Assembly: GCA_017453205.1 (NCBI GenBank)
Contig: JAFTKO010000008.1
Span: 1 to 64,000 of the forward strand
DNA from: Clostridia bacterium
Lineage (GTDB): Bacteria > Bacillota > Clostridia > Oscillospirales > CAG-272
DNA: 64,000 nt
Direction: 5' to 3'
Both the position numbers and the translations under genes were made by a program. Numbering within the stretch: the stretch's first letter is position 1; each line of letters begins with the position of its first letter. Below are positions 1 to 64,000 of this stretch, piece by piece. The notes below the pieces were generated by a model. That model did no database searches. It saw only the letters and a program-made list of their open reading frames with translations, and was not told the origin of the DNA.

Positions 1-2140
1 GGATATCCTCATAAGCCACCAAGCGGTTGCCCTTATGTCCTGCTTTCAGCACCTCGCGGGCATTCTTTTTGTCGTACAGGCGGGTGATCTCACACTTGTC
101 ATCAAGCTCAACGATAAAGAACTCATTTTCAAGTTTCTTTTTGCTGACCTTGACACTTCCAACCGCCTTTTTGGGAGTTACGACCTTCCAACCCTTGGCG
201 GGAATACCGTCCACATAGACCAATTCTCCGTCCACGCGGATATTGCCGCTTGTGACCGCCGAGTGCGGGTTGTAAACCAGTACACCGCCCTTGGTGTCCA
301 CCTTGTCGGCAATCGCTTGCAACAGTGCACTTTCGGTCTTGCTGCCCCGACCGATGATCTCGGCATACTCAATATCACTCACATCGTAAACCTCTTTGAT
401 CGAGGAACCGGGGATCACGTCATGGAATTGGTTGGTCAAAATCGTAAGCCATGCCTTGTTCAGCTCTGCCTGCGGATACTCGGAACCGAAGAAATGCCGA
501 TTGAGCACGGCAAGCTGCTCGATATTGGGGTACAAAAATTCACAAATGCGGTTATTTCTCTTATTCTTTTCGATTGAGGTCAAGCAACCGCGGTGAAGCT
601 CAAAATAGAGCTCACCATCCCATGTGGGAACACGGTCATTGCCCTCGTTGCGGTCAAACAATCGTTTTAAAAAGTCGCCCACAAAACCGTTTTTTGCGGT
701 AACGCATCCGGGCAGCCCGCGCGACAGACGGCGATAGCCCTCCAAATCCAACTCGTTCGGACCTCCGCCGCCATCTCCCTTACCAAAGGGCATCAGCACC
801 TCGTCGGTCAAATTTTTTTGCTGCATACGGTGGAACGAGCCATTGACAAACTTGGGAGTCATACGCGCGCTGTACACCACCATTTTGCGATATTCCTTTT
901 CATCGGGAATCCGCTCTTGCGAGGTTAGAAAATAGCTGTTGATCTCGGTACCGTCGATGCCGCGCCACTTAAAGATATCGTAGGGGAAGCGGTTCTTTTC
1001 GTTCCAACCGAGCTTGGAGGTCACAAAATACTCCACGCCGCTTTTGCGTAAGATCTGCGGCAACGCTGCACTGTAGCCGAACACGTCGGGCTCCCAAAAC
1101 ACCTTGCTTTCCACTCCGAACTCATCGCGGAAGAACTGTTTTCCGTACAACAACTGACGCACAAAGGATTCCCCCGATGGGAGATTACAGTCGGGCTCCA
1201 CCCACATCGCACCTTCGGGCTCCCATCTGCCCTCTTTGATCTTTTCTTTGATCTGTTCGTACAGCTCGGGGGCTTCCTCCTTGGTAAACTGATAGAGTAG
1301 CGGCTGCGATTGCATAAAGATAAACTCTGGGAAAGCTTGCATATTGGTGAGCATATTGGAGAAAGAGCGTTGCACCTTTTCGCGTGTTTGCGCAAAGGTC
1401 CATTTCCAAGCGCAGTCGATGTGCGTATGCCCAACGGTGATGACACTCTTTTCGGTGGTATGACAGTATTTTCCGTAAAACTCGGTTTCGAGATATTCCT
1501 CCGCCGCCTTGAGCGACTCGCGGAAGTCTCCGTTGGGAGCCACACGGAGATCGATCTTATTGGTGGCGGTATTGAGATACTCGAGAATGTCGGCATACTC
1601 CTTGGTCAAGGGATTGAGACAATCCAACTGCTGATACGGCAGGAGAATATCATAATAGACCTTTTCACAAAGTTCGTCGGTTACATACACGGATGCTACG
1701 AATTTGAGATCCTGCGAGAGATAGCCCGCGTAGGCATAGAGGTAAAGTTCATATTCGCATTTGCCGCCAAGCGGAATGCTGATATGGTTGACATCCATGC
1801 CCTGCACCATTTTGCCGTCGACATAGGCAATGAACTGCGGGTTCATTTGATTGTTCCATCCGAGATTTCCTGTCCAAACCTCAAAACGAAGCTTTTGTCC
1901 CTTGACCTCCTCCGGTAACACCAGATGTTTGTAAAACCACGCATGTTGGTCACCCTTGATCTTCCAATCCGGTGCCGTGGTAAAAGGCGCAAACCGAGGA
2001 TCCCTGCAATCGGGCAAGTCGTTGTTTTTCTTAGGCTCGCATTCCATGTATGAAAAGCCGTCGATCGGCATTTTCCATGCCTTGCGGTGACGATCCAAAT
2101 TTTCCAGCGTCACTCTGATCTTATCCTTTAAAAAATCCAC
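1..2140 (-). CDS. Alpha-mannosidase, glycoside hydrolase family 38 (partial)
   Basis: Hydrolyses alpha-linked mannose from oligosaccharides. The frame is open for 713 codons from a GTG at 2140 to the window edge, so the C-terminus (perhaps 300 residues) is missing. GTG is chosen because AAAGGA lies about 9 bases upstream and an in-frame stop lies just beyond. The family signatures are clear: GHTHID (zinc ligands His and Asp) followed by AWKW, and EPDVFGYS, whose Asp is the nucleophile position in GH38. No signal peptide is visible, so the enzyme is probably cytoplasmic and trims imported mannosides. It is the last visible gene of the operon that begins with manA and contains five EEP genes; the gap to the preceding EEP gene is 26 bases. 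Confidence 0.9.
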   Translation of the reverse strand, partial: MDFLKDKIRVTLENLDRHRKAWKMPIDGFSYMECEPKKNNDLPDCRDPRFAPFTTAPDWKIKGDQHAWFYKHLVLPEEVKGQKLRFEVWTGNLGWNNQMNPQFIAYVDGKMVQGMDVNHISIPLGGKCEYELYLYAYAGYLSQDLKFVASVYVTDELCEKVYYDILLPYQQLDCLNPLTKEYADILEYLNTATNKIDLRVAPNGDFRESLKAAEEYLETEFYGKYCHTTEKSVITVGHTHIDCAWKWTFAQTREKVQRSFSNMLTNMQAFPEFIFMQSQPLLYQFTKEEAPELYEQIKEKIKEGRWEPEGAMWVEPDCNLPSGESFVRQLLYGKQFFRDEFGVESKVFWEPDVFGYSAALPQILRKSGVEYFVTSKLGWNEKNRFPYDIFKWRGIDGTEINSYFLTSQERIPDEKEYRKMVVYSARMTPKFVNGSFHRMQQKNLTDEVLMPFGKGDGGGGPNELDLEGYRRLSRGLPGCVTAKNGFVGDFLKRLFDRNEGNDRVPTWDGELYFELHRGCLTSIEKNKRNNRICEFLYPNIEQLAVLNRHFFGSEYPQAELNKAWLTILTNQFHDVIPGSSIKEVYDVSDIEYAEIIGRGSKTESALLQAIADKVDTKGGVLVYNPHSAVTSGNIRVDGELVYVDGIPAKGWKVVTPKKAVGSVKVSKKKLENEFFIVELDDKCEITRLYDKKNAREVLKAGHKGNRLVAYEDI

Positions 2141-2166
2141 GATGAAAATCCTTTCTCAGCAAACAA

Positions 2167-3018
2167 TCAGAACGAGACGTCGGCAATGACCGCGTTATGG
2201 TCGGAAATATACGCACCGTAGGGGCACAGATTGGTGCAGGTGTGGATCATATCATAATCCGTCACCGTAATATTGGGCGTCACAAAAACATAGTCGATGA
2301 TGTGGGAGTTGCGGCAGTAATCCTCCTCGCTCTTGCAATACCAAAACCAAGGGCTGGTGGAAAGCTCGTCGGGGAGAGTTCTTCCCTTGGAGTGCACACG
2401 CGCATCGTTGAGCGTGTTCGTATACACGGCGTATGCCTCGGTGTCGGGGCGGGAATTCATATCACCCACCAAAATCGCGGGACAATCTTCAATGCCGTAT
2501 TTTTCTCTTGCCATCTGTTTCATTGCGGCGATCCGATCCAATATCACTCTTGCTTGGTTCGGTCTTGCCACGGTTCCCTCATGGTCAAGGTGTGTATCAA
2601 AGAAAAGGAATTTTTTACCGCACTCAATACACTCAAACAGCGCCCAACAGCAAATGCGGTCAAATCTTGCGTCCCATCCCACGACGGGAACCTGCGGAGC
2701 TCCCTCGGCGAGCCAAAAGAAGCCGTCCTCCAGTACATGAAATTTATTTTTGAGGTAAAGGATATATCCCGCCTCACCCGTCGCTTTGGTGTGCGTTCCG
2801 ACATAGGTGTATTTATCGTTGAGGTTTTCGGCAAGCCACGCACGCCACGGCGCGGAGCATTCCTGCAAGCCGACGATATCGGGCAATTCCCCGTCAAGCA
2901 TCTTGTTGAACATCGGCGCGCGTGCACTGACATAACCGTTTACGGTAGCCTCGGCGGCACCTTTCGTTTTCAGCTCTGCCGTGTCCTTGCTCAACACATT
3001 GAATGACATGATTTTCAT
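2167..3018 (-). CDS. Endonuclease/exonuclease/phosphatase family protein (EEP copy 1), no signal peptide
   Basis: A 283-residue protein that is a bare DNase I-fold EEP domain, a family of metal-dependent phosphodiesterases and phosphomonoesterases. The catalytic set is complete: Asn7 in MSFN, Glu53 in LQE, DTHLDH, GDMNS and the terminal SDHN (residues 272-275). The start has GAAGGA about 7 bases upstream. There is no leader, unlike copies 3-5, so it probably acts in the cytoplasm. It lies 21 bases after copy 2 and 26 bases before the GH38 mannosidase, so co-transcription is likely. The substrate cannot be read from sequence. Context suggests a phosphorylated mannose-containing glycan or a lipid-linked sugar, which is inference. 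Confidence 0.85.
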   Translation of the reverse strand: MKIMSFNVLSKDTAELKTKGAAEATVNGYVSARAPMFNKMLDGELPDIVGLQECSAPWRAWLAENLNDKYTYVGTHTKATGEAGYILYLKNKFHVLEDGFFWLAEGAPQVPVVGWDARFDRICCWALFECIECGKKFLFFDTHLDHEGTVARPNQARVILDRIAAMKQMAREKYGIEDCPAILVGDMNSRPDTEAYAVYTNTLNDARVHSKGRTLPDELSTSPWFWYCKSEEDYCRNSHIIDYVFVTPNITVTDYDMIHTCTNLCPYGAYISDHNAVIADVSF

Positions 3019-3039
3019 TGTTTGATCCTTCTTTCTGTG

Positions 3040-3900
3040 TTATATCTTATTTTGAGGCAACTCAATCTCCGCAATCACTGCGTTATGATCCGAGATATAT
3101 GCGCCGTAAGGGCAAAGATTGGTTGCTGCATGAATCATCGTATAATTTTTGACTGCAACACGTTCGGTAACAAATACATAATCGATAATGTGACCGTTTT
3201 TTCTGATACTGTCCTCATTCTCGCAATACCAAAAGCCGGGACTGGTGGAGGTCAAACCGTCCATGGTCTTTCCTTGGGAAGCCAAGCGGCTGTCGCGCAA
3301 CGCGGAGGTAAGGATTGCATATTGCTCACTGTCCGGCTGAGAATTCATATCCCCCACCAGAACCAGTTGGCAATCGTCAATGCGGTATTTGGTCTTAATC
3401 GCCTCGCGAAGTGCGTTGATGTTATCGGTAATCACCCGTGCCTGCTCGGACTTTACGCTTTCCACCGTATCGAGATGGGTCGCCAAAAAGAGAAAATATT
3501 TTTCAGTGGCAAGCTCCTTGAGCACCACCCACAGGCAGACACGCGCAAAGTGGCTCTCCGGGCTTTTGGCGGGGATCCCGGGCGCTCCGGGTACCAGATA
3601 AAAGCTACCGATGTCACGGGCAATAAAGCGGTCCTTGCGGTAGATCATTGTATTTGCGTCGCTGTGATCCCCAAACTCCGCGCTGACCGACTCGTAAATA
3701 TCCGAAAGATTTTCACGGATCCAATTTCTCCAATGCGGTTGCATCTCTTGAAAGCCCGCGATGTCGATGTCCTCACCCTCCAACAAATTTCTCAAAAGCG
3801 GGCCTCGATGCGCGGAGGTACCGTCCACAGGCCGCTCCGGTTGGGAGCGTGTGACGGTTTGACGGTTGATTCCGTATAGGTTAAATGACAAAATCTTCAT
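3040..3900 (-). CDS. Endonuclease/exonuclease/phosphatase family protein (EEP copy 2), no signal peptide
   Basis: A 286-residue EEP-domain protein paralogous to its neighbours. It has MKILSFN at the start, FQE (metal-binding Glu), ATHLDT, VGDMNSQPD and ISDHN, so all catalytic positions are kept. It lacks a leader and should be cytoplasmic. The nearest purine-rich site, AAAGGA, is about 16 bases from the ATG, which is far, and an in-frame TAA just upstream rules out an earlier start. Translation may therefore be weak or depend on ribosomes from copy 3, whose stop is 39 bases away. Its sequence between motifs differs clearly from copy 1, so the pair is an old duplication and not a recent one. 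Confidence 0.83.
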   Translation of the reverse strand: MKILSFNLYGINRQTVTRSQPERPVDGTSAHRGPLLRNLLEGEDIDIAGFQEMQPHWRNWIRENLSDIYESVSAEFGDHSDANTMIYRKDRFIARDIGSFYLVPGAPGIPAKSPESHFARVCLWVVLKELATEKYFLFLATHLDTVESVKSEQARVITDNINALREAIKTKYRIDDCQLVLVGDMNSQPDSEQYAILTSALRDSRLASQGKTMDGLTSTSPGFWYCENEDSIRKNGHIIDYVFVTERVAVKNYTMIHAATNLCPYGAYISDHNAVIAEIELPQNKI

Positions 3901-3939
3901 AAATTATTTACAAAAATCCTTTCATTTTGAGTTCTTGCA

Positions 3940-4947
3940 TTAAGGCAGTTGAATTTCCGCGATCATCGCGTTATGGTCCGAAATATACTCCCCGTAGGGG
4001 CACAGATTGGTTGCAGTGTGGATCATTTTATGATTTTTTACCGTAATGCTTTTGGAGACAAAAATATAATCGATATAATGCCCGTTTCTTTTTACATCAG
4101 ACTCGGTTTCACAATACCAAAAACCGGGACTGGTGGAATAATCTCTTGCGATCGTTGCGCCCTTGGAATATACACGGCTGTCACACAATGCTTTGGACAT
4201 GATATTATAGGGCTCGGTATCGATCTCGGAGTTCATGTCCCCCACCAAAATGACGGGACAATTATCTACTCCGTAATTCTCCTTGACCGTTTGCTGAAGC
4301 ACCGGTATCTGCCCTACAAGAACAGTAGCCTGACCTGCGCGCACGGAATCGACCGTATCCAGATGCGTATCCATAAACAAGAAATACTCGCCTGTTTCAA
4401 TCACTTGAAAAATCACCCATGTACACATACGGTCAAAATTACTGTTGGGATCCTTTGCGGAGGAGGTTGGGGCTCCTTCCACCAGCCAAAACACGCCGCT
4501 GTCCTTTACGGTGTATTTATCCTTGAGATAGATGACGTAGCCGCCCTCGCCCGTTTCTCGGGTACTCTTGCCGACAAATGCGTATTTTTCATCCATCGAC
4601 TTGCGCATCCAAGTCTTCCAATCCAACCGCATCTCCTGCAAGCCGGCAATATCGATGTTTTCGCCGTTGAGCAGGGCATTCAATTTTTCACTGCGGGTCT
4701 CAATGGTACCGTCTACGGTTTTATTGCTCCCATCCACGGTCGTGGTGGAGCTGTCACCACCCCATACATTCAACGACATGACCTTCATCGTCGTTTTGGG
4801 TGCGGGAGGAACCTCCGTCACAGCCTCGGTCTCGGATGTAACGTCGGTAACGGTGGTATCGGTATCCTCTGGCTTGTTGCCTTGGCAAGACACCAAAAAC
4901 AGAGAAAGTAATAAAAGGAGCACAGTTATTTTTTTCAAGTGTTTCAT
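3940..4947 (-). CDS. EEP family lipoprotein (copy 3)
   Basis: A 335-residue predicted lipoprotein. A hydrophobic leader (residues 1-20) ends in the lipobox LVSC at about Cys21, then an acidic Thr/Glu/Val-rich linker, then a complete EEP domain from about residue 52 (KVMSLNVW, LQE, MDTHLDT, VGDMNS, ISDHN). It is expected to sit on the outer face of the membrane and cleave phosphoester bonds in an extracellular substrate. Its ATG overlaps the TGA of copy 4 by four bases (ATGA), so the two are translationally coupled. EEP lipoproteins of this type are usually annotated only as endonuclease/exonuclease/phosphatase; a nucleic-acid substrate is not implied by the fold. Confidence 0.85.
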   Translation of the reverse strand: MKHLKKITVLLLLLSLFLVSCQGNKPEDTDTTVTDVTSETEAVTEVPPAPKTTMKVMSLNVWGGDSSTTTVDGSNKTVDGTIETRSEKLNALLNGENIDIAGLQEMRLDWKTWMRKSMDEKYAFVGKSTRETGEGGYVIYLKDKYTVKDSGVFWLVEGAPTSSAKDPNSNFDRMCTWVIFQVIETGEYFLFMDTHLDTVDSVRAGQATVLVGQIPVLQQTVKENYGVDNCPVILVGDMNSEIDTEPYNIMSKALCDSRVYSKGATIARDYSTSPGFWYCETESDVKRNGHYIDYIFVSKSITVKNHKMIHTATNLCPYGEYISDHNAMIAEIQLP

Positions 4948-5963
4948 CCGTTTTCTCCTTCAAGGAACGAAATATTGGCAATGATCGCGTTATGATCGGA
5001 AATATGCGCTCCGTATGGGCAATAGTTGCCCGCGGTATGGATCATTTTGTAGTTGTTGACCGCAATCTTTTCGCTGACAAAAATATGATCGATCACGTGT
5101 TCATCACGGACCACGGTATAGGAATTTACATAATACTGTAAGCCCGGACTGGTAGAATAACGGTCATCCAAGGTGTCACCTGTTGATATCTTGCGTGCAT
5201 CAAGCAGCTTTTCGGTGATGATACGATAAGGATCGCTCTTGGGTCTGGAATTCATATCCCCCACCAAAATCACGGGGCAATCGGTAACGCCGAGACGCTC
5301 CACCTTTTCTTGCAGCTTTGAGATCTGCCCCACCAGTACGTTTGCTTGCCACGGGCGCGCCTCCTCTACCGTATCGAGGTGGGTATCCATAAACAGAAAA
5401 TAATCGCCTGTCTCATTGATCTTGAAAACCACCCACGTACACATACGGTCAAGGCTGCTTCCATTGGCTTTTGCGGGCTCGGTCGGAGCGCCGTCTACCA
5501 ACCAAAAGGCACCGCTATCAATCACACTGTATTTTCCTTTTCGGTATAACACGATGCCGCCCTCGCCCGTATCCCGTGTGGAATAACCGGTAAAGGCGTA
5601 ATCGTCATCGAGATTTTCCGTCAGCCATGCGCGCCAATTTGCCGATGCCTCCTGCAATCCCGCAATGTCAATTGCCTCTCCCTTGAGAAGTGCATTGAGC
5701 TTGGGGCCACGCGTTGCGATCGTACAGTCGATCTCATAAGTCGTTTTGTTTTTTGCAGTGGTCATTTCGTTGAGATAATAGATGTTGAAAGACATCACAT
5801 TGATCGTCATTTTCGGCTCCTCGGGGGGCTCTGTTTGCTCCTCATTTGCGGATTCATCGACCGTTGAAAGCGTTTCGCTTGTTCCGTCATCGACAGGGTC
5901 ATGTCTCTGACAGGAAACCAAAAGCAAGCATACCAACAACAATACGGATAACAGTTTTTTCAT
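4944..5963 (-). CDS. EEP family lipoprotein (copy 4)
   Basis: A 339-residue lipoprotein. The start at 5963 (MKKLLSV) is preferred over an upstream in-frame ATG at 6041 because the signal peptide begins here and the upstream extension overlaps copy 5. The lipobox LVSC is followed by a Glu/Thr/Pro linker and an EEP domain with NVMSFNIYYLN, LQE, MDTHLDT, VGDMNSRPK and ISDHN. The gene starts 10 bases after the stop of copy 5 and shares an ATGA overlap with copy 3. It is probably surface-exposed. Sequence and layout show it to be closest to copy 3, consistent with local tandem duplication. Confidence 0.85.
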   Translation of the reverse strand: MKKLLSVLLLVCLLLVSCQRHDPVDDGTSETLSTVDESANEEQTEPPEEPKMTINVMSFNIYYLNEMTTAKNKTTYEIDCTIATRGPKLNALLKGEAIDIAGLQEASANWRAWLTENLDDDYAFTGYSTRDTGEGGIVLYRKGKYSVIDSGAFWLVDGAPTEPAKANGSSLDRMCTWVVFKINETGDYFLFMDTHLDTVEEARPWQANVLVGQISKLQEKVERLGVTDCPVILVGDMNSRPKSDPYRIITEKLLDARKISTGDTLDDRYSTSPGLQYYVNSYTVVRDEHVIDHIFVSEKIAVNNYKMIHTAGNYCPYGAHISDHNAIIANISFLEGENG

Positions 5964-5973
5964 AAGCTTCTCA

Positions 5974-7050
5974 TTATTCAAAGGTGATCTTTGCAACAAT
6001 GGCGTTATGATCGGACAAATACGCCCCATATTCACACACATTGGTCGTGGTATGGATCATTTTGTACTTCAAAACCGTCACAGCGTCATTGACGAAGATA
6101 AAATCAATGCGGTTCCCCTCTGCATATGCCTTTGTATTCGGAATTACATAGTTATAGCTCGGTGCAGAGGTCCATGCCTCTTTGACATTATGTTCGCAAG
6201 CATAGAAAGAATCGGTCAAATCTGCGGTCAACGTCACGTAAGGTGTATCATGCGCCGCGGTGTTAAAATCACCCACCAAGATTACGGGACAGTTTTGAAT
6301 TTGATATTCGGTCTCAAACTCCGACAGGAGTACCGGAATCTCCGTAACAATGGTTGTTGCTTGTCTCTCACGCACAGTGATATCGTTTGTTGCGGTAAAA
6401 TGTGTATCCATAAAGAGGAAGCAACGGTCGGTTTCGGCGCCGTTTTCGTCCAAGCAACGCAACAATGCCCAAGAACAGATGCGATCGGAGCCGGTTACAT
6501 TGGACACAGGCGTTTGCGATGCGCGATCACCGTCCAACGTCAAGAAAAACTTTCCTTCCTCAATCAATTTGAATTTATCCTTGCGATAATAGATATATCC
6601 GCCTTCGCTGTGCGAGGTATTGGTGTCGCCCGCACGGTCATAGGAGTCATCCAAAGAAGATTTCCTAAAAGCATTGCGCCAATCCGCACGCATTTCCTGC
6701 ACACCGAAAACGTCGATCGTCTCTCCCTCGATCATTGCAATCATTCCGGAGAGTCTGGCATCGGTAGTGGTATCCGCATATACAGTCCCATCGGGATGGT
6801 TTCTGATCTTTGCAACGTCGCTTTTTTGGGACGCGGGCAGATTTAAATAATGGATATTAAAGGACATGACGTTGATCGACCATTGTTCGGGGGTCGGTGT
6901 TGTGTTTTCATTCATTGTAGAACTCTCCGTTTCTTGTGCTGTTGTTTCGTTAGTTTGTTTTTCGGTGGATTGGCCCTCCGTGCCCTTTCCATTTTGGCAG
7001 GAAACCAACAGTAAACAAAATGTCAGTATGAATACAAATAATTTCTTCAT
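5974..7050 (-). CDS. EEP family lipoprotein (copy 5)
   Basis: A 358-residue lipoprotein and the first EEP gene read after manA. Leader MKKLFVF with lipobox LVSC near residue 19, a low-complexity Thr/Glu/Asn linker to about residue 58, then the EEP domain (NVMSFNIHYLN, VQE, MDTHF, VGDFNT, LSDHN). MDTHF replaces the MDTHLD of copies 3 and 4, and VGDFNT replaces VGDMNS. With the separate copy at 21969 it forms a second subgroup, both having DVFG before QE. AAAGGAG lies about 11 bases before the ATG. The gap to the manA stop is 40 bases with no terminator, so it belongs to the same transcript. Confidence 0.85.
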   Translation of the reverse strand: MKKLFVFILTFCLLLVSCQNGKGTEGQSTEKQTNETTAQETESSTMNENTTPTPEQWSINVMSFNIHYLNLPASQKSDVAKIRNHPDGTVYADTTTDARLSGMIAMIEGETIDVFGVQEMRADWRNAFRKSSLDDSYDRAGDTNTSHSEGGYIYYRKDKFKLIEEGKFFLTLDGDRASQTPVSNVTGSDRICSWALLRCLDENGAETDRCFLFMDTHFTATNDITVRERQATTIVTEIPVLLSEFETEYQIQNCPVILVGDFNTAAHDTPYVTLTADLTDSFYACEHNVKEAWTSAPSYNYVIPNTKAYAEGNRIDFIFVNDAVTVLKYKMIHTTTNVCEYGAYLSDHNAIVAKITFE

Positions 7051-7090
7051 AAGAATAAATCTCCTTTATTATAAAATAACAGCCGCTTCA

Positions 7091-8152
7091 TCACGCTTCC
7101 TTGGGAGGAATGCAAACAACAATCTCCATATGTTCTTTACTTGCCAGAGTGAATTGATCCCTCAGACTAGCGGGCATAAAGAAGTAGTCACCCTTTTTCA
7201 AGGTTGCCGTACCGCCCGGATAGCGAACCTCCCCTGTGCCCTCGGTCACCACGTAAATGGCAGGACACTCGGTGTTGGCAATCTCCCCGCCGTTCAGCGT
7301 CAGACGGCGCACCGCAAAGCAAGGCGTGTCATCAAAGGAGATCAGCATTTCGTCACGGACCTTGCCGGTGTCGGAAAGCACCTTCGGGATCTTCCGTCCA
7401 AGCGCAACTGCCTCGTCCCCCGCGACATCGTAATTGAAGCAATCCAACGCGATGTCGGGATTTAAGCCGAGATACATCTGCTCGGGCGTCAGCTTAATAT
7501 CGCCGCACCAATGCTCGGGCTGAATGGTAAAGTCGGTAGGCTCTTGAGTTTCAAGCAGGAAACATCCCGCACCGATGGCATGGATCATCTTGGCACCGAT
7601 GAAGAACACATCGCCCTTTTTGACGGGAATACGGTTGAGCAGTCCCGACATAGCCGCGGGATCGGTCTCGCTTGCGGCAACGGCTCTTTCAAACTCGGCT
7701 TTGCTGATCTTGTCCTTAAAACCAAAGTAAATGCATGCGTTCTCGCGGGTATCGAGGATCACCCAAGACTCCGCTTTTCCATGCTCGGAGCCGAGATGTT
7801 TTCTCGAATATGCCTTATCGGGGTGGCACTGCACGGGCAAACGGATGGCGCTGTCCAACATTTTGACCAGCACGCCGAGCTCGGTTCTGTTCCCCAGCAT
7901 TTCCTTGGGGTACTCGGCAAGCAGCTTGTCAAAGGGAATGTCGGTGCCCCTAACCATTGAAACGCCCTCGTTGGGATCGCGGTTGTCGCCATTGAGCGCG
8001 TGGACAGAGGAACACACCCACTCCTCGGGATAGAGGCTGTCCTCGGCGGGATCCCCAAAGAAGTCGGCAAACAGCTTGCCGCCGGTGTAGACGCGCCAAA
8101 CGCGGTTTCTTTCAAAGAAAACAGGCTGATTCAGAATGTTTTTGATGTTCAT
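7091..8152 (-). CDS. manA: Mannose-6-phosphate isomerase, class I
   Basis: Interconverts mannose 6-phosphate and fructose 6-phosphate, feeding mannose into glycolysis, or making mannose 6-phosphate for glycan synthesis. 353 residues, typical of the short bacterial type I enzyme. Recognisable features are the early KLFADFFG segment, the zinc-site VQCHPD region with a downstream GKAESW, and a C-terminal cupin half (KKGDYFFMPASL). It is the first gene of a minus-strand operon continuing into five EEP genes and a GH38 alpha-mannosidase, which ties the cluster to mannose. A ROK regulator is divergent across a 167-base gap. AAAGGAAAC precedes the ATG. Confidence 0.92.
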   Translation of the reverse strand: MNIKNILNQPVFFERNRVWRVYTGGKLFADFFGDPAEDSLYPEEWVCSSVHALNGDNRDPNEGVSMVRGTDIPFDKLLAEYPKEMLGNRTELGVLVKMLDSAIRLPVQCHPDKAYSRKHLGSEHGKAESWVILDTRENACIYFGFKDKISKAEFERAVAASETDPAAMSGLLNRIPVKKGDVFFIGAKMIHAIGAGCFLLETQEPTDFTIQPEHWCGDIKLTPEQMYLGLNPDIALDCFNYDVAGDEAVALGRKIPKVLSDTGKVRDEMLISFDDTPCFAVRRLTLNGGEIANTECPAIYVVTEGTGEVRYPGGTATLKKGDYFFMPASLRDQFTLASKEHMEIVVCIPPKEA

Positions 8153-8319
8153 AACGGTGTTTCCTTTCGGTAATTGATTTTTATAGAACCATATCCCCTA
8201 TATTGGGAACATTTTTTTAAAATTTGAACAAAAGTATTTACAAATTCGTTTTTTATGATATAATATAAACTAAAGTAGCAAAAAAAGTAAATTTTGGTCA
8301 AAAGAGGTATTCCGCAAAC
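8153..8319. promoter_or_regulatory. Divergent control region between manA operon and ROK regulator
   Basis: This 167-base AT-rich spacer must hold both divergent promoters. The plus-strand promoter is listed separately. On the manA side, an imperfect inverted repeat (CCATAT ... ATATTGG, about 8192-8210) is a candidate operator for the neighbouring ROK protein. No convincing minus-strand -35/-10 pair could be picked. Confidence 0.45.
8237..8264 (+). promoter_or_regulatory. Sigma-A type promoter of the ROK regulator
   Basis: TTTACA, 16-base spacer, TATAAT, with a TGA extension before the -10 box. It lies 55 bases upstream of the start at 8320. Confidence 0.65.
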
Positions 8320-9471
8320 ATGAAAAACTCCCCCCACAATGTAAGAACCATCAAAAATGACAATCGGGCGTTAATTTTCAACTATATTCGCAGAAGGCCC
8401 GTGTCCCGTGCCGACATTTCCAAGCGGTCGAACATGTCCAAATCGGCGGTCACCATGATCACCAACGATCTGATCAAAGAAGGACAGATCATTGAAATCG
8501 GAGCAACCGCGTCCTCACACGGCAGAAAATCGATCTTATTGGACATTGTTGCAAACTACCGCTATGCCGCGGGCATCGCTTTGCACCGAAAATATATTTA
8601 TATTTGCATCACCGACTTAAAATCCAACATCTTGGCATACTCCAATCACAAAATTTCTCAGTGGAACGATCCGTACAAAGCATTGGATTTTGCCTATGAG
8701 GAAATTTTGAGATTTTTGGATCAGCTGCAGATCCCCATGGAAAAATGCCTTGGCATCGGCGTTAGTGCACCGGGACCTTTGGATTACGTCACGGGAAAAA
8801 TCTTAAACCCTCCGGATTTTGAATTTTTCCATCACGTAACCGTTGGAGATTATTTGCGTAAGCGTTCGGGGCTCCCCGTAACGGTGGACAACAACGCGGT
8901 TTTGCTCACCATGCAGCAATACATCAGCGACAGCAGTCACAATTTTAAAAACTATATGTTTGTCGTCATTTCCGACGGTATCGGCTCCGCGATCATGACC
9001 AACGGCAACATTTACCGCGGTTTTGGCGGCTTTGCGGGAGAGTTGGGACACACCAGCATCCACGCAAACGGCAGTCGTTGCTCCTGCGGGAACACGGGAT
9101 GCCTGGAAAAATACATCAACCTAAAAAACCTACAGGAAAAATTCGGCTTTTCCTCTTATCAAAAGATGGTGGACGACGCCTATATGGGTGACAAGGAGTC
9201 CATCTCGATTTTAGAGTACATTGCCGACGAGTTCTCCTGTGCCCTTGCCAACATGGTAAATATGTTTGATCTTGACGGTGTCATCATTTACGGTCAACTT
9301 TCCTACCGCAGTGAAAAACTGGCAAAGATGTTGCAGGAGCGCATCAATTCCCGTTCGGTCATTACACGTACCCACCCGGTATATGTGTATTTTTCAAAAA
9401 TGCAACCCGATGAGGCAAGCGCCTCGGTTTGCTCCGCCATTATCAATCGGTACTTTGAGCAAAAGCTTTAA
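8320..9471 (+). CDS. ROK family transcriptional regulator (NagC/XylR type)
   Basis: A 383-residue regulator. The N-terminal winged helix-turn-helix (about residues 15-70, SRADISKRSNMSKSAV) is followed by a ROK sugar-binding domain with the ATPase-like segment GIGVSAPGPLD, GGFAGELGHTSI, and the zinc motif CSCGNTGCLE. Proteins of this class bind a sugar or sugar phosphate and release DNA. It is divergent to the manA-EEP-mannosidase operon, so regulation of that operon by a mannose-derived ligand is the simplest inference. An AAAGAGG site lies about 12 bases before the ATG. A hairpin just after the stop ends the transcript. Confidence 0.88.
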   Translation: MKNSPHNVRTIKNDNRALIFNYIRRRPVSRADISKRSNMSKSAVTMITNDLIKEGQIIEIGATASSHGRKSILLDIVANYRYAAGIALHRKYIYICITDLKSNILAYSNHKISQWNDPYKALDFAYEEILRFLDQLQIPMEKCLGIGVSAPGPLDYVTGKILNPPDFEFFHHVTVGDYLRKRSGLPVTVDNNAVLLTMQQYISDSSHNFKNYMFVVISDGIGSAIMTNGNIYRGFGGFAGELGHTSIHANGSRCSCGNTGCLEKYINLKNLQEKFGFSSYQKMVDDAYMGDKESISILEYIADEFSCALANMVNMFDLDGVIIYGQLSYRSEKLAKMLQERINSRSVITRTHPVYVYFSKMQPDEASASVCSAIINRYFEQKL

Positions 9472-9481
9472 TAAATGAACA

Positions 9482-9517
9482 AGGGCAGTTGTAGATGCAA
9501 GCATTTACAACTGCCCT
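9482..9517 (+). terminator. Hairpin after the ROK regulator
   Basis: Perfect 12-base stem (AGGGCAGTTGTA with its complement), 12-base loop, followed by ACTTGATTTT. Only a weak U-run, but the position right after the stop codon suits a terminator. Confidence 0.6.
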
Positions 9518-9586
9518 ACTTGATTTTGTAAATTTAATTAGCTATGATGGAATTATAAAATACAAATTCAAGATGTTCGGTCTTGT

Positions 9587-11095
9587 TCAATCTTCTTTCT
9601 TTTTACGAATGAGTGCGGGAACGGTTGCCGCAATTGCAAGGAGTGCGACAGATGCACCGCCGACAACACTTGCACAGCCGCCCTCGTCCTCATCGGCGGG
9701 AGCGTTTGTAGCGGGCGTGGTAGGCGCCTCGGTTACGGGCTCGGTCTCGTCATCCTTGTCGTCGCCGCCTGCGGGAGGATTGGTGGTTCCGCCCTGCTGA
9801 CCGCCTTGGTCATCATTGCCGCCTTGATCGTCATTTTCAATCACGGGAGAGGGTGCAACAGTGGTATCGGCTACCAAAATGATGGGATACTGATCCTTAT
9901 CGGCACCGGTATTCAATTGGAATGCAGAGCCAAGCTTGGTGATCATTTCCGCAGACTTGAGCGCCTCGGCAGTGACCTCGGTGCCGTTGAAAGCAGGCTG
10001 AGTAGCATCCACACCGATATCCGCGTATGCGGTGTATTGCGTATAGTCAAAGTTTGCATCGGTGTGATTGGTGTTGGTAAACTTGTTGATGACGCCGGCA
10101 AGCGTATAGCAATTGGTAAAGGTGGTTACAGCCGTACCGGGATTGCTCGAGCCGACGTTGGTCTCAGCGCTCATCGCACCGATACAGGTGGAGCCTTCAT
10201 TTCCAACCAAAAGACCTACGTTCAAGCAATTTTCGGCAACCACGCCGCCATCGTTTTTGTTGTTCCAACAACCCATACCGGAGAGCTTGGTGTCGGTCTT
10301 TTTGCTTGCGTCATTCACTCTCCATGCAAGCAGCGTACCGTAGTTGATGCAGTTTTTAAAGGTCGTGTTATCTCTGTTGGTTGCGGAGATACCTGCCGCA
10401 CGGCTACAAGTTGCAATGATGGTAGCATAGTTGATGCAACCCTCAAAGGTAGCAGCCTTAGCGTCGGACGAAAAACCGCCCACATGGTAATTGGACTTGA
10501 TGGTACCGTACATCGTGCAATAGCGGATGACACCGTAATTTCTTACAGCCAAGCCCGCCGCACGGTCGCCCTTACCTGTGATATTCACAGTAGCGGTCAC
10601 ACGGGAGATGACACCGTCCTCTTGATTTTTGTTGATCAAACCAACATCGGTAGCTTCACTTGCCAAGGTGACATTGGTAAAGTTGACATCCCAAATTTGA
10701 CCGTTGTTTTCATTACAAAAGCCGTAAATTTCTTTGTTGCCGCTGAGGTTGATGCCGTCAATGGTCAGATTTTTGATGATAGCGGTGAGGTCGAGCATAT
10801 CAAACATCGAGTCCGCCATGGGTTGTGTCAAGGTGATCTTGTGGCCGTTGCCGTCAAGCACGCCAGCAAACCATTCAATCTCTTCCCAAACCTGCGTCAA
10901 GGTAATGTCCGCGGTAAGAACATAGTACATGTCACCCTCGCCGTCCTCGTTAACGTCATCGATGAACTTCAACAGGTCTGCCTCGGTGGCAATTTCGGTG
11001 TACCCCGTGTAGTCGGTCTCCTCCGCGACGGGCATAATCGTCAGCATGCCTGCAAGCATGGTTACAATCAACAATACAGATAATAGCTTTTTCAT
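9587..11095 (-). CDS. Secreted repeat protein with Gly-Cys C-terminal anchor (502 aa)
   Basis: The start at 11095 (MKKLLSV) begins a signal peptide; an in-frame upstream ATG at 11155 is rejected because it adds a charged extension. After the leader comes a module opening with YTEIATEADLLKFIDDV and VLDGNGHKITL, then short repeats of the type INYGT/ECAN seen in GLUG-like and parallel beta-helix adhesins. A Gly/Gln- and Thr/Pro-rich linker leads to a C-terminal tail: GGCASVVGG, a hydrophobic helix, and RKKKED. The protein matches the second module of the 909-residue neighbour upstream and looks like a shortened paralogue. Probable role: surface adhesion or carbohydrate contact. No catalytic motif was seen. 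Confidence 0.75.
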   Translation of the reverse strand: MKKLLSVLLIVTMLAGMLTIMPVAEETDYTGYTEIATEADLLKFIDDVNEDGEGDMYYVLTADITLTQVWEEIEWFAGVLDGNGHKITLTQPMADSMFDMLDLTAIIKNLTIDGINLSGNKEIYGFCNENNGQIWDVNFTNVTLASEATDVGLINKNQEDGVISRVTATVNITGKGDRAAGLAVRNYGVIRYCTMYGTIKSNYHVGGFSSDAKAATFEGCINYATIIATCSRAAGISATNRDNTTFKNCINYGTLLAWRVNDASKKTDTKLSGMGCWNNKNDGGVVAENCLNVGLLVGNEGSTCIGAMSAETNVGSSNPGTAVTTFTNCYTLAGVINKFTNTNHTDANFDYTQYTAYADIGVDATQPAFNGTEVTAEALKSAEMITKLGSAFQLNTGADKDQYPIILVADTTVAPSPVIENDDQGGNDDQGGQQGGTTNPPAGGDDKDDETEPVTEAPTTPATNAPADEDEGGCASVVGGASVALLAIAATVPALIRKKKED

Positions 11096-11132
11096 AATAG
11101 GTTCCCTCTCTCTGAAAAATCGGTTTTGAGAA

Positions 11133-11169
11133 CGGAGCAACCGCAAATATTTCAATTACGGTTGCTCCG
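11133..11169 (-). other. Intercistronic hairpin between the two repeat-protein genes
   Basis: Perfect 11-base inverted repeat CGGAGCAACCG with a 15-base loop in the 85-base gap. In the direction of transcription it is followed by TTCTC and not a U-run, so it could attenuate transcription or stabilise the upstream message. Confidence 0.5.
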
Positions 11170-11180
11170 CAATTTCAAAG

Positions 11181-13910
11181 TCAGTCCTCTTTCTTTTTGC
11201 GAAGCACAACGGGAGCAATTGCCGCCATTGCGAGCAATCCGATCGATGCAACACCGATCACACTGCCGCATCCGCTTTCCTCTTCGGTCGTAGTTGCGGG
11301 AGCGTTGGTGGTGGGCTCGGTTACGGGTTCGGTCGTGGGCTCGGTCTCATTATCCTTGTCGTCGCCGCTTGCGGGAGGATTGGTGGTTCCACCCTGTTGA
11401 CCGCCTTGTTGACCGCCTTGATCGTCCTCTTCTTCCTCGGGCATCGGCTCGGTCTCGGTATCAGCCGCAAGGTCAATGGGATATGCGCTTGCATCGTCAC
11501 CCGTGTTGAGCACAAATGCACTGCCCAGCTTGGTCACCATTTCGGCGGAAGCAAATTCAGCCGCGGTGACAACCGTACCGCTGGTATTTTCACTACAACC
11601 GTCAAGCGGTGCCTCCAATTCATCTACACCGTCAATGATATTGTCATCGATCAAAACATAAGTGGTATAGGTCTCGTCGGTGTAACGGTTGAGCAGATTT
11701 TCCACCGAATAGCAGTTCTTTACATACTGATCAATGTTCATGGTTCTGGAGGAAATTCCGCCGACATACACGCACGTGCTCTTTACAATGATGGTACCTG
11801 CGTTAAAGCAGTTTTCGATAAGGTATGCGTCACCCTCTTCACAAATACCGATACCGCAAGCCTTGGAGTCATTGTTCGTCGCATTCCCTTCTCTGAAGGA
11901 AATGCAGGTACCGTAGTTACCGCAATTCTTAATTTTGTTGCCGGCACTGTTGGAAGGAGAAATACCTGCTGCACGGCTCTGTCTTGCAATAATGGTTGCA
12001 AAGTTGAGGCAAGAATAGATCTCACCGGTAGAACGGTTTCTTGCCACAATACCGCCGACATGGTAGTTGGAATCTACCTTACCAAAGGAAGCGCAGTAGC
12101 GAATGATACCGTTGTTGTCGATCACAAAGATAGATGCGCGGTCGCCCTTACCGGTAACATCAGCTTCACAAGAAACGTGCGCAATGGTACCGTTGTTGGT
12201 CTCAATCATACCGGCGTTGGTACCGGAGCTGACCATCTTGGCGTTGGTAAAGTTCACGTTCCAAATCTGACCTTCTGCATTTTTTGCAAAACCGATACCG
12301 CCTGTGGTATTGATACCGTCGATGGTAAGGTTCTTTACGATAGAGTAGATATCCAACATATCAAACATGGGTTTGGTGGACGGTTGGGTAAGGGTAATGG
12401 TGTGCCCGTTACCGTCAAGCACGCCTGCAAACCACTCAACCTGTTCCCAAGCAGAGGAAACTGTAATATCGGCGGTCAGAACGAGCTTTTCCTCGCAGTA
12501 GTCATCTGCGATCTTAAGCAGATCTGCCTCGGTAGCGATCTCGATATAATCGGAGTAGTCGGTGTCGGAAGCCATACCAGCTTCACCAAGGTAACCGACG
12601 TTACCGGTGTATGCGGGAAGTTCGGGCTCTGCGAGTGCGATGGGATAAGTAGCATCACCGGTGTAAACAAATGCGGAGCCGAGCTTTTCCGCCATTGCCG
12701 CAGAAGCAAATTCAGCCGCGGTCACAATGGTACCGTTGGAGCCCAATCTTTGAGCATCGTCATTGTCCTTGGTTGTGGTGTCATCGCTTACCACCTCATA
12801 GGTAGTAAAGGTAGTATCCTTATAACGGTTGATCAAACCGGTAACGCCATAGCAGTTGATGACGTTGGTATCGGCTACGGTGGGAGCAGCCACAACGATG
12901 TTACCTACATATTTGTTGATGGCGCTGGTAATGAGAGTACCTGCGTTTGCGCAGTTCTCGATGGTATACTTGGATTTTTCAACTACACCAATACCCGCCA
13001 CCTTTGCGTCGGTGTTGGTGAGGTTGTTCTTTCTGTAAGCCGTCAAGGTACCGTAGTTGATGCAGTTTTTGATTACGGTATTATCGGTGCTACCTTCGCC
13101 TGCACTGATACCGCCAACGCGGGAATCATGACCGGTAACATCACCGTAGTTGATACAGTTCTCGATGGTCTTCTTGTTAGCCGAAGCAATACCGGCGGCA
13201 CGCATGGAGCCTGCGGTAATCTCGCCGTAGTTGATACAGTAACGAACCGTACCGCTGTTCTCCGTGGTGATACCGGCGGCATTCTCGCTACCGGCATAAA
13301 CAGTACCCGAGAAAGTGCAGTACTCGATTACAGCATTGGCTTTATTGATATCCACAATACCTGCCGCACGCTTACTGGGAGCCGAGATTGCACCCTCGGT
13401 TACCGTAACACCCGTCACGGTATTGTAATTGTCACCGATGAGGGCAGCATCACTGGTGTTGTTGCCGTTGTTGGTAAGGGTAAGACCGTTTACGGTGATG
13501 TTGGAAATAACGCCATAGCTTTTGTAAACCAAACCATAAGCAGCCTTGTTAACCTCTACTTTCATGCCGACGATGACCAAATTTTTAACTGTGGCATTTT
13601 TGTTGCTTTCAGCATAAGAACCGTTGTTGTTGGTTCCGCCGATGGTATCAAACCAAGGAGCGGTTGCGGTCACGGCACTTGCATCGATCTTATGACCCTT
13701 GCCGTCCAGTGTACCGTTAAATGCGCCCAAGTTAAGGGCAGCTGTCAGTGTAATGTCTGCTGTGAGGACGTAATTGCCGTCGGTGTTGGCAATTGCGGCA
13801 AGCTCAGCCTCGGTATCGATCTCAGTCGCGGCAGTGTCCGCAGTGGGAACGATGACAAACAAACTTGCAACCATTGCAAGAACCAATAATACGGATAACA
13901 GTTTTTTCAT
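11181..13910 (-). CDS. Secreted two-module repeat protein with Gly-Cys C-terminal anchor (909 aa)
   Basis: Signal peptide (MKKLLSVLLVLAMVASLF) followed by two homologous modules, about residues 25-435 and 450-815. Each opens with a TEAEL/TEADLL...YVLTADIT segment and LDGxGH, and continues with repeated INYG/CINYGE/NAGT strings typical of right-handed beta-helix surface proteins. The C-terminal linker is Gly/Gln, then Glu/Pro/Thr rich, and ends GCGSVIG, a hydrophobic helix and RKKKED. The second module is the version carried alone by the 502-residue downstream gene. Function is unknown; adhesion or glycan capture is the usual inference. Large open frames on the other strand here are shadows caused by codon bias. 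Confidence 0.75.
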   Translation of the reverse strand: MKKLLSVLLVLAMVASLFVIVPTADTAATEIDTEAELAAIANTDGNYVLTADITLTAALNLGAFNGTLDGKGHKIDASAVTATAPWFDTIGGTNNNGSYAESNKNATVKNLVIVGMKVEVNKAAYGLVYKSYGVISNITVNGLTLTNNGNNTSDAALIGDNYNTVTGVTVTEGAISAPSKRAAGIVDINKANAVIEYCTFSGTVYAGSENAAGITTENSGTVRYCINYGEITAGSMRAAGIASANKKTIENCINYGDVTGHDSRVGGISAGEGSTDNTVIKNCINYGTLTAYRKNNLTNTDAKVAGIGVVEKSKYTIENCANAGTLITSAINKYVGNIVVAAPTVADTNVINCYGVTGLINRYKDTTFTTYEVVSDDTTTKDNDDAQRLGSNGTIVTAAEFASAAMAEKLGSAFVYTGDATYPIALAEPELPAYTGNVGYLGEAGMASDTDYSDYIEIATEADLLKIADDYCEEKLVLTADITVSSAWEQVEWFAGVLDGNGHTITLTQPSTKPMFDMLDIYSIVKNLTIDGINTTGGIGFAKNAEGQIWNVNFTNAKMVSSGTNAGMIETNNGTIAHVSCEADVTGKGDRASIFVIDNNGIIRYCASFGKVDSNYHVGGIVARNRSTGEIYSCLNFATIIARQSRAAGISPSNSAGNKIKNCGNYGTCISFREGNATNNDSKACGIGICEEGDAYLIENCFNAGTIIVKSTCVYVGGISSRTMNIDQYVKNCYSVENLLNRYTDETYTTYVLIDDNIIDGVDELEAPLDGCSENTSGTVVTAAEFASAEMVTKLGSAFVLNTGDDASAYPIDLAADTETEPMPEEEEDDQGGQQGGQQGGTTNPPASGDDKDNETEPTTEPVTEPTTNAPATTTEEESGCGSVIGVASIGLLAMAAIAPVVLRKKKED

Positions 13911-13987
13911 AACATTGTTTCCTTTCGCAAATTAAAATTAATTTGAATTAATTTGATTTAAATATCTAAACAAATTATTTAAAATGA

Positions 13988-15532
13988 CTATTCTTCTGTT
14001 GTGAGACCGCTCTGATTGGTCAGTGCAGTCAGCAGTTTTTGCAGCTTTGCATTCCAAGAGTTTTTGTACTTGGAGGTGCTGGAGGGTGCATCATCCTTAT
14101 TAATAAACGTGCGATAGAAGTTGTGAATGTTGTTTAGCTCTTTTCCCCATGCAAATGCAAAGTCAACGTATACGCTGTCGCGAATGAGGTCAACCATTTT
14201 TGCAGACTCCGGGTCACGGGAGTAGCGGTACTTGAGCGCCTCATCATAGTATGCCGTGGTTACCGCCTCGGACATGGAAGCCATTGCCTCCAACGTTGCA
14301 GCCGCCGCTGCGATTTGAGAGCTTTGAGAATAAATGCCGTACAGAGAGCAACCGTCATGAATGCCCGCATAGTATGTACCCTGTGCCTCGTTGAGCATGG
14401 GAGAAGGAATGATACCGTAGTTTTCCATTTCGGTCAAGAATACCTCTGCCAACAAGATCTTGTCATGCGTAAAGAGCACGTTTCCTTGAGAGAAGAGTCC
14501 CATACTGTTGGTGGAGTGTTTGCTGGGTGCCATATAAGTACCCTTGTTGTTATTATAAAGAATATTATACATCTTTGTTGCAAACTCCAATCCCGCGGGA
14601 TAGGTTTTTACATCCGACAGGACAATACTGATTTCCCCTGCCTCATTGGTGACGCTGAACTTGACACCGGCACCGATCGACATACCGTCCAACGGGTCGA
14701 TGTTCTCGATGACAAAGCCGAGGGTATCGGTCTCATCCCAAACATCGTCGGCAGATACCGCCACCTGCTCGATCATGGTTGCCATCACGTCCAGATTCCA
14801 TCCCTTGTTCTCTACCAACGTGTAGATATCGCCGTAGGTATCCTTGAGTGCATCATTATACATATCAAGGTTTACAAAGGTGCAGTACATACCGCCAAGG
14901 TAACGGAGGGAAAGGTCACCTGTCACCCAATACATTGCATTGTTGTAGGAAAGCGCTTCGCTGTAATTCTTAGACCAATAGTCCTTGCTGATATCCACAT
15001 AATCCGCGCTATGCTGACTCATGGTATTGAAGTTGAGAACCAGCCCCTCGCTTGCCATCGCAATGTCCCATGCTTGATAACCGCAGATGACATCGTACTC
15101 GGAAGTACCCGAACGCAGATCGGTGATCAGCGCACTACGTATAACTGCATCATTGAGCGCATAGGGCGAAATGATGACGCCAAGGCGATCCTCTACGTCG
15201 AGATTGCGGTAGTAGACCTGCTCGTCAACCGTGTTGGTACCCGCATCACCAATCGCGTAGCCGTCAATGGCGATCGAGCGCTCCGCAAAGGTTCCGCCCA
15301 AGCCGGAGCTGACCTCACCGATGAGGAACTTGATCTCCTCATTTTCAAACTTTAAGTTTGAGGGGAGATCGTCGCGGTAACCGTTGTCGGTCTCATCGGT
15401 CACACCGCTGTTGTCAACTGTCGTTCCCTCTTCCTTGCCCTTGTCCTTGTCACAGGCCGCAAAGCAAGCCAACGCGCCAAGCAAAAGAGCAAAGGTCAAA
15501 AGAAGCAAGAGTAAGCGTTTGATTTTGTTCAT
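13988..15532 (-). CDS. Extracellular solute-binding lipoprotein (ABC importer substrate-binding protein)
   Basis: A 514-residue lipoprotein. The start at 15532 (MNKIKRLLLLLL) is chosen over an upstream ATG because it opens the signal peptide and has AGGAGG nearby; the lipobox is FAAC near residue 25. The body shows the domain pattern of large family-1 sugar-binding proteins of gut Clostridia (SEYDVICGYQAW, GNVLFTHDKILLAEV, APSKHSTNSMG). No permease or ATPase gene is adjacent, so it is an orphan binding protein or partners with a transporter elsewhere. It is the first gene of the minus-strand set with the two repeat proteins and has its own promoter. Confidence 0.8.
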   Translation of the reverse strand: MNKIKRLLLLLLTFALLLGALACFAACDKDKGKEEGTTVDNSGVTDETDNGYRDDLPSNLKFENEEIKFLIGEVSSGLGGTFAERSIAIDGYAIGDAGTNTVDEQVYYRNLDVEDRLGVIISPYALNDAVIRSALITDLRSGTSEYDVICGYQAWDIAMASEGLVLNFNTMSQHSADYVDISKDYWSKNYSEALSYNNAMYWVTGDLSLRYLGGMYCTFVNLDMYNDALKDTYGDIYTLVENKGWNLDVMATMIEQVAVSADDVWDETDTLGFVIENIDPLDGMSIGAGVKFSVTNEAGEISIVLSDVKTYPAGLEFATKMYNILYNNNKGTYMAPSKHSTNSMGLFSQGNVLFTHDKILLAEVFLTEMENYGIIPSPMLNEAQGTYYAGIHDGCSLYGIYSQSSQIAAAAATLEAMASMSEAVTTAYYDEALKYRYSRDPESAKMVDLIRDSVYVDFAFAWGKELNNIHNFYRTFINKDDAPSSTSKYKNSWNAKLQKLLTALTNQSGLTTEE

Positions 15533-15654
15533 AAAATCCTCCTTTAAATAAAAAGTTTTTTGGGTTGAACGTTCCTCGGGAATGCGGTTCGTTTCTCTCT
15601 TTTCCACCTTCTTCCATCACAAATTGTTCAAAGCTAAAACCAAGTCACACCATT

Positions 15655-15682
15655 ATTTTACCACAAAAATGATTTTTGTCAA
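15655..15682 (-). promoter_or_regulatory. Promoter of the solute-binding protein gene
   Basis: Read on the minus strand: TTGACA, 16-base spacer, TAAAAT. It gives a leader of about 120 bases before the start at 15532. The 304-base spacer 15533-15836 holds this promoter and the divergent one at 15776; nothing else was seen in it. Confidence 0.65.
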
Positions 15683-15775
15683 GAGTAAATTGTGTATTTT
15701 GCAAATTTTGTGAATTATCCACAACTTACATAATGAAACTTTGGTAAAAAATAAAAGCATCTTTTTGTTCAAGCC

Positions 15776-15803
15776 TTGACATTTAAAAAAATTGTGGTAT
15801 AAT
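15776..15803 (+). promoter_or_regulatory. Promoter of the glycyl radical enzyme operon
   Basis: TTGACA, 16-base spacer, TATAAT, about 33 bases upstream of the activase start. The ribosome site AAGGAGG is 7 bases before the ATG at 15837. Confidence 0.75.
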
Positions 15804-15836
15804 ATATAGTGAGAACGAGTTTTAAGGAGGTGTTTT

Positions 15837-16571
15837 ATGCCGCAAAATCAAATTAAATACTTTCAAAAGGGCTTTAACTTCTCACAGGACGGCCCCGGCA
15901 ACCGTTTGGTCTACCATTTGTACGGCTGCAACTTCCGCTGTCCATGGTGCGCCAACCCCGAGTGCTTTGCCGCAGACACCAAGGTCACGGCACAAACGGT
16001 GGAAGAGGTCGCCAACGAGATCCTGCGTTCCCGCCCCATGTTCTTTTCGGGCGGCGGCGTCACCTTTACCGGCGGTGAGCCGACCTTGCAATTCGAGGCA
16101 CTAAAGGAGCTCCTTATTATAATTAAGGAACAAAACATCCATACCGCAATCGAATGCAACGCCTCCCACCCGCGCCTTTGCGAGTTGTTCCCTTACATCG
16201 ACCACTTAATGATGGATCTCAAACACCCCTCGGACGCGGCACACAAGGCGATCGTGGGCATGGGCAACCAAACCGTGCTCGACAACATTGCCGCCGCGGC
16301 ATCCACGCGACAGCTTGCCTTGCGTATTCCACTCGTGAATGGCTACAACACCGACGACGCGTGTATCGATGGCTTTATCGGCTTTCTTTCGACGCTCCCT
16401 CAAAACCCGCTTTTGACCGTGGAGCTTATCTCCTACCACGAATACGGCAAGGTCAAATGGCAAAAGCACGGCATGGAATACACCGTGCAAAACGGATTTG
16501 TTCCGCCCGCGCGCCTTGCCGAGATCCGCGAGCGTTTCCGACAAGCGGGTATTTCCACCATTCAAACTTAA
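15837..16571 (+). CDS. Glycyl radical enzyme activating enzyme (radical SAM)
   Basis: Uses a [4Fe-4S] cluster and S-adenosylmethionine to make the glycyl radical on the enzyme encoded next. 244 residues. The cluster motif CxxxCxxC is at Cys31, Cys35 and Cys38 (GCNFRCPWC), and GGGVTFTGGEP is the SAM-binding GGE region. The length matches the minimal pyruvate formate-lyase activase. The extra ferredoxin-like double-cluster insert found in most activases of glycyl radical dehydratases and decarboxylases is absent. That is notable because the partner looks like an eliminase. The gap to the partner gene is 38 bases. Confidence 0.93.
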   Translation: MPQNQIKYFQKGFNFSQDGPGNRLVYHLYGCNFRCPWCANPECFAADTKVTAQTVEEVANEILRSRPMFFSGGGVTFTGGEPTLQFEALKELLIIIKEQNIHTAIECNASHPRLCELFPYIDHLMMDLKHPSDAAHKAIVGMGNQTVLDNIAAAASTRQLALRIPLVNGYNTDDACIDGFIGFLSTLPQNPLLTVELISYHEYGKVKWQKHGMEYTVQNGFVPPARLAEIRERFRQAGISTIQT

Positions 16572-16609
16572 AAAACATCATATTATTCTTAACAGAAAGG
16601 TGAAACAGT

Positions 16610-18988
16610 ATGAAACCCAAAAATCAACACATTATCGATCTTGCAAAAGCACTCTTCCGCGAGGAAAGATCGATCACCAAGCTGACCGGTTGGTTCCAAA
16701 TCCGCGAGACCGCCGCAAAGAATGAAGGCAAATATGCCGACCTGTCGTTGGAGCGCAGAACTGCGGCACTGCTCCACGACGAGCTGAAGGAGCTCCCGCT
16801 TTCGATCTCCGACAATGCCGTGTTCGCGGGTACACAGCGCGACGCCTTTGCACGCACCTATGCGCTCATCAATCCCTCCTTCCGCGTGGAGACCTTTAGC
16901 GGCTACTGCGATCCTACCGCCGTGTACGGTGACATCGATCCCGACGAGGAATTTACCAAAGAGAGAATTGAAAAGCTCCGTCAATACACCCTCCAAACGC
17001 CCTACGTCAGCCAACTGAATGCCATGTACAAAAAGGCGGAGAGCTACACGGGCGAGGTCATCTACTTTGTGGAGCAGGTCACTGGACACTTGATTCCCGA
17101 GTTTGGCACCGCTCTGCAATACGGCACCAAGGAGCTGATCGCCACCGCGAAAGCCAAGGCGGAAACCGAGACCGATGCCGAAAAGAAAGACAATCTGCTT
17201 GCCTTTGCCGATGCGCTCGCTTGCGCCGAGCTGTTGGCGGGACGCTACCGCGAGATCGCACTTGCCAAAGAGGCAGCCGCAATCGCCGCAAAGGATGACG
17301 AAAAAGCCGCGCGCTTTGGCAAGCTTGCAAACGCACTTGCCCGCGTACCGATGTACGGCGCACGCGATATGTTTGAGGCAATTCAAAGCTTTATGCTCCT
17401 GTGGGAGATCATGTGCATCGAGCAGGCACCCAATCCCTACGCCTTCTCCGTCGGTAACGCCGACCGCATTTTTGAGCCCTACCGCCACGGTATGACGCGT
17501 GAGGACGCCGCGGCTTTGTTCTGCCACTTCTTGGTATTCTTCAATGTTGCCGACCGTAGCTGGGCGATCTCGCAAAACCTGATCGTCGGCGGCAGAGACT
17601 ACGACGGCAACGACTTGACCAACCCGTCCTCCTACTCGTTGCTTGACGCTTACTTTGAGATGAATCTGCCTCAGCCGATCCTCTCGGTCAAGCTCCACAA
17701 GAACACCCCCGACAAGCTGTACGAGGAGCTGGGACGTTTCTTCTTCTCGCCCGGCGTACTTACCCCCTCGCTCTTCAACGACGACTCGCTCTTCCCCATT
17801 CTCGAGGCAAAGGGCGTGGACAAAGAGGACCTCGAAACCTACAGTGTGGCAGGCTGTCAAGAGCCTTTGATCCGCGGCAAAGACAACGCCAATACCACCA
17901 ACAGCTGGCTCAACCTCGGCAAGATCCTGGAGCTCACCATCAGCGGCGGCGTTTCTACCATCACCGGCAAAAAGCTTTGCGATTTTGAAAAGCTCCCGCC
18001 CGAAGAGCTCCTTCCCCGGTTGCGTGAGAAATTCTATGAGAATGTCAAGAGCTCGGTCGCACTGATGGCAGACTCGGCAAACGGCGCTTCCCGCGCGCTC
18101 TCCAACCTGCGCGTTCCTTTCCTTTCCTCCTTTATGGGCGGTCTGGATTACGCATACGACACCCGCGACACCGAGCATCAGGGAACCAAATACAACGGCT
18201 CGGGCTGTCTCATTCACGGTCTTTCGATCGTTGCCGACTCCTTTATCGCCGTCGACCACCTGCTCAAGGAGCGTCCTCAAGATGCGGAACGCTTGGTAAA
18301 AGCGCTTGCCAATGACTTTGAGGGCGATGATGAACTGCGTGAATATCTGCTCTCCTGCCCCAAATTCGGCAACAACATTCCCGAGGTCGACAACGAGGCG
18401 GCAGAAATCGCAAACAAGATCTCGGATCTCATCAACAGCACCAAAAACTACCTCAGCAACGATTTCCGCGCCGACTGGTCAAGCCCCACAACGCATTTGA
18501 CCTACGGCTACTGGGTGGGCGCGCTCCCGTCCGGCAGACCCGCGCGTGACATGATGAACTACGGCGTAGACCCGCTGTACGGCTCTGCGGAGAGCGGTCT
18601 CGGCATGCGTATGCTTTCCAACATGGCTCTGCCTTTCTGCAAGATGTGCGGCGGTTATGCCTCCCACCTCGGTATTGATCCCAAGTACTTCCCCGCCGAC
18701 AGCTTTGAGGGCAAGGGACTGCAGTTCAAGGAAAGAGTCATCGAGCCGCTGTTCTTCAATCCCGCGGCGGACGGCATCCAACCTTTCTACCTCTATGTCA
18801 ACGTCACCACGCCCGAGACGCTCCGTAAGCTTCTCAAAAATCCGAAGAAGTACGCGCCCAGCGGCGTTTACATCGTCCGTATCCACGGTACCTTTGTCAA
18901 CTTCCTTGACCTTTCTCCCGACGTACAGCAGGATATTATTCGCCGTCTTGACCTCGCATCCACCGCAAACATCGGAGGCAACGAATGA
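16610..18988 (+). CDS. Glycyl radical enzyme, PFL-like eliminase of unknown substrate
   Basis: A 792-residue glycyl radical enzyme. The thiyl-radical Cys is Cys416 in AGCQEP. Glu418, two residues later, matches the catalytic base kept in the diol and amine lyase (eliminase) branch, whereas pyruvate formate-lyase has two adjacent Cys. The glycyl radical site is Gly760 in the unusual context RIHGTF (the normal form is RVxGY/F), followed by FVNFLDLSPDVQQDII, which fits the family tail. I infer a radical dehydratase or lyase acting on a sugar, polyol or related compound, since a carbohydrate kinase is translationally coupled downstream (ATGA overlap at 18985). It was not matched to any known subtype. 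An N-terminal alpha-helical PFL domain is present throughout. Confidence 0.88.
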   Translation: MKPKNQHIIDLAKALFREERSITKLTGWFQIRETAAKNEGKYADLSLERRTAALLHDELKELPLSISDNAVFAGTQRDAFARTYALINPSFRVETFSGYCDPTAVYGDIDPDEEFTKERIEKLRQYTLQTPYVSQLNAMYKKAESYTGEVIYFVEQVTGHLIPEFGTALQYGTKELIATAKAKAETETDAEKKDNLLAFADALACAELLAGRYREIALAKEAAAIAAKDDEKAARFGKLANALARVPMYGARDMFEAIQSFMLLWEIMCIEQAPNPYAFSVGNADRIFEPYRHGMTREDAAALFCHFLVFFNVADRSWAISQNLIVGGRDYDGNDLTNPSSYSLLDAYFEMNLPQPILSVKLHKNTPDKLYEELGRFFFSPGVLTPSLFNDDSLFPILEAKGVDKEDLETYSVAGCQEPLIRGKDNANTTNSWLNLGKILELTISGGVSTITGKKLCDFEKLPPEELLPRLREKFYENVKSSVALMADSANGASRALSNLRVPFLSSFMGGLDYAYDTRDTEHQGTKYNGSGCLIHGLSIVADSFIAVDHLLKERPQDAERLVKALANDFEGDDELREYLLSCPKFGNNIPEVDNEAAEIANKISDLINSTKNYLSNDFRADWSSPTTHLTYGYWVGALPSGRPARDMMNYGVDPLYGSAESGLGMRMLSNMALPFCKMCGGYASHLGIDPKYFPADSFEGKGLQFKERVIEPLFFNPAADGIQPFYLYVNVTTPETLRKLLKNPKKYAPSGVYIVRIHGTFVNFLDLSPDVQQDIIRRLDLASTANIGGNE

Positions 18989-20292
18989 GCCGCTATACTC
19001 TCGGAGTCGACATCGGAACCACCAGCATTTGCGCCTTGGCGCTTGACTGTGACAGCGGAAAGACACTGCACGCACTCAACCGCGCCAACACCTCGTCCAT
19101 TGCATCGGAGGACAGCTTTGCGAGAATGCAAAACACCGACGTGATTTTGGAGACCGCATATGCGCTGATTGCCGAGCTGGAAGAAAAGCTCGGCCCCCCC
19201 GCCGCCATCGGTGTCACGGGACAGATGCACGGCATCGTCTATTTGGATGCAGACGGCAACGCGGTCAGCCCGCTTTACACTTGGCAGGACGCGCGCGGAG
19301 CCCAAGAAAAGGAAAACGGCGAAACCTACGTCGAATATATGCGCCGTATCACGGGCTACCCCGTCTCGGCAGGCTACGGCTTGGCAACCCATTTTTACCA
19401 GCACTGCAACGGTGCAGTCCCCGCAAACGCGGTCAAGCTTTGCACCGTGCACGACTTTTTGGCGATGAAATTGGCAAACCGTACCTCCCCCGTCGTACAT
19501 GCGTCGGACGCGGCAAGCCTTGGTCTTTATGACTTGAAAAACGATTGTTTTGACCTCTCGGCAATGGGAGCTTTGGGCATGTCCGCGTCGATCCTCCCCG
19601 AGGTCACGACAGGCTCCGAATCGATCGGATATTACAAAGAGAACATCCCCGTCTATCCCGCAATCGGCGACAATCAAGCAAGCTTTCTCGGAAGCGCGGG
19701 CGAGGAGGAAGGCAATCTTCTGGTCAATATCGGTACGGGTAGCCAAGTATCGGTCATCGGCAAGCTCGGTGACACGGTTGCCGGCATCGAGTGCCGCCCG
19801 TTCTTGAACGGAAAGCATCTGTTGGTCGGCAGCTCGCTCTGCGGCGGACGTGCTTACGCCATTCTCGAAAAATTCTTCCGCGCGGTAGCAAACATGTGCG
19901 GAGCCGACATCCAATCGGCATATCCCTTTATGGACAAGTGGATCGCGGAGAACACCCCCGAGCAATCGCTCAACGTCTCCACGCTCTTTGACGGCACCCG
20001 CGAGGATCCAACCATCCGCGGCAGTATCTCGGGAATTTCGATCACCAATCTCGAGCCCGGTGCAATGATGGACGGTTTTATGCGCGGCATTGCCCAAGAA
20101 CTGCACGCGCTCTACCAAAACATGAGCGGTCTGCTTGATACCGAAGTCAAGACCATGATCGGCTCCGGCAACGGATTGCGCGTCAATCCCGCGCTTTGCA
20201 AGGTCATGGAGCATACCTTCGGCATGGCTTTGACGCTTTCCGACAGCAAGGAAGAGGCTGCCCTCGGCGCAGCGAAATTTGCAAACAGATAA
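18985..20292 (+). CDS. FGGY-family carbohydrate kinase, sedoheptulokinase-like
   Basis: ATP-dependent sugar kinase of 435 residues. The N-terminal phosphate loop is GVDIGTTSICAL; GVTGQMHGIVYLD and TWQDARGAQ resemble sedoheptulokinase (SHPK); the C-terminal adenosine region contains MIGSGNGLRVNP. The start codon overlaps the stop of the glycyl radical enzyme gene (ATGA), so the two proteins are made together. The kinase probably phosphorylates the substrate or product of that enzyme, a ketose or polyol. It is slightly shorter than typical FGGY kinases (about 480-500), like SHPK-type members. A terminator follows at once. Confidence 0.85.
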   Translation: MSRYTLGVDIGTTSICALALDCDSGKTLHALNRANTSSIASEDSFARMQNTDVILETAYALIAELEEKLGPPAAIGVTGQMHGIVYLDADGNAVSPLYTWQDARGAQEKENGETYVEYMRRITGYPVSAGYGLATHFYQHCNGAVPANAVKLCTVHDFLAMKLANRTSPVVHASDAASLGLYDLKNDCFDLSAMGALGMSASILPEVTTGSESIGYYKENIPVYPAIGDNQASFLGSAGEEEGNLLVNIGTGSQVSVIGKLGDTVAGIECRPFLNGKHLLVGSSLCGGRAYAILEKFFRAVANMCGADIQSAYPFMDKWIAENTPEQSLNVSTLFDGTREDPTIRGSISGISITNLEPGAMMDGFMRGIAQELHALYQNMSGLLDTEVKTMIGSGNGLRVNPALCKVMEHTFGMALTLSDSKEEAALGAAKFANR

Positions 20293-20299
20293 AAACCCC

Positions 20300-20331
20300 A
20301 AAAAGGCTTCCCCGCAAGAGGAAGCCTTTTT
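20300..20331 (+). terminator. Terminator of the glycyl radical enzyme operon
   Basis: Twelve-base stem AAAAAGGCTTCC with its complement, 8-base loop, ending in five T. It sits immediately before the ribosome site (AAAGGAG) of the lipoprotein gene at 20350. Confidence 0.85.
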
Positions 20332-20349
20332 GAAAGGAGAAATATTTTT

Positions 20350-21777
20350 ATGAAGCTTTCAAAGTTTTTCAAAGGCATTTGCCTTGCACTTTCTCTGCTC
20401 ATGCTATTTTCGGCGTGTCAAACAGCATCCGAGGACGATGAAACCAACTCTACGCAAGGCACCGATGCAAAAACGCCCGAAACCGAACCTCAAACCGAAC
20501 CCGTAACTAAGGAAACCCTTGACCTTACGCAAATCCCCGCCTACACCGAGTATGCAGCAACCGCCATGCAAAAGCTGTACAACGTGTTTTGGGACGACGA
20601 GGACAACTGTTTTATCCGCACTGCCGAGGGGCAACCCGAGCCCAACGCCCCCGCCATTTGGGAACAGGGGCAATCGATCTTCGCGCTGATCTCCTACTAT
20701 GAGGCTACCCAGGACGCCGATGCCCTGCAAAAGCTGAATCAACAGTGGGCGTATTTGACCTCCGACGCATACAGCGAACGCATTCTGAAAGGAAAGCAAA
20801 AGCTTGGAACGGGTTGCTATTACGCACAGGATGACGCGGCATGGGGTTCGCTGATCTTTATCGGCATCTACCGCAACACGGGAAATACCGAGGCAATGGA
20901 ATATGCGCACGACCTCATCGTCAACTCTTACAACCACTGGGGGACAGGTGAGGAAACAAAATATCAAGGCACGTCCATCAAGAGCTTAACCGACGGCATG
21001 TATTACACAGATAATTTGGAGGAAGGCGAGTCCCCCTACAAATCGATCTATGCCGCGGCAATGGCAGTCGCCGCATTGGAATACTGCTGTCTCAAAAACC
21101 CCACCGATCCCACCGCGGTCGATCTCTACCGGCCCACGCTCAACCTGTTCCACTGGTTGGAGGACAATATGTGCCGCAACAAGACCAAGACCTACAAGGA
21201 CTATGACAGCAACGGCTCCCTAACGGTCAGTTACGTTGATTATCTTTATTATGTCGACTACGGCAGAAACGGAGAAAACGGTCCCATGGGGGCAAGAAAC
21301 CCGAGCAATATCGCGGTCAACTCCAGCACTACCGGACTGTTTGGCAACATGGCAATGGCATCCTGCGCGGGATTGCTGTACAAGATTACAAACGACACCA
21401 AATACAGTGACATCGCCGTGCGCACGGTCAAAGCCATTAGCAAGTATGAGACGCACAGCGGAACCCAAACCTACATCAACGACCGCGACCAAGGAACCAA
21501 CGCGGCAATGACGGGATATTTTGTCAAATACGCCCTCTCGTTGGACGGTGTGCGTCTGAGTGACAAACAGGTTCTCCTTGACACCGCCAAGATCATTGCA
21601 ACCAAGGGTGCGGTTACGGGAACCGACTATTATTACACCGTGTGGGACGAAGCCCCCGCCTCACATACCGTTTACTATCCCAATAACAGCCAAGTGTACG
21701 CCTACACCTGTCAGCCCCGTATGGCGACCTGTGTGCATATGATCACCGCGGCACTGCTGTTGCTTTCCATGGAATAA
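20350..21777 (+). CDS. GH76-like lipoprotein, putative alpha-mannan hydrolase
   Basis: A 475-residue lipoprotein. Leader with lipobox FSAC (about Cys21), a Thr/Glu/Pro linker to about residue 55, then an all-helical (alpha/alpha) barrel. DDAAWGSLIFIGIYRNTGN, YAHDLI, and recurring aromatic-rich helices resemble GH76 endo-alpha-1,6-mannanases, where a DDxxW pair is catalytic. If right, it works outside the cell on mannan backbones and connects with the GH38/manA cluster at 1-8152. The match is by motif only, and other (alpha/alpha)6 barrel families could give a similar pattern. It has its own ribosome site and may be read from the preceding operon through the terminator. Confidence 0.55.
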   Translation: MKLSKFFKGICLALSLLMLFSACQTASEDDETNSTQGTDAKTPETEPQTEPVTKETLDLTQIPAYTEYAATAMQKLYNVFWDDEDNCFIRTAEGQPEPNAPAIWEQGQSIFALISYYEATQDADALQKLNQQWAYLTSDAYSERILKGKQKLGTGCYYAQDDAAWGSLIFIGIYRNTGNTEAMEYAHDLIVNSYNHWGTGEETKYQGTSIKSLTDGMYYTDNLEEGESPYKSIYAAAMAVAALEYCCLKNPTDPTAVDLYRPTLNLFHWLEDNMCRNKTKTYKDYDSNGSLTVSYVDYLYYVDYGRNGENGPMGARNPSNIAVNSSTTGLFGNMAMASCAGLLYKITNDTKYSDIAVRTVKAISKYETHSGTQTYINDRDQGTNAAMTGYFVKYALSLDGVRLSDKQVLLDTAKIIATKGAVTGTDYYYTVWDEAPASHTVYYPNNSQVYAYTCQPRMATCVHMITAALLLLSME

Positions 21778-21793
21778 GATAGATACATGCTTT

Positions 21794-21860
21794 GAGGGGG
21801 AGAAAACTTTTCTCGAAAAATTTTCTCCCCCTCGCCCCCTTTTTCAAAAGCTTTTAAAAA
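21794..21860. repeat. Interspersed palindromic repeat, copy A
   Basis: Hairpin GAGGGGGAGAAAA (21794-21806) with its complement (21821-21833), then a tail GCCCCC..CAAAAGCTTTTAA. Copies B (30120) and C (35993) share the hairpin plus a C-rich tail, A-run and CTTT core. It lies just downstream of the GH76-like gene and could serve as a terminator. Confidence 0.7.
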
Positions 21861-21911
21861 TTGTCATTGCGTTAAGGAAAAGTCTTTCCACAGCCGCACA
21901 AGGTAAGCAAA

Positions 21912-21940
21912 GGTGCCGCGCGATTGCGCGGCACCCGTTT
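21912..21940 (+). terminator. Terminator downstream of the GH76-like gene
   Basis: Perfect 10-base GC-rich stem GGTGCCGCGC with its complement, loop GATT, followed by CGTTTTT. It lies between converging genes. Confidence 0.85.
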
Positions 21941-21968
21941 TTAATTGTTTTCATCCACCCTTTGGTAG

Positions 21969-22886
21969 TCACTCGCCGTCACCGATTTGGATTTGGGCAA
22001 TGACCGCGTTGTGGTCGGAAATATATCCGTCACCGTTCGCCGCCTTGTAGGGGCTGAGATTGGTGGAGGTATGGATCATATCGTAACTGACTACCGTTAC
22101 GGCATCATTGACCAAAATGTAGTCGATACGGTGACCGTCTATCCGATACGACGGATTGGTAGGATCTACATAATTGTAGCTGTAACCCGTGTTGTAATCG
22201 ACGTATGGGCTGTCTGCCTCTACGCAAGCATCTTTCAAATCCGCTGTCAGCGTTGCATAGGTCTTTGTCGTAGACTCGGCATTCATGTCCCCCACCAAGA
22301 TGACGGGGCAAGTGCTGTCCTTACCGCATGCACTCAGAATATCGGCAATTTCGTTGACGATCACAGCCGCTTGATAGTTGGTGACATCATCCGCGGTGGC
22401 AGAGTCAAGTCCATGATACGCGGCAAAGCTTGTGAGATTATCACTTGTTGCCGCCGTTAGATGCGTGTCCATAAACAGGAAATAATCATCGGTTCCCGTC
22501 ACTTGTAGCAACGCCCAAGAACAAACACGGTCGGCGCTGATGCCCTCGGTTTGGGTAGAGATCGTGGGCGCACCGTTTGCCAAATAAAACGTCCCGTTGT
22601 TAATGAGGGTGTATTGATCGGTGCGATAAAAAATGTAGCCACCCTCACCGTGTGTGGTATTTGATTTTCCGACATAGCTGAACTCATTCAGCTCCTCGTC
22701 AAGGGCAGAAAGCCACGCAGCGGTGCATTCCTGCGCGCCGAAAACGTCAATTTCCTCGCCGCGTATCATTGCCGCAATGCCGGGCAAACGGTTGGCAATG
22801 GTCGCATCCACGGTAGCGGTGCTCCCCGCGGGCAGATTTTTAATGGTCTGCCCGTCGGAGTTTGTACCGTGAAGATTGAGAGACAT
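21969..22886 (-). CDS. EEP family protein (copy 6), leaderless and in frame with the upstream gene
   Basis: A 305-residue EEP domain with AQE, MDTHLTAAT, VGDMNAES, YISDHNAVIA, so catalytic residues are intact. The first ATG (22886) falls inside the conserved first strand: the codons before it read TLVNV, matching the INVMSFN of copies 4 and 5. They are in frame with the 823-residue protein upstream and are separated from its last codon only by TAG at 22905-22907. The AGAGGA purine run is about 14 bases before the ATG, which is long. Either this is a separate but badly initiated gene, or the C-terminal domain of a longer secreted protein split by a nonsense codon. Without the fusion it has no signal peptide. 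Confidence 0.75.
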   Translation of the reverse strand: MSLNLHGTNSDGQTIKNLPAGSTATVDATIANRLPGIAAMIRGEEIDVFGAQECTAAWLSALDEELNEFSYVGKSNTTHGEGGYIFYRTDQYTLINNGTFYLANGAPTISTQTEGISADRVCSWALLQVTGTDDYFLFMDTHLTAATSDNLTSFAAYHGLDSATADDVTNYQAAVIVNEIADILSACGKDSTCPVILVGDMNAESTTKTYATLTADLKDACVEADSPYVDYNTGYSYNYVDPTNPSYRIDGHRIDYILVNDAVTVVSYDMIHTSTNLSPYKAANGDGYISDHNAVIAQIQIGDGE

Positions 22887-22904
22887 GACGTTGACGAGAG
22901 TCCT

Positions 22905-25376
22905 CTAAGCGGCGGTATCCTCTTCTACAACCTTGGTACCGCTGACGTATTCGCCGTTCTCGTAGATGACCTCATAGGTTGCGTAATCGGTTACGTTGTT
23001 ACTGTCGTTGACATCGACCGTGTAGGGAGTTACCACAAACTTGATCACGCCCGAGGCGGGAACGCCGTTGATGGTCAATGCGTAAGCATAGGTACCGCCA
23101 AGCTCTTCGGCAGTGATTGCGGTGTTTACGCCGTTTACATTTGCCGTAATGGTCTTATAGACCTCGGTGGTGCCGATGTCAAAGGTCTTATGGAACTCAC
23201 CGTCCGCATAAGCATCGACCTTGATACCGATTTTTTGGAATACATCGAGCTGATCGACCACACCCACAAAACGGACATTGATCTTGCTGTCTGCGGGAGC
23301 GGTATCCTGTACACCTACCAGCTTAAAGCCTGTGGTTTTGACGTCTGCCTCGGTGTCGATGATGAGATTGTTGATGCGGTAAATACCATCGGGCTTACCT
23401 GCATCAAAAGTCAACTTTGTAAGAGCATCCGTACCGCTCATTTCAATGGCAGCCTCTGTTGCATCATTGGTATTGACTGCATACTGACCATTGCTGACAG
23501 TTACGGTTTGTCCCCATGTGCGTGTTGTTCCATTGTAAAAACCAACAACCACAACCAAGGTTGCAGTATCGGCATCATAGGTAATAGAAACCTTGGCGTT
23601 GTCACCGACGCCGTAAGTATCATAATCTACCCAACTATCCGACATCTTAATTTCCGAACCATTGTTACACGTAAACATGAAGAGATTTTTCATCACGTTA
23701 CCGCTCGGTCTGCGACCTGTTCTGACAGAAAACAGATTATCGCCCAAATAAAACTCAAAATTGTTTTGCGTTTGAACACTTGTGGTCAAGAAATCAACTT
23801 CATAAGCGATTTCAAAGTCACCGACTTCGTTGGTCAACAACTCATATTTTGCAAATTTATTTTCGGCTTTAGATGCGTTAAGCAAGCTATAAGCATTACC
23901 AACCGACCAACCGCTTTCCAATGTCCATGCAGAGGGGGAAGTAAAGTCCTTTACCTCAGTCCAAGTTGTGTTGTTCACAGTCTTGTTCAAGCTCATGTTG
24001 GTATATTTCCAATTACCTTCGTTATTCTGTCCGTAGAACTTGACACTTGAAAGCGCACTGTTCAAATTATATTTTTTAACTTCGTCACCATTCTCATCTG
24101 TTGTTGTGAAATCGGCAGTATTGGTAGTGCACAACACCGTACCGTCAATGGTAGACCATGTCATTGTAATATCTCCGCTGTCAGAAGCTCTCGTCATATT
24201 AAAACGATAGGAAGTATATTCCGGAGTATCTACCCACTTGTCGGTAATTTTTGTCCAAGCTGTATCATTCGATCCTTTAATTTCAATTGTATGATAATTT
24301 TTAAAAATATTGGCATTATAACGTCTGGCTATACGGATCAACACATCATACTCACCAATTTTGATCTGCGTCATGGCCGTGGGATAAGTACTGGTATTAA
24401 CCGCTTCAAAGTCCAAATGATTGATATCAAATTGAAGCTCAAAGCCCTCATTTGCACCAATGGCGTCAACTGTGTAGGTGGCTTTTGCACCTTGTGCGGT
24501 CTCGTTATCATGATGCAACTCAAAACCGGTAGAGTAAGACCATCCCTTACCAATCTTATAGTTGGCAGGATCCTGCGGTGCGGTAGTAACGGTAGTACCG
24601 TTTGTTACCGTCAAACGGGAAATATCCCAAGTATTGTCAGTACCGCTCGTCTCGGGCTTAAATGCAATCTTGGAAATCACATCAGATGAAGTTGATAAAA
24701 TGCCCTCTGTATCAATCAAGCTAAAAAGAGCTCTTCCATCCACGGTGGTAATCGTTAAAGTGGTTTTTCCACTCACGCAAGACAATTCCACATGGTAGGA
24801 TGCTTCATTGTTAGCAATTGTCGCCGTGCCCAATGCCGAACTCCATATGTCTACCTTTGTACCCGTAGGTGAAGTATCCGGAACTTCACCATCCGTACTT
24901 TCCCCATTTACGGTGCCAACCGTAACGGTTTCGGAATCCAACGTAAACAAAGCGTATCTCCACGTAGAATCCCCAACAGTGCTATCATAATATCCAAATT
25001 GAGTTCTGATTTGAATCGTACTGTTGGTAAGGCGACGTTGCAAAACAACTTTATACAAATCACCGCTTGCCATCGTCAGCTCAATTTGCATACGCTGGTT
25101 CGGCGAAGCCTCGGTCGTGTCGAAATACACATCGGTTCCAAAAGACCAATCGGCGGCCGTTTCGGTCGACGCGTTCGGGTTAACATAAATCAAATTATCT
25201 GTTGTCGAAGTAAGAGACAAATAGTCATTATAAGTAAAAGTTAAAGGATTTGCCTCCCACCCATCGGCGAGCTGCCAATCGTCTGCGGAATTTACTTCTG
25301 CTGTCGCGGGAATACATACCAACCCGCAAAGCATTGCAAATACGAGCAGAAAAGATAAAATTCTTGTCTTTTTCAT
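22905..25376 (-). CDS. Secreted protein with three beta-sandwich-like repeats (823 aa)
   Basis: Signal peptide MKKTRILSFLLVFAMLCGL with a likely cut near ATA-EVN. Three homologous units follow, each opening with a W/K-x-L/I-x-x-GW motif (about residues 32, 275 and 485) and a run of beta-strands like concanavalin/LamG-type carbohydrate-binding modules. A fourth C-terminal beta domain starts near residue 680 (TGFKLVGVQDTAPADSKINVRFVG). No catalytic site was recognised. It is preceded by a 46-residue peptide gene in the same transcript. The frame continues past TAG into an EEP domain, so this may be the binding part of a binding-plus-phosphodiesterase protein. AAAGGGG precedes the ATG. Confidence 0.75.
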   Translation of the reverse strand: MKKTRILSFLLVFAMLCGLVCIPATAEVNSADDWQLADGWEANPLTFTYNDYLSLTSTTDNLIYVNPNASTETAADWSFGTDVYFDTTEASPNQRMQIELTMASGDLYKVVLQRRLTNSTIQIRTQFGYYDSTVGDSTWRYALFTLDSETVTVGTVNGESTDGEVPDTSPTGTKVDIWSSALGTATIANNEASYHVELSCVSGKTTLTITTVDGRALFSLIDTEGILSTSSDVISKIAFKPETSGTDNTWDISRLTVTNGTTVTTAPQDPANYKIGKGWSYSTGFELHHDNETAQGAKATYTVDAIGANEGFELQFDINHLDFEAVNTSTYPTAMTQIKIGEYDVLIRIARRYNANIFKNYHTIEIKGSNDTAWTKITDKWVDTPEYTSYRFNMTRASDSGDITMTWSTIDGTVLCTTNTADFTTTDENGDEVKKYNLNSALSSVKFYGQNNEGNWKYTNMSLNKTVNNTTWTEVKDFTSPSAWTLESGWSVGNAYSLLNASKAENKFAKYELLTNEVGDFEIAYEVDFLTTSVQTQNNFEFYLGDNLFSVRTGRRPSGNVMKNLFMFTCNNGSEIKMSDSWVDYDTYGVGDNAKVSITYDADTATLVVVVGFYNGTTRTWGQTVTVSNGQYAVNTNDATEAAIEMSGTDALTKLTFDAGKPDGIYRINNLIIDTEADVKTTGFKLVGVQDTAPADSKINVRFVGVVDQLDVFQKIGIKVDAYADGEFHKTFDIGTTEVYKTITANVNGVNTAITAEELGGTYAYALTINGVPASGVIKFVVTPYTVDVNDSNNVTDYATYEVIYENGEYVSGTKVVEEDTAA

Positions 25377-25460
25377 TTTTGGGGTTCCCCTTTCATTTTA
25401 TTCATATTTTATTCGTTTCAAGTTTTGATAGTTTTATTCTCAAACACAAGGGAAAATACC

Positions 25461-25601
25461 TTACCAATCTGCGGAGCCTGCGTTGCCTTCCAAAACACCG
25501 CTGAGCGGATCCCCCGCCGTTCCGGGCGAAACTGTGATAATATCGCTTTCTAAAATCATCATCGCGTCCATTTCGGGGACAATATACTTCTTTTTCTCCA
25601 T
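25461..25601 (-). CDS. Short acidic peptide (46 aa), hypothetical
   Basis: Starts ATG at 25601 with AAGGAAGG 11 bases upstream and ends TAA. The sequence begins MEKKKYIVPEMDAMMILES, then DIITVSPG, a Gly/Ala/Asp tail and a final SADW. The arrangement K-Y-x-x-P-E-M-(D/E), D-(I/V)-I-T-x-S and a terminal D-W recurs in many short unannotated peptides of gut Firmicutes and Bacteroidota. I know of no established function. It is the first gene after a strong promoter and lies 84 bases before the 823-residue protein, so the two are co-transcribed. Lack of a leader argues against ordinary secretion. A precursor peptide is possible, but no modification enzyme is adjacent. Confidence 0.7.
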   Translation of the reverse strand: MEKKKYIVPEMDAMMILESDIITVSPGTAGDPLSGVLEGNAGSADW

Positions 25602-25672
25602 GCTCTAAGAACCTTCCTTTCTGTATGAATGTTGTTGTGGTGTCTTTGTGTTTTTTTGTGGTCACATTTGTT

Positions 25673-25710
25673 ATTTTGCGGTCAAGTTTTGAATTTTATT
25701 ACCGCAAAAT
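25673..25710 (-). other. Leader hairpin in the 5' region of the peptide operon
   Basis: Perfect 10-base inverted repeat ATTTTGCGGT / ACCGCAAAAT with an 18-base loop, in the transcribed leader between the promoter at 25750 and the peptide start. It could be an operator or RNA hairpin. It does not resemble a known riboswitch. Confidence 0.45.
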
Positions 25711-25749
25711 GCAATTATTTGTTCAAGGATAAAACTAAAACTTAAGTGT

Positions 25750-25778
25750 ATTATAGCAAATTATTCGTTGTTTGTCAA
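25750..25778 (-). promoter_or_regulatory. Promoter of the peptide / 823-aa protein / EEP operon
   Basis: Minus strand: TTGACA, 17-base spacer, TATAAT, a near-consensus sigma-A promoter with a leader of about 140 bases. The 489-base spacer 25602-26090 holds this, the hairpin above and the repeat at 25897. Confidence 0.8.
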
Positions 25779-25896
25779 TATATTATTTTGAAAAATCAGT
25801 CTTGATTTTTATTTTTTCCACAAATCACAATTTTTCAGTGCTTTTTATGTTTATTTTCACAACAAAAACCGCTGTTGCCATGCAAATGTAACCTTA

Positions 25897-25942
25897 GGTG
25901 CCCTCTTGAGGGAGCTGGCGCGAAGCGACTGAGGGAGTCCCC
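25897..25942. repeat. Short interspersed repeat of the CCCTCTTGAGGGAGCTGGC type
   Basis: Starts GGTGCCCTCTTGAGGG and ends GACTGAGGGAGTCCCC, with internal hairpins (CCCTC/GAGGG). I recognise near-identical elements from intergenic regions of several gut Clostridia. Flanking half-repeats TGCAAATGTAAC and TGCAAAGTTAC lie on either side. Only one copy occurs in this window. Confidence 0.55.
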
Positions 25943-26090
25943 AATGCAAAGTTACTTTTTATGAAAGGACAAGACGGTAACTTCCCGTTGGCAGGATAGT
26001 AAAATTTGTTACGAGTTCCCGTAAAGCGCCTTGGCGACTGTGGCGCTTGCACCTTTCCTCGTCAGAGTGAGGCTCAAATAAAATCCCGTC

Positions 26091-27146
26091 TCACAAATAT
26101 TTAACATACGCCGAGAACGCCGAGGGGATTGCGTAATTGGCATGGAGATCGTCGTTTTGGACAAGCAACAACCCCGAGGCACCGTGGTAACCGTCAAACT
26201 CGGGGGTGATGCGCACCGCGTAGGCGATCATATGCCACTCGATGTGTGTAAAAATATGCTTGGCATCGTCCAGCCGCTCAATGCGCAACGGCTCAAAGCC
26301 AAGAAAACGAATATGCGAAAGGACCTCGTCCTCACCGAGGTGTCCCACCACATTGGGCAACTCATAAAGCCCCGCCAACAGCCCTGTGGGCGGACGTTTA
26401 CGGAGTGCCGTGCGGTCACCGTCCCGAATGATCAACACCGTCATCGGCTGGATACGGCGCGGCTTTTTGGCGGAACGCACGGGGAGCTCGTCGGTCAAAT
26501 GCTCCTTTGCGGCAACGCACTCCGAGGCAAGCGGACACATTGCGCATTTCGCCTCGCCGTTGGGTACGCAAACCGTAGCACCGATCTCGATCAAGGCTTG
26601 GTTAAAGTCGCCCGCCGCCTCGGGGATCAGCGGCAGGAGGGCTTGGCGCATCCCGTCCTTGGTCGACTGCTGTGCAATATCGGCACGCGAACCGCTCACC
26701 CGCGAGAGGACACGCAAAACATTGCCGTCTACGGCAGGGACGCGCACACCGAATGCGATCGAGGCAATCGCTCCTGCGGTATAGTCACCGATCCCCGTCA
26801 GCTTGCGCAATTCCTCATAGGTGCTCGGCATACTTCCGTCGTATTGCTCCATCACCGTGCGTGCCGCCTTTTGCAAGTTGCGGACTCGGCTGTAATAGCC
26901 CAGTCCCTCCCACAGCTTCAGCAATCGTTCTTCATCCAGCTCCGCCAGTGCTTTGACCGTGGGACAGGTCTCAAGAAAGCGTGCGTAATAGGGCTTGACA
27001 GCCTCTACACGCGTTTGCTGAAGCATGATCTCCGAAAGCCAAATGCGGTACGGATCCCTCGTATGCCGCCATGGGAGGTCTCTTTTATTTTCACGGTACC
27101 ACGCAAGGAGTGCGTCAACCGCCCCTGCGGATAAAAGCTGTTTCAT
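26091..27146 (-). CDS. mutY: A/G-specific adenine glycosylase
   Basis: Removes adenine mispaired with 8-oxoguanine. 351 residues, the usual length. RDLPWRHTRDPYRIWLSEIMLQQT is the family N-terminus; the helix-hairpin-helix LTGIGDYTAGAIASIAFG and catalytic Asp in VDGNVLRV follow. The [4Fe-4S] cluster Cys pattern C-x6-C-x2-C-x5-C is complete (about residues 198-214). A C-terminal NUDIX-like domain recognises 8-oxoG. It is a single-gene unit, divergent from the sigma factor gene. Confidence 0.95.
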   Translation of the reverse strand: MKQLLSAGAVDALLAWYRENKRDLPWRHTRDPYRIWLSEIMLQQTRVEAVKPYYARFLETCPTVKALAELDEERLLKLWEGLGYYSRVRNLQKAARTVMEQYDGSMPSTYEELRKLTGIGDYTAGAIASIAFGVRVPAVDGNVLRVLSRVSGSRADIAQQSTKDGMRQALLPLIPEAAGDFNQALIEIGATVCVPNGEAKCAMCPLASECVAAKEHLTDELPVRSAKKPRRIQPMTVLIIRDGDRTALRKRPPTGLLAGLYELPNVVGHLGEDEVLSHIRFLGFEPLRIERLDDAKHIFTHIEWHMIAYAVRITPEFDGYHGASGLLLVQNDDLHANYAIPSAFSAYVKYL

Positions 27147-27220
27147 ACAAAATTCTTCCTTTTTCTTTTATTATTTTGATTATAACATATCTTTGTTAAA
27201 AAATCAAGATGATCTTTCCC

Positions 27221-27249
27221 TTGACAGACGCGGATTTTTTTGGTATGAT
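27221..27249 (+). promoter_or_regulatory. Promoter of the ECF sigma operon
   Basis: TTGACA, 17-base spacer, TATGAT, 100 bases before the sigma factor start. A housekeeping-type promoter and not an obvious autoregulated ECF promoter. Confidence 0.7.
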
Positions 27250-27348
27250 AATGGTAGATAAATTTTTTCATTTTTTTGAAAAAAGGTGTAACCGATCCAA
27301 AAATACGGCGACATATTGGGTGAAGCCCGAAAAAACAGGAGATTGAAC

Positions 27349-27900
27349 ATGGAGGATAACAAAATCGTTGATCTGTACTGGGCGCGCAACGAAGCGGCGA
27401 TCAGTGAGTCCGACCGCAAATACGGCAGAATGCTAAAATCTCTTTCCTATTCCCTGCTCTCCTCGCATGAGGACGCGGAGGAATGCGTCAATGACACTTA
27501 CCTTGACGCTTGGCGAGCGATGCCAACCGCGCGTCCGACCTACCTTGGTGCGTTTCTTTCCAAGATCACGCGACGCATCTCGGTAGACCGATTTCGCTCC
27601 GCGCACCGCGAAAAACGAGGCGGCATGGACGTGATACTGGAGGAGCTGACCGAATGCATCCCCGCGCGGGACAGCGTGTTTGAAGAGTACGAAAACGGCA
27701 GACTGGCGGAAACGCTTAACGCCTTTCTCTACGCGCTGGATGCCGAAAAACGTGCGATCTTTATTCGGCGGTATTTCTACTCCCAGTCCATCGCCGAGGT
27801 CGCTTCGGCATTGCGCATCGGGGAGGCAAAGGTCAAGGTCACGCTCTACCGTTTGCGGGAAGCACTGAGAAAAGAATTGGAGGAACGGGATCTGTTATGA
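27349..27900 (+). CDS. ECF-type RNA polymerase sigma factor
   Basis: A 183-residue sigma factor. Start at 27349 (MEDNKIVDLYW) with AGGAGA about 7 bases upstream; an earlier in-frame ATG lacks a site. Region 2 is seen in EDAEECVNDTYLDAWRAMP with FLSKITRRISVDRFR; region 4 helix-turn-helix in SQSIAEVASALRIGEAKVKVTLYRLREAL. Its stop overlaps the start of the next gene (ATGA), a typical sigma/anti-sigma arrangement. The downstream genes are envelope lipoproteins, so the regulon probably concerns envelope state. Confidence 0.9.
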   Translation: MEDNKIVDLYWARNEAAISESDRKYGRMLKSLSYSLLSSHEDAEECVNDTYLDAWRAMPTARPTYLGAFLSKITRRISVDRFRSAHREKRGGMDVILEELTECIPARDSVFEEYENGRLAETLNAFLYALDAEKRAIFIRRYFYSQSIAEVASALRIGEAKVKVTLYRLREALRKELEERDLL

Positions 27901-28523
27901 AATACGCAAAGCAAGCAAAAACCGCATACCTGTTCCGCGAGATCGGCGGCATTGATGACCGTCTGGTACAAGAGGCGATGCTCTACCGTCCGCGCAAAAT
28001 TCTGCCGCAATTCTTTCTGATCGCCGCCTGCATCACACTCTCGCTGGCTCTGTCCGTCGGTGCCTTCCTCATCTCGATGCGAGGTGACAAAAAAGATGAA
28101 AGCAACCGAAATGACGGCGACCTTGCGTACACCGATGGAACGGTGGCCCCCACGCTCGACAAGATCCTGTCGGAAGCCGACGCCTACACCACGGTTGCCT
28201 CTGCCGAAGCGCTTGACTATTTTAGCGGTAACGCCTATGTGGTTTGGCAACACACCGACAGCGACGAGGTTTATGTCAGCCGTGTGCTGACCGACCGCGA
28301 GCTGGAAAAGCTGACCAAAGAGATCGGCAACGGCAAAGCGGTGGGCGCGCAAGAGACCGAGCTGACCTCCCGCGTATGGATCGTAGTCGGCGACGGCAGT
28401 GTCCTCTCCCCCTACCTCAAGCCCTCCGACGGCAATATCGGCTCCGCAGAGCTCTTTGACTACAACGCGGAGCTCATCCCCTCCGACAGCTTCAACTCCC
28501 AAATTTCGGAAATTTTAAACTGA
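27897..28523 (+). CDS. Putative membrane anti-sigma factor
   Basis: A 208-residue protein with one transmembrane segment (about residues 39-61, FFLIAACITLSLALSVGAFL). The short cytoplasmic N-terminus includes IGGIDDRLVQEA, a motif common in anti-sigma proteins paired with clostridial ECF factors. The rest is predicted extracytoplasmic. The ATGA overlap with the sigma gene supports the assignment. No zinc-binding HxxxCxxC motif is present. The exact family is not recognised, so function comes mainly from context. Confidence 0.65.
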   Translation: MKYAKQAKTAYLFREIGGIDDRLVQEAMLYRPRKILPQFFLIAACITLSLALSVGAFLISMRGDKKDESNRNDGDLAYTDGTVAPTLDKILSEADAYTTVASAEALDYFSGNAYVVWQHTDSDEVYVSRVLTDRELEKLTKEIGNGKAVGAQETELTSRVWIVVGDGSVLSPYLKPSDGNIGSAELFDYNAELIPSDSFNSQISEILN

Positions 28524-28541
28524 GAAAGGAAAGGTTACACC

Positions 28542-30065
28542 ATGAAAAAAACACGTAATTTTCTCATTCTGACACTTGCGTTCCTTATGATGCTGCTCCC
28601 GCTGTCATCCTGTTCCGCGAGCAAAGACGCCGAGAACAACGACCCCGGAGACATGGGAAATGCCGCAGAGCAAGATTATGTGCAAAACGATTCCATGCTT
28701 GCTCCCACCGTGGAACAGGAGGATGAAAGCACCGCGCTCCGCGAAAATCCCTTTATTGCCACGGCGGAAAATCCCGTTTCCACCTTCTCCGCCGACGTGG
28801 ACACCGCCTCCTACTCCTATTTCCGCAAGCTGGTTGGACAGGGCTATTCGCTCGATCAACTGCTTGCCGAAAGTACCTCCTTCCGCACCGAGGAATTTAT
28901 CAACTATTTCAAATACGATGCGGCAACTCCCGCCGAGGGTGAGCTGTTTGGTATCACTGCCGACATAATCAACACCCCATGGAGCAGTAACACCGTGCTG
29001 ATGCGTCTGACACTGCAAGCCGAGGAAACGTTGGCTTACGAGGGCAACAATTTGGTGTTCCTCATCGACGTTTCGGGCTCGATGAACCAAGCCGACAAGC
29101 TCCCGTTGCTCAAAAAGTCATTTACACATTTGGTCAACAATCTGACCGCCAATGACGTGATCTCGATCGTGACCTACTCGGGCAAAGAAGAAGTCGTGCT
29201 TGAAGGCTGTCCCGGGAACGAGCGGGAACGTATTTTGAGTGCCATCAACTCGCTCAGCGCTTACGGCTCGACCAACGGCGAGGCGGGGCTCAACAAGGCA
29301 TATCAGCTTGCCGAGGAATACCGCATCGAAAACGGCAACAACCGCATCATCATGGCGTCGGACGGCGACCTCAACGTAGGCATTTCCTCACAAAGTGAGC
29401 TGACCGCTTATATCTCCGAAAAGCGTGCCGCAAAAATCTACCTCTCGGTACTCGGCTTTGGCACGGGCAATTACCGTGACAGCAAAATGGAAGCCCTTGC
29501 CGACAACGGCAACGGTGTCTACTACTATATCGACGGCGAAAGCGAAGCCGAAAAGGTGCTCGGCTCCGATATCTTCTCCACCCTCTACACCGTGGCGGAG
29601 GATGTCAAGCTGCAAATCACCTTTGATCCGCAATATGTCGCCTCCTACCGTCTCATCGGTTACGAAAACCGTCTTTTGAATGAAGAAGATTTTACGGATG
29701 ACACGAAAGACGCGGGCGAAGTGGGCGCGGGACATCAAGTCACCGTCTTTTACGAAATGACGCTTGGCGAGGGTGCGCGCGCCGCCTCCGAGGCTTGGCT
29801 CAACCTCGCCGTCCGTTACAAGGACCCCGGCATGACGGTCTCCAAGCTCAACGAGTACCCCATCGGTGCCGCCAACCTCAAAGCAACGCTTGATGACGAC
29901 CTCCGCTTTATGGTCAGTGTCCTCGAAACTGCCATGATTCTTCGCCAAAGCAAATATACCGCAACCACTCTGCCCGCCGTTCTTGAAAACCTCCAATCCC
30001 TCGACCTTACCTCCTACCCCGACCGCGCAGAGTTTAAAGCCTTGATTGAAAAGCTCGTAAAATAA
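28542..30065 (+). CDS. VWA-domain lipoprotein (YfbK-like)
   Basis: A 507-residue lipoprotein with leader ending LSSC (about Cys24) and an acidic linker. The N-terminal YfbK-type segment (NPVSTFSADVDTASYSYFRK) precedes a von Willebrand A domain whose metal site is DVSGSMN with Asp176, Ser178 and Ser180, then a C-terminal DUF3520-like region (GAGHQVTVFYEM). Known relatives are surface or periplasmic metal-dependent binding proteins without enzymatic role. It is the third gene of the sigma/anti-sigma operon, 18 bases after the anti-sigma gene, and may be a sensor or target of that pathway. Confidence 0.88.
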   Translation: MKKTRNFLILTLAFLMMLLPLSSCSASKDAENNDPGDMGNAAEQDYVQNDSMLAPTVEQEDESTALRENPFIATAENPVSTFSADVDTASYSYFRKLVGQGYSLDQLLAESTSFRTEEFINYFKYDAATPAEGELFGITADIINTPWSSNTVLMRLTLQAEETLAYEGNNLVFLIDVSGSMNQADKLPLLKKSFTHLVNNLTANDVISIVTYSGKEEVVLEGCPGNERERILSAINSLSAYGSTNGEAGLNKAYQLAEEYRIENGNNRIIMASDGDLNVGISSQSELTAYISEKRAAKIYLSVLGFGTGNYRDSKMEALADNGNGVYYYIDGESEAEKVLGSDIFSTLYTVAEDVKLQITFDPQYVASYRLIGYENRLLNEEDFTDDTKDAGEVGAGHQVTVFYEMTLGEGARAASEAWLNLAVRYKDPGMTVSKLNEYPIGAANLKATLDDDLRFMVSVLETAMILRQSKYTATTLPAVLENLQSLDLTSYPDRAEFKALIEKLVK

Positions 30066-30119
30066 GATAAAGATGCAGAGGTTTACATGAGAGCTTTGTG
30101 AACGTGAAAGGGGGATTTC

Positions 30120-30173
30120 GTGGGGAACTTTTTGAATAAAAGTTCCCCACACCCCTCAAAAACTTTCAACGCA
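30120..30173. repeat. Interspersed palindromic repeat, copy B
   Basis: Hairpin GTGGGGAACTTT (30120-30131) with its complement (30138-30149 region), then CACCCCTCAAAAACTTTCAACGC. It lies in the 358-base gap 30066-30423, which otherwise holds no recognisable gene; a CTTTCAATTGAAAAG palindrome near 30311 was seen. Confidence 0.7.
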
Positions 30174-30423
30174 TTTTCTATTTTGCTATCATGGGAATGC
30201 TTGTGCCTCTTTCGATAGCTTTCTGACGATATGGGAATGTTGATACGTTATTCCAAACAATAGCTCCCGCCGGCATTTTGGTACCACCACCCAAAATGCC
30301 CCACAAGGTAACTTTCAATTGAAAAGTGGCAATATTTTTACATTATTTTACGTTTAAGAAGCTTTCATGAGAAAAAGCTTTTTACATTTTTTTAATTTCG
30401 CTCCCCCTCGAAAGGACAATCCC

Positions 30424-30831
30424 ATGAAAAAGAAAATCGTTTTGGCAATTGCATTTATCTGCGTTGCTGTTTGCATCGGCAATTATTTTTACTACGCCAC
30501 GCCGCATCGTTTTGATATTCCCTCGGCGGCAAAGCTCAAAATCTTCAACGGCACCACGGGGCAAAGCTTGGAAGTCACCGACACCGAGGTCATATCTCGC
30601 ATCACCGAAAATATCAGCGCCATTGAGTTTGAGCGCGGTAAAAAAGAGAAGATCGACGGCTATGCCTACACGCTGACATGGTACGATGCCGACGGCAAGG
30701 TAATAGAGTCCCTCAACCTTTTGGGCAGTGGCGCGATCATCAAAAACGACCGTCGATACACGAGCAACGGTAAAGTAAATGTTGAAATCGACCTTGAGTA
30801 TATCGATACTCTGTTTCCGCCCGCGGAATAA
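30424..30831 (+). CDS. Small membrane-anchored protein, hypothetical
   Basis: A 135-residue protein. The start at 30424 (MKKKIVLAIAF) has GAAAGGA about 9 bases upstream; an earlier in-frame ATG at 30367 gives an unlikely leader. An N-terminal hydrophobic helix (residues 5-21) is followed by a small beta-rich extracytoplasmic domain: KLKIFNGTTGQSLEV, YTLTWYDADGKVIESL and IDLEYIDTLF. This looks like the small DUF-type domain of clostridial envelope proteins, but I cannot name it. It lies between the VWA gene and the DUF4349 gene. Confidence 0.65.
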   Translation: MKKKIVLAIAFICVAVCIGNYFYYATPHRFDIPSAAKLKIFNGTTGQSLEVTDTEVISRITENISAIEFERGKKEKIDGYAYTLTWYDADGKVIESLNLLGSGAIIKNDRRYTSNGKVNVEIDLEYIDTLFPPAE

Positions 30832-30861
30832 AATTTTTATATGACAGAAAGGAAAACCGTT

Positions 30862-31806
30862 ATGAAAAAACACATTCGTCTGTACGCAATTCTTTTGGCG
30901 CTTCTGTCGCTCACCCTACTCTTTGCCTCTTGCGCCGCCGACAACAAAGCAACCGCCAATGACGCGTATTATGACAAAGAAAACTATTCCGGCGAGGATG
31001 TAAAGCTCGACTCCCCCGGTGCAGGCTTTACCGACACCGAGCAAAAGGTGGACACCACCGAGATCACCGAGCGCAAGATCATCAAGACCTTTGACATCTC
31101 CTCCGAGACCAAGGACTATGATACGGCAATCGCCTCGCTCAACGATCTGATTGCACAGCACGGTGGTTATGTGGAAAGCGCGTCGTCCTCCAACAAGAGC
31201 CTCAACAACTCCTCTGCAAACTACACACGCCACGCCAATTACACCATTCGCATTCCCGCAGAGAACGCGGAGGCATTTGTCGGTTCGATGGGCGGGTTGT
31301 TCAACATCACAAGCAATCAATCCTCGATTCAAGACATCAGCGAGACCTACTATTCGATCGAAGCGCGGCTTGAGGAATTGCAAGCGGAACGCGACTCCCT
31401 CATCGACATTCTCGACGCAACCGACACCAAAAAGGACTACGATCTTTGGCTGACGGTCACGCAACGACTTTCTGAGGTGCGTCAGCAGATTGCGGTCTAC
31501 CAAGGGCAACTCAACCGTTATGACAGCAAAGTGGCGTATTCCACGGTCAATCTCAGCATCAACGAGGTCATCGCCTACTCGTCCATCAGCGAAAACAACA
31601 GCTTTGGCAGCCGTCTCGGTGCGGCGTTCAAGGAGGGGTGGAACGACTTTGTCATAGGACTTGGAGACTTTGTGATCTGGTTTGCCGAGGCGCTCCCCAC
31701 GCTGATCCTGCTTGGAGCCATTGCAGCGGCCGTCATCATCATAATCCGCGCGGCAGTCCGCAAAAAGAAAAGAAAAAACATGTTTGATCAAACGCCAAAA
31801 GCGTAA
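30862..31806 (+). CDS. DUF4349-domain membrane lipoprotein
   Basis: A 314-residue protein. Start at 30862 with AGAAAGGA upstream. Leader with lipobox FASC (about Cys22), then a region of the DUF4349 family: IIKTFDISSETKDYDTAIASL, VESASS, RIPAENAEAF, a coiled coil (residues 170-215, RLEELQAERDSLID), AYSTVNLSINEV, and a C-terminal transmembrane helix (LPTLILLGAIAAAVIIII) with basic tail. Members are membrane proteins often located near ECF sigma genes and of unknown function. This is the last gene of the run and is followed by a strong terminator. Confidence 0.85.
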   Translation: MKKHIRLYAILLALLSLTLLFASCAADNKATANDAYYDKENYSGEDVKLDSPGAGFTDTEQKVDTTEITERKIIKTFDISSETKDYDTAIASLNDLIAQHGGYVESASSSNKSLNNSSANYTRHANYTIRIPAENAEAFVGSMGGLFNITSNQSSIQDISETYYSIEARLEELQAERDSLIDILDATDTKKDYDLWLTVTQRLSEVRQQIAVYQGQLNRYDSKVAYSTVNLSINEVIAYSSISENNSFGSRLGAAFKEGWNDFVIGLGDFVIWFAEALPTLILLGAIAAAVIIIIRAAVRKKKRKNMFDQTPKA

Positions 31807-31809
31807 ATT

Positions 31810-31856
31810 AACAACAGCCTCAAAACACAAAGAAACGTGTTTTGAGGCTGTTGTTG
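31810..31856 (+). terminator. Terminator of the sigma/VWA/DUF4349 operon
   Basis: Perfect 19-base stem (31810-31828 with 31838-31856), 9-base loop, ending in T-rich GTTGTTGTT. It may also act on the converging vanY-like gene. Confidence 0.85.
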
Positions 31857-31948
31857 TTAAACCAATCGCATTTTTCGGGGGATTTTCCTCTTGTATCATA
31901 TTCATCCTAAACGTAACCTTGAATGTCAACTGCTATTTTGAAGCGTAT

Positions 31949-32824
31949 TTATTCCCCCACCGCTCCAAGGTATTCCTCCAACGTCAAATTGGCATAATAG
32001 ATATCGGTTGCGGCTTCTCTGCCCACAAAGCGGTAGTGCCACGGCTCATAACTATAGCCTGTGGTTTCCTCTTTTCCTTCGGGATATCTCAAAATAAAAC
32101 CGAATTTGTATGCGTTTTGCGAAAGCCACGCAAACGCCTCGGTGTCCTCAAAGCGCACATCCAGTACACCCGCCATCGACTGGGTGATAAAATCCACACA
32201 AAGTCCCGTTTGGTGCTCACTGGTACCCGGTGCCGCCGAATACGATAATACCACCTTTTCGGCATCGGCGGGAGTGAGTCCCGTCATTTGATTTGCAATA
32301 TAATGACTGTAAATATACTCATATCCAAGGAGTGCGTAAGCCTCTGTGGAAAAGCCGTTCATCTCTTTTACCTTATATCCGTCAAACAGCTCCTGTTGAC
32401 GTGTGTATGAACGATACGCACTGGTTACATAAGTGTCATCAATCCCCGCCGCCGTCATTTCCTCCATCATCTCGATTAGGGCGTTTGCGGCACGCAGATC
32501 CAATTTCATGGAATAAGTCGTCCACTTTGACGGCAGAGTGACCAGCTCCTCGGGTTCATACTCTTCACCCAACACATAATTCTTGTTTGCCAACACCAAA
32601 TAGGCTTTGTTCAATCCCGTTGCCAACACCCCCTCGTCCACCTCGGTAGCATACGCATAGGTCGCCGTTTCATAATAATGCTCCACCGTCACCTGTTCAA
32701 AATTCGGTTGCGTGGCGCTCTCGTTCTCCGTCCCGTCGGGCTCGGGCTGAATACACCCGCCAAGGCAAAGCACGGCGGCAATCAAACCGACAAATAATCG
32801 AAAATTCCTTTTTGCAAATCTCAT
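31949..32824 (-). CDS. D-alanyl-D-alanine carboxypeptidase, VanY/M15 family lipoprotein
   Basis: A 291-residue lipoprotein with lipobox LGGC (about Cys23). The zinc peptidase core of M15B has SAYRSYTRQQELFDGY, the zinc ligands in TSEHQTGLCVDF, and SYEPWHYRFVG, all complete. It trims the terminal D-Ala of peptidoglycan stem peptides outside the cell. No vancomycin-resistance neighbours (vanHAX) are seen, so this is ordinary cell-wall maturation. It is the last gene of the minus-strand set with mnmM and the DUF6062 gene. Confidence 0.92.
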   Translation of the reverse strand: MRFAKRNFRLFVGLIAAVLCLGGCIQPEPDGTENESATQPNFEQVTVEHYYETATYAYATEVDEGVLATGLNKAYLVLANKNYVLGEEYEPEELVTLPSKWTTYSMKLDLRAANALIEMMEEMTAAGIDDTYVTSAYRSYTRQQELFDGYKVKEMNGFSTEAYALLGYEYIYSHYIANQMTGLTPADAEKVVLSYSAAPGTSEHQTGLCVDFITQSMAGVLDVRFEDTEAFAWLSQNAYKFGFILRYPEGKEETTGYSYEPWHYRFVGREAATDIYYANLTLEEYLGAVGE

Positions 32825-32838
32825 TCTTTTCCTTTCCT

Positions 32839-33393
32839 TTACGGCTTGGTCTCAACAACGATAAAATAAGGCGACGTAGGCGAATTGAGAATATTGACGC
32901 GCGTGGCACAGACCTTGTGACGGCTGATACCCGCAAGATACTCACAGATCATCTTTCCCTCGGCATCTCCCTCCGCATGTCCCGGATAAACGGCAATGTT
33001 CAAAATACCGTCGCGATCCAACAGATCGATTGCCGCCTCGATCGCCGGCATGGTCGTCTCACGCAACGTCGTGATCGACTTGTCCCCGCCCGGGAGCCAG
33101 CCGAGATTGAACATGCCCGCCTTGATGGGCTCTTTGACATAGTTTTTCACATTGTGGTGCGAATCATGTATCAGAGTATAGTTCTTCGGGCAGTCGATCT
33201 CCGCAAGCCGCTTTGCCGTCGACTCCACCGCCTGCGCTTGAATGTCAAACGCATATACGTGCCCGCTCTCGCCTACCGTCCGAGACAGGAACTCCGTGTC
33301 ATACCCGTTCCCCATCGTAAAATCCACCGCCACGTCGCCCTCGTGCAAATGGTTTAATATAAAATATTTGTGTAACTGTAATAGGTCTATCAT
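32839..33393 (-). CDS. mnmM: tRNA (mnm5s2U34) methyltransferase, MnmM/YtqB family
   Basis: A 184-residue Rossmann methyltransferase. The ATG at 33393 has GGAG 7 bases upstream; a TTG nine codons earlier is unlikely. VDFTMGNGYDTEFL is the SAM-binding glycine loop, FDIQAQAV the acidic ribose contact, and FNLGWLPGGDKSITT the hallmark motif of the family. MnmM adds the last methyl group at U34 of some tRNAs in Gram-positive bacteria. It lies 48 bases after the DUF6062 gene and 14 bases before the vanY-like gene. Confidence 0.88.
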   Translation of the reverse strand: MIDLLQLHKYFILNHLHEGDVAVDFTMGNGYDTEFLSRTVGESGHVYAFDIQAQAVESTAKRLAEIDCPKNYTLIHDSHHNVKNYVKEPIKAGMFNLGWLPGGDKSITTLRETTMPAIEAAIDLLDRDGILNIAVYPGHAEGDAEGKMICEYLAGISRHKVCATRVNILNSPTSPYFIVVETKP

Positions 33394-33441
33394 AATGATC
33401 TCCAAAGAGACTCCTTTCAAAAATATTACGTCCCCGCGTCC

Positions 33442-34143
33442 TTATTTATTATGCAAATCCGATCTTAAAAACTTAAAGGCGCGTTCGACGGCATCCTTGG
33501 AATGATACCAAGGCTCCTGATCGTAGCGGTAATCAAACTTTTTGCAGAACCAACTGACGTCCTTTTGGAGCTCGTCAAAGTAAGTCTCCACAACCTTGGC
33601 ACACTGCGCGGCGAACGCGGGCTGTTTCTTTTTGCCGAGACGCTTTTGACCGTATTGGAGCAGCTTACGGTAATGCGGCAGACAGAAATAGGGCTGTGCC
33701 TTCAGCTTGGGGGCAAAGTCCTCGTCGGTCTGCCAAAGATAGACCGCAGTGTCCACCATATTCTCAAAATTGTTGGAAATACGCGCGCAGATATAACAGC
33801 TATCCTCCAAAGCTCCAATGCGCCTAATGGGCTTATTGCCCTGCCCGCCGCCAAGACCGCCGTCTTGAATTTCCTTGCGCAGATCGGCAAGGTGGCTTTC
33901 CAGCGTCAACGCCATGCCGAGACGGTTCTTGCGCACAAACATCATGTCGTAATGCGTGCGACAAAAGCCTGCTTCATTGGTACGGATGCGGATGTCGGGC
34001 TCCATCATGGAGGCCCCCAAGATCAAATCAAGCTCGTTCTCTTCCAGCTTCCGATACAGGGCACACAGCGCACAGCCGCAGGAGTGATCCGCCGCCGATG
34101 CTTCAAACGCCTCGTTGACCGGAATGGTAAAATTCATATCCAT
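33442..34143 (-). CDS. DUF6062 family protein
   Basis: A 233-residue protein of unknown function. The start at 34143 has AAAAGGAA about 9 bases upstream; the longer open frame upstream is not coding. Paired Cys motifs CGCALCAL near residue 20 and FCRTHYDMM, CYICARI and PYFCLPHYRKL look like two zinc-binding halves (C-x2-C with C-x2-H), suggesting an internal duplication. DUF6062 is found mainly in Clostridia. The first gene of its operon, followed by mnmM and vanY-like, but the shared function is unclear. Confidence 0.8.
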   Translation of the reverse strand: MDMNFTIPVNEAFEASAADHSCGCALCALYRKLEENELDLILGASMMEPDIRIRTNEAGFCRTHYDMMFVRKNRLGMALTLESHLADLRKEIQDGGLGGGQGNKPIRRIGALEDSCYICARISNNFENMVDTAVYLWQTDEDFAPKLKAQPYFCLPHYRKLLQYGQKRLGKKKQPAFAAQCAKVVETYFDELQKDVSWFCKKFDYRYDQEPWYHSKDAVERAFKFLRSDLHNK

Positions 34144-34195
34144 TTTAAAAAATTCCTTTTTTGCATTGCTTTTTTCGTTTTTTTCATGTATAATA

Positions 34196-34224
34196 AGTAT
34201 AACATAATATCCCCGTACTTGCAA
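34196..34224 (-). promoter_or_regulatory. Promoter of the DUF6062-mnmM-vanY operon
   Basis: Minus strand: TTGCAA, 17-base spacer, TATACT, about 52 bases before the start at 34143. Confidence 0.6.
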
Positions 34225-34272
34225 GGGATTTTTCGGTAAAAAACCGACTTTTTTTGAGAAAGAGAGGACAGA

Positions 34273-34920
34273 ATGCGCTACACACACGCTTTTTTTGATT
34301 TGGACGGAACCATCACCAATTCCGCTCCCGGCATTACGCACTCCGTACAGTACGCACTGAGGAAAATGGGCATTGAACCGCCGCCCGCCGAGGCTCTGAC
34401 CGGCTTTATCGGTCCCGCACTGACTTGGGGCTTTTCGCACTTTTTCGGCATGAACAACAAGGACAGCAAACGCGCCGTCGAATACTACCGCGAATATTAC
34501 CGTGCCTCGGGGATGCTTGAGTGCGAAGTGTACGACGGGATCCCCGAGTTGCTCAAGGAATTGACCGACGCGGGTGTGATCTGTGTGCTCGCCACCTCCA
34601 AGCCGCACGTTTTTGCAAATCAGATCTTACAAAATTTTGAGCTTGACCGTTATTTTGCTTTGGTCAGCGGTCCCGAGCTGGACGGTACGCGCGGAGAAAA
34701 GCATGAGGTGATTGCCTATGCCGCCGAAAAGCTGGCATTGACCGATCTTTCCCGTGTCCTCATGATCGGCGACCGTCACCACGACGTTCACGGCGCGGCG
34801 CATCATGGCATGGACTGTGCGGGCGTGCTGTGGGGCTTTGGCTCCGAAAAAGAGCTGAGCGACGCGGGGGCAAAATATCTGTGTGCCATGCCAAAAGACC
34901 TAAAAACGCTGGTTTTGTAA
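34273..34920 (+). CDS. HAD-superfamily hydrolase, phosphoglycolate phosphatase-like
   Basis: A 215-residue HAD phosphatase. Motif I DLDGTIT (catalytic Asp9 and Asp11), motif II in VLATSKP, and motif IV GDRHHDVHGA. A cap domain is inserted after residue 20. Close to phosphoglycolate phosphatase/5'-nucleotidase types; sequence alone does not decide the substrate. The gene is followed 91 bases later by glucokinase, which has its own promoter. Confidence 0.85.
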   Translation: MRYTHAFFDLDGTITNSAPGITHSVQYALRKMGIEPPPAEALTGFIGPALTWGFSHFFGMNNKDSKRAVEYYREYYRASGMLECEVYDGIPELLKELTDAGVICVLATSKPHVFANQILQNFELDRYFALVSGPELDGTRGEKHEVIAYAAEKLALTDLSRVLMIGDRHHDVHGAAHHGMDCAGVLWGFGSEKELSDAGAKYLCAMPKDLKTLVL

Positions 34921-34938
34921 TAAATTTCCGATACCCCC

Positions 34939-34967
34939 TTGACGAACGCACAAAAATATTTTATAAT
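34939..34967 (+). promoter_or_regulatory. Promoter of the glucokinase gene
   Basis: TTGACG, 17-base spacer, TATAAT, about 45 bases before the ATG at 35012. AAAGGA is the ribosome site. Confidence 0.7.
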
Positions 34968-35011
34968 ATAAAGCAGACAAGAACTCCAAACAAGAAAGGA
35001 TCTACATCACT

Positions 35012-35971
35012 ATGTACCGTATTGGCATTGACCTTGGCGGCACCAATATTGCCGTCGGAATTGTAAACGAAAAATTTGAGATCATCGCACAGGACAGCGT
35101 CCCCACGCTTTCGGGACGTCCCGGCGAGGAGATCGTTGCCGACATGGCGGCACTCTGTAAAAAGCTGATTGCCGACAACGGGTTGACCGAGGCTGATATC
35201 GCAGTCCTTGGTATCGCAGCCCCCGGCATTGTCGACGACGAAAGCGGTTGCGTCATCTACGCAAACAACCTCGGCTTCAAAAACTTCCCCATTCTGCCCC
35301 TGCTTCGCAAGCATCTTTCCATTCGGGAAATGCACATCGAAAACGACGCCAACGCCGCCGCTTGGGGTGAGGCGATCGCGGGTGCGGCAAAGGGCAGTAA
35401 GTCCTCTGTCATGATCACTCTGGGTACCGGTGTCGGTGGCGGTATCATTGACGGCGGCAAGGTCTTTAAGGGCTTTAACTCTGCGGCGGGCGAGCTCGGT
35501 CACATCGTCATCGAGGTCGACGGACGTCCCTGCTCCTGCGGTCGCAAGGGCTGTTGGGAGGCTTACTCCTCGGCTACGGGACTGATCAACATGACCAAAG
35601 AAAAGCTTGCCGAGTGCGAGTCGCAAAACCGCCCCACCGCGATGACCGAGATTGCCGCAAAGAAAGGCAAGGTCAACGGACGCACCGCGTTTGACGGTAT
35701 GCGCGCAGGCGATGAGGCCGCGACAGAGGTCGTCAACATGTATGCCAAGTATCTCGCAAGCGGAATTGCCAGCATGATCAATATCTTCCAGCCCGAGGTG
35801 CTCTCCATCGGCGGCGGTATCTCCAACGAAGGTCAGTATCTCCTTGATCTCGTTACTCCGCTCGTCCGTGAACAGCAATACGGCACGGGACTTGTCCCCA
35901 TGACCGATATCCGCATCGCCCGGCTCCGCAATGATGCAGGCATCATCGGTGCCGCTGTATTGGGTATGTAA
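35012..35971 (+). CDS. glcK: ROK family glucokinase
   Basis: Phosphorylates glucose, and likely related hexoses, at C6. 319 residues without an HTH domain, so an enzyme and not a regulator. IGIDLGGTNIAVG is the phosphate loop, ENDANAAAWGE the catalytic Asp region, MITLGTGVGGGII, and the zinc site CSCGRKGCWEAY. The product enters glycolysis, which fits the sugar-catabolic tone of the window. Could also accept mannose, which would feed ManA; this is inference. Confidence 0.9.
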   Translation: MYRIGIDLGGTNIAVGIVNEKFEIIAQDSVPTLSGRPGEEIVADMAALCKKLIADNGLTEADIAVLGIAAPGIVDDESGCVIYANNLGFKNFPILPLLRKHLSIREMHIENDANAAAWGEAIAGAAKGSKSSVMITLGTGVGGGIIDGGKVFKGFNSAAGELGHIVIEVDGRPCSCGRKGCWEAYSSATGLINMTKEKLAECESQNRPTAMTEIAAKKGKVNGRTAFDGMRAGDEAATEVVNMYAKYLASGIASMINIFQPEVLSIGGGISNEGQYLLDLVTPLVREQQYGTGLVPMTDIRIARLRNDAGIIGAAVLGM

Positions 35972-35992
35972 ATGTATACAGATAAATAATAG

Positions 35993-36066
35993 CGGGGGAG
36001 GAGGAAAACTTCTTGTAAAAAGTTTTCCTCCTCCCCCGCGCCCCCTCCGCCTTTCAAGGACTTTTA
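35993..36066. repeat. Interspersed palindromic repeat, copy C
   Basis: Hairpin with an 18-base arm (35993-36010, CGGGGGAGGAGGAAAACT) and its complement (36021-36038), then CGCCCCCTCCGCC..CAAGGACTTTTAACGC. The longest-armed of three copies; see copies A and B. Confidence 0.75.
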
Positions 36067-36091
36067 ACGCACAGGAGTGATATTTACCATC

Positions 36092-36124
36092 AAAGGGACC
36101 GTAAACATTGCGGTTCCTTTTTTT
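36092..36124 (+). terminator. Terminator after glucokinase
   Basis: Ten-base stem AAAGGGACCG / CGGTTCCTTT with one G-U pair, followed by seven T. Lies between converging genes. Confidence 0.7.
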
Positions 36125-36194
36125 GAATCCTTTGAAAGGGACTTAAAAGAGTGTGGAGAAAATTCTTTCGGCGCAACACCGATCATAATTTTTT

Positions 36195-37295
36195 TTACTT
36201 TCGATAATTGCTCGCCACATGGCGGCAAATTTGTTCCGAGGCATTTTGGTGAGCAAAGGCTTTCATTGCCTCAACCTGTTTTTCACACAGGTTGGGATCA
36301 CGGAGCGCCTTTTGTACAAGAAAGGCAACATGCCTCCATTTTTTGGCACCGACCGCAACGCCGTTAGAGATCAAAAAATCAAAATTGCGCGTCTCGCAAC
36401 CGGGGACCGCGTTGATAAAGATCATGGGCAAGCGCTTGGCAATCGCCTCACTGGTGGTCAATCCTCCCGGCTTTGTAATGTAGACATCGGCGGCTGACAT
36501 ATAGGTTGCAACATGGTCGGTAAAATCCAACACACGCATTCGCTCCGAAGCATGAGGTAACAGCTCGGCATACGTTTTTTCGTTCTTTCCGCAAAGCACC
36601 ACAAGCGTAGCATCGGAGGGCATATGCCGCAACAGCATCATTGCCGATTTTTCCAAATGTCCCGCACCCATACTGCCGCAGCTCAACAGCACGATCTTTC
36701 CCTCGGCAGGCAGATCAAGCGCGGCACGTGCCTCGGTTTTATCCTCGGTCTCATAAAACGCCTTCCCCACGGGAATCCCCGTTGCAAACATTTTGTCGGC
36801 GGGGACATTGCCGTTGCGCACAAACTCGCCAAGCAACATGCGGTGTGGAATAAAATAACCGTCGGCTTTGATTTCCGACACCCCCGGACTGCAGGTATAG
36901 TCGGTGGCAATAAAGTAGAACGGGATATGATTTTCATAGCGCGTGCGCACCTCGGTCATCATCATTCCCGAGAACACATGGGCGCAAATAACCGCATCAT
37001 ACTCCTTTTTGACGATCTCCTCCTGCAACGACTCGGCACCGCGTGCGCATTGCTCATAGATAAACCGTGCGGGATGCTTTTCCTCAAATCGGTATCCGAT
37101 CCCAAACAGCTTTGGCAGCTTGCGGTAGACATAGGAATGTCCCCAGCTGATAAAGTCGGACACCTTTTCGGAAATAAAAGCAAGCGTATCGGCAATCTCG
37201 TATTCGATATTCATTTTCGTCAATTGCTCGGCAACCGAACGTGAGGTGGAATTATGCCCGCCTCCGGTATTCGCCGACAGAATCAATACACGCAT
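36195..37295 (-). CDS. Processive diacylglycerol glycosyltransferase, MGDG synthase/UgtP family
   Basis: A 366-residue GT28-type glycosyltransferase. The N-terminal ANTGGGHNSTSRSVAEQL is the MGDG synthase motif; the C-terminal donor-binding part has SCGSMGAGHLEKS and TKPGGLTTSEAIAKRLPMI, the conserved sugar-nucleotide site. Such enzymes move glucose or galactose from UDP-sugar onto diacylglycerol to make membrane glycolipids. It is the last gene of the operon with PAP2 and CrtO-like genes, giving a coherent lipid-modification unit. AAAGGAGT is about 14 bases upstream of the ATG. Confidence 0.85.
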   Translation of the reverse strand: MRVLILSANTGGGHNSTSRSVAEQLTKMNIEYEIADTLAFISEKVSDFISWGHSYVYRKLPKLFGIGYRFEEKHPARFIYEQCARGAESLQEEIVKKEYDAVICAHVFSGMMMTEVRTRYENHIPFYFIATDYTCSPGVSEIKADGYFIPHRMLLGEFVRNGNVPADKMFATGIPVGKAFYETEDKTEARAALDLPAEGKIVLLSCGSMGAGHLEKSAMMLLRHMPSDATLVVLCGKNEKTYAELLPHASERMRVLDFTDHVATYMSAADVYITKPGGLTTSEAIAKRLPMIFINAVPGCETRNFDFLISNGVAVGAKKWRHVAFLVQKALRDPNLCEKQVEAMKAFAHQNASEQICRHVASNYRK

Positions 37296-37319
37296 TCTGA
37301 AAAATGTAACTCCTTTCTG

Positions 37320-37823
37320 TCAATTCGCGGTCTCGCTTTCAGCCGCCTTTCTTCTTCGTCTCTCCTCCCTCGCCTCCAAGCGCTGTGCCAACAAAACCAG
37401 CGGCGGGCGATTATATCGCTGTATCATCATAAACGGGATATTGCAAACCACAAAAATGCCGCAAAGCAACACCCCCACCCAGTTACACCAAAACAGCCAA
37501 ATGACGGGCGAACACAGGCAAAGACCGATATGCACGATCTCGGCAACGCAGGTCTCTTGAACCAGCCTGTGCACCTCGGCGGCGGTGGGACATTTGCCCA
37601 CACGCTTAGGTACCATGTCCTTCATCACGCGGCTCATATCGGGCATATGATCCTTCCATACGCGGATGTGAAGCTTGTCGTAGATCTTACCGTCCTTCTC
37701 CCATCTCCAAGAGCGGTACGGAAAACGGTCGTACCGAAACCAACGCCGCGGAAGCGCCTCTCCGATATAATGAGAAGCCACCCCGATGACGACCACGTAG
37801 AGCACACTATAAAGAAATGCCAT
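37320..37823 (-). CDS. CrtO-like membrane acyltransferase
   Basis: A 167-residue membrane protein of the glycosyl-4,4'-diaponeurosporenoate acyltransferase (CrtO) type, close to the 165-residue S. aureus enzyme. Typical features: two N- and C-half hydrophobic segments, RFPYRSWRWEKDGKIYD, WKDHMPDMS and ETCVAEIVH, which hold the family pattern. In S. aureus it acylates the sugar of staphyloxanthin. No carotenoid genes occur here, so it probably acylates the glycolipid made by the adjacent glycosyltransferase; that is inference. Overlaps the end of the PAP2 gene by 17 bases. AGAGGA is the ribosome site. Confidence 0.75.
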   Translation of the reverse strand: MAFLYSVLYVVVIGVASHYIGEALPRRWFRYDRFPYRSWRWEKDGKIYDKLHIRVWKDHMPDMSRVMKDMVPKRVGKCPTAAEVHRLVQETCVAEIVHIGLCLCSPVIWLFWCNWVGVLLCGIFVVCNIPFMMIQRYNRPPLVLLAQRLEAREERRRRKAAESETAN

Positions 37824-38580
37824 GGTAGGTCCTCTGCTTTTGTTTTGATTTTTTGGTGGGATCCTCAGCTTTCCCGATGTTCCTTTTCTCGCGGCAAATC
37901 ACACAAAACACAATCGGATAACAGACTGCCGCCAAGATCAGCGCGGCAAACACATCGATGATCGAATGTTGCTTGAGAAACACGGTGGAAAGCGAGATGA
38001 GCACCGTGGAAATCACAAAAAAAGCTTTCCATCCCCAGCCCTTGAGCGTATTGCTGTGCAAGCCCGCAAAGCAGACCGCCAAGGACCCCAACACGTGGAT
38101 GGACGGACAGACGTTGGTGTTGGTGTCAAAATTATACAGTCCCCGCACGATATCGGTCATCCAGTTGTCGCGTGGAATATCCACAGGACGCAGTGCCTGC
38201 ATATTGGGCCAGATCAAATAAATGACGGCGGTGGCGGAATAGGTCAAGATCACAAACCACATGTAGTGCCGCAACGCGCGAAAATCAAACAACACCCCGT
38301 ACAGCGCCATTCCGACGAGGAAAACAAACCAAAAATAATACGGGATTACAAACCATTCGCAAAAGGGTATGTAGGCGTCAAGGTCGCTGACCACCTCTTT
38401 ATAGACCAATGCCTTGCCTGTTACCGCCTCCCAAATCACGGGCCAAATGCGCTCCAAAATCATAAAGACCAAACCAAACACGGGCCAAAAAAGCAATAAA
38501 AGTAAATGCTTATATTTGGGAGATTTTATATTTGAGGGACGCAAATCCCGATAATAATCGATCACAAATTTAAAATTCAT
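37807..38580 (-). CDS. PAP2-family membrane phosphatase
   Basis: A 257-residue protein with about six transmembrane segments. The lipid phosphatase motifs are CPSIHVLGS (PSxH, His at about residue 166) and HSIIDVF (SxxxxxHxxxD-type). It removes phosphate from lipid phosphates such as phosphatidate or undecaprenyl diphosphate, supplying diacylglycerol for the glycosyltransferase two genes later. Ends in TAG, which shows that TAG is a normal stop in this genome. The first gene of its operon. Confidence 0.8.
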   Translation of the reverse strand: MNFKFVIDYYRDLRPSNIKSPKYKHLLLLLFWPVFGLVFMILERIWPVIWEAVTGKALVYKEVVSDLDAYIPFCEWFVIPYYFWFVFLVGMALYGVLFDFRALRHYMWFVILTYSATAVIYLIWPNMQALRPVDIPRDNWMTDIVRGLYNFDTNTNVCPSIHVLGSLAVCFAGLHSNTLKGWGWKAFFVISTVLISLSTVFLKQHSIIDVFAALILAAVCYPIVFCVICREKRNIGKAEDPTKKSKQKQRTYHGISL

Positions 38581-38637
38581 CTATCGCAACACTTCCTTCT
38601 ATTTCCACACATTTTTTAAAAGGGATATCCCATCAAA

Positions 38638-38665
38638 GAACCCGAAAACTTGTTCAAACGGGTTC
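38638..38665 (-). other. Leader hairpin of the PAP2 operon
   Basis: Seven-base inverted repeat GAACCCG / CGGGTTC with a 14-base loop in the 5' leader (promoter at 38696). No U-run follows in the transcript direction. Confidence 0.35.
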
Positions 38666-38695
38666 CTGTTATCATCTATATTTTTGTGTAGCTAT

Positions 38696-38724
38696 ATTAT
38701 AACATAATTCGTTTGCTTTTGCAA
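38696..38724 (-). promoter_or_regulatory. Promoter of the PAP2/CrtO/glycosyltransferase operon
   Basis: Minus strand: TTGCAA, 17-base spacer, TATAAT. Gives a leader of about 110 bases before the start at 38580. Confidence 0.65.
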
Positions 38725-38828
38725 CTGTTTTACAATCTTTTTTCATTTTTTATAAAAAAGACACATAATTCACATCTTTGATACAAAGCATGAAAAATAG
38801 AACGCACAACGCAAATGGAACAATCTGC

Positions 38829-39911
38829 TTACCTGCGGTACTGCTCATAAACAAGCTTGCCGAGAAATGCCAAAAAAGGACCGAGAAGCATTCCCAAAAA
38901 ACCAAACAACTGCCAACCCGCATATGTGGAAAAAACCGTGAGGAGCGGGTGCAAGCCAAGGCTTTTTCCCACCAGCTTCGGTTCCATGATCTGTCGCAGT
39001 ACCGTCATTGCAAAATAAAGGATCAATAATCCAAAGCCAAGGAAATAATTGTGTTGCAATAGCATCACCGCCGCCCACGGCACCAAAACCGTCCCCACGC
39101 CGAGCACGGGAAGCAGATCGACCACGGCGATCAGCGCCGCCAAAAGAAAGGCATAATCCACGCCGAGAATGCAAAAGCCCAAAAAGAGCTCGGCAAAGGT
39201 TAGGAGCAGCAAAAGCAAGTACGCGCGCACATAGCGCCATGAAAGCGTTTGCGCCCGTGCTTTCCATTGCGGCAGACGCACGCGTATCGATGACGGCAAA
39301 AGCCCTGCAAGCCCCTGTCCGATCCGCTCACTGTCCATACAAAAATAAAAGCCCGCAATCACGGTGATCACCGTTACAAACAGCGCACTCGGCAACGCCG
39401 AGACCACCTCGGTCACAAATTTGGGGATCCCGGAGGTCAATGAGGTCAATGCACCGTTTAAGAGATTCTCTGCCATGGTGTTAAAGCCCTCGCGAAAGGC
39501 GGCAAAGCGCTCCCCTACCCCGATGCGCTGCAAAAAGCTGATCTTTGAGGTCAGCAACTCAAAATAATCGGGCTCGGATTGCACAAACTCGGAGAGTCCG
39601 CTCCCCTCCGACAGCAATCGCTCCAACAAATTTTGCAGCTCGGTCACAAGCCGCCGCACCGAAAGTCCCGCCAAAAACAGCACGCCCCCCAAAAGCAAGA
39701 GCAACAGCACCACCGCCAAGACCTTTTGCGGGATCCCCGTCCGTTTTGCAAGCCGCACCGACAAGGGACGCACCATGAGCGCAAGCCCCCATGCCACCAA
39801 AAACGGCAAAAACAGCGGCAGTGCGTAGCGCAACACCAAATACAGCAATGCCATTCCAAGGCAAACCGTAATCAGTATTGCCGCACGGCGCTCCCAATTG
39901 GATCTTTCCAT
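38829..39911 (-). CDS. ytvI: AI-2E family permease, sporulation protein YtvI-like
   Basis: A 360-residue polytopic membrane protein of the AI-2E exporter superfamily (PerM/YtvI). It has an N-terminal pair of helices, a central extracytoplasmic coiled region (residues 65-150), and the C-terminal helices with LLPVLGVGTVLVPWA and MEPKLVGKSLGLHPL, typical of the family. Members of the YtvI subgroup are sporulation membrane proteins in Firmicutes; the transported substrate is unknown. AAAGGAGG is upstream of ATG. Single gene. Confidence 0.8.
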   Translation of the reverse strand: MERSNWERRAAILITVCLGMALLYLVLRYALPLFLPFLVAWGLALMVRPLSVRLAKRTGIPQKVLAVVLLLLLLGGVLFLAGLSVRRLVTELQNLLERLLSEGSGLSEFVQSEPDYFELLTSKISFLQRIGVGERFAAFREGFNTMAENLLNGALTSLTSGIPKFVTEVVSALPSALFVTVITVIAGFYFCMDSERIGQGLAGLLPSSIRVRLPQWKARAQTLSWRYVRAYLLLLLLTFAELFLGFCILGVDYAFLLAALIAVVDLLPVLGVGTVLVPWAAVMLLQHNYFLGFGLLILYFAMTVLRQIMEPKLVGKSLGLHPLLTVFSTYAGWQLFGFLGMLLGPFLAFLGKLVYEQYRR

Positions 39912-40255
39912 TTTGCGTCCTCCTTTGGGGCAATCACTTTAAATTCGGATATCCGTGTTTCAAATTCTCATTTTGACAACTCCTTTCATTTTCATAGGCA
40001 TATAATACCAAATTCAAATGACAGGACGGTGACTGAAAAATAACAAAAATGTCACTTTGACCACGGAATGGATCAAAAATGAAGTTCGGCAAGCTTTTTG
40101 CCGACAAAAGGAGCATCCTTTTGTCCTACTTTATATATTTTATCCGACACGATTGTAAATTATTTCTCAAATCGGCGGAAAATCTTGACAAACAGCGGCT
40201 TTTTTGATACAATCATAGTAAATAATATGAGAAAGCAAAGAAAGGAACTATCAAA
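39912..40255. other. Intergenic region, 344 bases
   Basis: Holds the leader of ytvI on the minus strand and the promoter at 40185 for the isomerase gene. GGCAAGCTTTTTGCCGACAA near 40089 can form a small hairpin. No convincing short gene or known RNA was found. Confidence 0.5.
40185..40213 (+). promoter_or_regulatory. Promoter of the peptidyl-prolyl isomerase operon
   Basis: TTGACA, 17-base spacer, TACAAT, 43 bases before the ATG at 40256. Confidence 0.8.
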
Positions 40256-41038
40256 ATGGGTAAAAATTCAAAAGCGCAGGACGCCGAAATGCGTCGCCAA
40301 TACCGCGAGGCAAAGCTACGCGAGGAGGCAGAAAAGCAAAAGCGGCAAAACCGCTTGATGTGGCAGATCGTGTTTGGCGTCCTGGCGGTCATTTTGCTGA
40401 TTGCCGCCATCTCTCTTGCCATCTCCTTGGGCAACAAAAACAAGGCAAACGACTTGAAAATGGGCGAGCTTGAGGGCTTTGCCACCTCCGAGACCGCTAC
40501 CGATTACGTCCGTATGTTTGTTACCTATACCGATAAGAACGGCAACCTGCAATCGGGCAACATTGTGGTACAATTGAGAGCCGACGTCGCCCCCATCACG
40601 GCTGCAAACTTCCAAAAGCTGGTGGGCGAGGGCTTTTATGACGGCTTGACTTTCCACCGTGTTTACTCTGGCTTTATGATCCAGGGCGGAGATCCCGACG
40701 GTAACGGCTCGGGCGGCTCGGCAGAGACGATCAAGGGCGAGTTTTCGAGCAACGGTGTGGAGAACAACCTCTCGCATACGCGCGGTATCATCTCGATGGC
40801 ACGCTCCAACGATCCCGACTCGGCATCCTCGCAGTTCTTCATCATGCACGCCGATGCTGCTGCCAGTCTCGACGGTAACTACGCCGCATTCGGTCAAGTA
40901 ATCTACGGCATGGAGACCGTGGACGGCATCGCAAATATCGAGGTCAAATACAACGCCTCCTCCGTTGACCGCGTTCCCACCACGCCCGTCAATCCCGTCA
41001 CCATTCAAAAAATGGTATTCGTCACCCCCACCAACTAA
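40256..41038 (+). CDS. Membrane-anchored cyclophilin-type peptidyl-prolyl isomerase
   Basis: A 260-residue protein. The cytoplasmic N-terminus is charged and coiled (residues 5-35), a transmembrane helix (about 37-58) follows, and a cyclophilin domain (about 80-260) sits outside. Signatures: FHRVYSGFMIQGGDPDGNGSGG (active-site Arg), GIISMARSNDPDSASSQFFI and NYAAFGQVIYGMETV. It assists folding of exported proteins. AAAGGAA lies before the ATG. The first gene of a plus-strand run with a regulator and peptidases. Confidence 0.9.
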   Translation: MGKNSKAQDAEMRRQYREAKLREEAEKQKRQNRLMWQIVFGVLAVILLIAAISLAISLGNKNKANDLKMGELEGFATSETATDYVRMFVTYTDKNGNLQSGNIVVQLRADVAPITAANFQKLVGEGFYDGLTFHRVYSGFMIQGGDPDGNGSGGSAETIKGEFSSNGVENNLSHTRGIISMARSNDPDSASSQFFIMHADAAASLDGNYAAFGQVIYGMETVDGIANIEVKYNASSVDRVPTTPVNPVTIQKMVFVTPTN

Positions 41039-41044
41039 ACACAA

Positions 41045-41695
41045 ATGCTCTTGTTTGTTACCGAGGATCGGGGGCGGCACTCGGAAACCGTCAAGCGTTT
41101 GGTCAAGCACGGCATCTTTCTTTACGTCTGTCCGTATGAAACCGCCGAGTTTCTGTGCCGAAAGAAGGACATCGGCGGCGTGGTGATGGACTGTGTTGCC
41201 GCACTGCGGAACGGGGAAAAGCTTTGCGCGGCATTCCGTCGCGACTATCCCGATGAAATGCCGATTGCCGCCATTGCAGCAACCGAAAGTATTCCCGATC
41301 TCCTCATCGACCGTTTGATCCGCGAGGGCAAAGATGACCTGGTTGAGGAAATCTATGATTTTTGCGTCAAAAACTGCGGTTGGAGTACCGCAAGTCTTTC
41401 CACGTTTCGTTTAACGGTAGATGAAGATCCGCAAAAAAACCTTTATATGGGGTACCCTTTTCCGCTCCCGACGAGAGCGCAGAACATTTTGCGTTGCGTC
41501 TTTTACCGTTCCCCGAAAACTACCCCGACCGATGATCTGCTTACGCTCTGCTTTCCCGAGGGGACACAAAGCGTCGACAATCTTGCCACGCAGATCCGCA
41601 AGATCAATCTCCGTGCCAAGCAGATCGATCCGCGCCCGCTCATTATCAACGAGTACGGCAAGGGCTACCGTTTGCGCGACGGGATTTTGAATTGA
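41045..41695 (+). CDS. Receiver-like winged-helix DNA-binding protein
   Basis: A 216-residue protein. The C-terminal 100 residues are an OmpR/PhoB-type winged helix (LPTRAQNILRCVF ... LATQIRKINLRAKQI ... IINEYGKGYRL). The N-terminal 110 residues look like a degenerate receiver: an acidic pair at Glu7-Asp8 and Asp54-like residue in VVMD are present, but the conserved Thr/Lys at the end of the sheet were not found. No histidine kinase is adjacent. It lies 6 bases after the isomerase gene without a good ribosome site and so may be translated by coupling. Confidence 0.7.
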   Translation: MLLFVTEDRGRHSETVKRLVKHGIFLYVCPYETAEFLCRKKDIGGVVMDCVAALRNGEKLCAAFRRDYPDEMPIAAIAATESIPDLLIDRLIREGKDDLVEEIYDFCVKNCGWSTASLSTFRLTVDEDPQKNLYMGYPFPLPTRAQNILRCVFYRSPKTTPTDDLLTLCFPEGTQSVDNLATQIRKINLRAKQIDPRPLIINEYGKGYRLRDGILN

Positions 41696-41706
41696 AAGGA
41701 ATCGCT

Positions 41707-42933
41707 ATGAAAAAAACAGTACTGAGAAAATACGCGCGTCTGATCGCCGCAATGGGCGGCAAGGTGCAAAAGGGGCAGGACGTCGTGATCCAAGCCTCGC
41801 TTGACCAACCCGAATTTGTGACAATGGTCGCCGAGGAATGCTATGCCTGCGGTGCACGCAAGGTGTGGGTGGAATGGAGCTACCAGCCCTTGACCAAGGT
41901 CACACAAAAAAAGTGCAATCTCACCACGCTCTCCAAAATGGAGGACTGGGAGGTGGAAAAACTGAGGCATAACTCCGAAACGCTCCCCGTCCGCATCTAT
42001 CTCGAATCCGACGATCCCGACGGGCTGAAAGGTGTCAACCAAACAAAAATGTCCAAAGCCGCACAGGCACGCTACAAGATCATCAAGCCGTACCGCGAGG
42101 CGATGGAAAACAAATATCAATGGTGCATTGCCGCCGTTCCCGGTGCGGCATGGGCAAAAAAGGTGTTCCCCAATGAGACACGCTCCCGTGCCATCGAAAA
42201 GCTTTGGGAGGCGATCCTCTACACCTCACGTGTGGATGACGATCCCGTTGCGGCGTGGGAGGCACACAACCAAGATCTCGCCGCGCGTTGCGACTATCTC
42301 AACCGACTCGGTATCGAAACACTGGAGTTCCGCGCATCCAACGGCACCGACTTTCGTGTCGGTATGATCGAGGACGCGCTCTTTATGGGCGGCGCCGAGA
42401 CCGCACAGGGCAGCGGCATCGTTTACAACCCCAATATCCCGTCCGAGGAAGTGTTTATCTCCCCCAAAAAGGGCGTTGCCGACGGCATCGTCTATTCCTC
42501 CAAGCCGCTTTCCTACCGCGGGGAACTGATAGACAACTTCTCCATCCGTTTTGAAAACGGAAAAGCCGTGGAGGTGCATGCCGAGCAAAATGAAGACCTG
42601 CTCAAAGAGATGATCTCGATGGACGAGGGGGCGGCATATCTTGGCGAAGTGGCGCTGGTTCCCTACAACAGCCCCATCCGCAGCTCGGGCATCCTCTTTT
42701 ATAACACGCTCTTTGACGAAAACGCCGCTTGCCACCTCGCACTCGGTCACGGCTTTACCAACGTCATCCAAAACTATGACCAATATACCGTCGGGCAGTG
42801 CTATGATAAGGGCATCAATGACTCGATGATCCATGTCGACTTTATGATCGGTACCGAGGACCTGTCCGTTACCGCCATCACCCGCGACGGCAATCGTGTT
42901 CCCGTCTTTCAAAACGGCAACTGGGCCTTTTGA
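41707..42933 (+). CDS. Aminopeptidase, M29 family
   Basis: A 408-residue metallopeptidase of the AmpS/PepS/AP-T type, which removes N-terminal residues from peptides in the cytoplasm. AAAGGA is 7 bases before the ATG at 41707; the in-frame TTG upstream is rejected. Family marks: QDVVIQASLDQPEFVTMVAEE near the N-terminus, YNPNIPSEEVFISPKKGVADG, FENGKAVEV, and the C-terminal metal ligands in ALGHGFTN and HVDFMIGTEDLSVTAI. Closely followed by pepT, so together they degrade peptides. Confidence 0.9.
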   Translation: MKKTVLRKYARLIAAMGGKVQKGQDVVIQASLDQPEFVTMVAEECYACGARKVWVEWSYQPLTKVTQKKCNLTTLSKMEDWEVEKLRHNSETLPVRIYLESDDPDGLKGVNQTKMSKAAQARYKIIKPYREAMENKYQWCIAAVPGAAWAKKVFPNETRSRAIEKLWEAILYTSRVDDDPVAAWEAHNQDLAARCDYLNRLGIETLEFRASNGTDFRVGMIEDALFMGGAETAQGSGIVYNPNIPSEEVFISPKKGVADGIVYSSKPLSYRGELIDNFSIRFENGKAVEVHAEQNEDLLKEMISMDEGAAYLGEVALVPYNSPIRSSGILFYNTLFDENAACHLALGHGFTNVIQNYDQYTVGQCYDKGINDSMIHVDFMIGTEDLSVTAITRDGNRVPVFQNGNWAF

Positions 42934-42980
42934 AGCTTTTCAAACAGTCGGATTAATAAGAGATCGGAAAGGGCAACAGC

Positions 42981-44192
42981 ATGGATGTCATAGAAAGATT
43001 TTTAAAATACGTCAGTTTTGACACTCGGTCGGATGAAAATTCCGAAACGGTGCCAAGCACATCAAAACAAAAAATTCTCGGAGAATATTTGGCGCGGGAG
43101 TTGAACGCGATCGGTCTTGCGGAGGTTCGCATGGACGAATACGGCTATGTGTACGGAGTTCTTCCCGCCACTGCGGGTTGTGAAGATCTGCCGACGCTCG
43201 GTCTGATCGCGCATATGGACACCTCCCCCGATGCCGGCGGAGCCAATGTCCGTCCGCACATCGTTCATTACGAGGGTGGAGACATTCCTTTGGAAAACGG
43301 CGAGGTGATCGATCTTGCCACATTCCCGTTTCTGACTCGTTATATCGGAGGGGAGTTGATCGTCACCGACGGAAACACGTTGCTCGGTGCCGATGACAAG
43401 GCGGGCATTGCCGAGATCGTCAGTGCATGCGAGTTTTTGATCGGGCATCCCGAGATCCCGCACGGAAAAATTGCGGTTGGAATCACCCCCGATGAGGAGA
43501 TCGGACGCGGCGCCGATCACTTTGACATCAAGGGCTTTGGCGCCGACGTTGCTTACACGGTGGACGGCGAGGAGCTTGGCGAGATCGAATACGAAAACTT
43601 TAACGCCGCCTCGGCAAAGATCACGGTGCACGGCGTCAATATTCACCCGGGATCGGCAAAGAACCGCATGAAAAACGCAATTTTGATGGCAAATGAGTTT
43701 ATCTCCATGATGCCCGCTACCGAAACTCCCGCGCACACCGAGGGCTACGAGGGCTTTTATCACATCCACGATTTTACGGGTTGCGAGACCGAAGCAACCT
43801 TTGCCATGCTCATCCGCGACCACGACAGCAAAAAATTTGAAGAACGCAAAGCCTTTTTGCGCCGTCTTAGTAATTATCTCAACGGCAAATGGGGCGCGGG
43901 AAGCTTTACGCTCGAGATCCGTGACAGCTACTACAACATGAAAGAAATGATCCTGCCGCACATGGAGCTGATCGAAAACGCCAAGGACGCCATGCGCTCA
44001 GTGGGTGTGGAGCCCAAGGTGATACCGATCCGCGGAGGCACCGACGGTGCACGCCTGTCCTATGAGGGACTTCCCTGCCCCAACCTTTCCACGGGCGGCA
44101 CCAACTTCCATGGCATTCATGAGGTGATCCCCGTGGAGTCGATGCGCAAAATGGTGGACGTGTTGGTCTATCTGATGCGCGCAAAGGGGTAA
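42981..44192 (+). CDS. pepT: Peptidase T (tripeptide aminopeptidase)
   Basis: A 403-residue M20B zinc peptidase. Metal and catalytic motifs: HMDTSPDAGG, LLGADDKAGIAEI, TPDEEIGRGADHF, NIHPGSAKNRMKNA, and the C-terminal RGGTDGARLSYEG with THFHG-like TNFHG. Length and motifs match the E. coli/L. lactis enzyme. It frees the N-terminal residue of tripeptides. Neighbouring M29 aminopeptidase and glycerate kinase are read in the same direction. Confidence 0.94.
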   Translation: MDVIERFLKYVSFDTRSDENSETVPSTSKQKILGEYLARELNAIGLAEVRMDEYGYVYGVLPATAGCEDLPTLGLIAHMDTSPDAGGANVRPHIVHYEGGDIPLENGEVIDLATFPFLTRYIGGELIVTDGNTLLGADDKAGIAEIVSACEFLIGHPEIPHGKIAVGITPDEEIGRGADHFDIKGFGADVAYTVDGEELGEIEYENFNAASAKITVHGVNIHPGSAKNRMKNAILMANEFISMMPATETPAHTEGYEGFYHIHDFTGCETEATFAMLIRDHDSKKFEERKAFLRRLSNYLNGKWGAGSFTLEIRDSYYNMKEMILPHMELIENAKDAMRSVGVEPKVIPIRGGTDGARLSYEGLPCPNLSTGGTNFHGIHEVIPVESMRKMVDVLVYLMRAKG

Positions 44193-44195
44193 GCC

Positions 44196-45317
44196 ATGGC
44201 AAGCATCAAAACCTATCTTGTCTGCCCCGACTCGTTCAAGGGCTCGGTCTCGGCGCCGGATGCGGCACACGCAATTGCGCTCGGCATCCGCGATATTGAC
44301 AAAGACGCAAACGTGATTGAATTACCCATCGCGGATGGCGGCGAAGGCACACTGGAGGCACTCGTTCCGGAGGAACGGCGTATCAAGACCGCGGTCCGTG
44401 CGCCCGACGGAACATCGATGACGGGGGAATACGGATATGTGGAACAGACCGCCGTCATTGAAATGGCAAAGGTCGCGGGACTCCCGTTGATGCAAACATA
44501 CGGCATGAATGCCGAAACCGCGTCAACCTATGCAGTGGGAGAATTGATCCGCGATGCGCTTGACCGTGGATTTTGCAATCTCCTGCTCACGGTGGGCGGT
44601 AGCGGCACCAACGACGGAGGCAGCGGAATGCTGGAAGCTTTGGGTGCACGCTTTTATGACAGTGACAATCACCTCATCCCCACACCGATGAGCGGCGGCA
44701 AGCTGTACGACATTGCAAAAATCGATCTTACCGATTTGGACAAGCGTCTGTATCAGACCGCAATCAACTTTGCCTGTGATGTGACCAACCCCTTGGTCGG
44801 TCCTTTGGGAGCCACCATGACCTACGGGAAACAAAAGGGTGCGACCCCCGAGATGCTTGTGCGTCTGGAGCGCGGCATGGAGCATTACGCCGATGTATTG
44901 GAAACACTCACAGGCAAACCGTTCCGCACGGTGGCAGGTTGCGGCGCGGGCGGCGGGTTCCCCACACCGTTGGTCGGGTTGTTTGACGCAAAAATCCGCT
45001 CGGGCATTGCATCGGTGCTCGAGGTGCTCGTATTTGACCGTCACCTGCAAAATACCGATCTCGTCATCACAGGGGAAGGGCGTATTGACGGACAGAGCGC
45101 TTACGGAAAAGCCATCAGCGGTGTTGCCTCGGCGGCAAAGAAGCTTGGGGTTCGCGTTTGGGCACTGTGCGGGATCACGGGAGACGGCGCGGAACAAATG
45201 AAAGACCACGGCATCGAACGCATCGGTGAAATCCGCAAGATCGCAACCTCCGACGAGGAATCGATCAAGGACGCGGCACATCTGCTACGACGGTTGACTG
45301 CCTCCATGTTACCTTGA
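44196..45317 (+). CDS. Glycerate kinase, GlxK/GarK type
   Basis: A 373-residue kinase that phosphorylates D-glycerate, giving 2-phosphoglycerate. CPDSFKGSVSA is the N-terminal family motif, followed by PIADGGEGTLEAL, TVGGSGTNDGGSGMLEALG and GEGRIDGQSAYGKAISGV. Starts 4 bases after the pepT stop, so translational coupling is likely. It connects degradation of glycerate, glucarate, or similar acids with glycolysis. A strong hairpin follows. Confidence 0.92.
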   Translation: MASIKTYLVCPDSFKGSVSAPDAAHAIALGIRDIDKDANVIELPIADGGEGTLEALVPEERRIKTAVRAPDGTSMTGEYGYVEQTAVIEMAKVAGLPLMQTYGMNAETASTYAVGELIRDALDRGFCNLLLTVGGSGTNDGGSGMLEALGARFYDSDNHLIPTPMSGGKLYDIAKIDLTDLDKRLYQTAINFACDVTNPLVGPLGATMTYGKQKGATPEMLVRLERGMEHYADVLETLTGKPFRTVAGCGAGGGFPTPLVGLFDAKIRSGIASVLEVLVFDRHLQNTDLVITGEGRIDGQSAYGKAISGVASAAKKLGVRVWALCGITGDGAEQMKDHGIERIGEIRKIATSDEESIKDAAHLLRRLTASMLP

Positions 45318-45327
45318 ATTTTATCAT

Positions 45328-45365
45328 ACACCGCGCGGCAAAATTTTCGCTTTGCCGCGCGGTGT
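45328..45365. terminator. Bidirectional terminator between glycerate kinase and feoB
   Basis: Fifteen-base stem ACACCGCGCGGCAAA with its complement, 8-base loop, GTTTTGTT on the plus side. It serves both converging genes. Confidence 0.85.
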
Positions 45366-45371
45366 GTTTTG

Positions 45372-47162
45372 TTATGGTATCGCAACCGCAAGGCGGTAAA
45401 CGGCAAGCGCCAACAGGTAGGCAAACAGAAGCATCGGAACCAGCCAGCGCAACGGACGGTGTTCGGCACGCAAGGTCGCAACAGTGGCGGCACACGGAAA
45501 ATACAGGCAGTAAAAAATCAAAAATGAAAGTGCCGAGGCGGGCGTCAAGATTCCCGACGATGCAATTGACTCGGCAAACGGTGTTACTCCGTCCCCCATC
45601 AATACTCCCAAGGTCGAAAGTGCCGCCTCTTTTGCCCCGATACCTGTCAGGAGTGCCACCGTCAAACGCCAATCGCCCAATCCGATCGGCAACAGCAACG
45701 GAGATAGTAAGCGACCGAACGCCGCCATCATGCTCTGTTCTGTTCCCGTGTTTCCTATGTATTGCAAATGCAGATCAAATGAGGACAGCCCCCACACTGC
45801 CACACTGCACAGCAAAATCATTCCCCCTGCCCGACCGAGAAAATGCGCCGATTGTTCCCGCACCGCGAGAATGATCTCGGACAACACGGGGGCTCTCCAA
45901 CGCGGGAGTGCGTCGTCGTGCCGTTCCAAACGCGCCCTTTGCGGAAAGAACAACTCACACACCGCACAAAACAGAAAAAAGCAAAGCGCGCTCAACAGCC
46001 ACACCCCCCCGCAAACCCACCAAGCACCAACGCCGAAAAATGCCTGTGACACGCAAATACACAACGGCATCCTCGCCGAGCAAGCCACGGCAGGAAGCAC
46101 ACAGGAACAACGGCAGGCACTGCAATCATTCTTCATGGCACGCGTGCAAAGGACGGCGGGAACGGTACAGCCAAAGCCCAAAAGCAATGCCGTCATCGCC
46201 TCTCCCGTCAATCCAAATCGGCGCGTAAACCTATCAAACAAACGGTTGAAGCGCGCAAGAATGCCCGTTTGCTCCAAAAGCGACTGTGCCGCAAACAAAA
46301 GCAACAACCGCGGTAAAAAGTCCAGTACCGCACCGACACCGCCAAGCACCCCATCCGAAAGCAATGACGCAAGCCATAAGGGAGCATTTTGCAGCATGCG
46401 GGTAAAAAAAAGAGAGAGCGGCGCCACCGTAAAAGCACGAAAAAGAACAGTCAATCGCAAGCCGACGGGGCCGAATACCAAAAACAAAATCCCCGCCATC
46501 ACAAGCATAAAAAGCATATACCCGACCCCGGGAGCGAAAAAAAGCCGATCTAACCGCATCGAACGCGTCTCCGAACGTCGGGAGGTCGCCCCCAACATCT
46601 TTCCCACACGCACAGCGCTTTGTGTCCGTATCATACGACAAGCCGAAGGATTTTGCGCGGAGGTCAAAAAAAGCAATTTTGCAAGCAGGATTTTCAGCTC
46701 CGCAAGCCCTGTCCCCCGCCGCGCCGAGATTGCAACCGATGGGAGCCCCAAAGCCGTTTCAAGCGCTTTAGAGGCGGGAAATGCTTCGAGCTCGTCACAA
46801 AAATTAAATACCGCAACCAATTGAGGACATTTATCCAACGTCTCCATCACCCCAATCAACTCATGCAACAGGATATCATGCCGCGCAAAATCGGTGGCAT
46901 CACAGACAAAGAGGATCAAATCAAGCCGCTCCTCGGACAGCTCGCGCAACGTCTCGCGTTCATCCGCGGAAACAGCATTCATCGAACGGATTCCCGGCAG
47001 ATCGATCAATAAGACCTCTTTGCCATCCAAGGCAAAAACGGCATCTTCCCCGCGCACGGTCACTCCCGCACGGTTTCCGATGTGTGCGTGTCTTCCCGTA
47101 AGTCGGTTGAACAGTGAGCTTTTCCCGCAATTCGGCATTCCCACCAAGGCAATCCTTTTCAC
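45372..47162 (-). CDS. feoB: Ferrous iron transporter FeoB-like protein
   Basis: A 596-residue protein. The GTG at 47162 has AAAGGAGG 8 bases upstream; the longer frame to 47309 is not coding. The N-terminal G domain has GMPNCGKSSL and DLPGIRSM; the usual NxxD base motif is altered to FNFCDE. The membrane part contains gate motifs GFGCTVPAV and LTGIGAKEAALSTLG, fitting FeoB in the outer arms of two Gate domains. It is shorter than typical FeoB and no feoA gene is beside it. Fe2+ import is likely but the divergent G4 raises the chance of altered nucleotide preference. Confidence 0.82.
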   Translation of the reverse strand: MKRIALVGMPNCGKSSLFNRLTGRHAHIGNRAGVTVRGEDAVFALDGKEVLLIDLPGIRSMNAVSADERETLRELSEERLDLILFVCDATDFARHDILLHELIGVMETLDKCPQLVAVFNFCDELEAFPASKALETALGLPSVAISARRGTGLAELKILLAKLLFLTSAQNPSACRMIRTQSAVRVGKMLGATSRRSETRSMRLDRLFFAPGVGYMLFMLVMAGILFLVFGPVGLRLTVLFRAFTVAPLSLFFTRMLQNAPLWLASLLSDGVLGGVGAVLDFLPRLLLLFAAQSLLEQTGILARFNRLFDRFTRRFGLTGEAMTALLLGFGCTVPAVLCTRAMKNDCSACRCSCVLPAVACSARMPLCICVSQAFFGVGAWWVCGGVWLLSALCFFLFCAVCELFFPQRARLERHDDALPRWRAPVLSEIILAVREQSAHFLGRAGGMILLCSVAVWGLSSFDLHLQYIGNTGTEQSMMAAFGRLLSPLLLPIGLGDWRLTVALLTGIGAKEAALSTLGVLMGDGVTPFAESIASSGILTPASALSFLIFYCLYFPCAATVATLRAEHRPLRWLVPMLLFAYLLALAVYRLAVAIP

Positions 47163-47316
47163 TCTTTTTCCTCCTTTATTGTGCATAAACCCCGATTGTG
47201 GGCAACATACTAAATAAGACAACCCCAAATACTCCATTTTATGTCCCTGTTGTTTCGGATATGTGCACACACCGCTCCAAAAAAACGAAAAAAATAAAAA
47301 AATTTGCAAAAAACTA

Positions 47317-47345
47317 TTGACAAAATTGCCTCAATCTGTTATAAT
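47317..47345 (+). promoter_or_regulatory. Promoter of the tRNA-Gln gene
   Basis: TTGACA, 17-base spacer, TATAAT, a consensus promoter 12 bases before the tRNA. Confidence 0.85.
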
Positions 47346-47357
47346 ATGCGTTGTGAA

Positions 47358-47433
47358 TGCGGCATCGCCAAGCGGTAAGGCAACGGACTCTGACTCCGTC
47401 ATTACCTAGGTTCGAATCCTAGTGCCGCAGCCA
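47358..47433 (+). tRNA. tRNA-Gln (anticodon CTG)
   Basis: Acceptor stem TGCGGCA (47358-47364) pairs with TGCCGCA (47423-47429). Anticodon stem ACGGA/TCCGT holds loop CTCTGAC, giving anticodon CTG for codon CAG. The T-loop has GGTTCGAATCC, G73 follows and CCA is encoded. A single tRNA with its own promoter, followed at once by an extended hairpin. Confidence 0.95.
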
Positions 47434-47482
47434 ATGCAAAAAGGACGCCAATCGGCGTCCTTTTTGCATTGGCTGCGGCACT
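47421..47482 (+). terminator. Terminator fused with an inverted copy of the tRNA 3' end
   Basis: The core stem AATGCAAAAAGGACGCC (47433-47449) with its complement (47454-47470) ends in T5 and acts as the tRNA terminator. The inverted repeat continues for 12 more bases: 47421-47449 and 47454-47482 form a perfect 29-base arm that includes AGTGCCGCAGCC of the tRNA itself. Confidence 0.85.
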
Positions 47483-47680
47483 CGTCGCTTTGAGGCGCGC
47501 TCTGCGAGCGAAGCGACGCAGAATTAGGTTCGCATTCAAGCCGAAAGCCGTCGGGGAGCTTGCTCACCAGCGGCTCGGCGAAGAAGCCTCGCCACAAGGC
47601 GAGTACCATAGTGCCAAACGCAGATTTTCACTTTACAATTCCGCAAAAAAATGCTATAATCAACGCAGGAAAGAGATGTA

Positions 47681-47947
47681 ATTATTACAAAACGCAAAAT
47701 AATCAAAATTATTTGCATAGCGATAGCCGTTCTTCTCTTCGTTGTACCGATTCCCGCCAAATTAAATGACGGAGGTACATTACATTTAAAACCAATCGTG
47801 CCTATATATGAAATATACATATATAATACAGAGATACCCGGCGAGAATGGAAGCATAATTTATAAAACGGGATATGAAGTTTATCTGTCCGGAATGGAAA
47901 TTTACGAAAAAAACTATTATACAACTGAAATGTACAGACAAGAGTAA
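47681..47947 (+). CDS. Small membrane-anchored protein without a standard start codon
   Basis: An open frame of 88 codons ending in TAA at 47945, preceded by AGGAAAGAG. No ATG, GTG or TTG stands near its beginning: the frame starts at ATT or after a TAA at 47658. The protein begins with basic residues (ITKRKIIKIICIAIAVLLF, cleaved into a hydrophobic anchor) and continues PIPAKLNDGGTLHLKPI then EIYIYN. This pattern, a helix followed by (I/L)PIP..L.DGGT, is common in a small unnamed family of clostridial proteins, usually with MKK at the start. Either a rare ATT start or a decayed gene. Confidence 0.5.
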   Translation: MITKRKIIKIICIAIAVLLFVVPIPAKLNDGGTLHLKPIVPIYEIYIYNTEIPGENGSIIYKTGYEVYLSGMEIYEKNYYTTEMYRQE

Positions 47948-47974
47948 AAAAACGAAAGGCAGTGGTAAGACCAT

Positions 47975-48535
47975 ATGTCTAAAAAAGTAGTTATAACGCG
48001 AGCCGAAATAGAAAAAGATATCATCAACGCATTGAAGCAACCGCAGGAAATGTCGAAGGAGGCATATAAGAAATTGACCATTCCCTCTATAATCATTGCG
48101 TGTTTATTAATTATCATAGAGTTTGTTTATCCGATATTTATCCTTTGGCTATTGCTTGCGATACTGATATCCTTGCCGGTTATCGGTATCATCAGCCATT
48201 TTCGTCTGAAACACAAAATTAAGAGGGTTTCATCGGATGACTATGATATAACGATTGAAACTGTACACAGTATAACCGAGGAGCATTATAGAGCCGAGCG
48301 CGGCGGCAAATTTCGCCGAACTGAACTCGTAAACAATTACACCATACGTTTTGAAAACGGCAAAAACTGGCGGGTGCCAAAAGAAAATTATCCTTGGAGC
48401 GAAAAGCTCCGTATGTCTGACTTGGGAATTTACAAAAGTACACACCGTGAAGATGTTTTTATCGTCGTGACGAAAAAGGATACAAGCGAGATCGTTATGG
48501 CATATCACACCGACTTTTTTGAGTATAAGAAATGA
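47975..48535 (+). CDS. Two-helix membrane protein, hypothetical (186 aa)
   Basis: A short charged N-terminus is followed by two transmembrane segments (about residues 38-75: SIIIACLLIIIEFVYPIF and LLLAILISLPVIG), then a soluble domain with ITIETVHSITEEHYRAER, YTIRFENGKNWRVP and YPWSEKLRMS. It is not recognised. It follows the small anchored protein by 27 bases and is AT-richer than the flanking core genes, fitting an acquired segment. A poor ribosome site (AAAGGC) stands upstream. Confidence 0.6.
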   Translation: MSKKVVITRAEIEKDIINALKQPQEMSKEAYKKLTIPSIIIACLLIIIEFVYPIFILWLLLAILISLPVIGIISHFRLKHKIKRVSSDDYDITIETVHSITEEHYRAERGGKFRRTELVNNYTIRFENGKNWRVPKENYPWSEKLRMSDLGIYKSTHREDVFIVVTKKDTSEIVMAYHTDFFEYKK

Positions 48536-48568
48536 CATCATCTATTTAGGTCACCAAACACAAAACCC
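48534..48568. repeat. Direct repeat unit 1 (TCATCTATTTAGGTCACCAAAC)
   Basis: Matches the unit at 49411 with about 25 of 33 bases identical: (C/G)TCTATTT(A/G)GGTCACCAAACA is shared, and both begin at the stop codon of a gene. Separated by about 880 bases, enclosing the HTH gene. Confidence 0.5.
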
Positions 48569-48590
48569 CAAGGTCTTGCTCTTGGGGATT
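48566..48590 (+). terminator. Terminator of the small membrane protein pair
   Basis: CCCCAAG stem, 8-base loop, complement, then ATTCCTTTT. Confidence 0.65.
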
Positions 48591-48722
48591 CCTTTTGACC
48601 TCTTCACCAAAACGGGAATTTGGCAAATAATAGGTAAAAATAAATAGTAAAAAAGGTTCGGTAGCTTTTCTCCATTGCAAAAGCTATTTTTTCTTGTACT
48701 TTTTTCTTTATTTTAAATATAT

Positions 48723-48738
48723 ATTTACTTTCGTAAAT
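48723..48738. promoter_or_regulatory. Possible autoregulatory operator of the HTH gene
   Basis: Inverted repeat ATTTAC-TTTC-GTAAAT ends 5 bases before the -35 box at 48744. Position suits a repressor encoded just downstream. Confidence 0.4.
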
Positions 48739-48743
48739 TATTG

Positions 48744-48772
48744 TTGACAAATTGGCTTTTATATGATATACT
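48744..48772 (+). promoter_or_regulatory. Promoter of the HTH regulator gene
   Basis: TTGACA, 17-base spacer, TATACT, 21 bases before the start at 48793. Confidence 0.75.
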
Positions 48773-48792
48773 GTAATCAGAAAGGCGGTGTG

Positions 48793-49413
48793 ATGATGTA
48801 TATTGATTACAGCAAACTATGGAAGCTTCTCATTGACAAAGACATGAGCAAAACAGATTTGATGGAGCTTACGGGAATGAGCTCGAGAGTTTTGGCAAAG
48901 CTGTCAAAAAACGAGACGGTCACGACCGATACAATCGCAAGGATATGCGCGGCACTGGGTTGCGATGTCGGTGATATGATGGAATGTGCGAGCGAAAAAA
49001 ATCTGTCGGTATATTCCGCATATAAAAAGCTCGGTGTGTGCGTGGCAGAGAACGAGCTTTATAAAACTGTCAAATTTACCGTCGGCGAGCAAAAATACAC
49101 GGTCTATCAATCGCAGCAATCCGCGACCAAAGCAACTCATATATATTGCGAAAAAGACGGGGCGGTATATTGGGAGCAGTTCTATCCGGTCAGTCATATT
49201 GCAGGCACGTCCGTGAAAAGCGTTTTGATCAAGCCACAGTCAGAGCCCGACGAGATCATTATCGTATTGATCAAGGGCAAGCCCGCCGTTATCGTGGGGC
49301 TTGACGAGGGTAGCTTTGTTTCAACCAGAGGTACTCGCAAAAAAGATACGGACGTATTTGTCATGTCCGAGGCGGCATTTAAAATATTCACTCCTCAACT
49401 TATCGAAAAATAA
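48793..49413 (+). CDS. Cro/C1-type helix-turn-helix regulator with C-terminal domain
   Basis: A 206-residue protein. ATG at 48793 (or the next ATG at 48796) has AAAGGCGGTG upstream. HTH at about residues 5-65: LIDKDMSKTDLMELTGMSSRVLAKLSKNETVTTDTIARICAALGCDVGDMME, the YozG-like XRE type. The rest (about 70-206) is a beta-rich domain, YTVYQSQQSATKATHI, EPDEIIIVLIKGKPAVIVG, of no recognised family. Similar two-domain proteins in Clostridia often pair with DNA methyltransferase or restriction genes; here a putative nuclease-like gene follows, 232 bases later. Confidence 0.75.
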   Translation: MMYIDYSKLWKLLIDKDMSKTDLMELTGMSSRVLAKLSKNETVTTDTIARICAALGCDVGDMMECASEKNLSVYSAYKKLGVCVAENELYKTVKFTVGEQKYTVYQSQQSATKATHIYCEKDGAVYWEQFYPVSHIAGTSVKSVLIKPQSEPDEIIIVLIKGKPAVIVGLDEGSFVSTRGTRKKDTDVFVMSEAAFKIFTPQLIEK

Positions 49414-49445
49414 TGTCGTCTATTTGGGTCACCAAACAAAACCGC
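49411..49445. repeat. Direct repeat unit 2
   Basis: Second unit of the repeat at 48534, again starting at a gene's stop codon (here the HTH gene) and reading GTCTATTTGGGTCACCAAACA. Confidence 0.5.
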
Positions 49446-49521
49446 AAAAAAAGACGCTCATTGAGGTGGCTTTTCTGAAATTTGCTTGTAAACTTCTTTT
49501 TCTGTTTTTTTACAAACCCTC

Positions 49522-49550
49522 TTGAAACACAGCCAAAAAGGTGATATACT
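49522..49550 (+). promoter_or_regulatory. Promoter upstream of the nuclease-like gene
   Basis: TTGAAA, 17-base spacer, TATACT, about 95 bases before the ATG at 49646. Confidence 0.65.
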
Positions 49551-49645
49551 AATATTACCAAACAAATTTATTACTCAGCTTTTTAAGATATCTGCAATGA
49601 TGTGCGAACTGTTATAGCAACGACAAACATAAAAAGGGGTTGTAT

Positions 49646-50623
49646 ATGAGCGAATACATTCATGAAATCGTTCTCCAAGAGTATTTGATGGAGAATATCG
49701 CGGATTTGGATTTGACAGTCCAGTACAAGTCCTCTCTGCGAATGAAACTGATTAACGCAAAACTCAATAAAAGCGGAACCTTTTGGGATCTGAATGGAGA
49801 ATTGGAAAACGGAACTTGGATTCCGATCGAAGTAGAATGGATCTCAAGCAATTTTATATCGCATAAACATAATCAAAATCCAAATCTTGGCAAATTTAAA
49901 GAGGGTAACGGCGTTCTTATTGTATTAAGAAAAAACCAAGATCTGTCCGGAATACAGCAAATATCCATTTTTGACTGTCTCTCAGAGGCACAATTCAAAA
50001 AAAATTTTTCCGCATGGTTCAAAGGGAAAAGCCCCGAATATATTGACGAAACACTAAAAACCTACATGGTGGGAGCGTATAAAAGAGAAATTCCGAGGAT
50101 CATTCTATATCCGTTAAGCAAACATGCGCGAGCCAACTATTTCCCAAACGAGTCCCTTTATAAAAAACATGACTTTGATCCTTCCATAATCGGCTTCAAG
50201 GCGGCGGGATATAATAAGAACGCATTTATAAGAGATCTGCAGCCCAACGATATTTGTTTATTTATTGCAGCCGATGGAAAACGGGGCTCGAGGAAAGATT
50301 TCATTGAGAAAATCAAAAAACAGCAGTTAAGTCTGTATAGACTAACGGGTTATAAAGTTAAGGAAAAGATCGTAAACAAGCAAGTTACCCCAACAGGTAT
50401 AGACGACAAATACTGGGCAGATGAAATAAAAGCCGGGCAGATGATATATCCTTATATTTGCCGTGTTGAGGATAGACCTTTTCTGGAAAAAACAGACCTC
50501 CTCTTCCCCTATATTGAGAACTTTTCGGACAATACATGGGAGGCATTCAGAAGCTGCATACAATATGGTGAATATCGAGAAATCAGCCCGCTTGATTTTA
50601 CTGTTTTGATTTCAAGGCTGTAA
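49646..50623 (+). CDS. Unknown protein (325 aa), possible modification-dependent nuclease
   Basis: ATG at 49646 with AAGGGG upstream; an earlier TTG is rejected. The N-terminal half has WDLNGELENGTWIPIEVEWISSN, a strand-rich D-x-n-E-V-E arrangement that could be a PD-(D/E)XK nuclease core, though the Lys is not evident. The C-terminal half (residues 175-310) runs GFKAAGYNKNAFIRDL, NDICLFIAADG, LSLYRLTGYKVKEK and WADEIKAGQMIYPYICRV, a pattern like EVE/PUA-fold modified-base binders. It does not match a family I can name. In an AT-rich island beside tRNA-Gln, a defence role is plausible. Confidence in coding is high, in function low. Confidence 0.45.
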   Translation: MSEYIHEIVLQEYLMENIADLDLTVQYKSSLRMKLINAKLNKSGTFWDLNGELENGTWIPIEVEWISSNFISHKHNQNPNLGKFKEGNGVLIVLRKNQDLSGIQQISIFDCLSEAQFKKNFSAWFKGKSPEYIDETLKTYMVGAYKREIPRIILYPLSKHARANYFPNESLYKKHDFDPSIIGFKAAGYNKNAFIRDLQPNDICLFIAADGKRGSRKDFIEKIKKQQLSLYRLTGYKVKEKIVNKQVTPTGIDDKYWADEIKAGQMIYPYICRVEDRPFLEKTDLLFPYIENFSDNTWEAFRSCIQYGEYREISPLDFTVLISRL

Positions 50624-50637
50624 TATCATTCAAAAAG

Positions 50638-50685
50638 GCACGTACTTTAAAACCACTGATCGGTGGACGAAAGTGCGTGCTCTTT
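50638..50685 (+). terminator. Terminator of the nuclease-like gene
   Basis: Stem GCACGTACTT / AAGTGCGTGC with one wobble, and an inner CCAC/GTGG hairpin, then TCTTTTG. Confidence 0.7.
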
Positions 50686-50706
50686 TGTTATATAAATTAC
50701 ATAGAA

Positions 50707-51417
50707 TTATTTCTTGCTTTTGGTGCAAAGAAACATAGAGAACGCCAACAGGCACAGCGCAGGATAATAGGTGCCCATACAAGCATTACCGGTCCAATCC
50801 CAAAGTCCGATAAACCAATCGAATACGAGCATCAAATCAGAGAAAAAGAACAGAATACTTCCAACCGCAATCGTTGCCGTCACCGCGTTTTTCTCGCGGA
50901 GAAAGTTCCCGACCGCTTTGCCAAGCATTGACGAAATGATCAGCGCATAGACGATACACACAACCTTGAATATCGGAGCCTCAAAGGTGAGCAACGGGCA
51001 AAACAGCAGAAATGCGGTTGCGGCAAGGAACAGTCCTCCGCCGAGGGCACAATCAAGCTGATTCATTTTTTGCAAAAAGCAATAAGCGATCAAAAAGCAT
51101 ACGTGACCGAGCGCAAATACAGCGGCACCGAAAATAAAGCTGTATCCGATAATCACATCCCCGAGCATCGCCAGCACAAGCCCCAGAGCCATGGCGAGAT
51201 AAAACCGAAAATTCGATTGCTTTGTTACACGTGCATAGCCGAGATTGATCAGCCCAAGCAACGCAAAGCCTGCACTGCAAACGCATTTCAGCGTAAAATC
51301 AAAGCCATTGCTTTGATAGAAAAAATTGAGCACGAAAACAGAAGCAATGAAAACGACATTCAAGCCAAGTATTATTTTTTGTAAATTTAAAATCTTATTC
51401 ATATTCATAAACATCAT
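50707..51417 (-). CDS. Lysoplasmalogenase-like membrane protein (YhhN/TMEM86 family)
   Basis: A 236-residue protein with about eight transmembrane segments. Features of the YhhN family: LAMLGDVIIGYSFIFGAAVFALGHVCFLIAY, which carries the conserved GD and FxxGxxxFxxxHxxY pattern, and FFFSDLMLVFDWF near the C-terminus. Family members (human TMEM86B) cut the vinyl ether of lysoplasmalogens, releasing a fatty aldehyde. Its ATG overlaps the stop of the aldehyde dehydrogenase gene (ATGA), so it is the third gene of the operon. This neighbourhood strongly supports aldehyde-related metabolism. Confidence 0.85.
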   Translation of the reverse strand: MMFMNMNKILNLQKIILGLNVVFIASVFVLNFFYQSNGFDFTLKCVCSAGFALLGLINLGYARVTKQSNFRFYLAMALGLVLAMLGDVIIGYSFIFGAAVFALGHVCFLIAYCFLQKMNQLDCALGGGLFLAATAFLLFCPLLTFEAPIFKVVCIVYALIISSMLGKAVGNFLREKNAVTATIAVGSILFFFSDLMLVFDWFIGLWDWTGNACMGTYYPALCLLAFSMFLCTKSKK

Positions 51418-52796
51418 CTCAAAAAAATGTGTAACAGTTTTTCATAAAGCTTGCTCTTATACGGCTGATAACGCATCGGAAGGTCAAGCCAAATCTTTTT
51501 GTCCACGATCGATTTGTAGTGGGAAAAGGCATCAAAGCCGTCCTTGCCGTGATAGGAGCCCATTCCGCTCTCTCCAACACCGCCAAAGCCCATCGCACTG
51601 GTAGCAAGGTGGATCACCACATCATTGATGCAGCCGCCGCCGTAGGAAAGCTCGGTGGTTACACGCTTGATATGCTTTTTATCACTTGTGAAGAGATAGA
51701 GGGCAAGCGGCTTATCCTTTCCTTTAAGCGCATCCACGACCGTATCAAAATCGTCAAAGGTGATAACGGGCATAATGGGACCGAAGATCTCCTCCCCCAT
51801 CACCGCATCGTCGTAGGTCACGCGATCCATCACCGTGGGAGCGATCTGACAGGTTGCGGAATTGGTTTCGCCTCCGACTACGACCTTGCTCGGGTCGATC
51901 AGTCCGCAAAGACGCGCAAAGTGCTTTTCGTTAATGATCTTGCCGTAATCTTGATTCTCAAGCGGTTTTTCTCCATACTGCACCTTGATCTGTTTGATCA
52001 CCTCTGCTACGAAAGTCTCCTTGACCGATGCCTCGCAAAGGATATAATCGGGTGCTACGCAGGTTTGCCCGCAGTTGAGATATTTGCCAAACACAATGCG
52101 CTTTGCCGCAAGCTTGATGTTTGCGCTTGCATCCACGATACAAGGACTTTTACCTCCAAGCTCAAGCACGGCGGGTGTCAAGTGCTCTGCGGTATGGCGA
52201 AGTACTTCCCTTCCCACCGCTTGGCTTCCCGTGAAAAACACAAAGTCAAATTTTTGGTCAAGCAGTGCCGCATTCTGGGCTCTGCCCCCCGTGACCACCG
52301 CTACATATTCGGGTGCAAAGCACTCGGAAATGATCTTTTCAACAATCTTACTCGTTGCGGGAGAGTATGCGCTCGGCTTGACAATGGCGGTATTTCCCGC
52401 GGCAATGGCATCTGCCAAGGGATCGAGCGTCAACAAAAAGGGATAATTCCAAGGGCTCATGATCAGCGTATTTCCATACGGAACCGGCTGCCGATAGCTA
52501 TGGGAAGGAAACTGTGCCAAGGGCGTGGGCACCGTCTTTCGTTTGGCAAAGCGCCTCGTGTGCTTGATCATATAGCCGATCTCGGTCAGCACAAGCCCCG
52601 ACTCGCACATAAAGCCTTCATAATGACTCTTTCCGAGATCGGCTTTTAGGGCATCGTTGATCTCGGTCTCGTATTTTTTGACGGTCGCATACAGCTTTTT
52701 GAGTTGTTCGATGCGAAAGCTTACGGGAAGCGTTGCGCCGCTTTTGTAATATGCTTTTTGCTTTTCAAGCAAGCTTTGTATTTCTTGACTTGTCAT
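51414..52796 (-). CDS. Aldehyde dehydrogenase, class 3 (fatty aldehyde type)
   Basis: A 460-residue NAD(P)-dependent enzyme. MSPWNYPFLLTLDPLADAIAAGN and FTGSQAVGREV are the nucleotide-binding motifs; LELGGKSPCIV holds the general base Glu, and NCGQTCVAPDYIL holds the catalytic Cys. The C-terminus ends in hydrophobic LLHIFLR, like the membrane-associated tails of fatty aldehyde dehydrogenases. Overlaps the ADH stop by one base (TAATG) and the YhhN start (ATGA). Together the three can interconvert aldehyde, acid and alcohol. Confidence 0.92.
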   Translation of the reverse strand: MTSQEIQSLLEKQKAYYKSGATLPVSFRIEQLKKLYATVKKYETEINDALKADLGKSHYEGFMCESGLVLTEIGYMIKHTRRFAKRKTVPTPLAQFPSHSYRQPVPYGNTLIMSPWNYPFLLTLDPLADAIAAGNTAIVKPSAYSPATSKIVEKIISECFAPEYVAVVTGGRAQNAALLDQKFDFVFFTGSQAVGREVLRHTAEHLTPAVLELGGKSPCIVDASANIKLAAKRIVFGKYLNCGQTCVAPDYILCEASVKETFVAEVIKQIKVQYGEKPLENQDYGKIINEKHFARLCGLIDPSKVVVGGETNSATCQIAPTVMDRVTYDDAVMGEEIFGPIMPVITFDDFDTVVDALKGKDKPLALYLFTSDKKHIKRVTTELSYGGGCINDVVIHLATSAMGFGGVGESGMGSYHGKDGFDAFSHYKSIVDKKIWLDLPMRYQPYKSKLYEKLLHIFLR

Positions 52797-54007
52797 TAGT
52801 TTTCACTCCCATCTGATATCTTGTAATAAAAGCCCTCAAGCTCCTCCCGTGTCATCAGCTTCGGCACGGGATAGAGCGGATTGGCTTCTTTTTCCGCGTG
52901 TCTTGCCATTTCGGGAATATCTTCCTTTTGGATGTCTGTGATCCGATCGGGAATCCTCATTTTCGCATTGAGGGCTTTGATTGCCCGAATAAACTTCTCT
53001 GCCCCATCCTTATGTGTGTCATTTTCGGAGCATACGCCTGCGGAAATGCCGAGGCGGTGGAGCTTTTTATAAACGCACGCACCGTATTCCTCCAACACAT
53101 ACGGCATAATCACGGCGTTGGCAAGTCCGTGAGGTGTACCGTATCTGCCGCCGAGAGAATGGGCAATTGCGTGGATGTATCCTACATAAGATTTTGAAAA
53201 CGCGATCCCTGCCTTGTATGCGGCGTGAAGCATCGCTTCTCTTGCTTTGTGATCGTGTCCGTCACCGTAAGCCTGCTCGATATTTTCAAATATCAGTTTG
53301 GTTGCTTCCAGAGCAAGACTTCTCGTTTCTCGGCTCGTAGAGCGTCCGATATAGGCTTCTACCGCGTGCGTCAGCGCATCCATGCCTGTGGTCGAGGTCA
53401 GATGAGGCGGCAAGGTATAGGTGAGCGATGCGTCCAACACGGCGTAATGAGGAATTAACGGAAAGCTCATCAGCGCATATTTATGATGATTTTCATGATC
53501 GGTGATGACTGCCGCAAGCGTCACCTCACTGCCTGTTCCCGCCGTTGTCGGAATGGCAATAAGCGTCGGAAGCTTTCGCAGAACCCGCAACACGCCCCTC
53601 AGCCGATGCAACTGCTTCTTGGGATATGCCACACGCGCCCCTACCCCCTTGGCGCAATCCATCGAGGAGCCGCCGCCAATCGCAATCAGCGCATTGCAGT
53701 TGTTTTGATTAAAAAGCTTGAGCGCCTCTTCTACATTTTGCACCGTGGGATTGGGTTGCGTCCGATCATATACCGTATAAGACACCCCGCTTTTTTTCAA
53801 TACCTCTTCCAACGGAGAAAGCAACCCGTTTTTCACGATCCCGAGATCGGTTACAACAAGTACCGAACTGATCTTTTCCTTTACAAACACTTCGTCAAGC
53901 TCCGCGCAGGAGTGAACGACATGCGGTTCTCTGTACGGAAGTATTGGCAAAGCCGCGCGGAATGCCGTCTGAAAGATACGACACCCGATTTTTTTAAGAA
54001 CAAACAT
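52796..54007 (-). CDS. Iron-containing alcohol dehydrogenase
   Basis: A 403-residue type III ADH. NAD-binding GGGSSMDCAKGVG; iron ligands in ALTHAVEAYI, IAHSLGGRYGTPHGLANAVIMPYV. Reduces aldehydes with NADH or oxidises alcohols. First gene of a three-gene operon with ALDH and the YhhN-like protein, preceded by a consensus promoter with two Rex-like operators, indicating control by the NADH/NAD ratio. AAAGAGG precedes the ATG. Confidence 0.92.
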   Translation of the reverse strand: MFVLKKIGCRIFQTAFRAALPILPYREPHVVHSCAELDEVFVKEKISSVLVVTDLGIVKNGLLSPLEEVLKKSGVSYTVYDRTQPNPTVQNVEEALKLFNQNNCNALIAIGGGSSMDCAKGVGARVAYPKKQLHRLRGVLRVLRKLPTLIAIPTTAGTGSEVTLAAVITDHENHHKYALMSFPLIPHYAVLDASLTYTLPPHLTSTTGMDALTHAVEAYIGRSTSRETRSLALEATKLIFENIEQAYGDGHDHKAREAMLHAAYKAGIAFSKSYVGYIHAIAHSLGGRYGTPHGLANAVIMPYVLEEYGACVYKKLHRLGISAGVCSENDTHKDGAEKFIRAIKALNAKMRIPDRITDIQKEDIPEMARHAEKEANPLYPVPKLMTREELEGFYYKISDGSEN

Positions 54008-54152
54008 AGATTATACCTCTTTATTTATTTTTCATCAAACTGTATGCCGACGGTCTCAAGGCTATTCGTTTTTCAAGATAATCAAGAGAACGTGAAATAG
54101 TGGCTTTACCCTGCCCACATCTCTCACAAAGGCGGGTTACAACCTCTTGCCG

Positions 54153-54172
54153 CTTGTTGAAGTTTCAACAAG
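54153..54172. promoter_or_regulatory. Rex-like operator O1
   Basis: Perfect 9-base palindrome halves CTTGTTGAA and TTCAACAAG with 2-base centre. It fits TTGTT(A/G)A-N4-T(T/C)AACAA, the Rex consensus of Firmicutes, and lies downstream of the -10 box of the ADH operon. Confidence 0.75.
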
Positions 54173-54180
54173 TGGTGAAT

Positions 54181-54209
54181 ATTATATCACAAATTTGTTA
54201 AGATGTCAA
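54181..54209 (-). promoter_or_regulatory. Promoter of the ADH-ALDH-lysoplasmalogenase operon
   Basis: Minus strand: TTGACA, 17-base spacer, TATAAT. The -35 lies inside operator O2 and O1 follows the start site, a typical repressed promoter. The leader is about 165 bases. The 433-base gap 54008-54440 holds this and the 5' region of the ABC operon; no other gene was seen. Confidence 0.85.
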
Positions 54210-54214
54210 CAAGT
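54195..54214. promoter_or_regulatory. Rex-like operator O2
   Basis: TTGTTAA-GATG-TCAACAA (54195-54212), one base from TTGTTAA-N4-TTAACAA. Covers the -35 box of the ADH operon promoter. Confidence 0.75.
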
Positions 54215-54440
54215 TTGCTTACAAAAACCATAAAGATCGGCGAGACCAAAATAAAAAACAAAAAAAATATCCCAAATTAACAAAATATAAACATTTCCCC
54301 AACAAAATGAAAAACATCATTGGGTAGAATAATATTTACAAAGCAACAAAATGGCGTATACCGAAACGTAATGGGAAGGATAAGCTTGTCCGACATTAAT
54401 AAATTTGGATAAGGGGAACATAGAAAAGGAGACGTAACAA

Positions 54441-55355
54441 ATGAACGCTATTGAAATCAGGAACCTATCAAAAAGCTTTCGCGGAATGTATGCGGTGGAT
54501 CACTTGAATATGACCGTTCCCGTGGGAGCGATTTATGGCTTTATCGGAGAAAACGGAAGCGGCAAATCCACCACCGAAAAGCTGATCTGTGGGCATCTTG
54601 TCCCCGACAGCGGCGAGATCAAGCTGTTTGGCAAGGACTATACGGACGCGGGAGTACGCGTCAGAGTCGGCGCCTTGATCGAAAACGCGGGTTGCTTCCC
54701 AAATTCCAGTGTGTATCAGAATCTGCGTATGCAGACGATCAATCTCGGACTTGAAAATCCCGACAATGAGATCAGACGTGTGCTTGAGATCGTACGTATG
54801 GAGGATAATGCCAATATAAAATTCAAAAGCTGTTCGCTGGGTATGAAACAGAGGATCGGTATTGCCATGGCACTTCTCGGCGATCCCGCCTTGCTCATCC
54901 TTGACGAGCCGATCAACGGACTTGACACCGACGGTATGAGAATTATGCGGGAGATACTCATTGACATTACGCAAAAATACGGCTGTACCGTTGTGATTTC
55001 CTCGCACATCCTCGGAGAGCTTGAAAAAATTGCAACCCACTACGGAATTATCCGTCAAGGAAAAATGATCCAAGAGATCTCCGCAAAAGATATGGAAAAC
55101 AGAGCGCGTGTGTTCGTATCGATCAAAACGAAGGATATGAAGGGCGCGAAAGCCGTTCTGAAAGCAAGATATGACAATGTCAAGGAAGAAGATGATGATC
55201 TTCGGGTTTACGATGTGGATGACCCCGAAACGATCGTGGAGTATCTGCTTAAAAACGGACATGTCGTAAATGAGATCAAGAAAAACAAGATCGGTCTGGA
55301 AGAATACTACATTGAGCTGATGTCACAGCCTACGGCTAAGAAGGAGGAAAAATAA
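54441..55355 (+). CDS. ABC transporter ATP-binding protein, BcrA type (first pair)
   Basis: A 304-residue ATPase. Walker A GENGSGKST, signature SLGMKQRIGIAMA (a BcrA-like variant of LSGGQ), Walker B LLILDEP with an H-loop in ISSHILGE. The C-terminal 90 residues form the accessory domain of this branch (RVFVSIKTKDMKGAKAV). Next to a permease 1 base later, it makes an ABC-2 exporter. The downstream two-component system suggests antimicrobial peptide sensing or resistance, as is usual for such pairs. AAAGGAG before the ATG. Confidence 0.9.
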   Translation: MNAIEIRNLSKSFRGMYAVDHLNMTVPVGAIYGFIGENGSGKSTTEKLICGHLVPDSGEIKLFGKDYTDAGVRVRVGALIENAGCFPNSSVYQNLRMQTINLGLENPDNEIRRVLEIVRMEDNANIKFKSCSLGMKQRIGIAMALLGDPALLILDEPINGLDTDGMRIMREILIDITQKYGCTVVISSHILGELEKIATHYGIIRQGKMIQEISAKDMENRARVFVSIKTKDMKGAKAVLKARYDNVKEEDDDLRVYDVDDPETIVEYLLKNGHVVNEIKKNKIGLEEYYIELMSQPTAKKEEK

Positions 55356-55356
55356 A

Positions 55357-56193
55357 ATGACTGCCTCACGTGAATTGAAATTTGAATCCCCGAGCTTCAT
55401 AAAGCGCTTAAAAGGCATGCTTGGCGTGGATTTCTATCGGTTGTTCCATACGCCCATGTTTTACATTTTCCTTGCGATTGCGGCGTTCATCCCCGCACTG
55501 ATCTTGGGTACCACCGGCATGTCAAATCCCGACGGCACGGTGTCGGAACCGCTCTATACCAACGTATGGAACGCAATTGCCGCCAATACGCCTCTCTACG
55601 TATTTGAGGATATGGGCGGATACGCCAACATGAACATGGTATTCATCTTCGGCGGTATCATGGTATCTATCTTTATCGGGCACGATTATAAGAGCGGATA
55701 TGTCAAGCAGCTCTTTACCACCCACGCAAAGAAGCAGGACTATATGATGTCCAAGTCTCTTGTTTGTGCCTTTGCAATGGCTTGTATGTGTATCACCTAT
55801 CTCTTGGGTGCCGTTGTTGCAGGCGCTCTTGTGGGGTTGGATTTCTCGGTCAATTTCGGTTCACCGGTCATCGCGATTGTCAGCAAAATGATCATGAGCT
55901 TGGGTTGGGCAAGCCTTTACACCTTCCTCAATGTGATCTTCAGAAAATATTTCGGTGTTTCCATCGCATCTTCCTTTCTTTTTGGAACGGGCTTGCCGAT
56001 CATCGCCATCGGTATGATCGTTGGAAATTCCGCAGGCTCGTTCTTAAACATTTTCCTTTACGGTTCGTCGGTTTATGCCTGCCTCTCTGCCAATATTGTA
56101 ACCTTGCTTGTGTGCCTTGTCGTTTCTGTAGTGTGGGCGATCCTTTATAACGTATTTGGCTCATTGATCCTCTCAAAGAGCGATGTATATTGA
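55357..56193 (+). CDS. ABC-2 type permease (first pair)
   Basis: A 278-residue membrane protein with about six transmembrane helices, an extracytoplasmic loop after the first (residues 50-90), and the ABC-2 element FIGHDYKSGYVKQLFTTHAKKQDYMMSKSL. It begins one base after the ATPase stop. Domain layout is that of BcrB-like/ABC-2 permeases. The second permease (57165) is its paralogue. Confidence 0.85.
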   Translation: MTASRELKFESPSFIKRLKGMLGVDFYRLFHTPMFYIFLAIAAFIPALILGTTGMSNPDGTVSEPLYTNVWNAIAANTPLYVFEDMGGYANMNMVFIFGGIMVSIFIGHDYKSGYVKQLFTTHAKKQDYMMSKSLVCAFAMACMCITYLLGAVVAGALVGLDFSVNFGSPVIAIVSKMIMSLGWASLYTFLNVIFRKYFGVSIASSFLFGTGLPIIAIGMIVGNSAGSFLNIFLYGSSVYACLSANIVTLLVCLVVSVVWAILYNVFGSLILSKSDVY

Positions 56194-56209
56194 TAAGGAG
56201 GTAGTGACA

Positions 56210-57163
56210 ATGAATGCAGTTGAAATCAAAGGCTTAACAAAGAATTTTGGTCCCAAGCAAGCCGTGAGCGGGCTGAATATGACCGTTCCCGCAGGTGCGA
56301 TTTACGGCTTTATCGGTGAGAACGGCTCCGGTAAGTCCACCACCGAAAAAATGATCTGCGGCTTGATCCTTCCGAGCGGCGGTTCCATCAAGCTGTACGG
56401 CAAGGACTACACGGACGCGGACGTAAGAGCAAGAGTTGGAGTGCTTATCGAAGCCCCCGGTTGTTTCCCGAATATGAGCGTATGGAACAACATGATGCTC
56501 CAAGCTTCCAATCTCGGCATCAAAAATTCGGAAACCGAAGTTCAAAAGGTTCTGAAAATGGTACGTATGGAAGGCGCGGCAGGGAATAAGTATAAGAACT
56601 GCTCCCTCGGTATGAAGCAACGGATCGGTATTGCCATGGCACTTCTCGGCGATCCTGTACTCTTGGTACTGGATGAACCGCTGAACGGTCTCGATGCGGA
56701 CGGTATGAGAATTATGAGAGAGGTCCTCACCGACATTACAAAGGACGGCAAGCATACGGTAATTGTTTCCTCGCACCTGCTCGGCGAGCTTCAAAAGATC
56801 GCAACCCACTATGGCATCATCCGTCACGGCAAGATGCTTTGCGAGATGACCGCGGAGGAGCTTGACGCAAACTGCCGCACCTATGTTGCATTGCAAACAA
56901 AAGATATGAACAGAACCAAGGCATTGTTGGCTTGCAAGTATTCCCGTGTGGAAGAGGATGAGGCAGGATATCTCCGTGTTTATGACGCAAAATCCCCCGA
57001 GGAGATCGTTACCTATCTGTACGAAAACGGAATGCTCATTAACGAGATCAAGACAGACAAGATCGGTCTTGAGGAATACTATATCGACTTGATGAATGGA
57101 GGAAGTTCCTCTGCTCCTGCAAAGCAGTCGCATTTTCCCTCGAAAAGCAAGGAGGAACGATAA
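56210..57163 (+). CDS. ABC transporter ATP-binding protein, BcrA type (second pair)
   Basis: A 317-residue ATPase. ATG at 56210 with AAGGAGG 9 bases upstream; the earlier ATG at 56183 lies within the permease. About two thirds identical by eye to the first ATPase: GENGSGKSTTEKM, SLGMKQRIGIAMA, LVLDEPLNGLD. The C-terminus is longer (SSSAPAKQSHFPSKSKEER). A duplicated operon unit. Confidence 0.9.
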   Translation: MNAVEIKGLTKNFGPKQAVSGLNMTVPAGAIYGFIGENGSGKSTTEKMICGLILPSGGSIKLYGKDYTDADVRARVGVLIEAPGCFPNMSVWNNMMLQASNLGIKNSETEVQKVLKMVRMEGAAGNKYKNCSLGMKQRIGIAMALLGDPVLLVLDEPLNGLDADGMRIMREVLTDITKDGKHTVIVSSHLLGELQKIATHYGIIRHGKMLCEMTAEELDANCRTYVALQTKDMNRTKALLACKYSRVEEDEAGYLRVYDAKSPEEIVTYLYENGMLINEIKTDKIGLEEYYIDLMNGGSSSAPAKQSHFPSKSKEER

Positions 57164-57164
57164 C

Positions 57165-57974
57165 ATGGAAAACACAATGAAATTCGAGCATAAGACCTTT
57201 GGAAAAAAGCTGAAAACCATGCTTGCCGTGGATTTCCGAAGAATGTTCAAAAGCCCGATCTTCTATATCATGATCGGTGTCGCTCTTGTCATTCCGGCAT
57301 TGATTTTGGTGATGACCACCATGATGGACGGCACTGTTTCGGTCGATCCTACCACGGGCGCGGAAACCGTGATGGAAGGCTTTGACAATGTATGGCAATC
57401 CATTGGCTCCGTCAGCGGCGAAAGTTCCGAAATGAGTATGGATCTGACGAGTATGTGCAACATCAATATGATGTACTTCCTTGCGGCAGTTCTTATCTGT
57501 ATCTTTATCGCCGACGATTTCAGAAGCGGATACGCGAAAAATCTGTTTACCGTTCGTGCAAATAAAGCCGACTATGTCATATCGAAAACCTTGATCGGCT
57601 TTGTTGGCGGTGCGGCAATGCTGATTGCTTATTTTGTCGGCACCATGCTCGGAGGCGCAATTTCGGGATTGCCCTTTGCCCTTGGAGCTCTGACGGTCGG
57701 CAATATTGTGATGTGTATGCTTGCAAAGGTGTTCCTCATGCTCGTATTTGTTGCAATCTTTGTACTGGTCAGCGTTGCAACGAAGCAGAAGCTGTGGGCT
57801 TCCATCATCGGTTCTCTCGGCGCAAGTATGCTGCTCTTTACGATGATCCCCATGATGACGCCTCTGAACTCCTCTATTATGAATGTCATGATGTGTCTCA
57901 TCGGCGGCGTATTGTTCAGTATTGGTCTGGGTGCCGTTAGCAAAATGATATTAAGCAAGACAAGCTTGGTGTAA
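57165..57974 (+). CDS. ABC-2 type permease (second pair)
   Basis: A 269-residue membrane protein with about six helices. ATG at 57165, AAGGAGG upstream (the earlier ATG lies in the ATPase). Paralogue of the first permease: KTMLAVDFRRMFKSPIFYIM, IFIADDFRSGYAKNLFTVRANKADYVISKTL. Followed 2 bases later by plsY. Confidence 0.85.
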   Translation: MENTMKFEHKTFGKKLKTMLAVDFRRMFKSPIFYIMIGVALVIPALILVMTTMMDGTVSVDPTTGAETVMEGFDNVWQSIGSVSGESSEMSMDLTSMCNINMMYFLAAVLICIFIADDFRSGYAKNLFTVRANKADYVISKTLIGFVGGAAMLIAYFVGTMLGGAISGLPFALGALTVGNIVMCMLAKVFLMLVFVAIFVLVSVATKQKLWASIIGSLGASMLLFTMIPMMTPLNSSIMNVMMCLIGGVLFSIGLGAVSKMILSKTSLV

Positions 57975-57976
57975 TA

Positions 57977-58600
57977 ATGAAGATTTTTGTCTGCATCCTG
58001 ATCGGTTATCTGCTCGGAACGCTAAATCCCGCCGCGCTGATTTCAAAGCTCAAGCATAAAAGTCTGCGCGAAAACGGAACGGGAAATTTGGGTGCCACAA
58101 ATACGATGCTGGTATTTGGAAAGAAATTTGGTGCACTTGTCATGCTGTTTGATATGGCGAAAGCCTTTTTCGCGGTATGGTGTGCGCGATGGATCGTACC
58201 CGAGATAGAATGGCTGTCAATGGCAACCGGTGTATGCGCTGTGGTCGGTCATTGTTTTCCGTTCTATCTAAAATTCAAAGGCGGCAAAGGTCTTGCCGCC
58301 TTTGCGGGACTTGTTCTTGCGTATCGTCCGTTGCTCTTTTTATTTCTTTTGATCAGCGGCACAGTCCTTATGCTGATTGTAAACTACAGCTTCATTCTTC
58401 CCTTTTATTCCGCCGTATTTTTTACGGCTTATGTGGCAATACGAGAAGATGAAATCGCTGTGCTTCTGTTAGCGGTGTTTGTTTCGGCGCTGATCGTTGT
58501 CATGCATTTTGGCAATATGGTCAAAGCCGCAAAAGGAAGGGACAAAAAAATAAGAGATTATATAAAGATCAAATCGTTCCATTCGGGCAACCCCGAGTAA
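57977..58600 (+). CDS. plsY: Acyl-phosphate glycerol-3-phosphate acyltransferase
   Basis: A 207-residue membrane enzyme that makes lysophosphatidate from acyl phosphate, the first step of phospholipid synthesis. About five transmembrane helices, GNLGATNTMLVFGKK (conserved glycerol-phosphate motif) and FKGGKGLAAF. The membership in an ABC exporter operon is unusual. The stop codon sits in the loop of the terminator. Confidence 0.9.
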   Translation: MKIFVCILIGYLLGTLNPAALISKLKHKSLRENGTGNLGATNTMLVFGKKFGALVMLFDMAKAFFAVWCARWIVPEIEWLSMATGVCAVVGHCFPFYLKFKGGKGLAAFAGLVLAYRPLLFLFLLISGTVLMLIVNYSFILPFYSAVFFTAYVAIREDEIAVLLLAVFVSALIVVMHFGNMVKAAKGRDKKIRDYIKIKSFHSGNPE

Positions 58601-58617
58601 AAAGGGGTTGCCTTTTT
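58586..58617 (+). terminator. Terminator of the ABC exporter/plsY operon
   Basis: Nine-base stem GGCAACCCC / GGGGTTGCC, 9-base loop containing the plsY stop codon, then T5. Confidence 0.85.
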
Positions 58618-58707
58618 AGTATTTCGAGGCAAACGTAAACAAAATTTTAACATTTGTGTGCTACAATATCATTGCCAAAGTATCAATATCCGATGGAGGA
58701 ATGTAAT

Positions 58708-59379
58708 ATGTTTCAGATTTTAGTGGTTGAAGATGATCGAGACCTAAACCGTTCCGTATGTTCTTTTTTAAATCATAGCGGATACGAGGCCGTGGGCTGC
58801 CTCGGCGCGGAGGAAGCTTATGACGAGATGTATAAAACCACATTTGATCTTATCATATCGGACATTATGATGCCCGGCATTGACGGATTTGAATTTGCCA
58901 AGACCGTGCGATCGTTAAATAATGAAATTCCCATCCTGTTCATGACAGCGCGGGATGACTTTGCATCCAAGCAAAGGGGCTTCCGTATGGGAATTGACGA
59001 TTATATGGTGAAGCCGATCGACCTGGATGAGCTTTTCCTGCGCATCGGTGCGCTTCTTCGCCGTTCCAAGATCGCTTCCAGCCGACGGCTTGAGGTCGGG
59101 AATTTTGTGATGGACGCGGATGAGCACACGGCATATCTCAATGATGAGGAAATTTCACTCACCGCAAGAGAATTTAATTTGCTTTACAAGCTTTTGTCCT
59201 ACCCCAAAAAAACCTTTACCCGCACACAGCTGATGGACGAATTTTGGGATGTGGACACCTCCTCCGGCACACGCACCGTGGATGTTTATATGACCAAGCT
59301 TCGCTCCAAGCTGGCGGATTGCGATTCATTTGAGATTGTAACCGTTCACGGGCTGGGGTATAAGGCGGTGATCAAATGA
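58708..59379 (+). CDS. Response regulator, OmpR/PhoB family
   Basis: A 223-residue regulator. ATG at 58708 with GGAGGA upstream. Receiver (1-115) with acidic pair in VVEDDRD and phosphoacceptor in DLIISDIMMPG; winged helix (130-223) with TRTQLMDEFWDVDTSSGTRTVDVYMTKLRSKL. The histidine kinase gene overlaps it by four bases. Target likely includes the ABC exporters upstream. Confidence 0.93.
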   Translation: MFQILVVEDDRDLNRSVCSFLNHSGYEAVGCLGAEEAYDEMYKTTFDLIISDIMMPGIDGFEFAKTVRSLNNEIPILFMTARDDFASKQRGFRMGIDDYMVKPIDLDELFLRIGALLRRSKIASSRRLEVGNFVMDADEHTAYLNDEEISLTAREFNLLYKLLSYPKKTFTRTQLMDEFWDVDTSSGTRTVDVYMTKLRSKLADCDSFEIVTVHGLGYKAVIK

Positions 59380-60476
59380 AAGGAGAGCACCCGATCAATG
59401 GCATTTTAAAAGCAATCGGCCATTATGTGACCTTCTTTCTGCTTGTCGCTTTTGTCATTACTTGTTGTTTATCGCTGTTTGTCTCCACGTTATCGGATAG
59501 TTTGCAAATTACATTGACAAATGAGAATGTTGCCTTGGCAGCTAAGCTGACTTTTGCAAATGTCATATTTATCAGTCTGATCTTTACGGTCATCGATGCA
59601 ATTCGCCGAAAGCTAACGGTGGACCGTCCTGTAAAACACATCTCGGAAGCGGCGGAAAGAATGATGCAAGGCAATTTTGACGTTCGCATCCCAATATCGT
59701 CAACGCTGGGGACCGACGGTAAGTTTAACGAGATCATTGAGTGTATCAACCATATGGCAGAAGAACTCTCGGGAGTGGAAACACTGCGAACCGATTTTAT
59801 CGCCAATGTTTCCCACGAAATGAAAACCCCGCTTGCGGTCATGCAAAATTACGGAACCTTACTGCAAGCCCCCAATATGACCGACGATAAACGCATTGAA
59901 TACGCAAAAGCCGTAAGCGATGCCTCACGCCGACTTGCCGATATGATGACCAACATTCTCAAGCTCAATCGATTGGAAAATCAGCAGATCTATCCCAAAG
60001 CCGAAACCTACGATCTCGGGGAACAGCTTTGCGAGTGCTTGCTGCAATACGAAAATGTATGGGAAACACGCAGGATCGAGATCGACACCGATATAGCAGA
60101 AAACGTCACCGTAAAAGCCGATGCCGAGCTCCTTTCGCTCGTATGGAACAACCTGTTTTCCAACGCATTTAAGTTTACCGAAGTGGGCGGAACTGTTTCG
60201 CTGTCTCTTTCCACCACCGATGAATTTGCCGTCGTTAAGGTCACCGATACCGGCTGCGGCATGTCTGCCGAGGTTGGCGCGCATATATTTGAAAAATTTT
60301 ATCAAGGAGACACCTCCCACGCAACCCAAGGTAACGGACTCGGATTGGCACTTGTAAAGCGCGTTGTGGATATTATGCAGGGGGAGATTGCCGTGGAAAG
60401 TACACTCGGCGCAGGAACAACATTTACCGTTAAGATTAGGAGGGCAGAAAATGAACATTTGGAAGAAAATCGGTAA
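59376..60476 (+). CDS. Sensor histidine kinase
   Basis: A 366-residue kinase. Two transmembrane segments (about residues 15-36 and 52-75), almost no external loop between them, then HAMP (DRPVKHISEAAERMMQGNFD), the phosphoacceptor box NVSHEMKTPLAVM, and the ATPase domain (WNNLFSNAFKF, VTDTGCGMS, GNGLGLALVK). The short loop is the intramembrane-sensing type used with peptide exporters. ATGA overlap with the response regulator. Confidence 0.93.
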   Translation: MKGEHPINGILKAIGHYVTFFLLVAFVITCCLSLFVSTLSDSLQITLTNENVALAAKLTFANVIFISLIFTVIDAIRRKLTVDRPVKHISEAAERMMQGNFDVRIPISSTLGTDGKFNEIIECINHMAEELSGVETLRTDFIANVSHEMKTPLAVMQNYGTLLQAPNMTDDKRIEYAKAVSDASRRLADMMTNILKLNRLENQQIYPKAETYDLGEQLCECLLQYENVWETRRIEIDTDIAENVTVKADAELLSLVWNNLFSNAFKFTEVGGTVSLSLSTTDEFAVVKVTDTGCGMSAEVGAHIFEKFYQGDTSHATQGNGLGLALVKRVVDIMQGEIAVESTLGAGTTFTVKIRRAENEHLEENR

Positions 60477-61335
60477 AGCGATCTTATTTCCGCACATTGC
60501 CATCATGCTCATACTTGTTCCCGTTTCTCTTGTGTTTCTTGTATATTCGATGGTGTTTGTCGGAACCGAATCAGCGATTTCTTATATTTCCTATGTCCTT
60601 GCCGCCTATACTTTGACGGTATGGTGCTTTAAAATTCCAAAAATCATTCGTTTTTTCAAAGCCTTTAAGGATGAAAATCGGTATGCAAGGCGCTGGCTTG
60701 ACGACACGCGGTTACGGGTGAATGTCTCTCTTTACGGTTCCTTGCTTTGGAACACCGCCTATGCCGTTTTTCAGCTATGGCTCGGATTTTATCATTCATC
60801 GTTTTGGTTTTATTCCTTGGCAGGCTATTACCTGTCTCTCGCCATCATGCGATTTTTCTTGGTGCGTCATACACGCTTACACAAGCCCGGCGCGCAGATG
60901 CGTTCCGAGCTGATCAAATACCGTGCTTGCGGTTGGGTTTTCCTTGTGATGAATCTTGCACTGACCTTGATCGTGTTCTTTATGGTATATTGGAACCGAA
61001 CCTTTAGGCACCATGAGATCACCACCATTGCCATGGCGGCATATACCTTTACCGCATTTACCGTTGCCATTGTCAATATCGTCAAATACCGCCAATATAA
61101 CAGTCCCGTATATTCGGCATCCAAAGCCATCAGCCTTGCCGCCGCGTGTGTATCTATGCTCACGCTTGAATCGACCATGCTGACGACCTTTGGGCAAAAT
61201 GAAGAAGTACAGTTCCGTCAGATCATGCTTGCGGCAACGGGCATTGCCGTATCGATATTTATCATTGTAATGGCAATTTACATGATCGTACAAGGCACCA
61301 AAAAAATAAAGCTCTTAGAGGAAGTAGAGGAGTGA
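60451..61335 (+). CDS. Polytopic membrane protein, hypothetical (294 aa)
   Basis: A 294-residue protein with about seven hydrophobic segments. ATG at 60451 with AGGAGGG upstream, overlapping the kinase end by 26 bases. Not recognised. Charged elements KIPKIIRFFKAFKDENRYARRWLDDTRLR and HTRLHKPGAQMRSELIKYRACG lie between helices. Overlap with the kinase shows it is part of the sensory operon. Confidence 0.7.
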   Translation: MNIWKKIGKAILFPHIAIMLILVPVSLVFLVYSMVFVGTESAISYISYVLAAYTLTVWCFKIPKIIRFFKAFKDENRYARRWLDDTRLRVNVSLYGSLLWNTAYAVFQLWLGFYHSSFWFYSLAGYYLSLAIMRFFLVRHTRLHKPGAQMRSELIKYRACGWVFLVMNLALTLIVFFMVYWNRTFRHHEITTIAMAAYTFTAFTVAIVNIVKYRQYNSPVYSASKAISLAAACVSMLTLESTMLTTFGQNEEVQFRQIMLAATGIAVSIFIIVMAIYMIVQGTKKIKLLEEVEE

Positions 61336-61339
61336 AACA

Positions 61340-61747
61340 ATGGATAACAAAAATGATAATCACGGATTCACTTATACGTATTCCGCAAAGGACCAAGAAG
61401 AGCTCAAGCGGATCCGTCAAAAATATATCTCTTCGAATGAAGATAAAATGGAGCGTTTGCGCCGCCTTGACCGCAGAGTAACCGAAAAAGCACAGGCGGT
61501 CTCGCTTGTATTCGGTATCATCGGTGCCTTGTTGCTTGGTCTTGGAATGAGCCTTGTCATGACGGAGTTCGGCGAGATGCTGGGTTCCCATCGCGATATG
61601 GCAATGCCGATCGGAATTGTGACAGGCATGATCGGCGGCGCTCTCGCTTGCTTTGCATATCCGATATACAACCATATCTTAAAACATGAACGAAAAAAGA
61701 TCGCCCCCGAAATTTTGAAGCTGACAGATGAACTGTTGAAGAAGTGA
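61340..61747 (+). CDS. Small two-helix membrane protein, hypothetical (135 aa)
   Basis: A charged N-terminal helix or coil (residues 15-50, QEELKRIRQKYISSNEDKMERL), then two transmembrane helices (VSLVFGIIGALLLGLGMSLV and MPIGIVTGMIGGALACFAYPIY), and a basic tail. It has the general form of the small dihydropteridine-like unnamed proteins found after kinases in clostridial operons. Four bases after the preceding gene. Confidence 0.65.
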   Translation: MDNKNDNHGFTYTYSAKDQEELKRIRQKYISSNEDKMERLRRLDRRVTEKAQAVSLVFGIIGALLLGLGMSLVMTEFGEMLGSHRDMAMPIGIVTGMIGGALACFAYPIYNHILKHERKKIAPEILKLTDELLKK

Positions 61748-61806
61748 AGAAAACGATCCCGAGCATCGGATGATAAAAATATATTATTTTTCAATTTTTT
61801 CTTGTT

Positions 61807-61850
61807 TTGTTGAAAATTCAACAGACTTTTATCGTGGTTTATGCTATAAT
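61807..61850 (+). promoter_or_regulatory. Promoter of the D-lactate dehydrogenase gene with a Rex-like operator
   Basis: Operator TTGTTGA-AAAT-TCAACAG (61807-61824). The -10 TATAAT (61845-61850) has a TG extension one base before it; the -35 is not obvious, so an extended -10 promoter is likely. The operator overlaps the -35 zone. Confidence 0.65.
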
Positions 61851-61878
61851 GGTGCCAGAAAATCAAGGAGATTTGAAC

Positions 61879-62913
61879 ATGAAAATCGCTTTTTTTGATA
61901 CCAAGCCCTATGATAAACCGTCCTTTGATAAATTCGGAGCAGAGTTCGGGGTAAAATTCAAATATTTCGAGACGAAGCTCAATGAGGACACCGTTGATCT
62001 GGCAAACGGCTATGACGGCGTTTGTGTGTTCGTCAACGACACCGTAAACGCGGCGGTGATCGACCGTTTGTGCGAAATGGGTGTCAAGGTGGTGGCATTG
62101 CGCTGTGCAGGCTTTAACAATGTGGATATGAAGCACGCCTTTGGAAGGATTCATGTGTTGCGTGTCCCCGCCTACTCGCCCTACGCCGTTGCCGAGCACG
62201 CAATGGCAATGCTTTTGACCTCAATCCGCCGCATCCACAAGGCTTATATCCGCACCCGAGATTTCAACTTCAGTCTGGCCGGAATGACCGGCTTTGACCT
62301 GCACGGCAAAACAGTGGGGGTAATCGGTACCGGCCGTATCGGACAGGTGTTCATCCAAATATGCCGCGGGTTCGGTATGAGGGTGTTGGCTTATGACAAG
62401 TATCAAACACCGGGGCTCGATAACGGGGATACGGTCAAATACGTTTCCTTGGAAGAGCTGTTTGCGGCAAGCGATATCATTTCCCTGCACTGCCCCTTGA
62501 CCGAAGAGACCTACCACATCATTGACGAAAACAGTCTGTCAAAGTGTAAGCACGGAGTCGTGATTCTCAACACCTCAAGAGGGGCGTTGGTAGATGCGGA
62601 AGCGCTTCTGACGGGCATTAAAACCCGCAAGGTGGGGGCGGCGTGCTTGGACGTATACGAGGAAGAATCCGAGTTATTCTTTGAGGACTTTTCGGGACAT
62701 ATCTTGGAAGATGACACACTGGCACGGCTGATCTCCATGCCCAATGTGATCGTGACATCGCACCAAGCCTTTCTCACAGAGGAGGCGCTCTCCAACATCG
62801 CGGAGACCACGGTTAAAAACATTGTCGGCTTTTTTGAAACCAATCAGTGCCCGAATGAGCTCTGCTACCGTTGCGGGAACGCCGAGGATTGCAAAAGCGG
62901 AAAATGCTTTTGA
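61879..62913 (+). CDS. ldhA: D-2-hydroxyacid dehydrogenase, D-lactate dehydrogenase type
   Basis: A 344-residue NADH-dependent enzyme of the D-LDH family. Start at 61879 with AAGGAG; earlier ATG at 61807 is in the operator and rejected. RCAGFNNVD, GVIGTGRIGQV (nucleotide loop), catalytic Arg in NTSRGALVDAEAL, Glu and His in TSHQAFLTEEAL. Reduces pyruvate to D-lactate, regenerating NAD. The Rex-like operator at its promoter links it with the ADH operon. A Cys-rich tail (CYRCGNAEDCKSGKCF) follows the last helix, which is unusual. Confidence 0.9.
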   Translation: MKIAFFDTKPYDKPSFDKFGAEFGVKFKYFETKLNEDTVDLANGYDGVCVFVNDTVNAAVIDRLCEMGVKVVALRCAGFNNVDMKHAFGRIHVLRVPAYSPYAVAEHAMAMLLTSIRRIHKAYIRTRDFNFSLAGMTGFDLHGKTVGVIGTGRIGQVFIQICRGFGMRVLAYDKYQTPGLDNGDTVKYVSLEELFAASDIISLHCPLTEETYHIIDENSLSKCKHGVVILNTSRGALVDAEALLTGIKTRKVGAACLDVYEEESELFFEDFSGHILEDDTLARLISMPNVIVTSHQAFLTEEALSNIAETTVKNIVGFFETNQCPNELCYRCGNAEDCKSGKCF

Positions 62914-62967
62914 GCGCACAAACCCGAAATATAAAAAATAATTTATAATTTTAAGGAGGATTTCATC

Positions 62968-63480
62968 ATGTTAAACGCAAAAGTACATGAACTGCTGAAC
63001 AGCCAGATCAACAAGGAGTTTTACTCCGCATATCTGTATTTGGATTTTTCCAATTACTTCAAAGCAAAAGGGCTTGACGGATTTGCCAACTGGTATATGA
63101 TCCAAGCCCAAGAGGAAAGAGATCATGCCATGCTGTTCTACACCTACTTGCAAAATGAAAACATGCCTGTCACCTTGGAAGCGATCGCAAAGCCCGACAA
63201 GGTTTTTGAAAGCCATATGGCGGTATTGCAGGCGGGTCTTGCGCATGAACAATACGTCACTTCCCTCATCAATGACATCTACGGCGCGGCTTACGATGTC
63301 AGAGATTTCCGTACCATGCAGTTCCTTGATTGGTTCGTAAAGGAACAGGGTGAGGAAGAAACAAACGCCAATGATATGATCTCCAAGATGGAGCTGTTCG
63401 GCTCCGATCCCAAGAGTCTGTATATGCTCAATCAGGAGCTTGCGGCAAGAGTCTATACCGCACCTTCATTGGTTCTGTAA
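62968..63480 (+). CDS. ftnA: Ferritin
   Basis: A 170-residue bacterial ferritin that oxidises and stores iron. EFYSAYLYLDFSNYF, EERDHAMLFY and the C-terminal EQGEEETNANDM give the four-helix bundle iron ligands. AAGGAGG before the ATG. Single gene with a strong terminator, next to a Crp/Fnr-type regulator. Confidence 0.94.
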   Translation: MLNAKVHELLNSQINKEFYSAYLYLDFSNYFKAKGLDGFANWYMIQAQEERDHAMLFYTYLQNENMPVTLEAIAKPDKVFESHMAVLQAGLAHEQYVTSLINDIYGAAYDVRDFRTMQFLDWFVKEQGEEETNANDMISKMELFGSDPKSLYMLNQELAARVYTAPSLVL

Positions 63481-63540
63481 AGAAAGCGCGACGAACCTTT
63501 AAAAAATACACGCGGTATACAATCTTTCACCTTAACCCGA

Positions 63541-63567
63541 AAAGCCACCCCAACGGGTGGCTTTTTA
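63541..63567. terminator. Bidirectional terminator between ferritin and Crp/Fnr gene
   Basis: Stem AAAAGCCACCC / GGGTGGCTTTT, loop CAAC, T5 on the plus side. Confidence 0.85.
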
Positions 63568-63592
63568 GGTTGCGGTCAAAGACGTTATATCT

Positions 63593-64000
63593 TTACAAAA
63601 GCCGGAAGTGATTTTTTTGAGTTTCAATCATCCCCTCTTTTTTCATTTTCCCGATCTCGGCGGACAAACCGCTCCGATCCACCTCCAAGTAATCGGCAAG
63701 CTCTTGACGGTCAAACGGAATATCGAAGCTGTTGCTGTCATGTTCCTTTGCTTGCAACGCCAGATATGCCATCAGCTTTTCGCGCGTGGTCCGTTTGGAA
63801 GTAACCTCTATCCTTTGATGAAACATAATGGTTTTGGATGCCATATCCTTCATCAAATTAAAAATCAGCTGCTGATGAAAATCGCAGTGATTGGAACAGG
63901 TGTGCAAAACATGACTGCAATCGATCAGCATGACCTCACAAGGATCATTTGCAACCACGCTCACGGGCAACGAACACACCTCGGCACAGGCAAAAGCCTC
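63593..64000 (-). CDS. Crp/Fnr family transcriptional regulator (partial, N-terminus outside the window)
   Basis: 136 codons open to the window edge, so the start lies beyond 64000. The visible part has the end of the cyclic-nucleotide-binding fold (VVANDPCEVMLIDCSHVLHTC), the long dimer helix (FHQQLIFNLMKDMASKTIMFHQRIEVTSKRTTREKL), and the winged helix (DIPFDRQELADYLEVDRSGLSAEIGKMKKEGMI). Cys residues near the helix (CSHVLHTCSNHC) could bind an iron-sulfur cluster, so an oxygen or redox sensor is possible. No direct cluster proof. Confidence 0.85.
   Translation of the reverse strand, partial: EAFACAEVCSLPVSVVANDPCEVMLIDCSHVLHTCSNHCDFHQQLIFNLMKDMASKTIMFHQRIEVTSKRTTREKLMAYLALQAKEHDSNSFDIPFDRQELADYLEVDRSGLSAEIGKMKKEGMIETQKNHFRLL

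Follow-up and report, generated by a model that had tools for sequence, protein, structure and literature searches.

Which reaction is catalysed by a glycyl radical enzyme (GRE) that departs from the familiar motifs of its superfamily and whose gene overlaps that of a sugar kinase? The question is raised by three adjacent forward-strand genes in a 64,000-nucleotide stretch of a Clostridia genome (contig JAFTKO010000008.1, hereafter the window). They encode (i) a GRE activase of minimal type (244 aa, positions 15837..16571; Pfam Radical_SAM, 1.2e-20), (ii) a PFL-like GRE of 792 aa (16610..18988) and (iii) an FGGY-family ketose kinase of 435 aa (18985..20292; PF00370, 3.4e-27). All three reading frames are open, and the kinase ATG (18985) overlaps the GRE stop codon TGA (18986–18988) in an ATGA. 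The putative thiyl radical Cys416, Gln417 and the putative catalytic Glu418 are encoded at 17855..17863, and Gly760, the predicted glycyl radical site within RIHGTF, at 18887..18889. The first-pass annotation of this DNA had reported the same coordinates, overlap and residues, all of which proved exact, and had proposed an uncharacterised eliminase coupled to a sedoheptulokinase-like kinase. The genome bin from which the window derives comprises 2.29 Mb in 44 contigs (73% complete) and holds nine PFL-like GREs (ten PF02901 matches, two of which are parts of one gene), so that the organism appears to rely on radical chemistry. An RNA family search found no riboswitch or other RNA family near the operon and one tRNA in the window; a 22-base pattern taken from upstream of the activase gave three matches in 153 loci, all of them copies of the window's own region.

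A profile search of sampled genomes found this GRE family in 29 genomes: 8 of 395 from the same family, 10 of 394 from the same order (two already seen in the family sample) and 14 of 391 from the same class (one already seen). The other 15 of the 29 genomes listed for the class sample contain background GREs scoring at most 241.5 bits or, in G1254, a 107-residue fragment resembling the family that was not counted. A phylum-wide sample of 398 genomes gave a single match at 1e-150, that of the genome to which the window belongs. A scan of GTDB contigs yielded six loci, one of which (L009) is a contig of the already sampled genome G028, and the five from further genomes bring the total to 34 loci. 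All 34 belong to Clostridia, other phyla having been reached by the contig scan alone, which finds close relatives. The counts omit the duplicate locus L023 (identical to L009). L013 has a second, unrelated GRE that was clustered with the family; it lacks both motifs and is not a member. The GRE of L010 is split over two frames, perhaps by an assembly error, and was left out of GRE alignments and trees; the truncated L087 was left out of the RIHGTF count and the trees, the partial L088 out of the trees and residue counts, and the partial L089 out of the count of clade-only residues. Identity of the window GRE to other members is 58–83%, and to 16 reference GREs, including YbiW and PflD, 21–26%.

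The conserved residues place the enzyme within the superfamily and suggest its eliminase branch. The window GRE matches PF02901 at 1.2e-95, and Cys416 and Gly760 align with the Cys and Gly of all 16 references; the Pfam Gly_radical model (PF01228) gave no match at E ≤ 0.001, though the loop aligns. PF01228 does match two other GREs of the same genome. Cys416, Glu418 and Gly760 are invariant in the 31 aligned members, as is His160 in the 30 that reach it, and the same columns hold Cys in 16, Glu in 15, Gly in 16 and His in 15 of the 16 references. The first-pass annotation had taken the Glu two positions after the Cys as a mark of an eliminase and not of a formate-lyase; this holds throughout, GCQEP being invariant in 34/34 distinct loci, none of which has the adjacent second Cys of the formate-lyase type. 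The motifs are as unusual as had been claimed: GCQE replaces GCVE, and RIHGTF, found in all 33 loci that reach the C-terminus, departs from the glycyl loop of all 16 references, in which Ala precedes the Gly, followed by Tyr and then Ser or Thr.

Around this catalytic set, the clade (30 rows) has 95 invariant residues that occur in none of the 16 references, among them Glu155, Gln156, Trp318, Gln417, Thr430, Asp622 and His759. The Thr430 column holds Asp in 8 of the 16 references, including PflD and glycerol-dehydratase-like enzymes, and position 277 is occupied by Tyr in 16 of the 31 members and by Phe in the other 15. When aligned with glycerol dehydratase, these two positions correspond to its Asp447 and His281, and the replacement of Asp by Thr430 suggests that substrate binding differs. 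In the alignment, a loop of about ten residues before Trp318 is absent and three residues are inserted ahead of the glycyl loop. An AlphaFold model of the GRE built from six sequences had a mean pLDDT of 50, too poor for use. As read from the alignment, the catalytic set is of eliminase type, and the pocket appears unlike those compared.

Clustering with a characterised group had been named in advance as the finding that would overturn uncharacterised status, and both profile scores and trees bear on it. On TIGR01774 the window GRE scored 214 bits against a cut-off of 678; nine of ten reference GREs scored 698–1412 bits on the same model, and the tenth (L071), at 625, also fell below the cut-off. 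On the full-length GRE equivalog models of NCBIfam it reached at most 168 bits against cut-offs of 994–1150, with 125, 142, 168 and 133 bits on the choline, hydroxyproline and two sulfopropanediol (HpsG and HpfG) models against 1050, 1100, 1000 and 1000. A tree of 54 GREs separated the 31 clade members from all other sequences by a single branch (SH-aLRT 100, stem length 3.24), several long branches in this tree being unsafe. A more careful tree from which the unsafe long branches were removed (16 of the 31 clade rows and 13 references) recovered the same split with support of 100/100, the bootstrap having not fully settled; here the clade branch spans about 4.7 changes per column against at most 1.8 for the references' own end branches. 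YbiW and PflD are neither sister to nor nested with the clade in either tree. The clade is thus separate with full support, the clustering test leaves its uncharacterised status standing, and membership in any of the named GRE groups tested is rejected on scores far below the cut-offs together with the separate clade. No earlier account of the clade and no matching pathway were found among open-licence papers.

The clade has a constant pair of neighbours. The activase gene lies upstream of the GRE gene in 32/32 loci whose contig extends that far. In L010, where the GRE is split, its leading fragment separates the activase from the remainder. The window activase has one CxxxCxxC motif (CNFRCPWC), and a Cys pattern test found no ferredoxin-type Cys run after this motif in any of the 32 cluster activases, in agreement with the minimal (PFL-AE) type assigned previously. 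The kinase gene lies downstream on the same strand in all 33 loci with a continuing contig (L010 is cut), which bears out the coupling proposed from the window; it adjoins the GRE gene in 26 loci, and one or two genes intervene in L012, L040, L042, L043, L078, L080 and L081.

The kinase contains both domains of its family, FGGY_N (96 bits, Pfam cut-off 28.8) and FGGY_C (30.9 bits, cut-off 27), in common with xylulokinase and glycerol kinase. Its nearest NCBIfam model is xylulokinase, on which it scores 120 bits against a cut-off of 380, and none of the libraries searched gave a match to a sedoheptulokinase model or structure. Sedoheptulokinase is also an FGGY kinase. The label "sedoheptulokinase-like" is only partly supported; relatives of the kinase point to a fructose-like ketohexose. 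Such relatives occur in nine class-sample genomes without a listed clade GRE (seven at 380–485 bits, two lower), that is, in 9 of 18 kinase-positive genomes. One of them is fused in a single ORF to a GH32 fructosidase (L142:8862-11978; GH32N 1.1e-52, FGGY_N 3.5e-15), preceded by two more GH32 genes. In L139 and L140, the kinase adjoins a gene 58–59% like the cluster's DUF2961 gene, and an SGNH-esterase-like gene lies close by; DUF2961, which we take to be GH172-type, was confirmed for the gene in L081. In a kinase tree, L139 and L140 group with the GRE-linked L028 (support 99), the placement of L142 lacks resolution, and the GRE-linked kinases form no single clade. A more distant relative (L143) lies beside transketolase halves, and the kinase-only loci L136–L138 have uninformative neighbours. 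GH32 enzymes release fructose, and because of the GH32 fusion and the GH172-like neighbours a fructose-like ketohexose is the likely substrate and our best guess; sedoheptulose is possible.

A third partner, overlooked by the first-pass annotation together with the regulators and the alpha-mannosidase link, is a phosphomannose-isomerase-like cupin enzyme (7091..8152, reverse strand). The same family occurs in 23 of the 34 loci, in a same-strand run with GRE and kinase in 19 and between these two genes in four. The 11 carriers that lack it in the locus comprise two with the gene elsewhere, four with only a distant relative and five with no match at 1e-40. Among 118 genomes of the class, all four matches of at least 470 bits come from GRE carriers, and the other 12 matches score at most 234 bits. 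The enzyme shares the cupin family of class I mannose-6-phosphate isomerase (TIGR00218, 1qwr) and its motifs HAIG (23/23 cluster members) and QxHPD (21/23). The window protein, however, scores 72 bits on the TIGR00218 (ManA) model against a cut-off of 116, and the Arg in SDATYR of the B. subtilis isomerase 1qwr, which we take to be catalytic in mannose-6-phosphate isomerase, is Gln in all 23 cluster members (TDFTIQPE, as in the window, or TDFTVQPE). The off-locus copies in two carriers (L144 and L151) have Gln too. Eight related proteins away from the cluster (L124–L131) keep the Arg, L128 and L130 among them coming from GRE carriers; the position is Ser in two GRE carriers (L152 and L153) and Gly in L132, and three proteins lack a match to the pattern. 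A plain mannose-6-phosphate isomerase link was therefore rejected, since the model cut-off is missed and the Arg is lost. Taken together, this is a real, conserved GRE clade with no group assigned, a fixed kinase partner and a previously unrecognised isomerase-like partner.

The remaining neighbours are more variable. A ROK-family protein with a helix-turn-helix domain (NagC/Mlc-like; 8320..9471, forward strand), a probable regulator, belongs to an ortholog group represented at 14 of the 34 loci; the ROK genes of L042 and L043 lie more than 7 kb away and possibly encode sugar kinases. A divergent AraC-type regulator gene occurs in 9 of 34 loci. Two apparent secreted lipoproteins flank the core genes. 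One (13988..15607, reverse strand), divergent from the activase, has no Pfam match, is perhaps sugar-binding and belongs to ortholog group c6, present in six loci of which one is a duplicate; the other follows the kinase (20350..21777, forward strand), shows a weak match to cellobiose 2-epimerase (1.5e-4), occurs only in the window and L009/L023 among the loci compared, and has an unsure link to the pathway. A GH38 alpha-mannosidase gene, cut by the contig end (2..2140, reverse strand), lies in a same-strand run with the isomerase-like gene. Of 29 carriers, 3 have a GH38 gene no more than 5 kb from the GRE (0.35 expected, Poisson 0.0055) and 6 have one no more than 16 kb away (1.12 expected, Poisson 0.0011), where two of the six are of one genus and the distances were picked after seeing the data; 6 of the 29 carriers have no GH38 match at all. 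L089 has instead a D-lyxose isomerase, an aldose epimerase and a PfkB kinase, and glycosidase types differ between loci. No transporter gene common to the loci was seen. A search for PTS enzyme I succeeded in 5 of 22 carriers and gave nothing in the other 17, so that for most carriers it is reasonable to expect a compound taken up unphosphorylated and then handled by a dedicated kinase. The GH38, FSA and PTS counts refer to 29, 22 and 22 genome-sampled carriers, the 22 being drawn from the 29; L010–L014 lie outside this set. The glycosidases and isomerases near the GRE agree with the sugar or polyol context anticipated by the first-pass annotation, whose reading has thus held for the uncharacterised GRE, the eliminase-type Glu and the coupled kinase, and in part for the kinase's name.

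Computation establishes which genes are present, how they associate, which residues are conserved and that the clade stands apart from the known groups tested. The reading we favour, at a little under even confidence, is that the module serves anaerobic carbohydrate catabolism through radical C–O elimination on an unphosphorylated hexose-type polyol, giving a deoxy-ketose that the kinase then phosphorylates. By analogy with other GREs, the radical SAM activase would generate a glycyl radical at Gly760; the radical would move to Cys416, which would abstract hydrogen from a carbinol carbon of the substrate, a polyol-type compound of hexose size that carries no phosphate and is most likely a hexitol or a 1,5-anhydrohexitol. 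Glu418 and His160 would act as base and acid while the neighbouring C–O bond is cleaved, releasing a deoxy-ketose, of which a 1-deoxy-2-ketohexose is the likeliest, together with water or a ring-opened alcohol. The FGGY kinase would phosphorylate this fructose-like ketose next, an order we propose because most carriers tested show no PTS that could phosphorylate on uptake. The isomerase-like enzyme of 23 of the 34 loci may act thereafter, or its substrate may be an accompanying sugar of mannose type; an aldolase would then cleave the product to triose phosphate and a C3 fragment. That substrate and product are those of 1-deoxyketohexose formation is weakly inferred and rather doubtful. L078 carries a TAL_FSA aldolase gene between GRE and kinase, and such aldolases turned up in only 11 of the 22 carriers searched (9 of the 17 with good genomes). 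An FSA-dependent 1-deoxyketose-6-phosphate route is thus rejected as a general one unless a different aldolase can take over; a 1-deoxyketose is one candidate product, and a glycosyl-polyol from which the sugar departs intact becomes a serious rival. Against the main reading, the GH32 fusion may mean plain fructose, which is normally no product of GRE elimination, the kinase also occurs without the clade GRE, and the isomerase-like gene is missing from 11 of 34 loci. Further points on that side are the six carriers with no GH38 match, the lack of a single clade of GRE-linked kinases, the Tyr or Phe at position 277, Thr430 in place of Asp, the two Arg-type isomerase relatives from GRE carriers, the missing shared transporter gene, and the trees, in which YbiW and PflD are not sisters of the clade.

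Precedents bear on the reaction class. YbiW and PflD are reported to convert anhydrohexitol 6-phosphates to 1-deoxyfructose 6-phosphate (section 5.1 of PMC12441222, citing Ma et al.). In E. coli, fsaA adjoins ybiW-ybiY, one activase gene separating ybiW from fsaA, and pflD sits among PTS genes. We regard these enzymes, by analogy, as the closest functional precedent: they are probable C–O eliminases feeding a deoxyketose phosphate, as proposed for the clade GRE, and the fsaA gene beside ybiW has its parallel in the TAL_FSA gene of L078. They differ in sequence (20.8% and 23.7% identity to the window GRE for YbiW and PflD, neither being a sister of the clade) and in setting, the PTS genes around pflD contrasting with a dedicated kinase here and with 17 of 22 carriers in which PTS enzyme I was not found. 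The B12-independent glycerol and diol dehydratases (1r8w and the TIGR01774 group) share the PFL-like domain, C-x-E, the His160 equivalent and the glycyl loop with the clade, and 1r8w is its best solved relative (258 bits with the family profile). The glycerol-dehydratase-like references are nevertheless only about 25% identical to the window GRE, have GCVE where it has GCQE, and differ at Asp447 (Thr430 here) and His281 (Tyr or Phe at 277); unlike them, the clade GRE has a minimal activase and an FGGY kinase partner. A second operon of the same genome (L030; G000 contig 42) encodes an FGGY kinase, a GRE, a DeoC aldolase, an iron alcohol dehydrogenase, another GRE and an activase, and this pattern of GRE, kinase, aldolase and reductase supports the reaction class, not the substrate.

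Four other explanations compete with elimination on a free polyol. The GRE might cleave a mannosyl- or fructosyl-polyol by abstracting hydrogen from the polyol part, the sugar leaving intact; the released mannose or fructose would be isomerised, by the isomerase-like enzyme or, in L089, by the lyxose isomerase, and the FGGY kinase would yield fructose-6-phosphate with no special aldolase. Such a route would account for the GH38 genes near the GRE at both distances, for the lyxose isomerase, aldose epimerase and PfkB kinase of L089, for the GH32-kinase fusion and for the dispensability of TAL_FSA. We nonetheless consider it unlikely, as no GRE is known to release sugar from a glycosyl-polyol, six of the 29 carriers have no GH38 match and five have no isomerase-like match at 1e-40. 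It is less probable again that kinase and isomerase-like enzyme act first and the GRE takes a phosphorylated sugar: the anhydrohexitol 6-phosphates of YbiW and PflD in the passage of PMC12441222 are a precedent, and gene order leaves the order of reactions unfixed, but relatives of the kinase lie among glycosidase genes that should yield free ketoses, a ketose phosphate is not obviously in need of a GRE, and the window enzyme is far from YbiW and PflD.

The absence of the isomerase-like gene from 11 of 34 loci and the variation of glycosidase types would also fit a general sugar locus, marked by that gene and the mannosidases, in which the GRE acts on a non-sugar such as a hydroxylated amine or acid. 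To this we give slightly less weight still, because a kinase of a carbohydrate-kinase family is present in every uncut locus, the isomerase-like gene runs with GRE and kinase, or lies between them, in the loci counted above, and its four high-scoring matches among the 118 genomes all come from GRE carriers. That the enzyme belongs, as an outlier, to one of the characterised groups (the enzymes for glycerol, diols, choline, hydroxyproline, sulfopropanediol or anhydrohexitol phosphates) is very improbable: the best structure match is to glycerol dehydratase, but this idea is already contradicted by the equivalog scores, the fully supported separate clade and the altered His281 and Asp447 positions.

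Characterised GRE groups have uncovered abundant anaerobic reactions, on choline, taurine, hydroxyproline and anhydroglucitol. The clade described here stands far apart and yet is tied to a small, fixed set of partners, which makes for a testable question: what is deoxygenated before phosphorylation? The isomerase-like enzyme with its Arg-to-Gln change and the GH32-kinase fusion provide further handles on the pathway. Several of the carriers are probably from animal guts. We suggest, tentatively, that the new clade, its own kinase and a repurposed, Arg-less isomerase-like enzyme may give PTS-poor Clostridia a hitherto unrecognised radical means of fermenting unphosphorylated hexose-type polyols or glycosyl-polyols, with elimination replacing polyol dehydrogenases and serving as an electron sink. 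If confirmed, this would add a further sugar-handling route to anaerobic fermentation, probably that of the rumen and hindgut.

The bin from which the window derives (2.3 Mb) encodes nine PFL-like glycyl radical enzymes (GREs), distributed over contigs 5, 7, 14, 22, 26, 42 and 43, and several of these have short open frames (about 660–730 aa) and divergent sequence. A different GRE of 734–736 aa, accompanied by an activase, is encoded at three loci (L013:3106–7158, L145:9792–14735 and L146:1256–7018). Its neighbours also include a cupin-like gene, scoring below the cut-off, and an isomerase-like gene; a GH88 gene adjoins it in L013, and a xylose-isomerase-like TIM barrel is encoded nearby in L146. 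These loci represent a second case of association between a GRE and an isomerase-like gene.

At two loci of the window-type GRE clade, L042 and L043, the last gene of the GRE operon encodes an additional radical SAM protein, 277 aa long and with 11 Cys residues (L042:6025–6858 and L043:5972–6805). At a third, L010, which comes from a MAG, the GRE gene lies in two frames (7848–10378) and its straight translation contains 17 stops; the split reflects either a frameshift or an assembly error. At L142, the relative of the window's FGGY kinase is joined to a GH32 fructosidase in a single ORF (8862–11978), preceded by a gene for a GH32–SGNH esterase fusion (6443–8896).

Within the window, one protein family (ortholog group c7) is present in six copies (2167–7050 and 21969–22886), five of which sit between the phosphomannose-isomerase-like gene and the GH38 alpha-mannosidase gene. 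Judging by a sequence motif, the six copies may have the endonuclease/exonuclease/phosphatase fold, and several have lipoprotein-like starts. Large, apparently secreted repeat proteins are encoded at 9587–13910, where long antisense ORFs (e.g. 11397–13889) are likely due to chance.

The window genome contains a second GRE operon on contig 42 (about 70466–79022; L030:4467–13023), comprising an FGGY kinase, a 672 aa GRE, a DeoC-type aldolase, an iron alcohol dehydrogenase, a 713 aa GRE and an activase with ferredoxin clusters, together with a divergently oriented GntR regulator. This gene content suggests a route in which a polyol is converted to a deoxysugar and then to its phosphate, deoxyribose-5-phosphate being one example, which would yield an aldehyde and triose phosphate.
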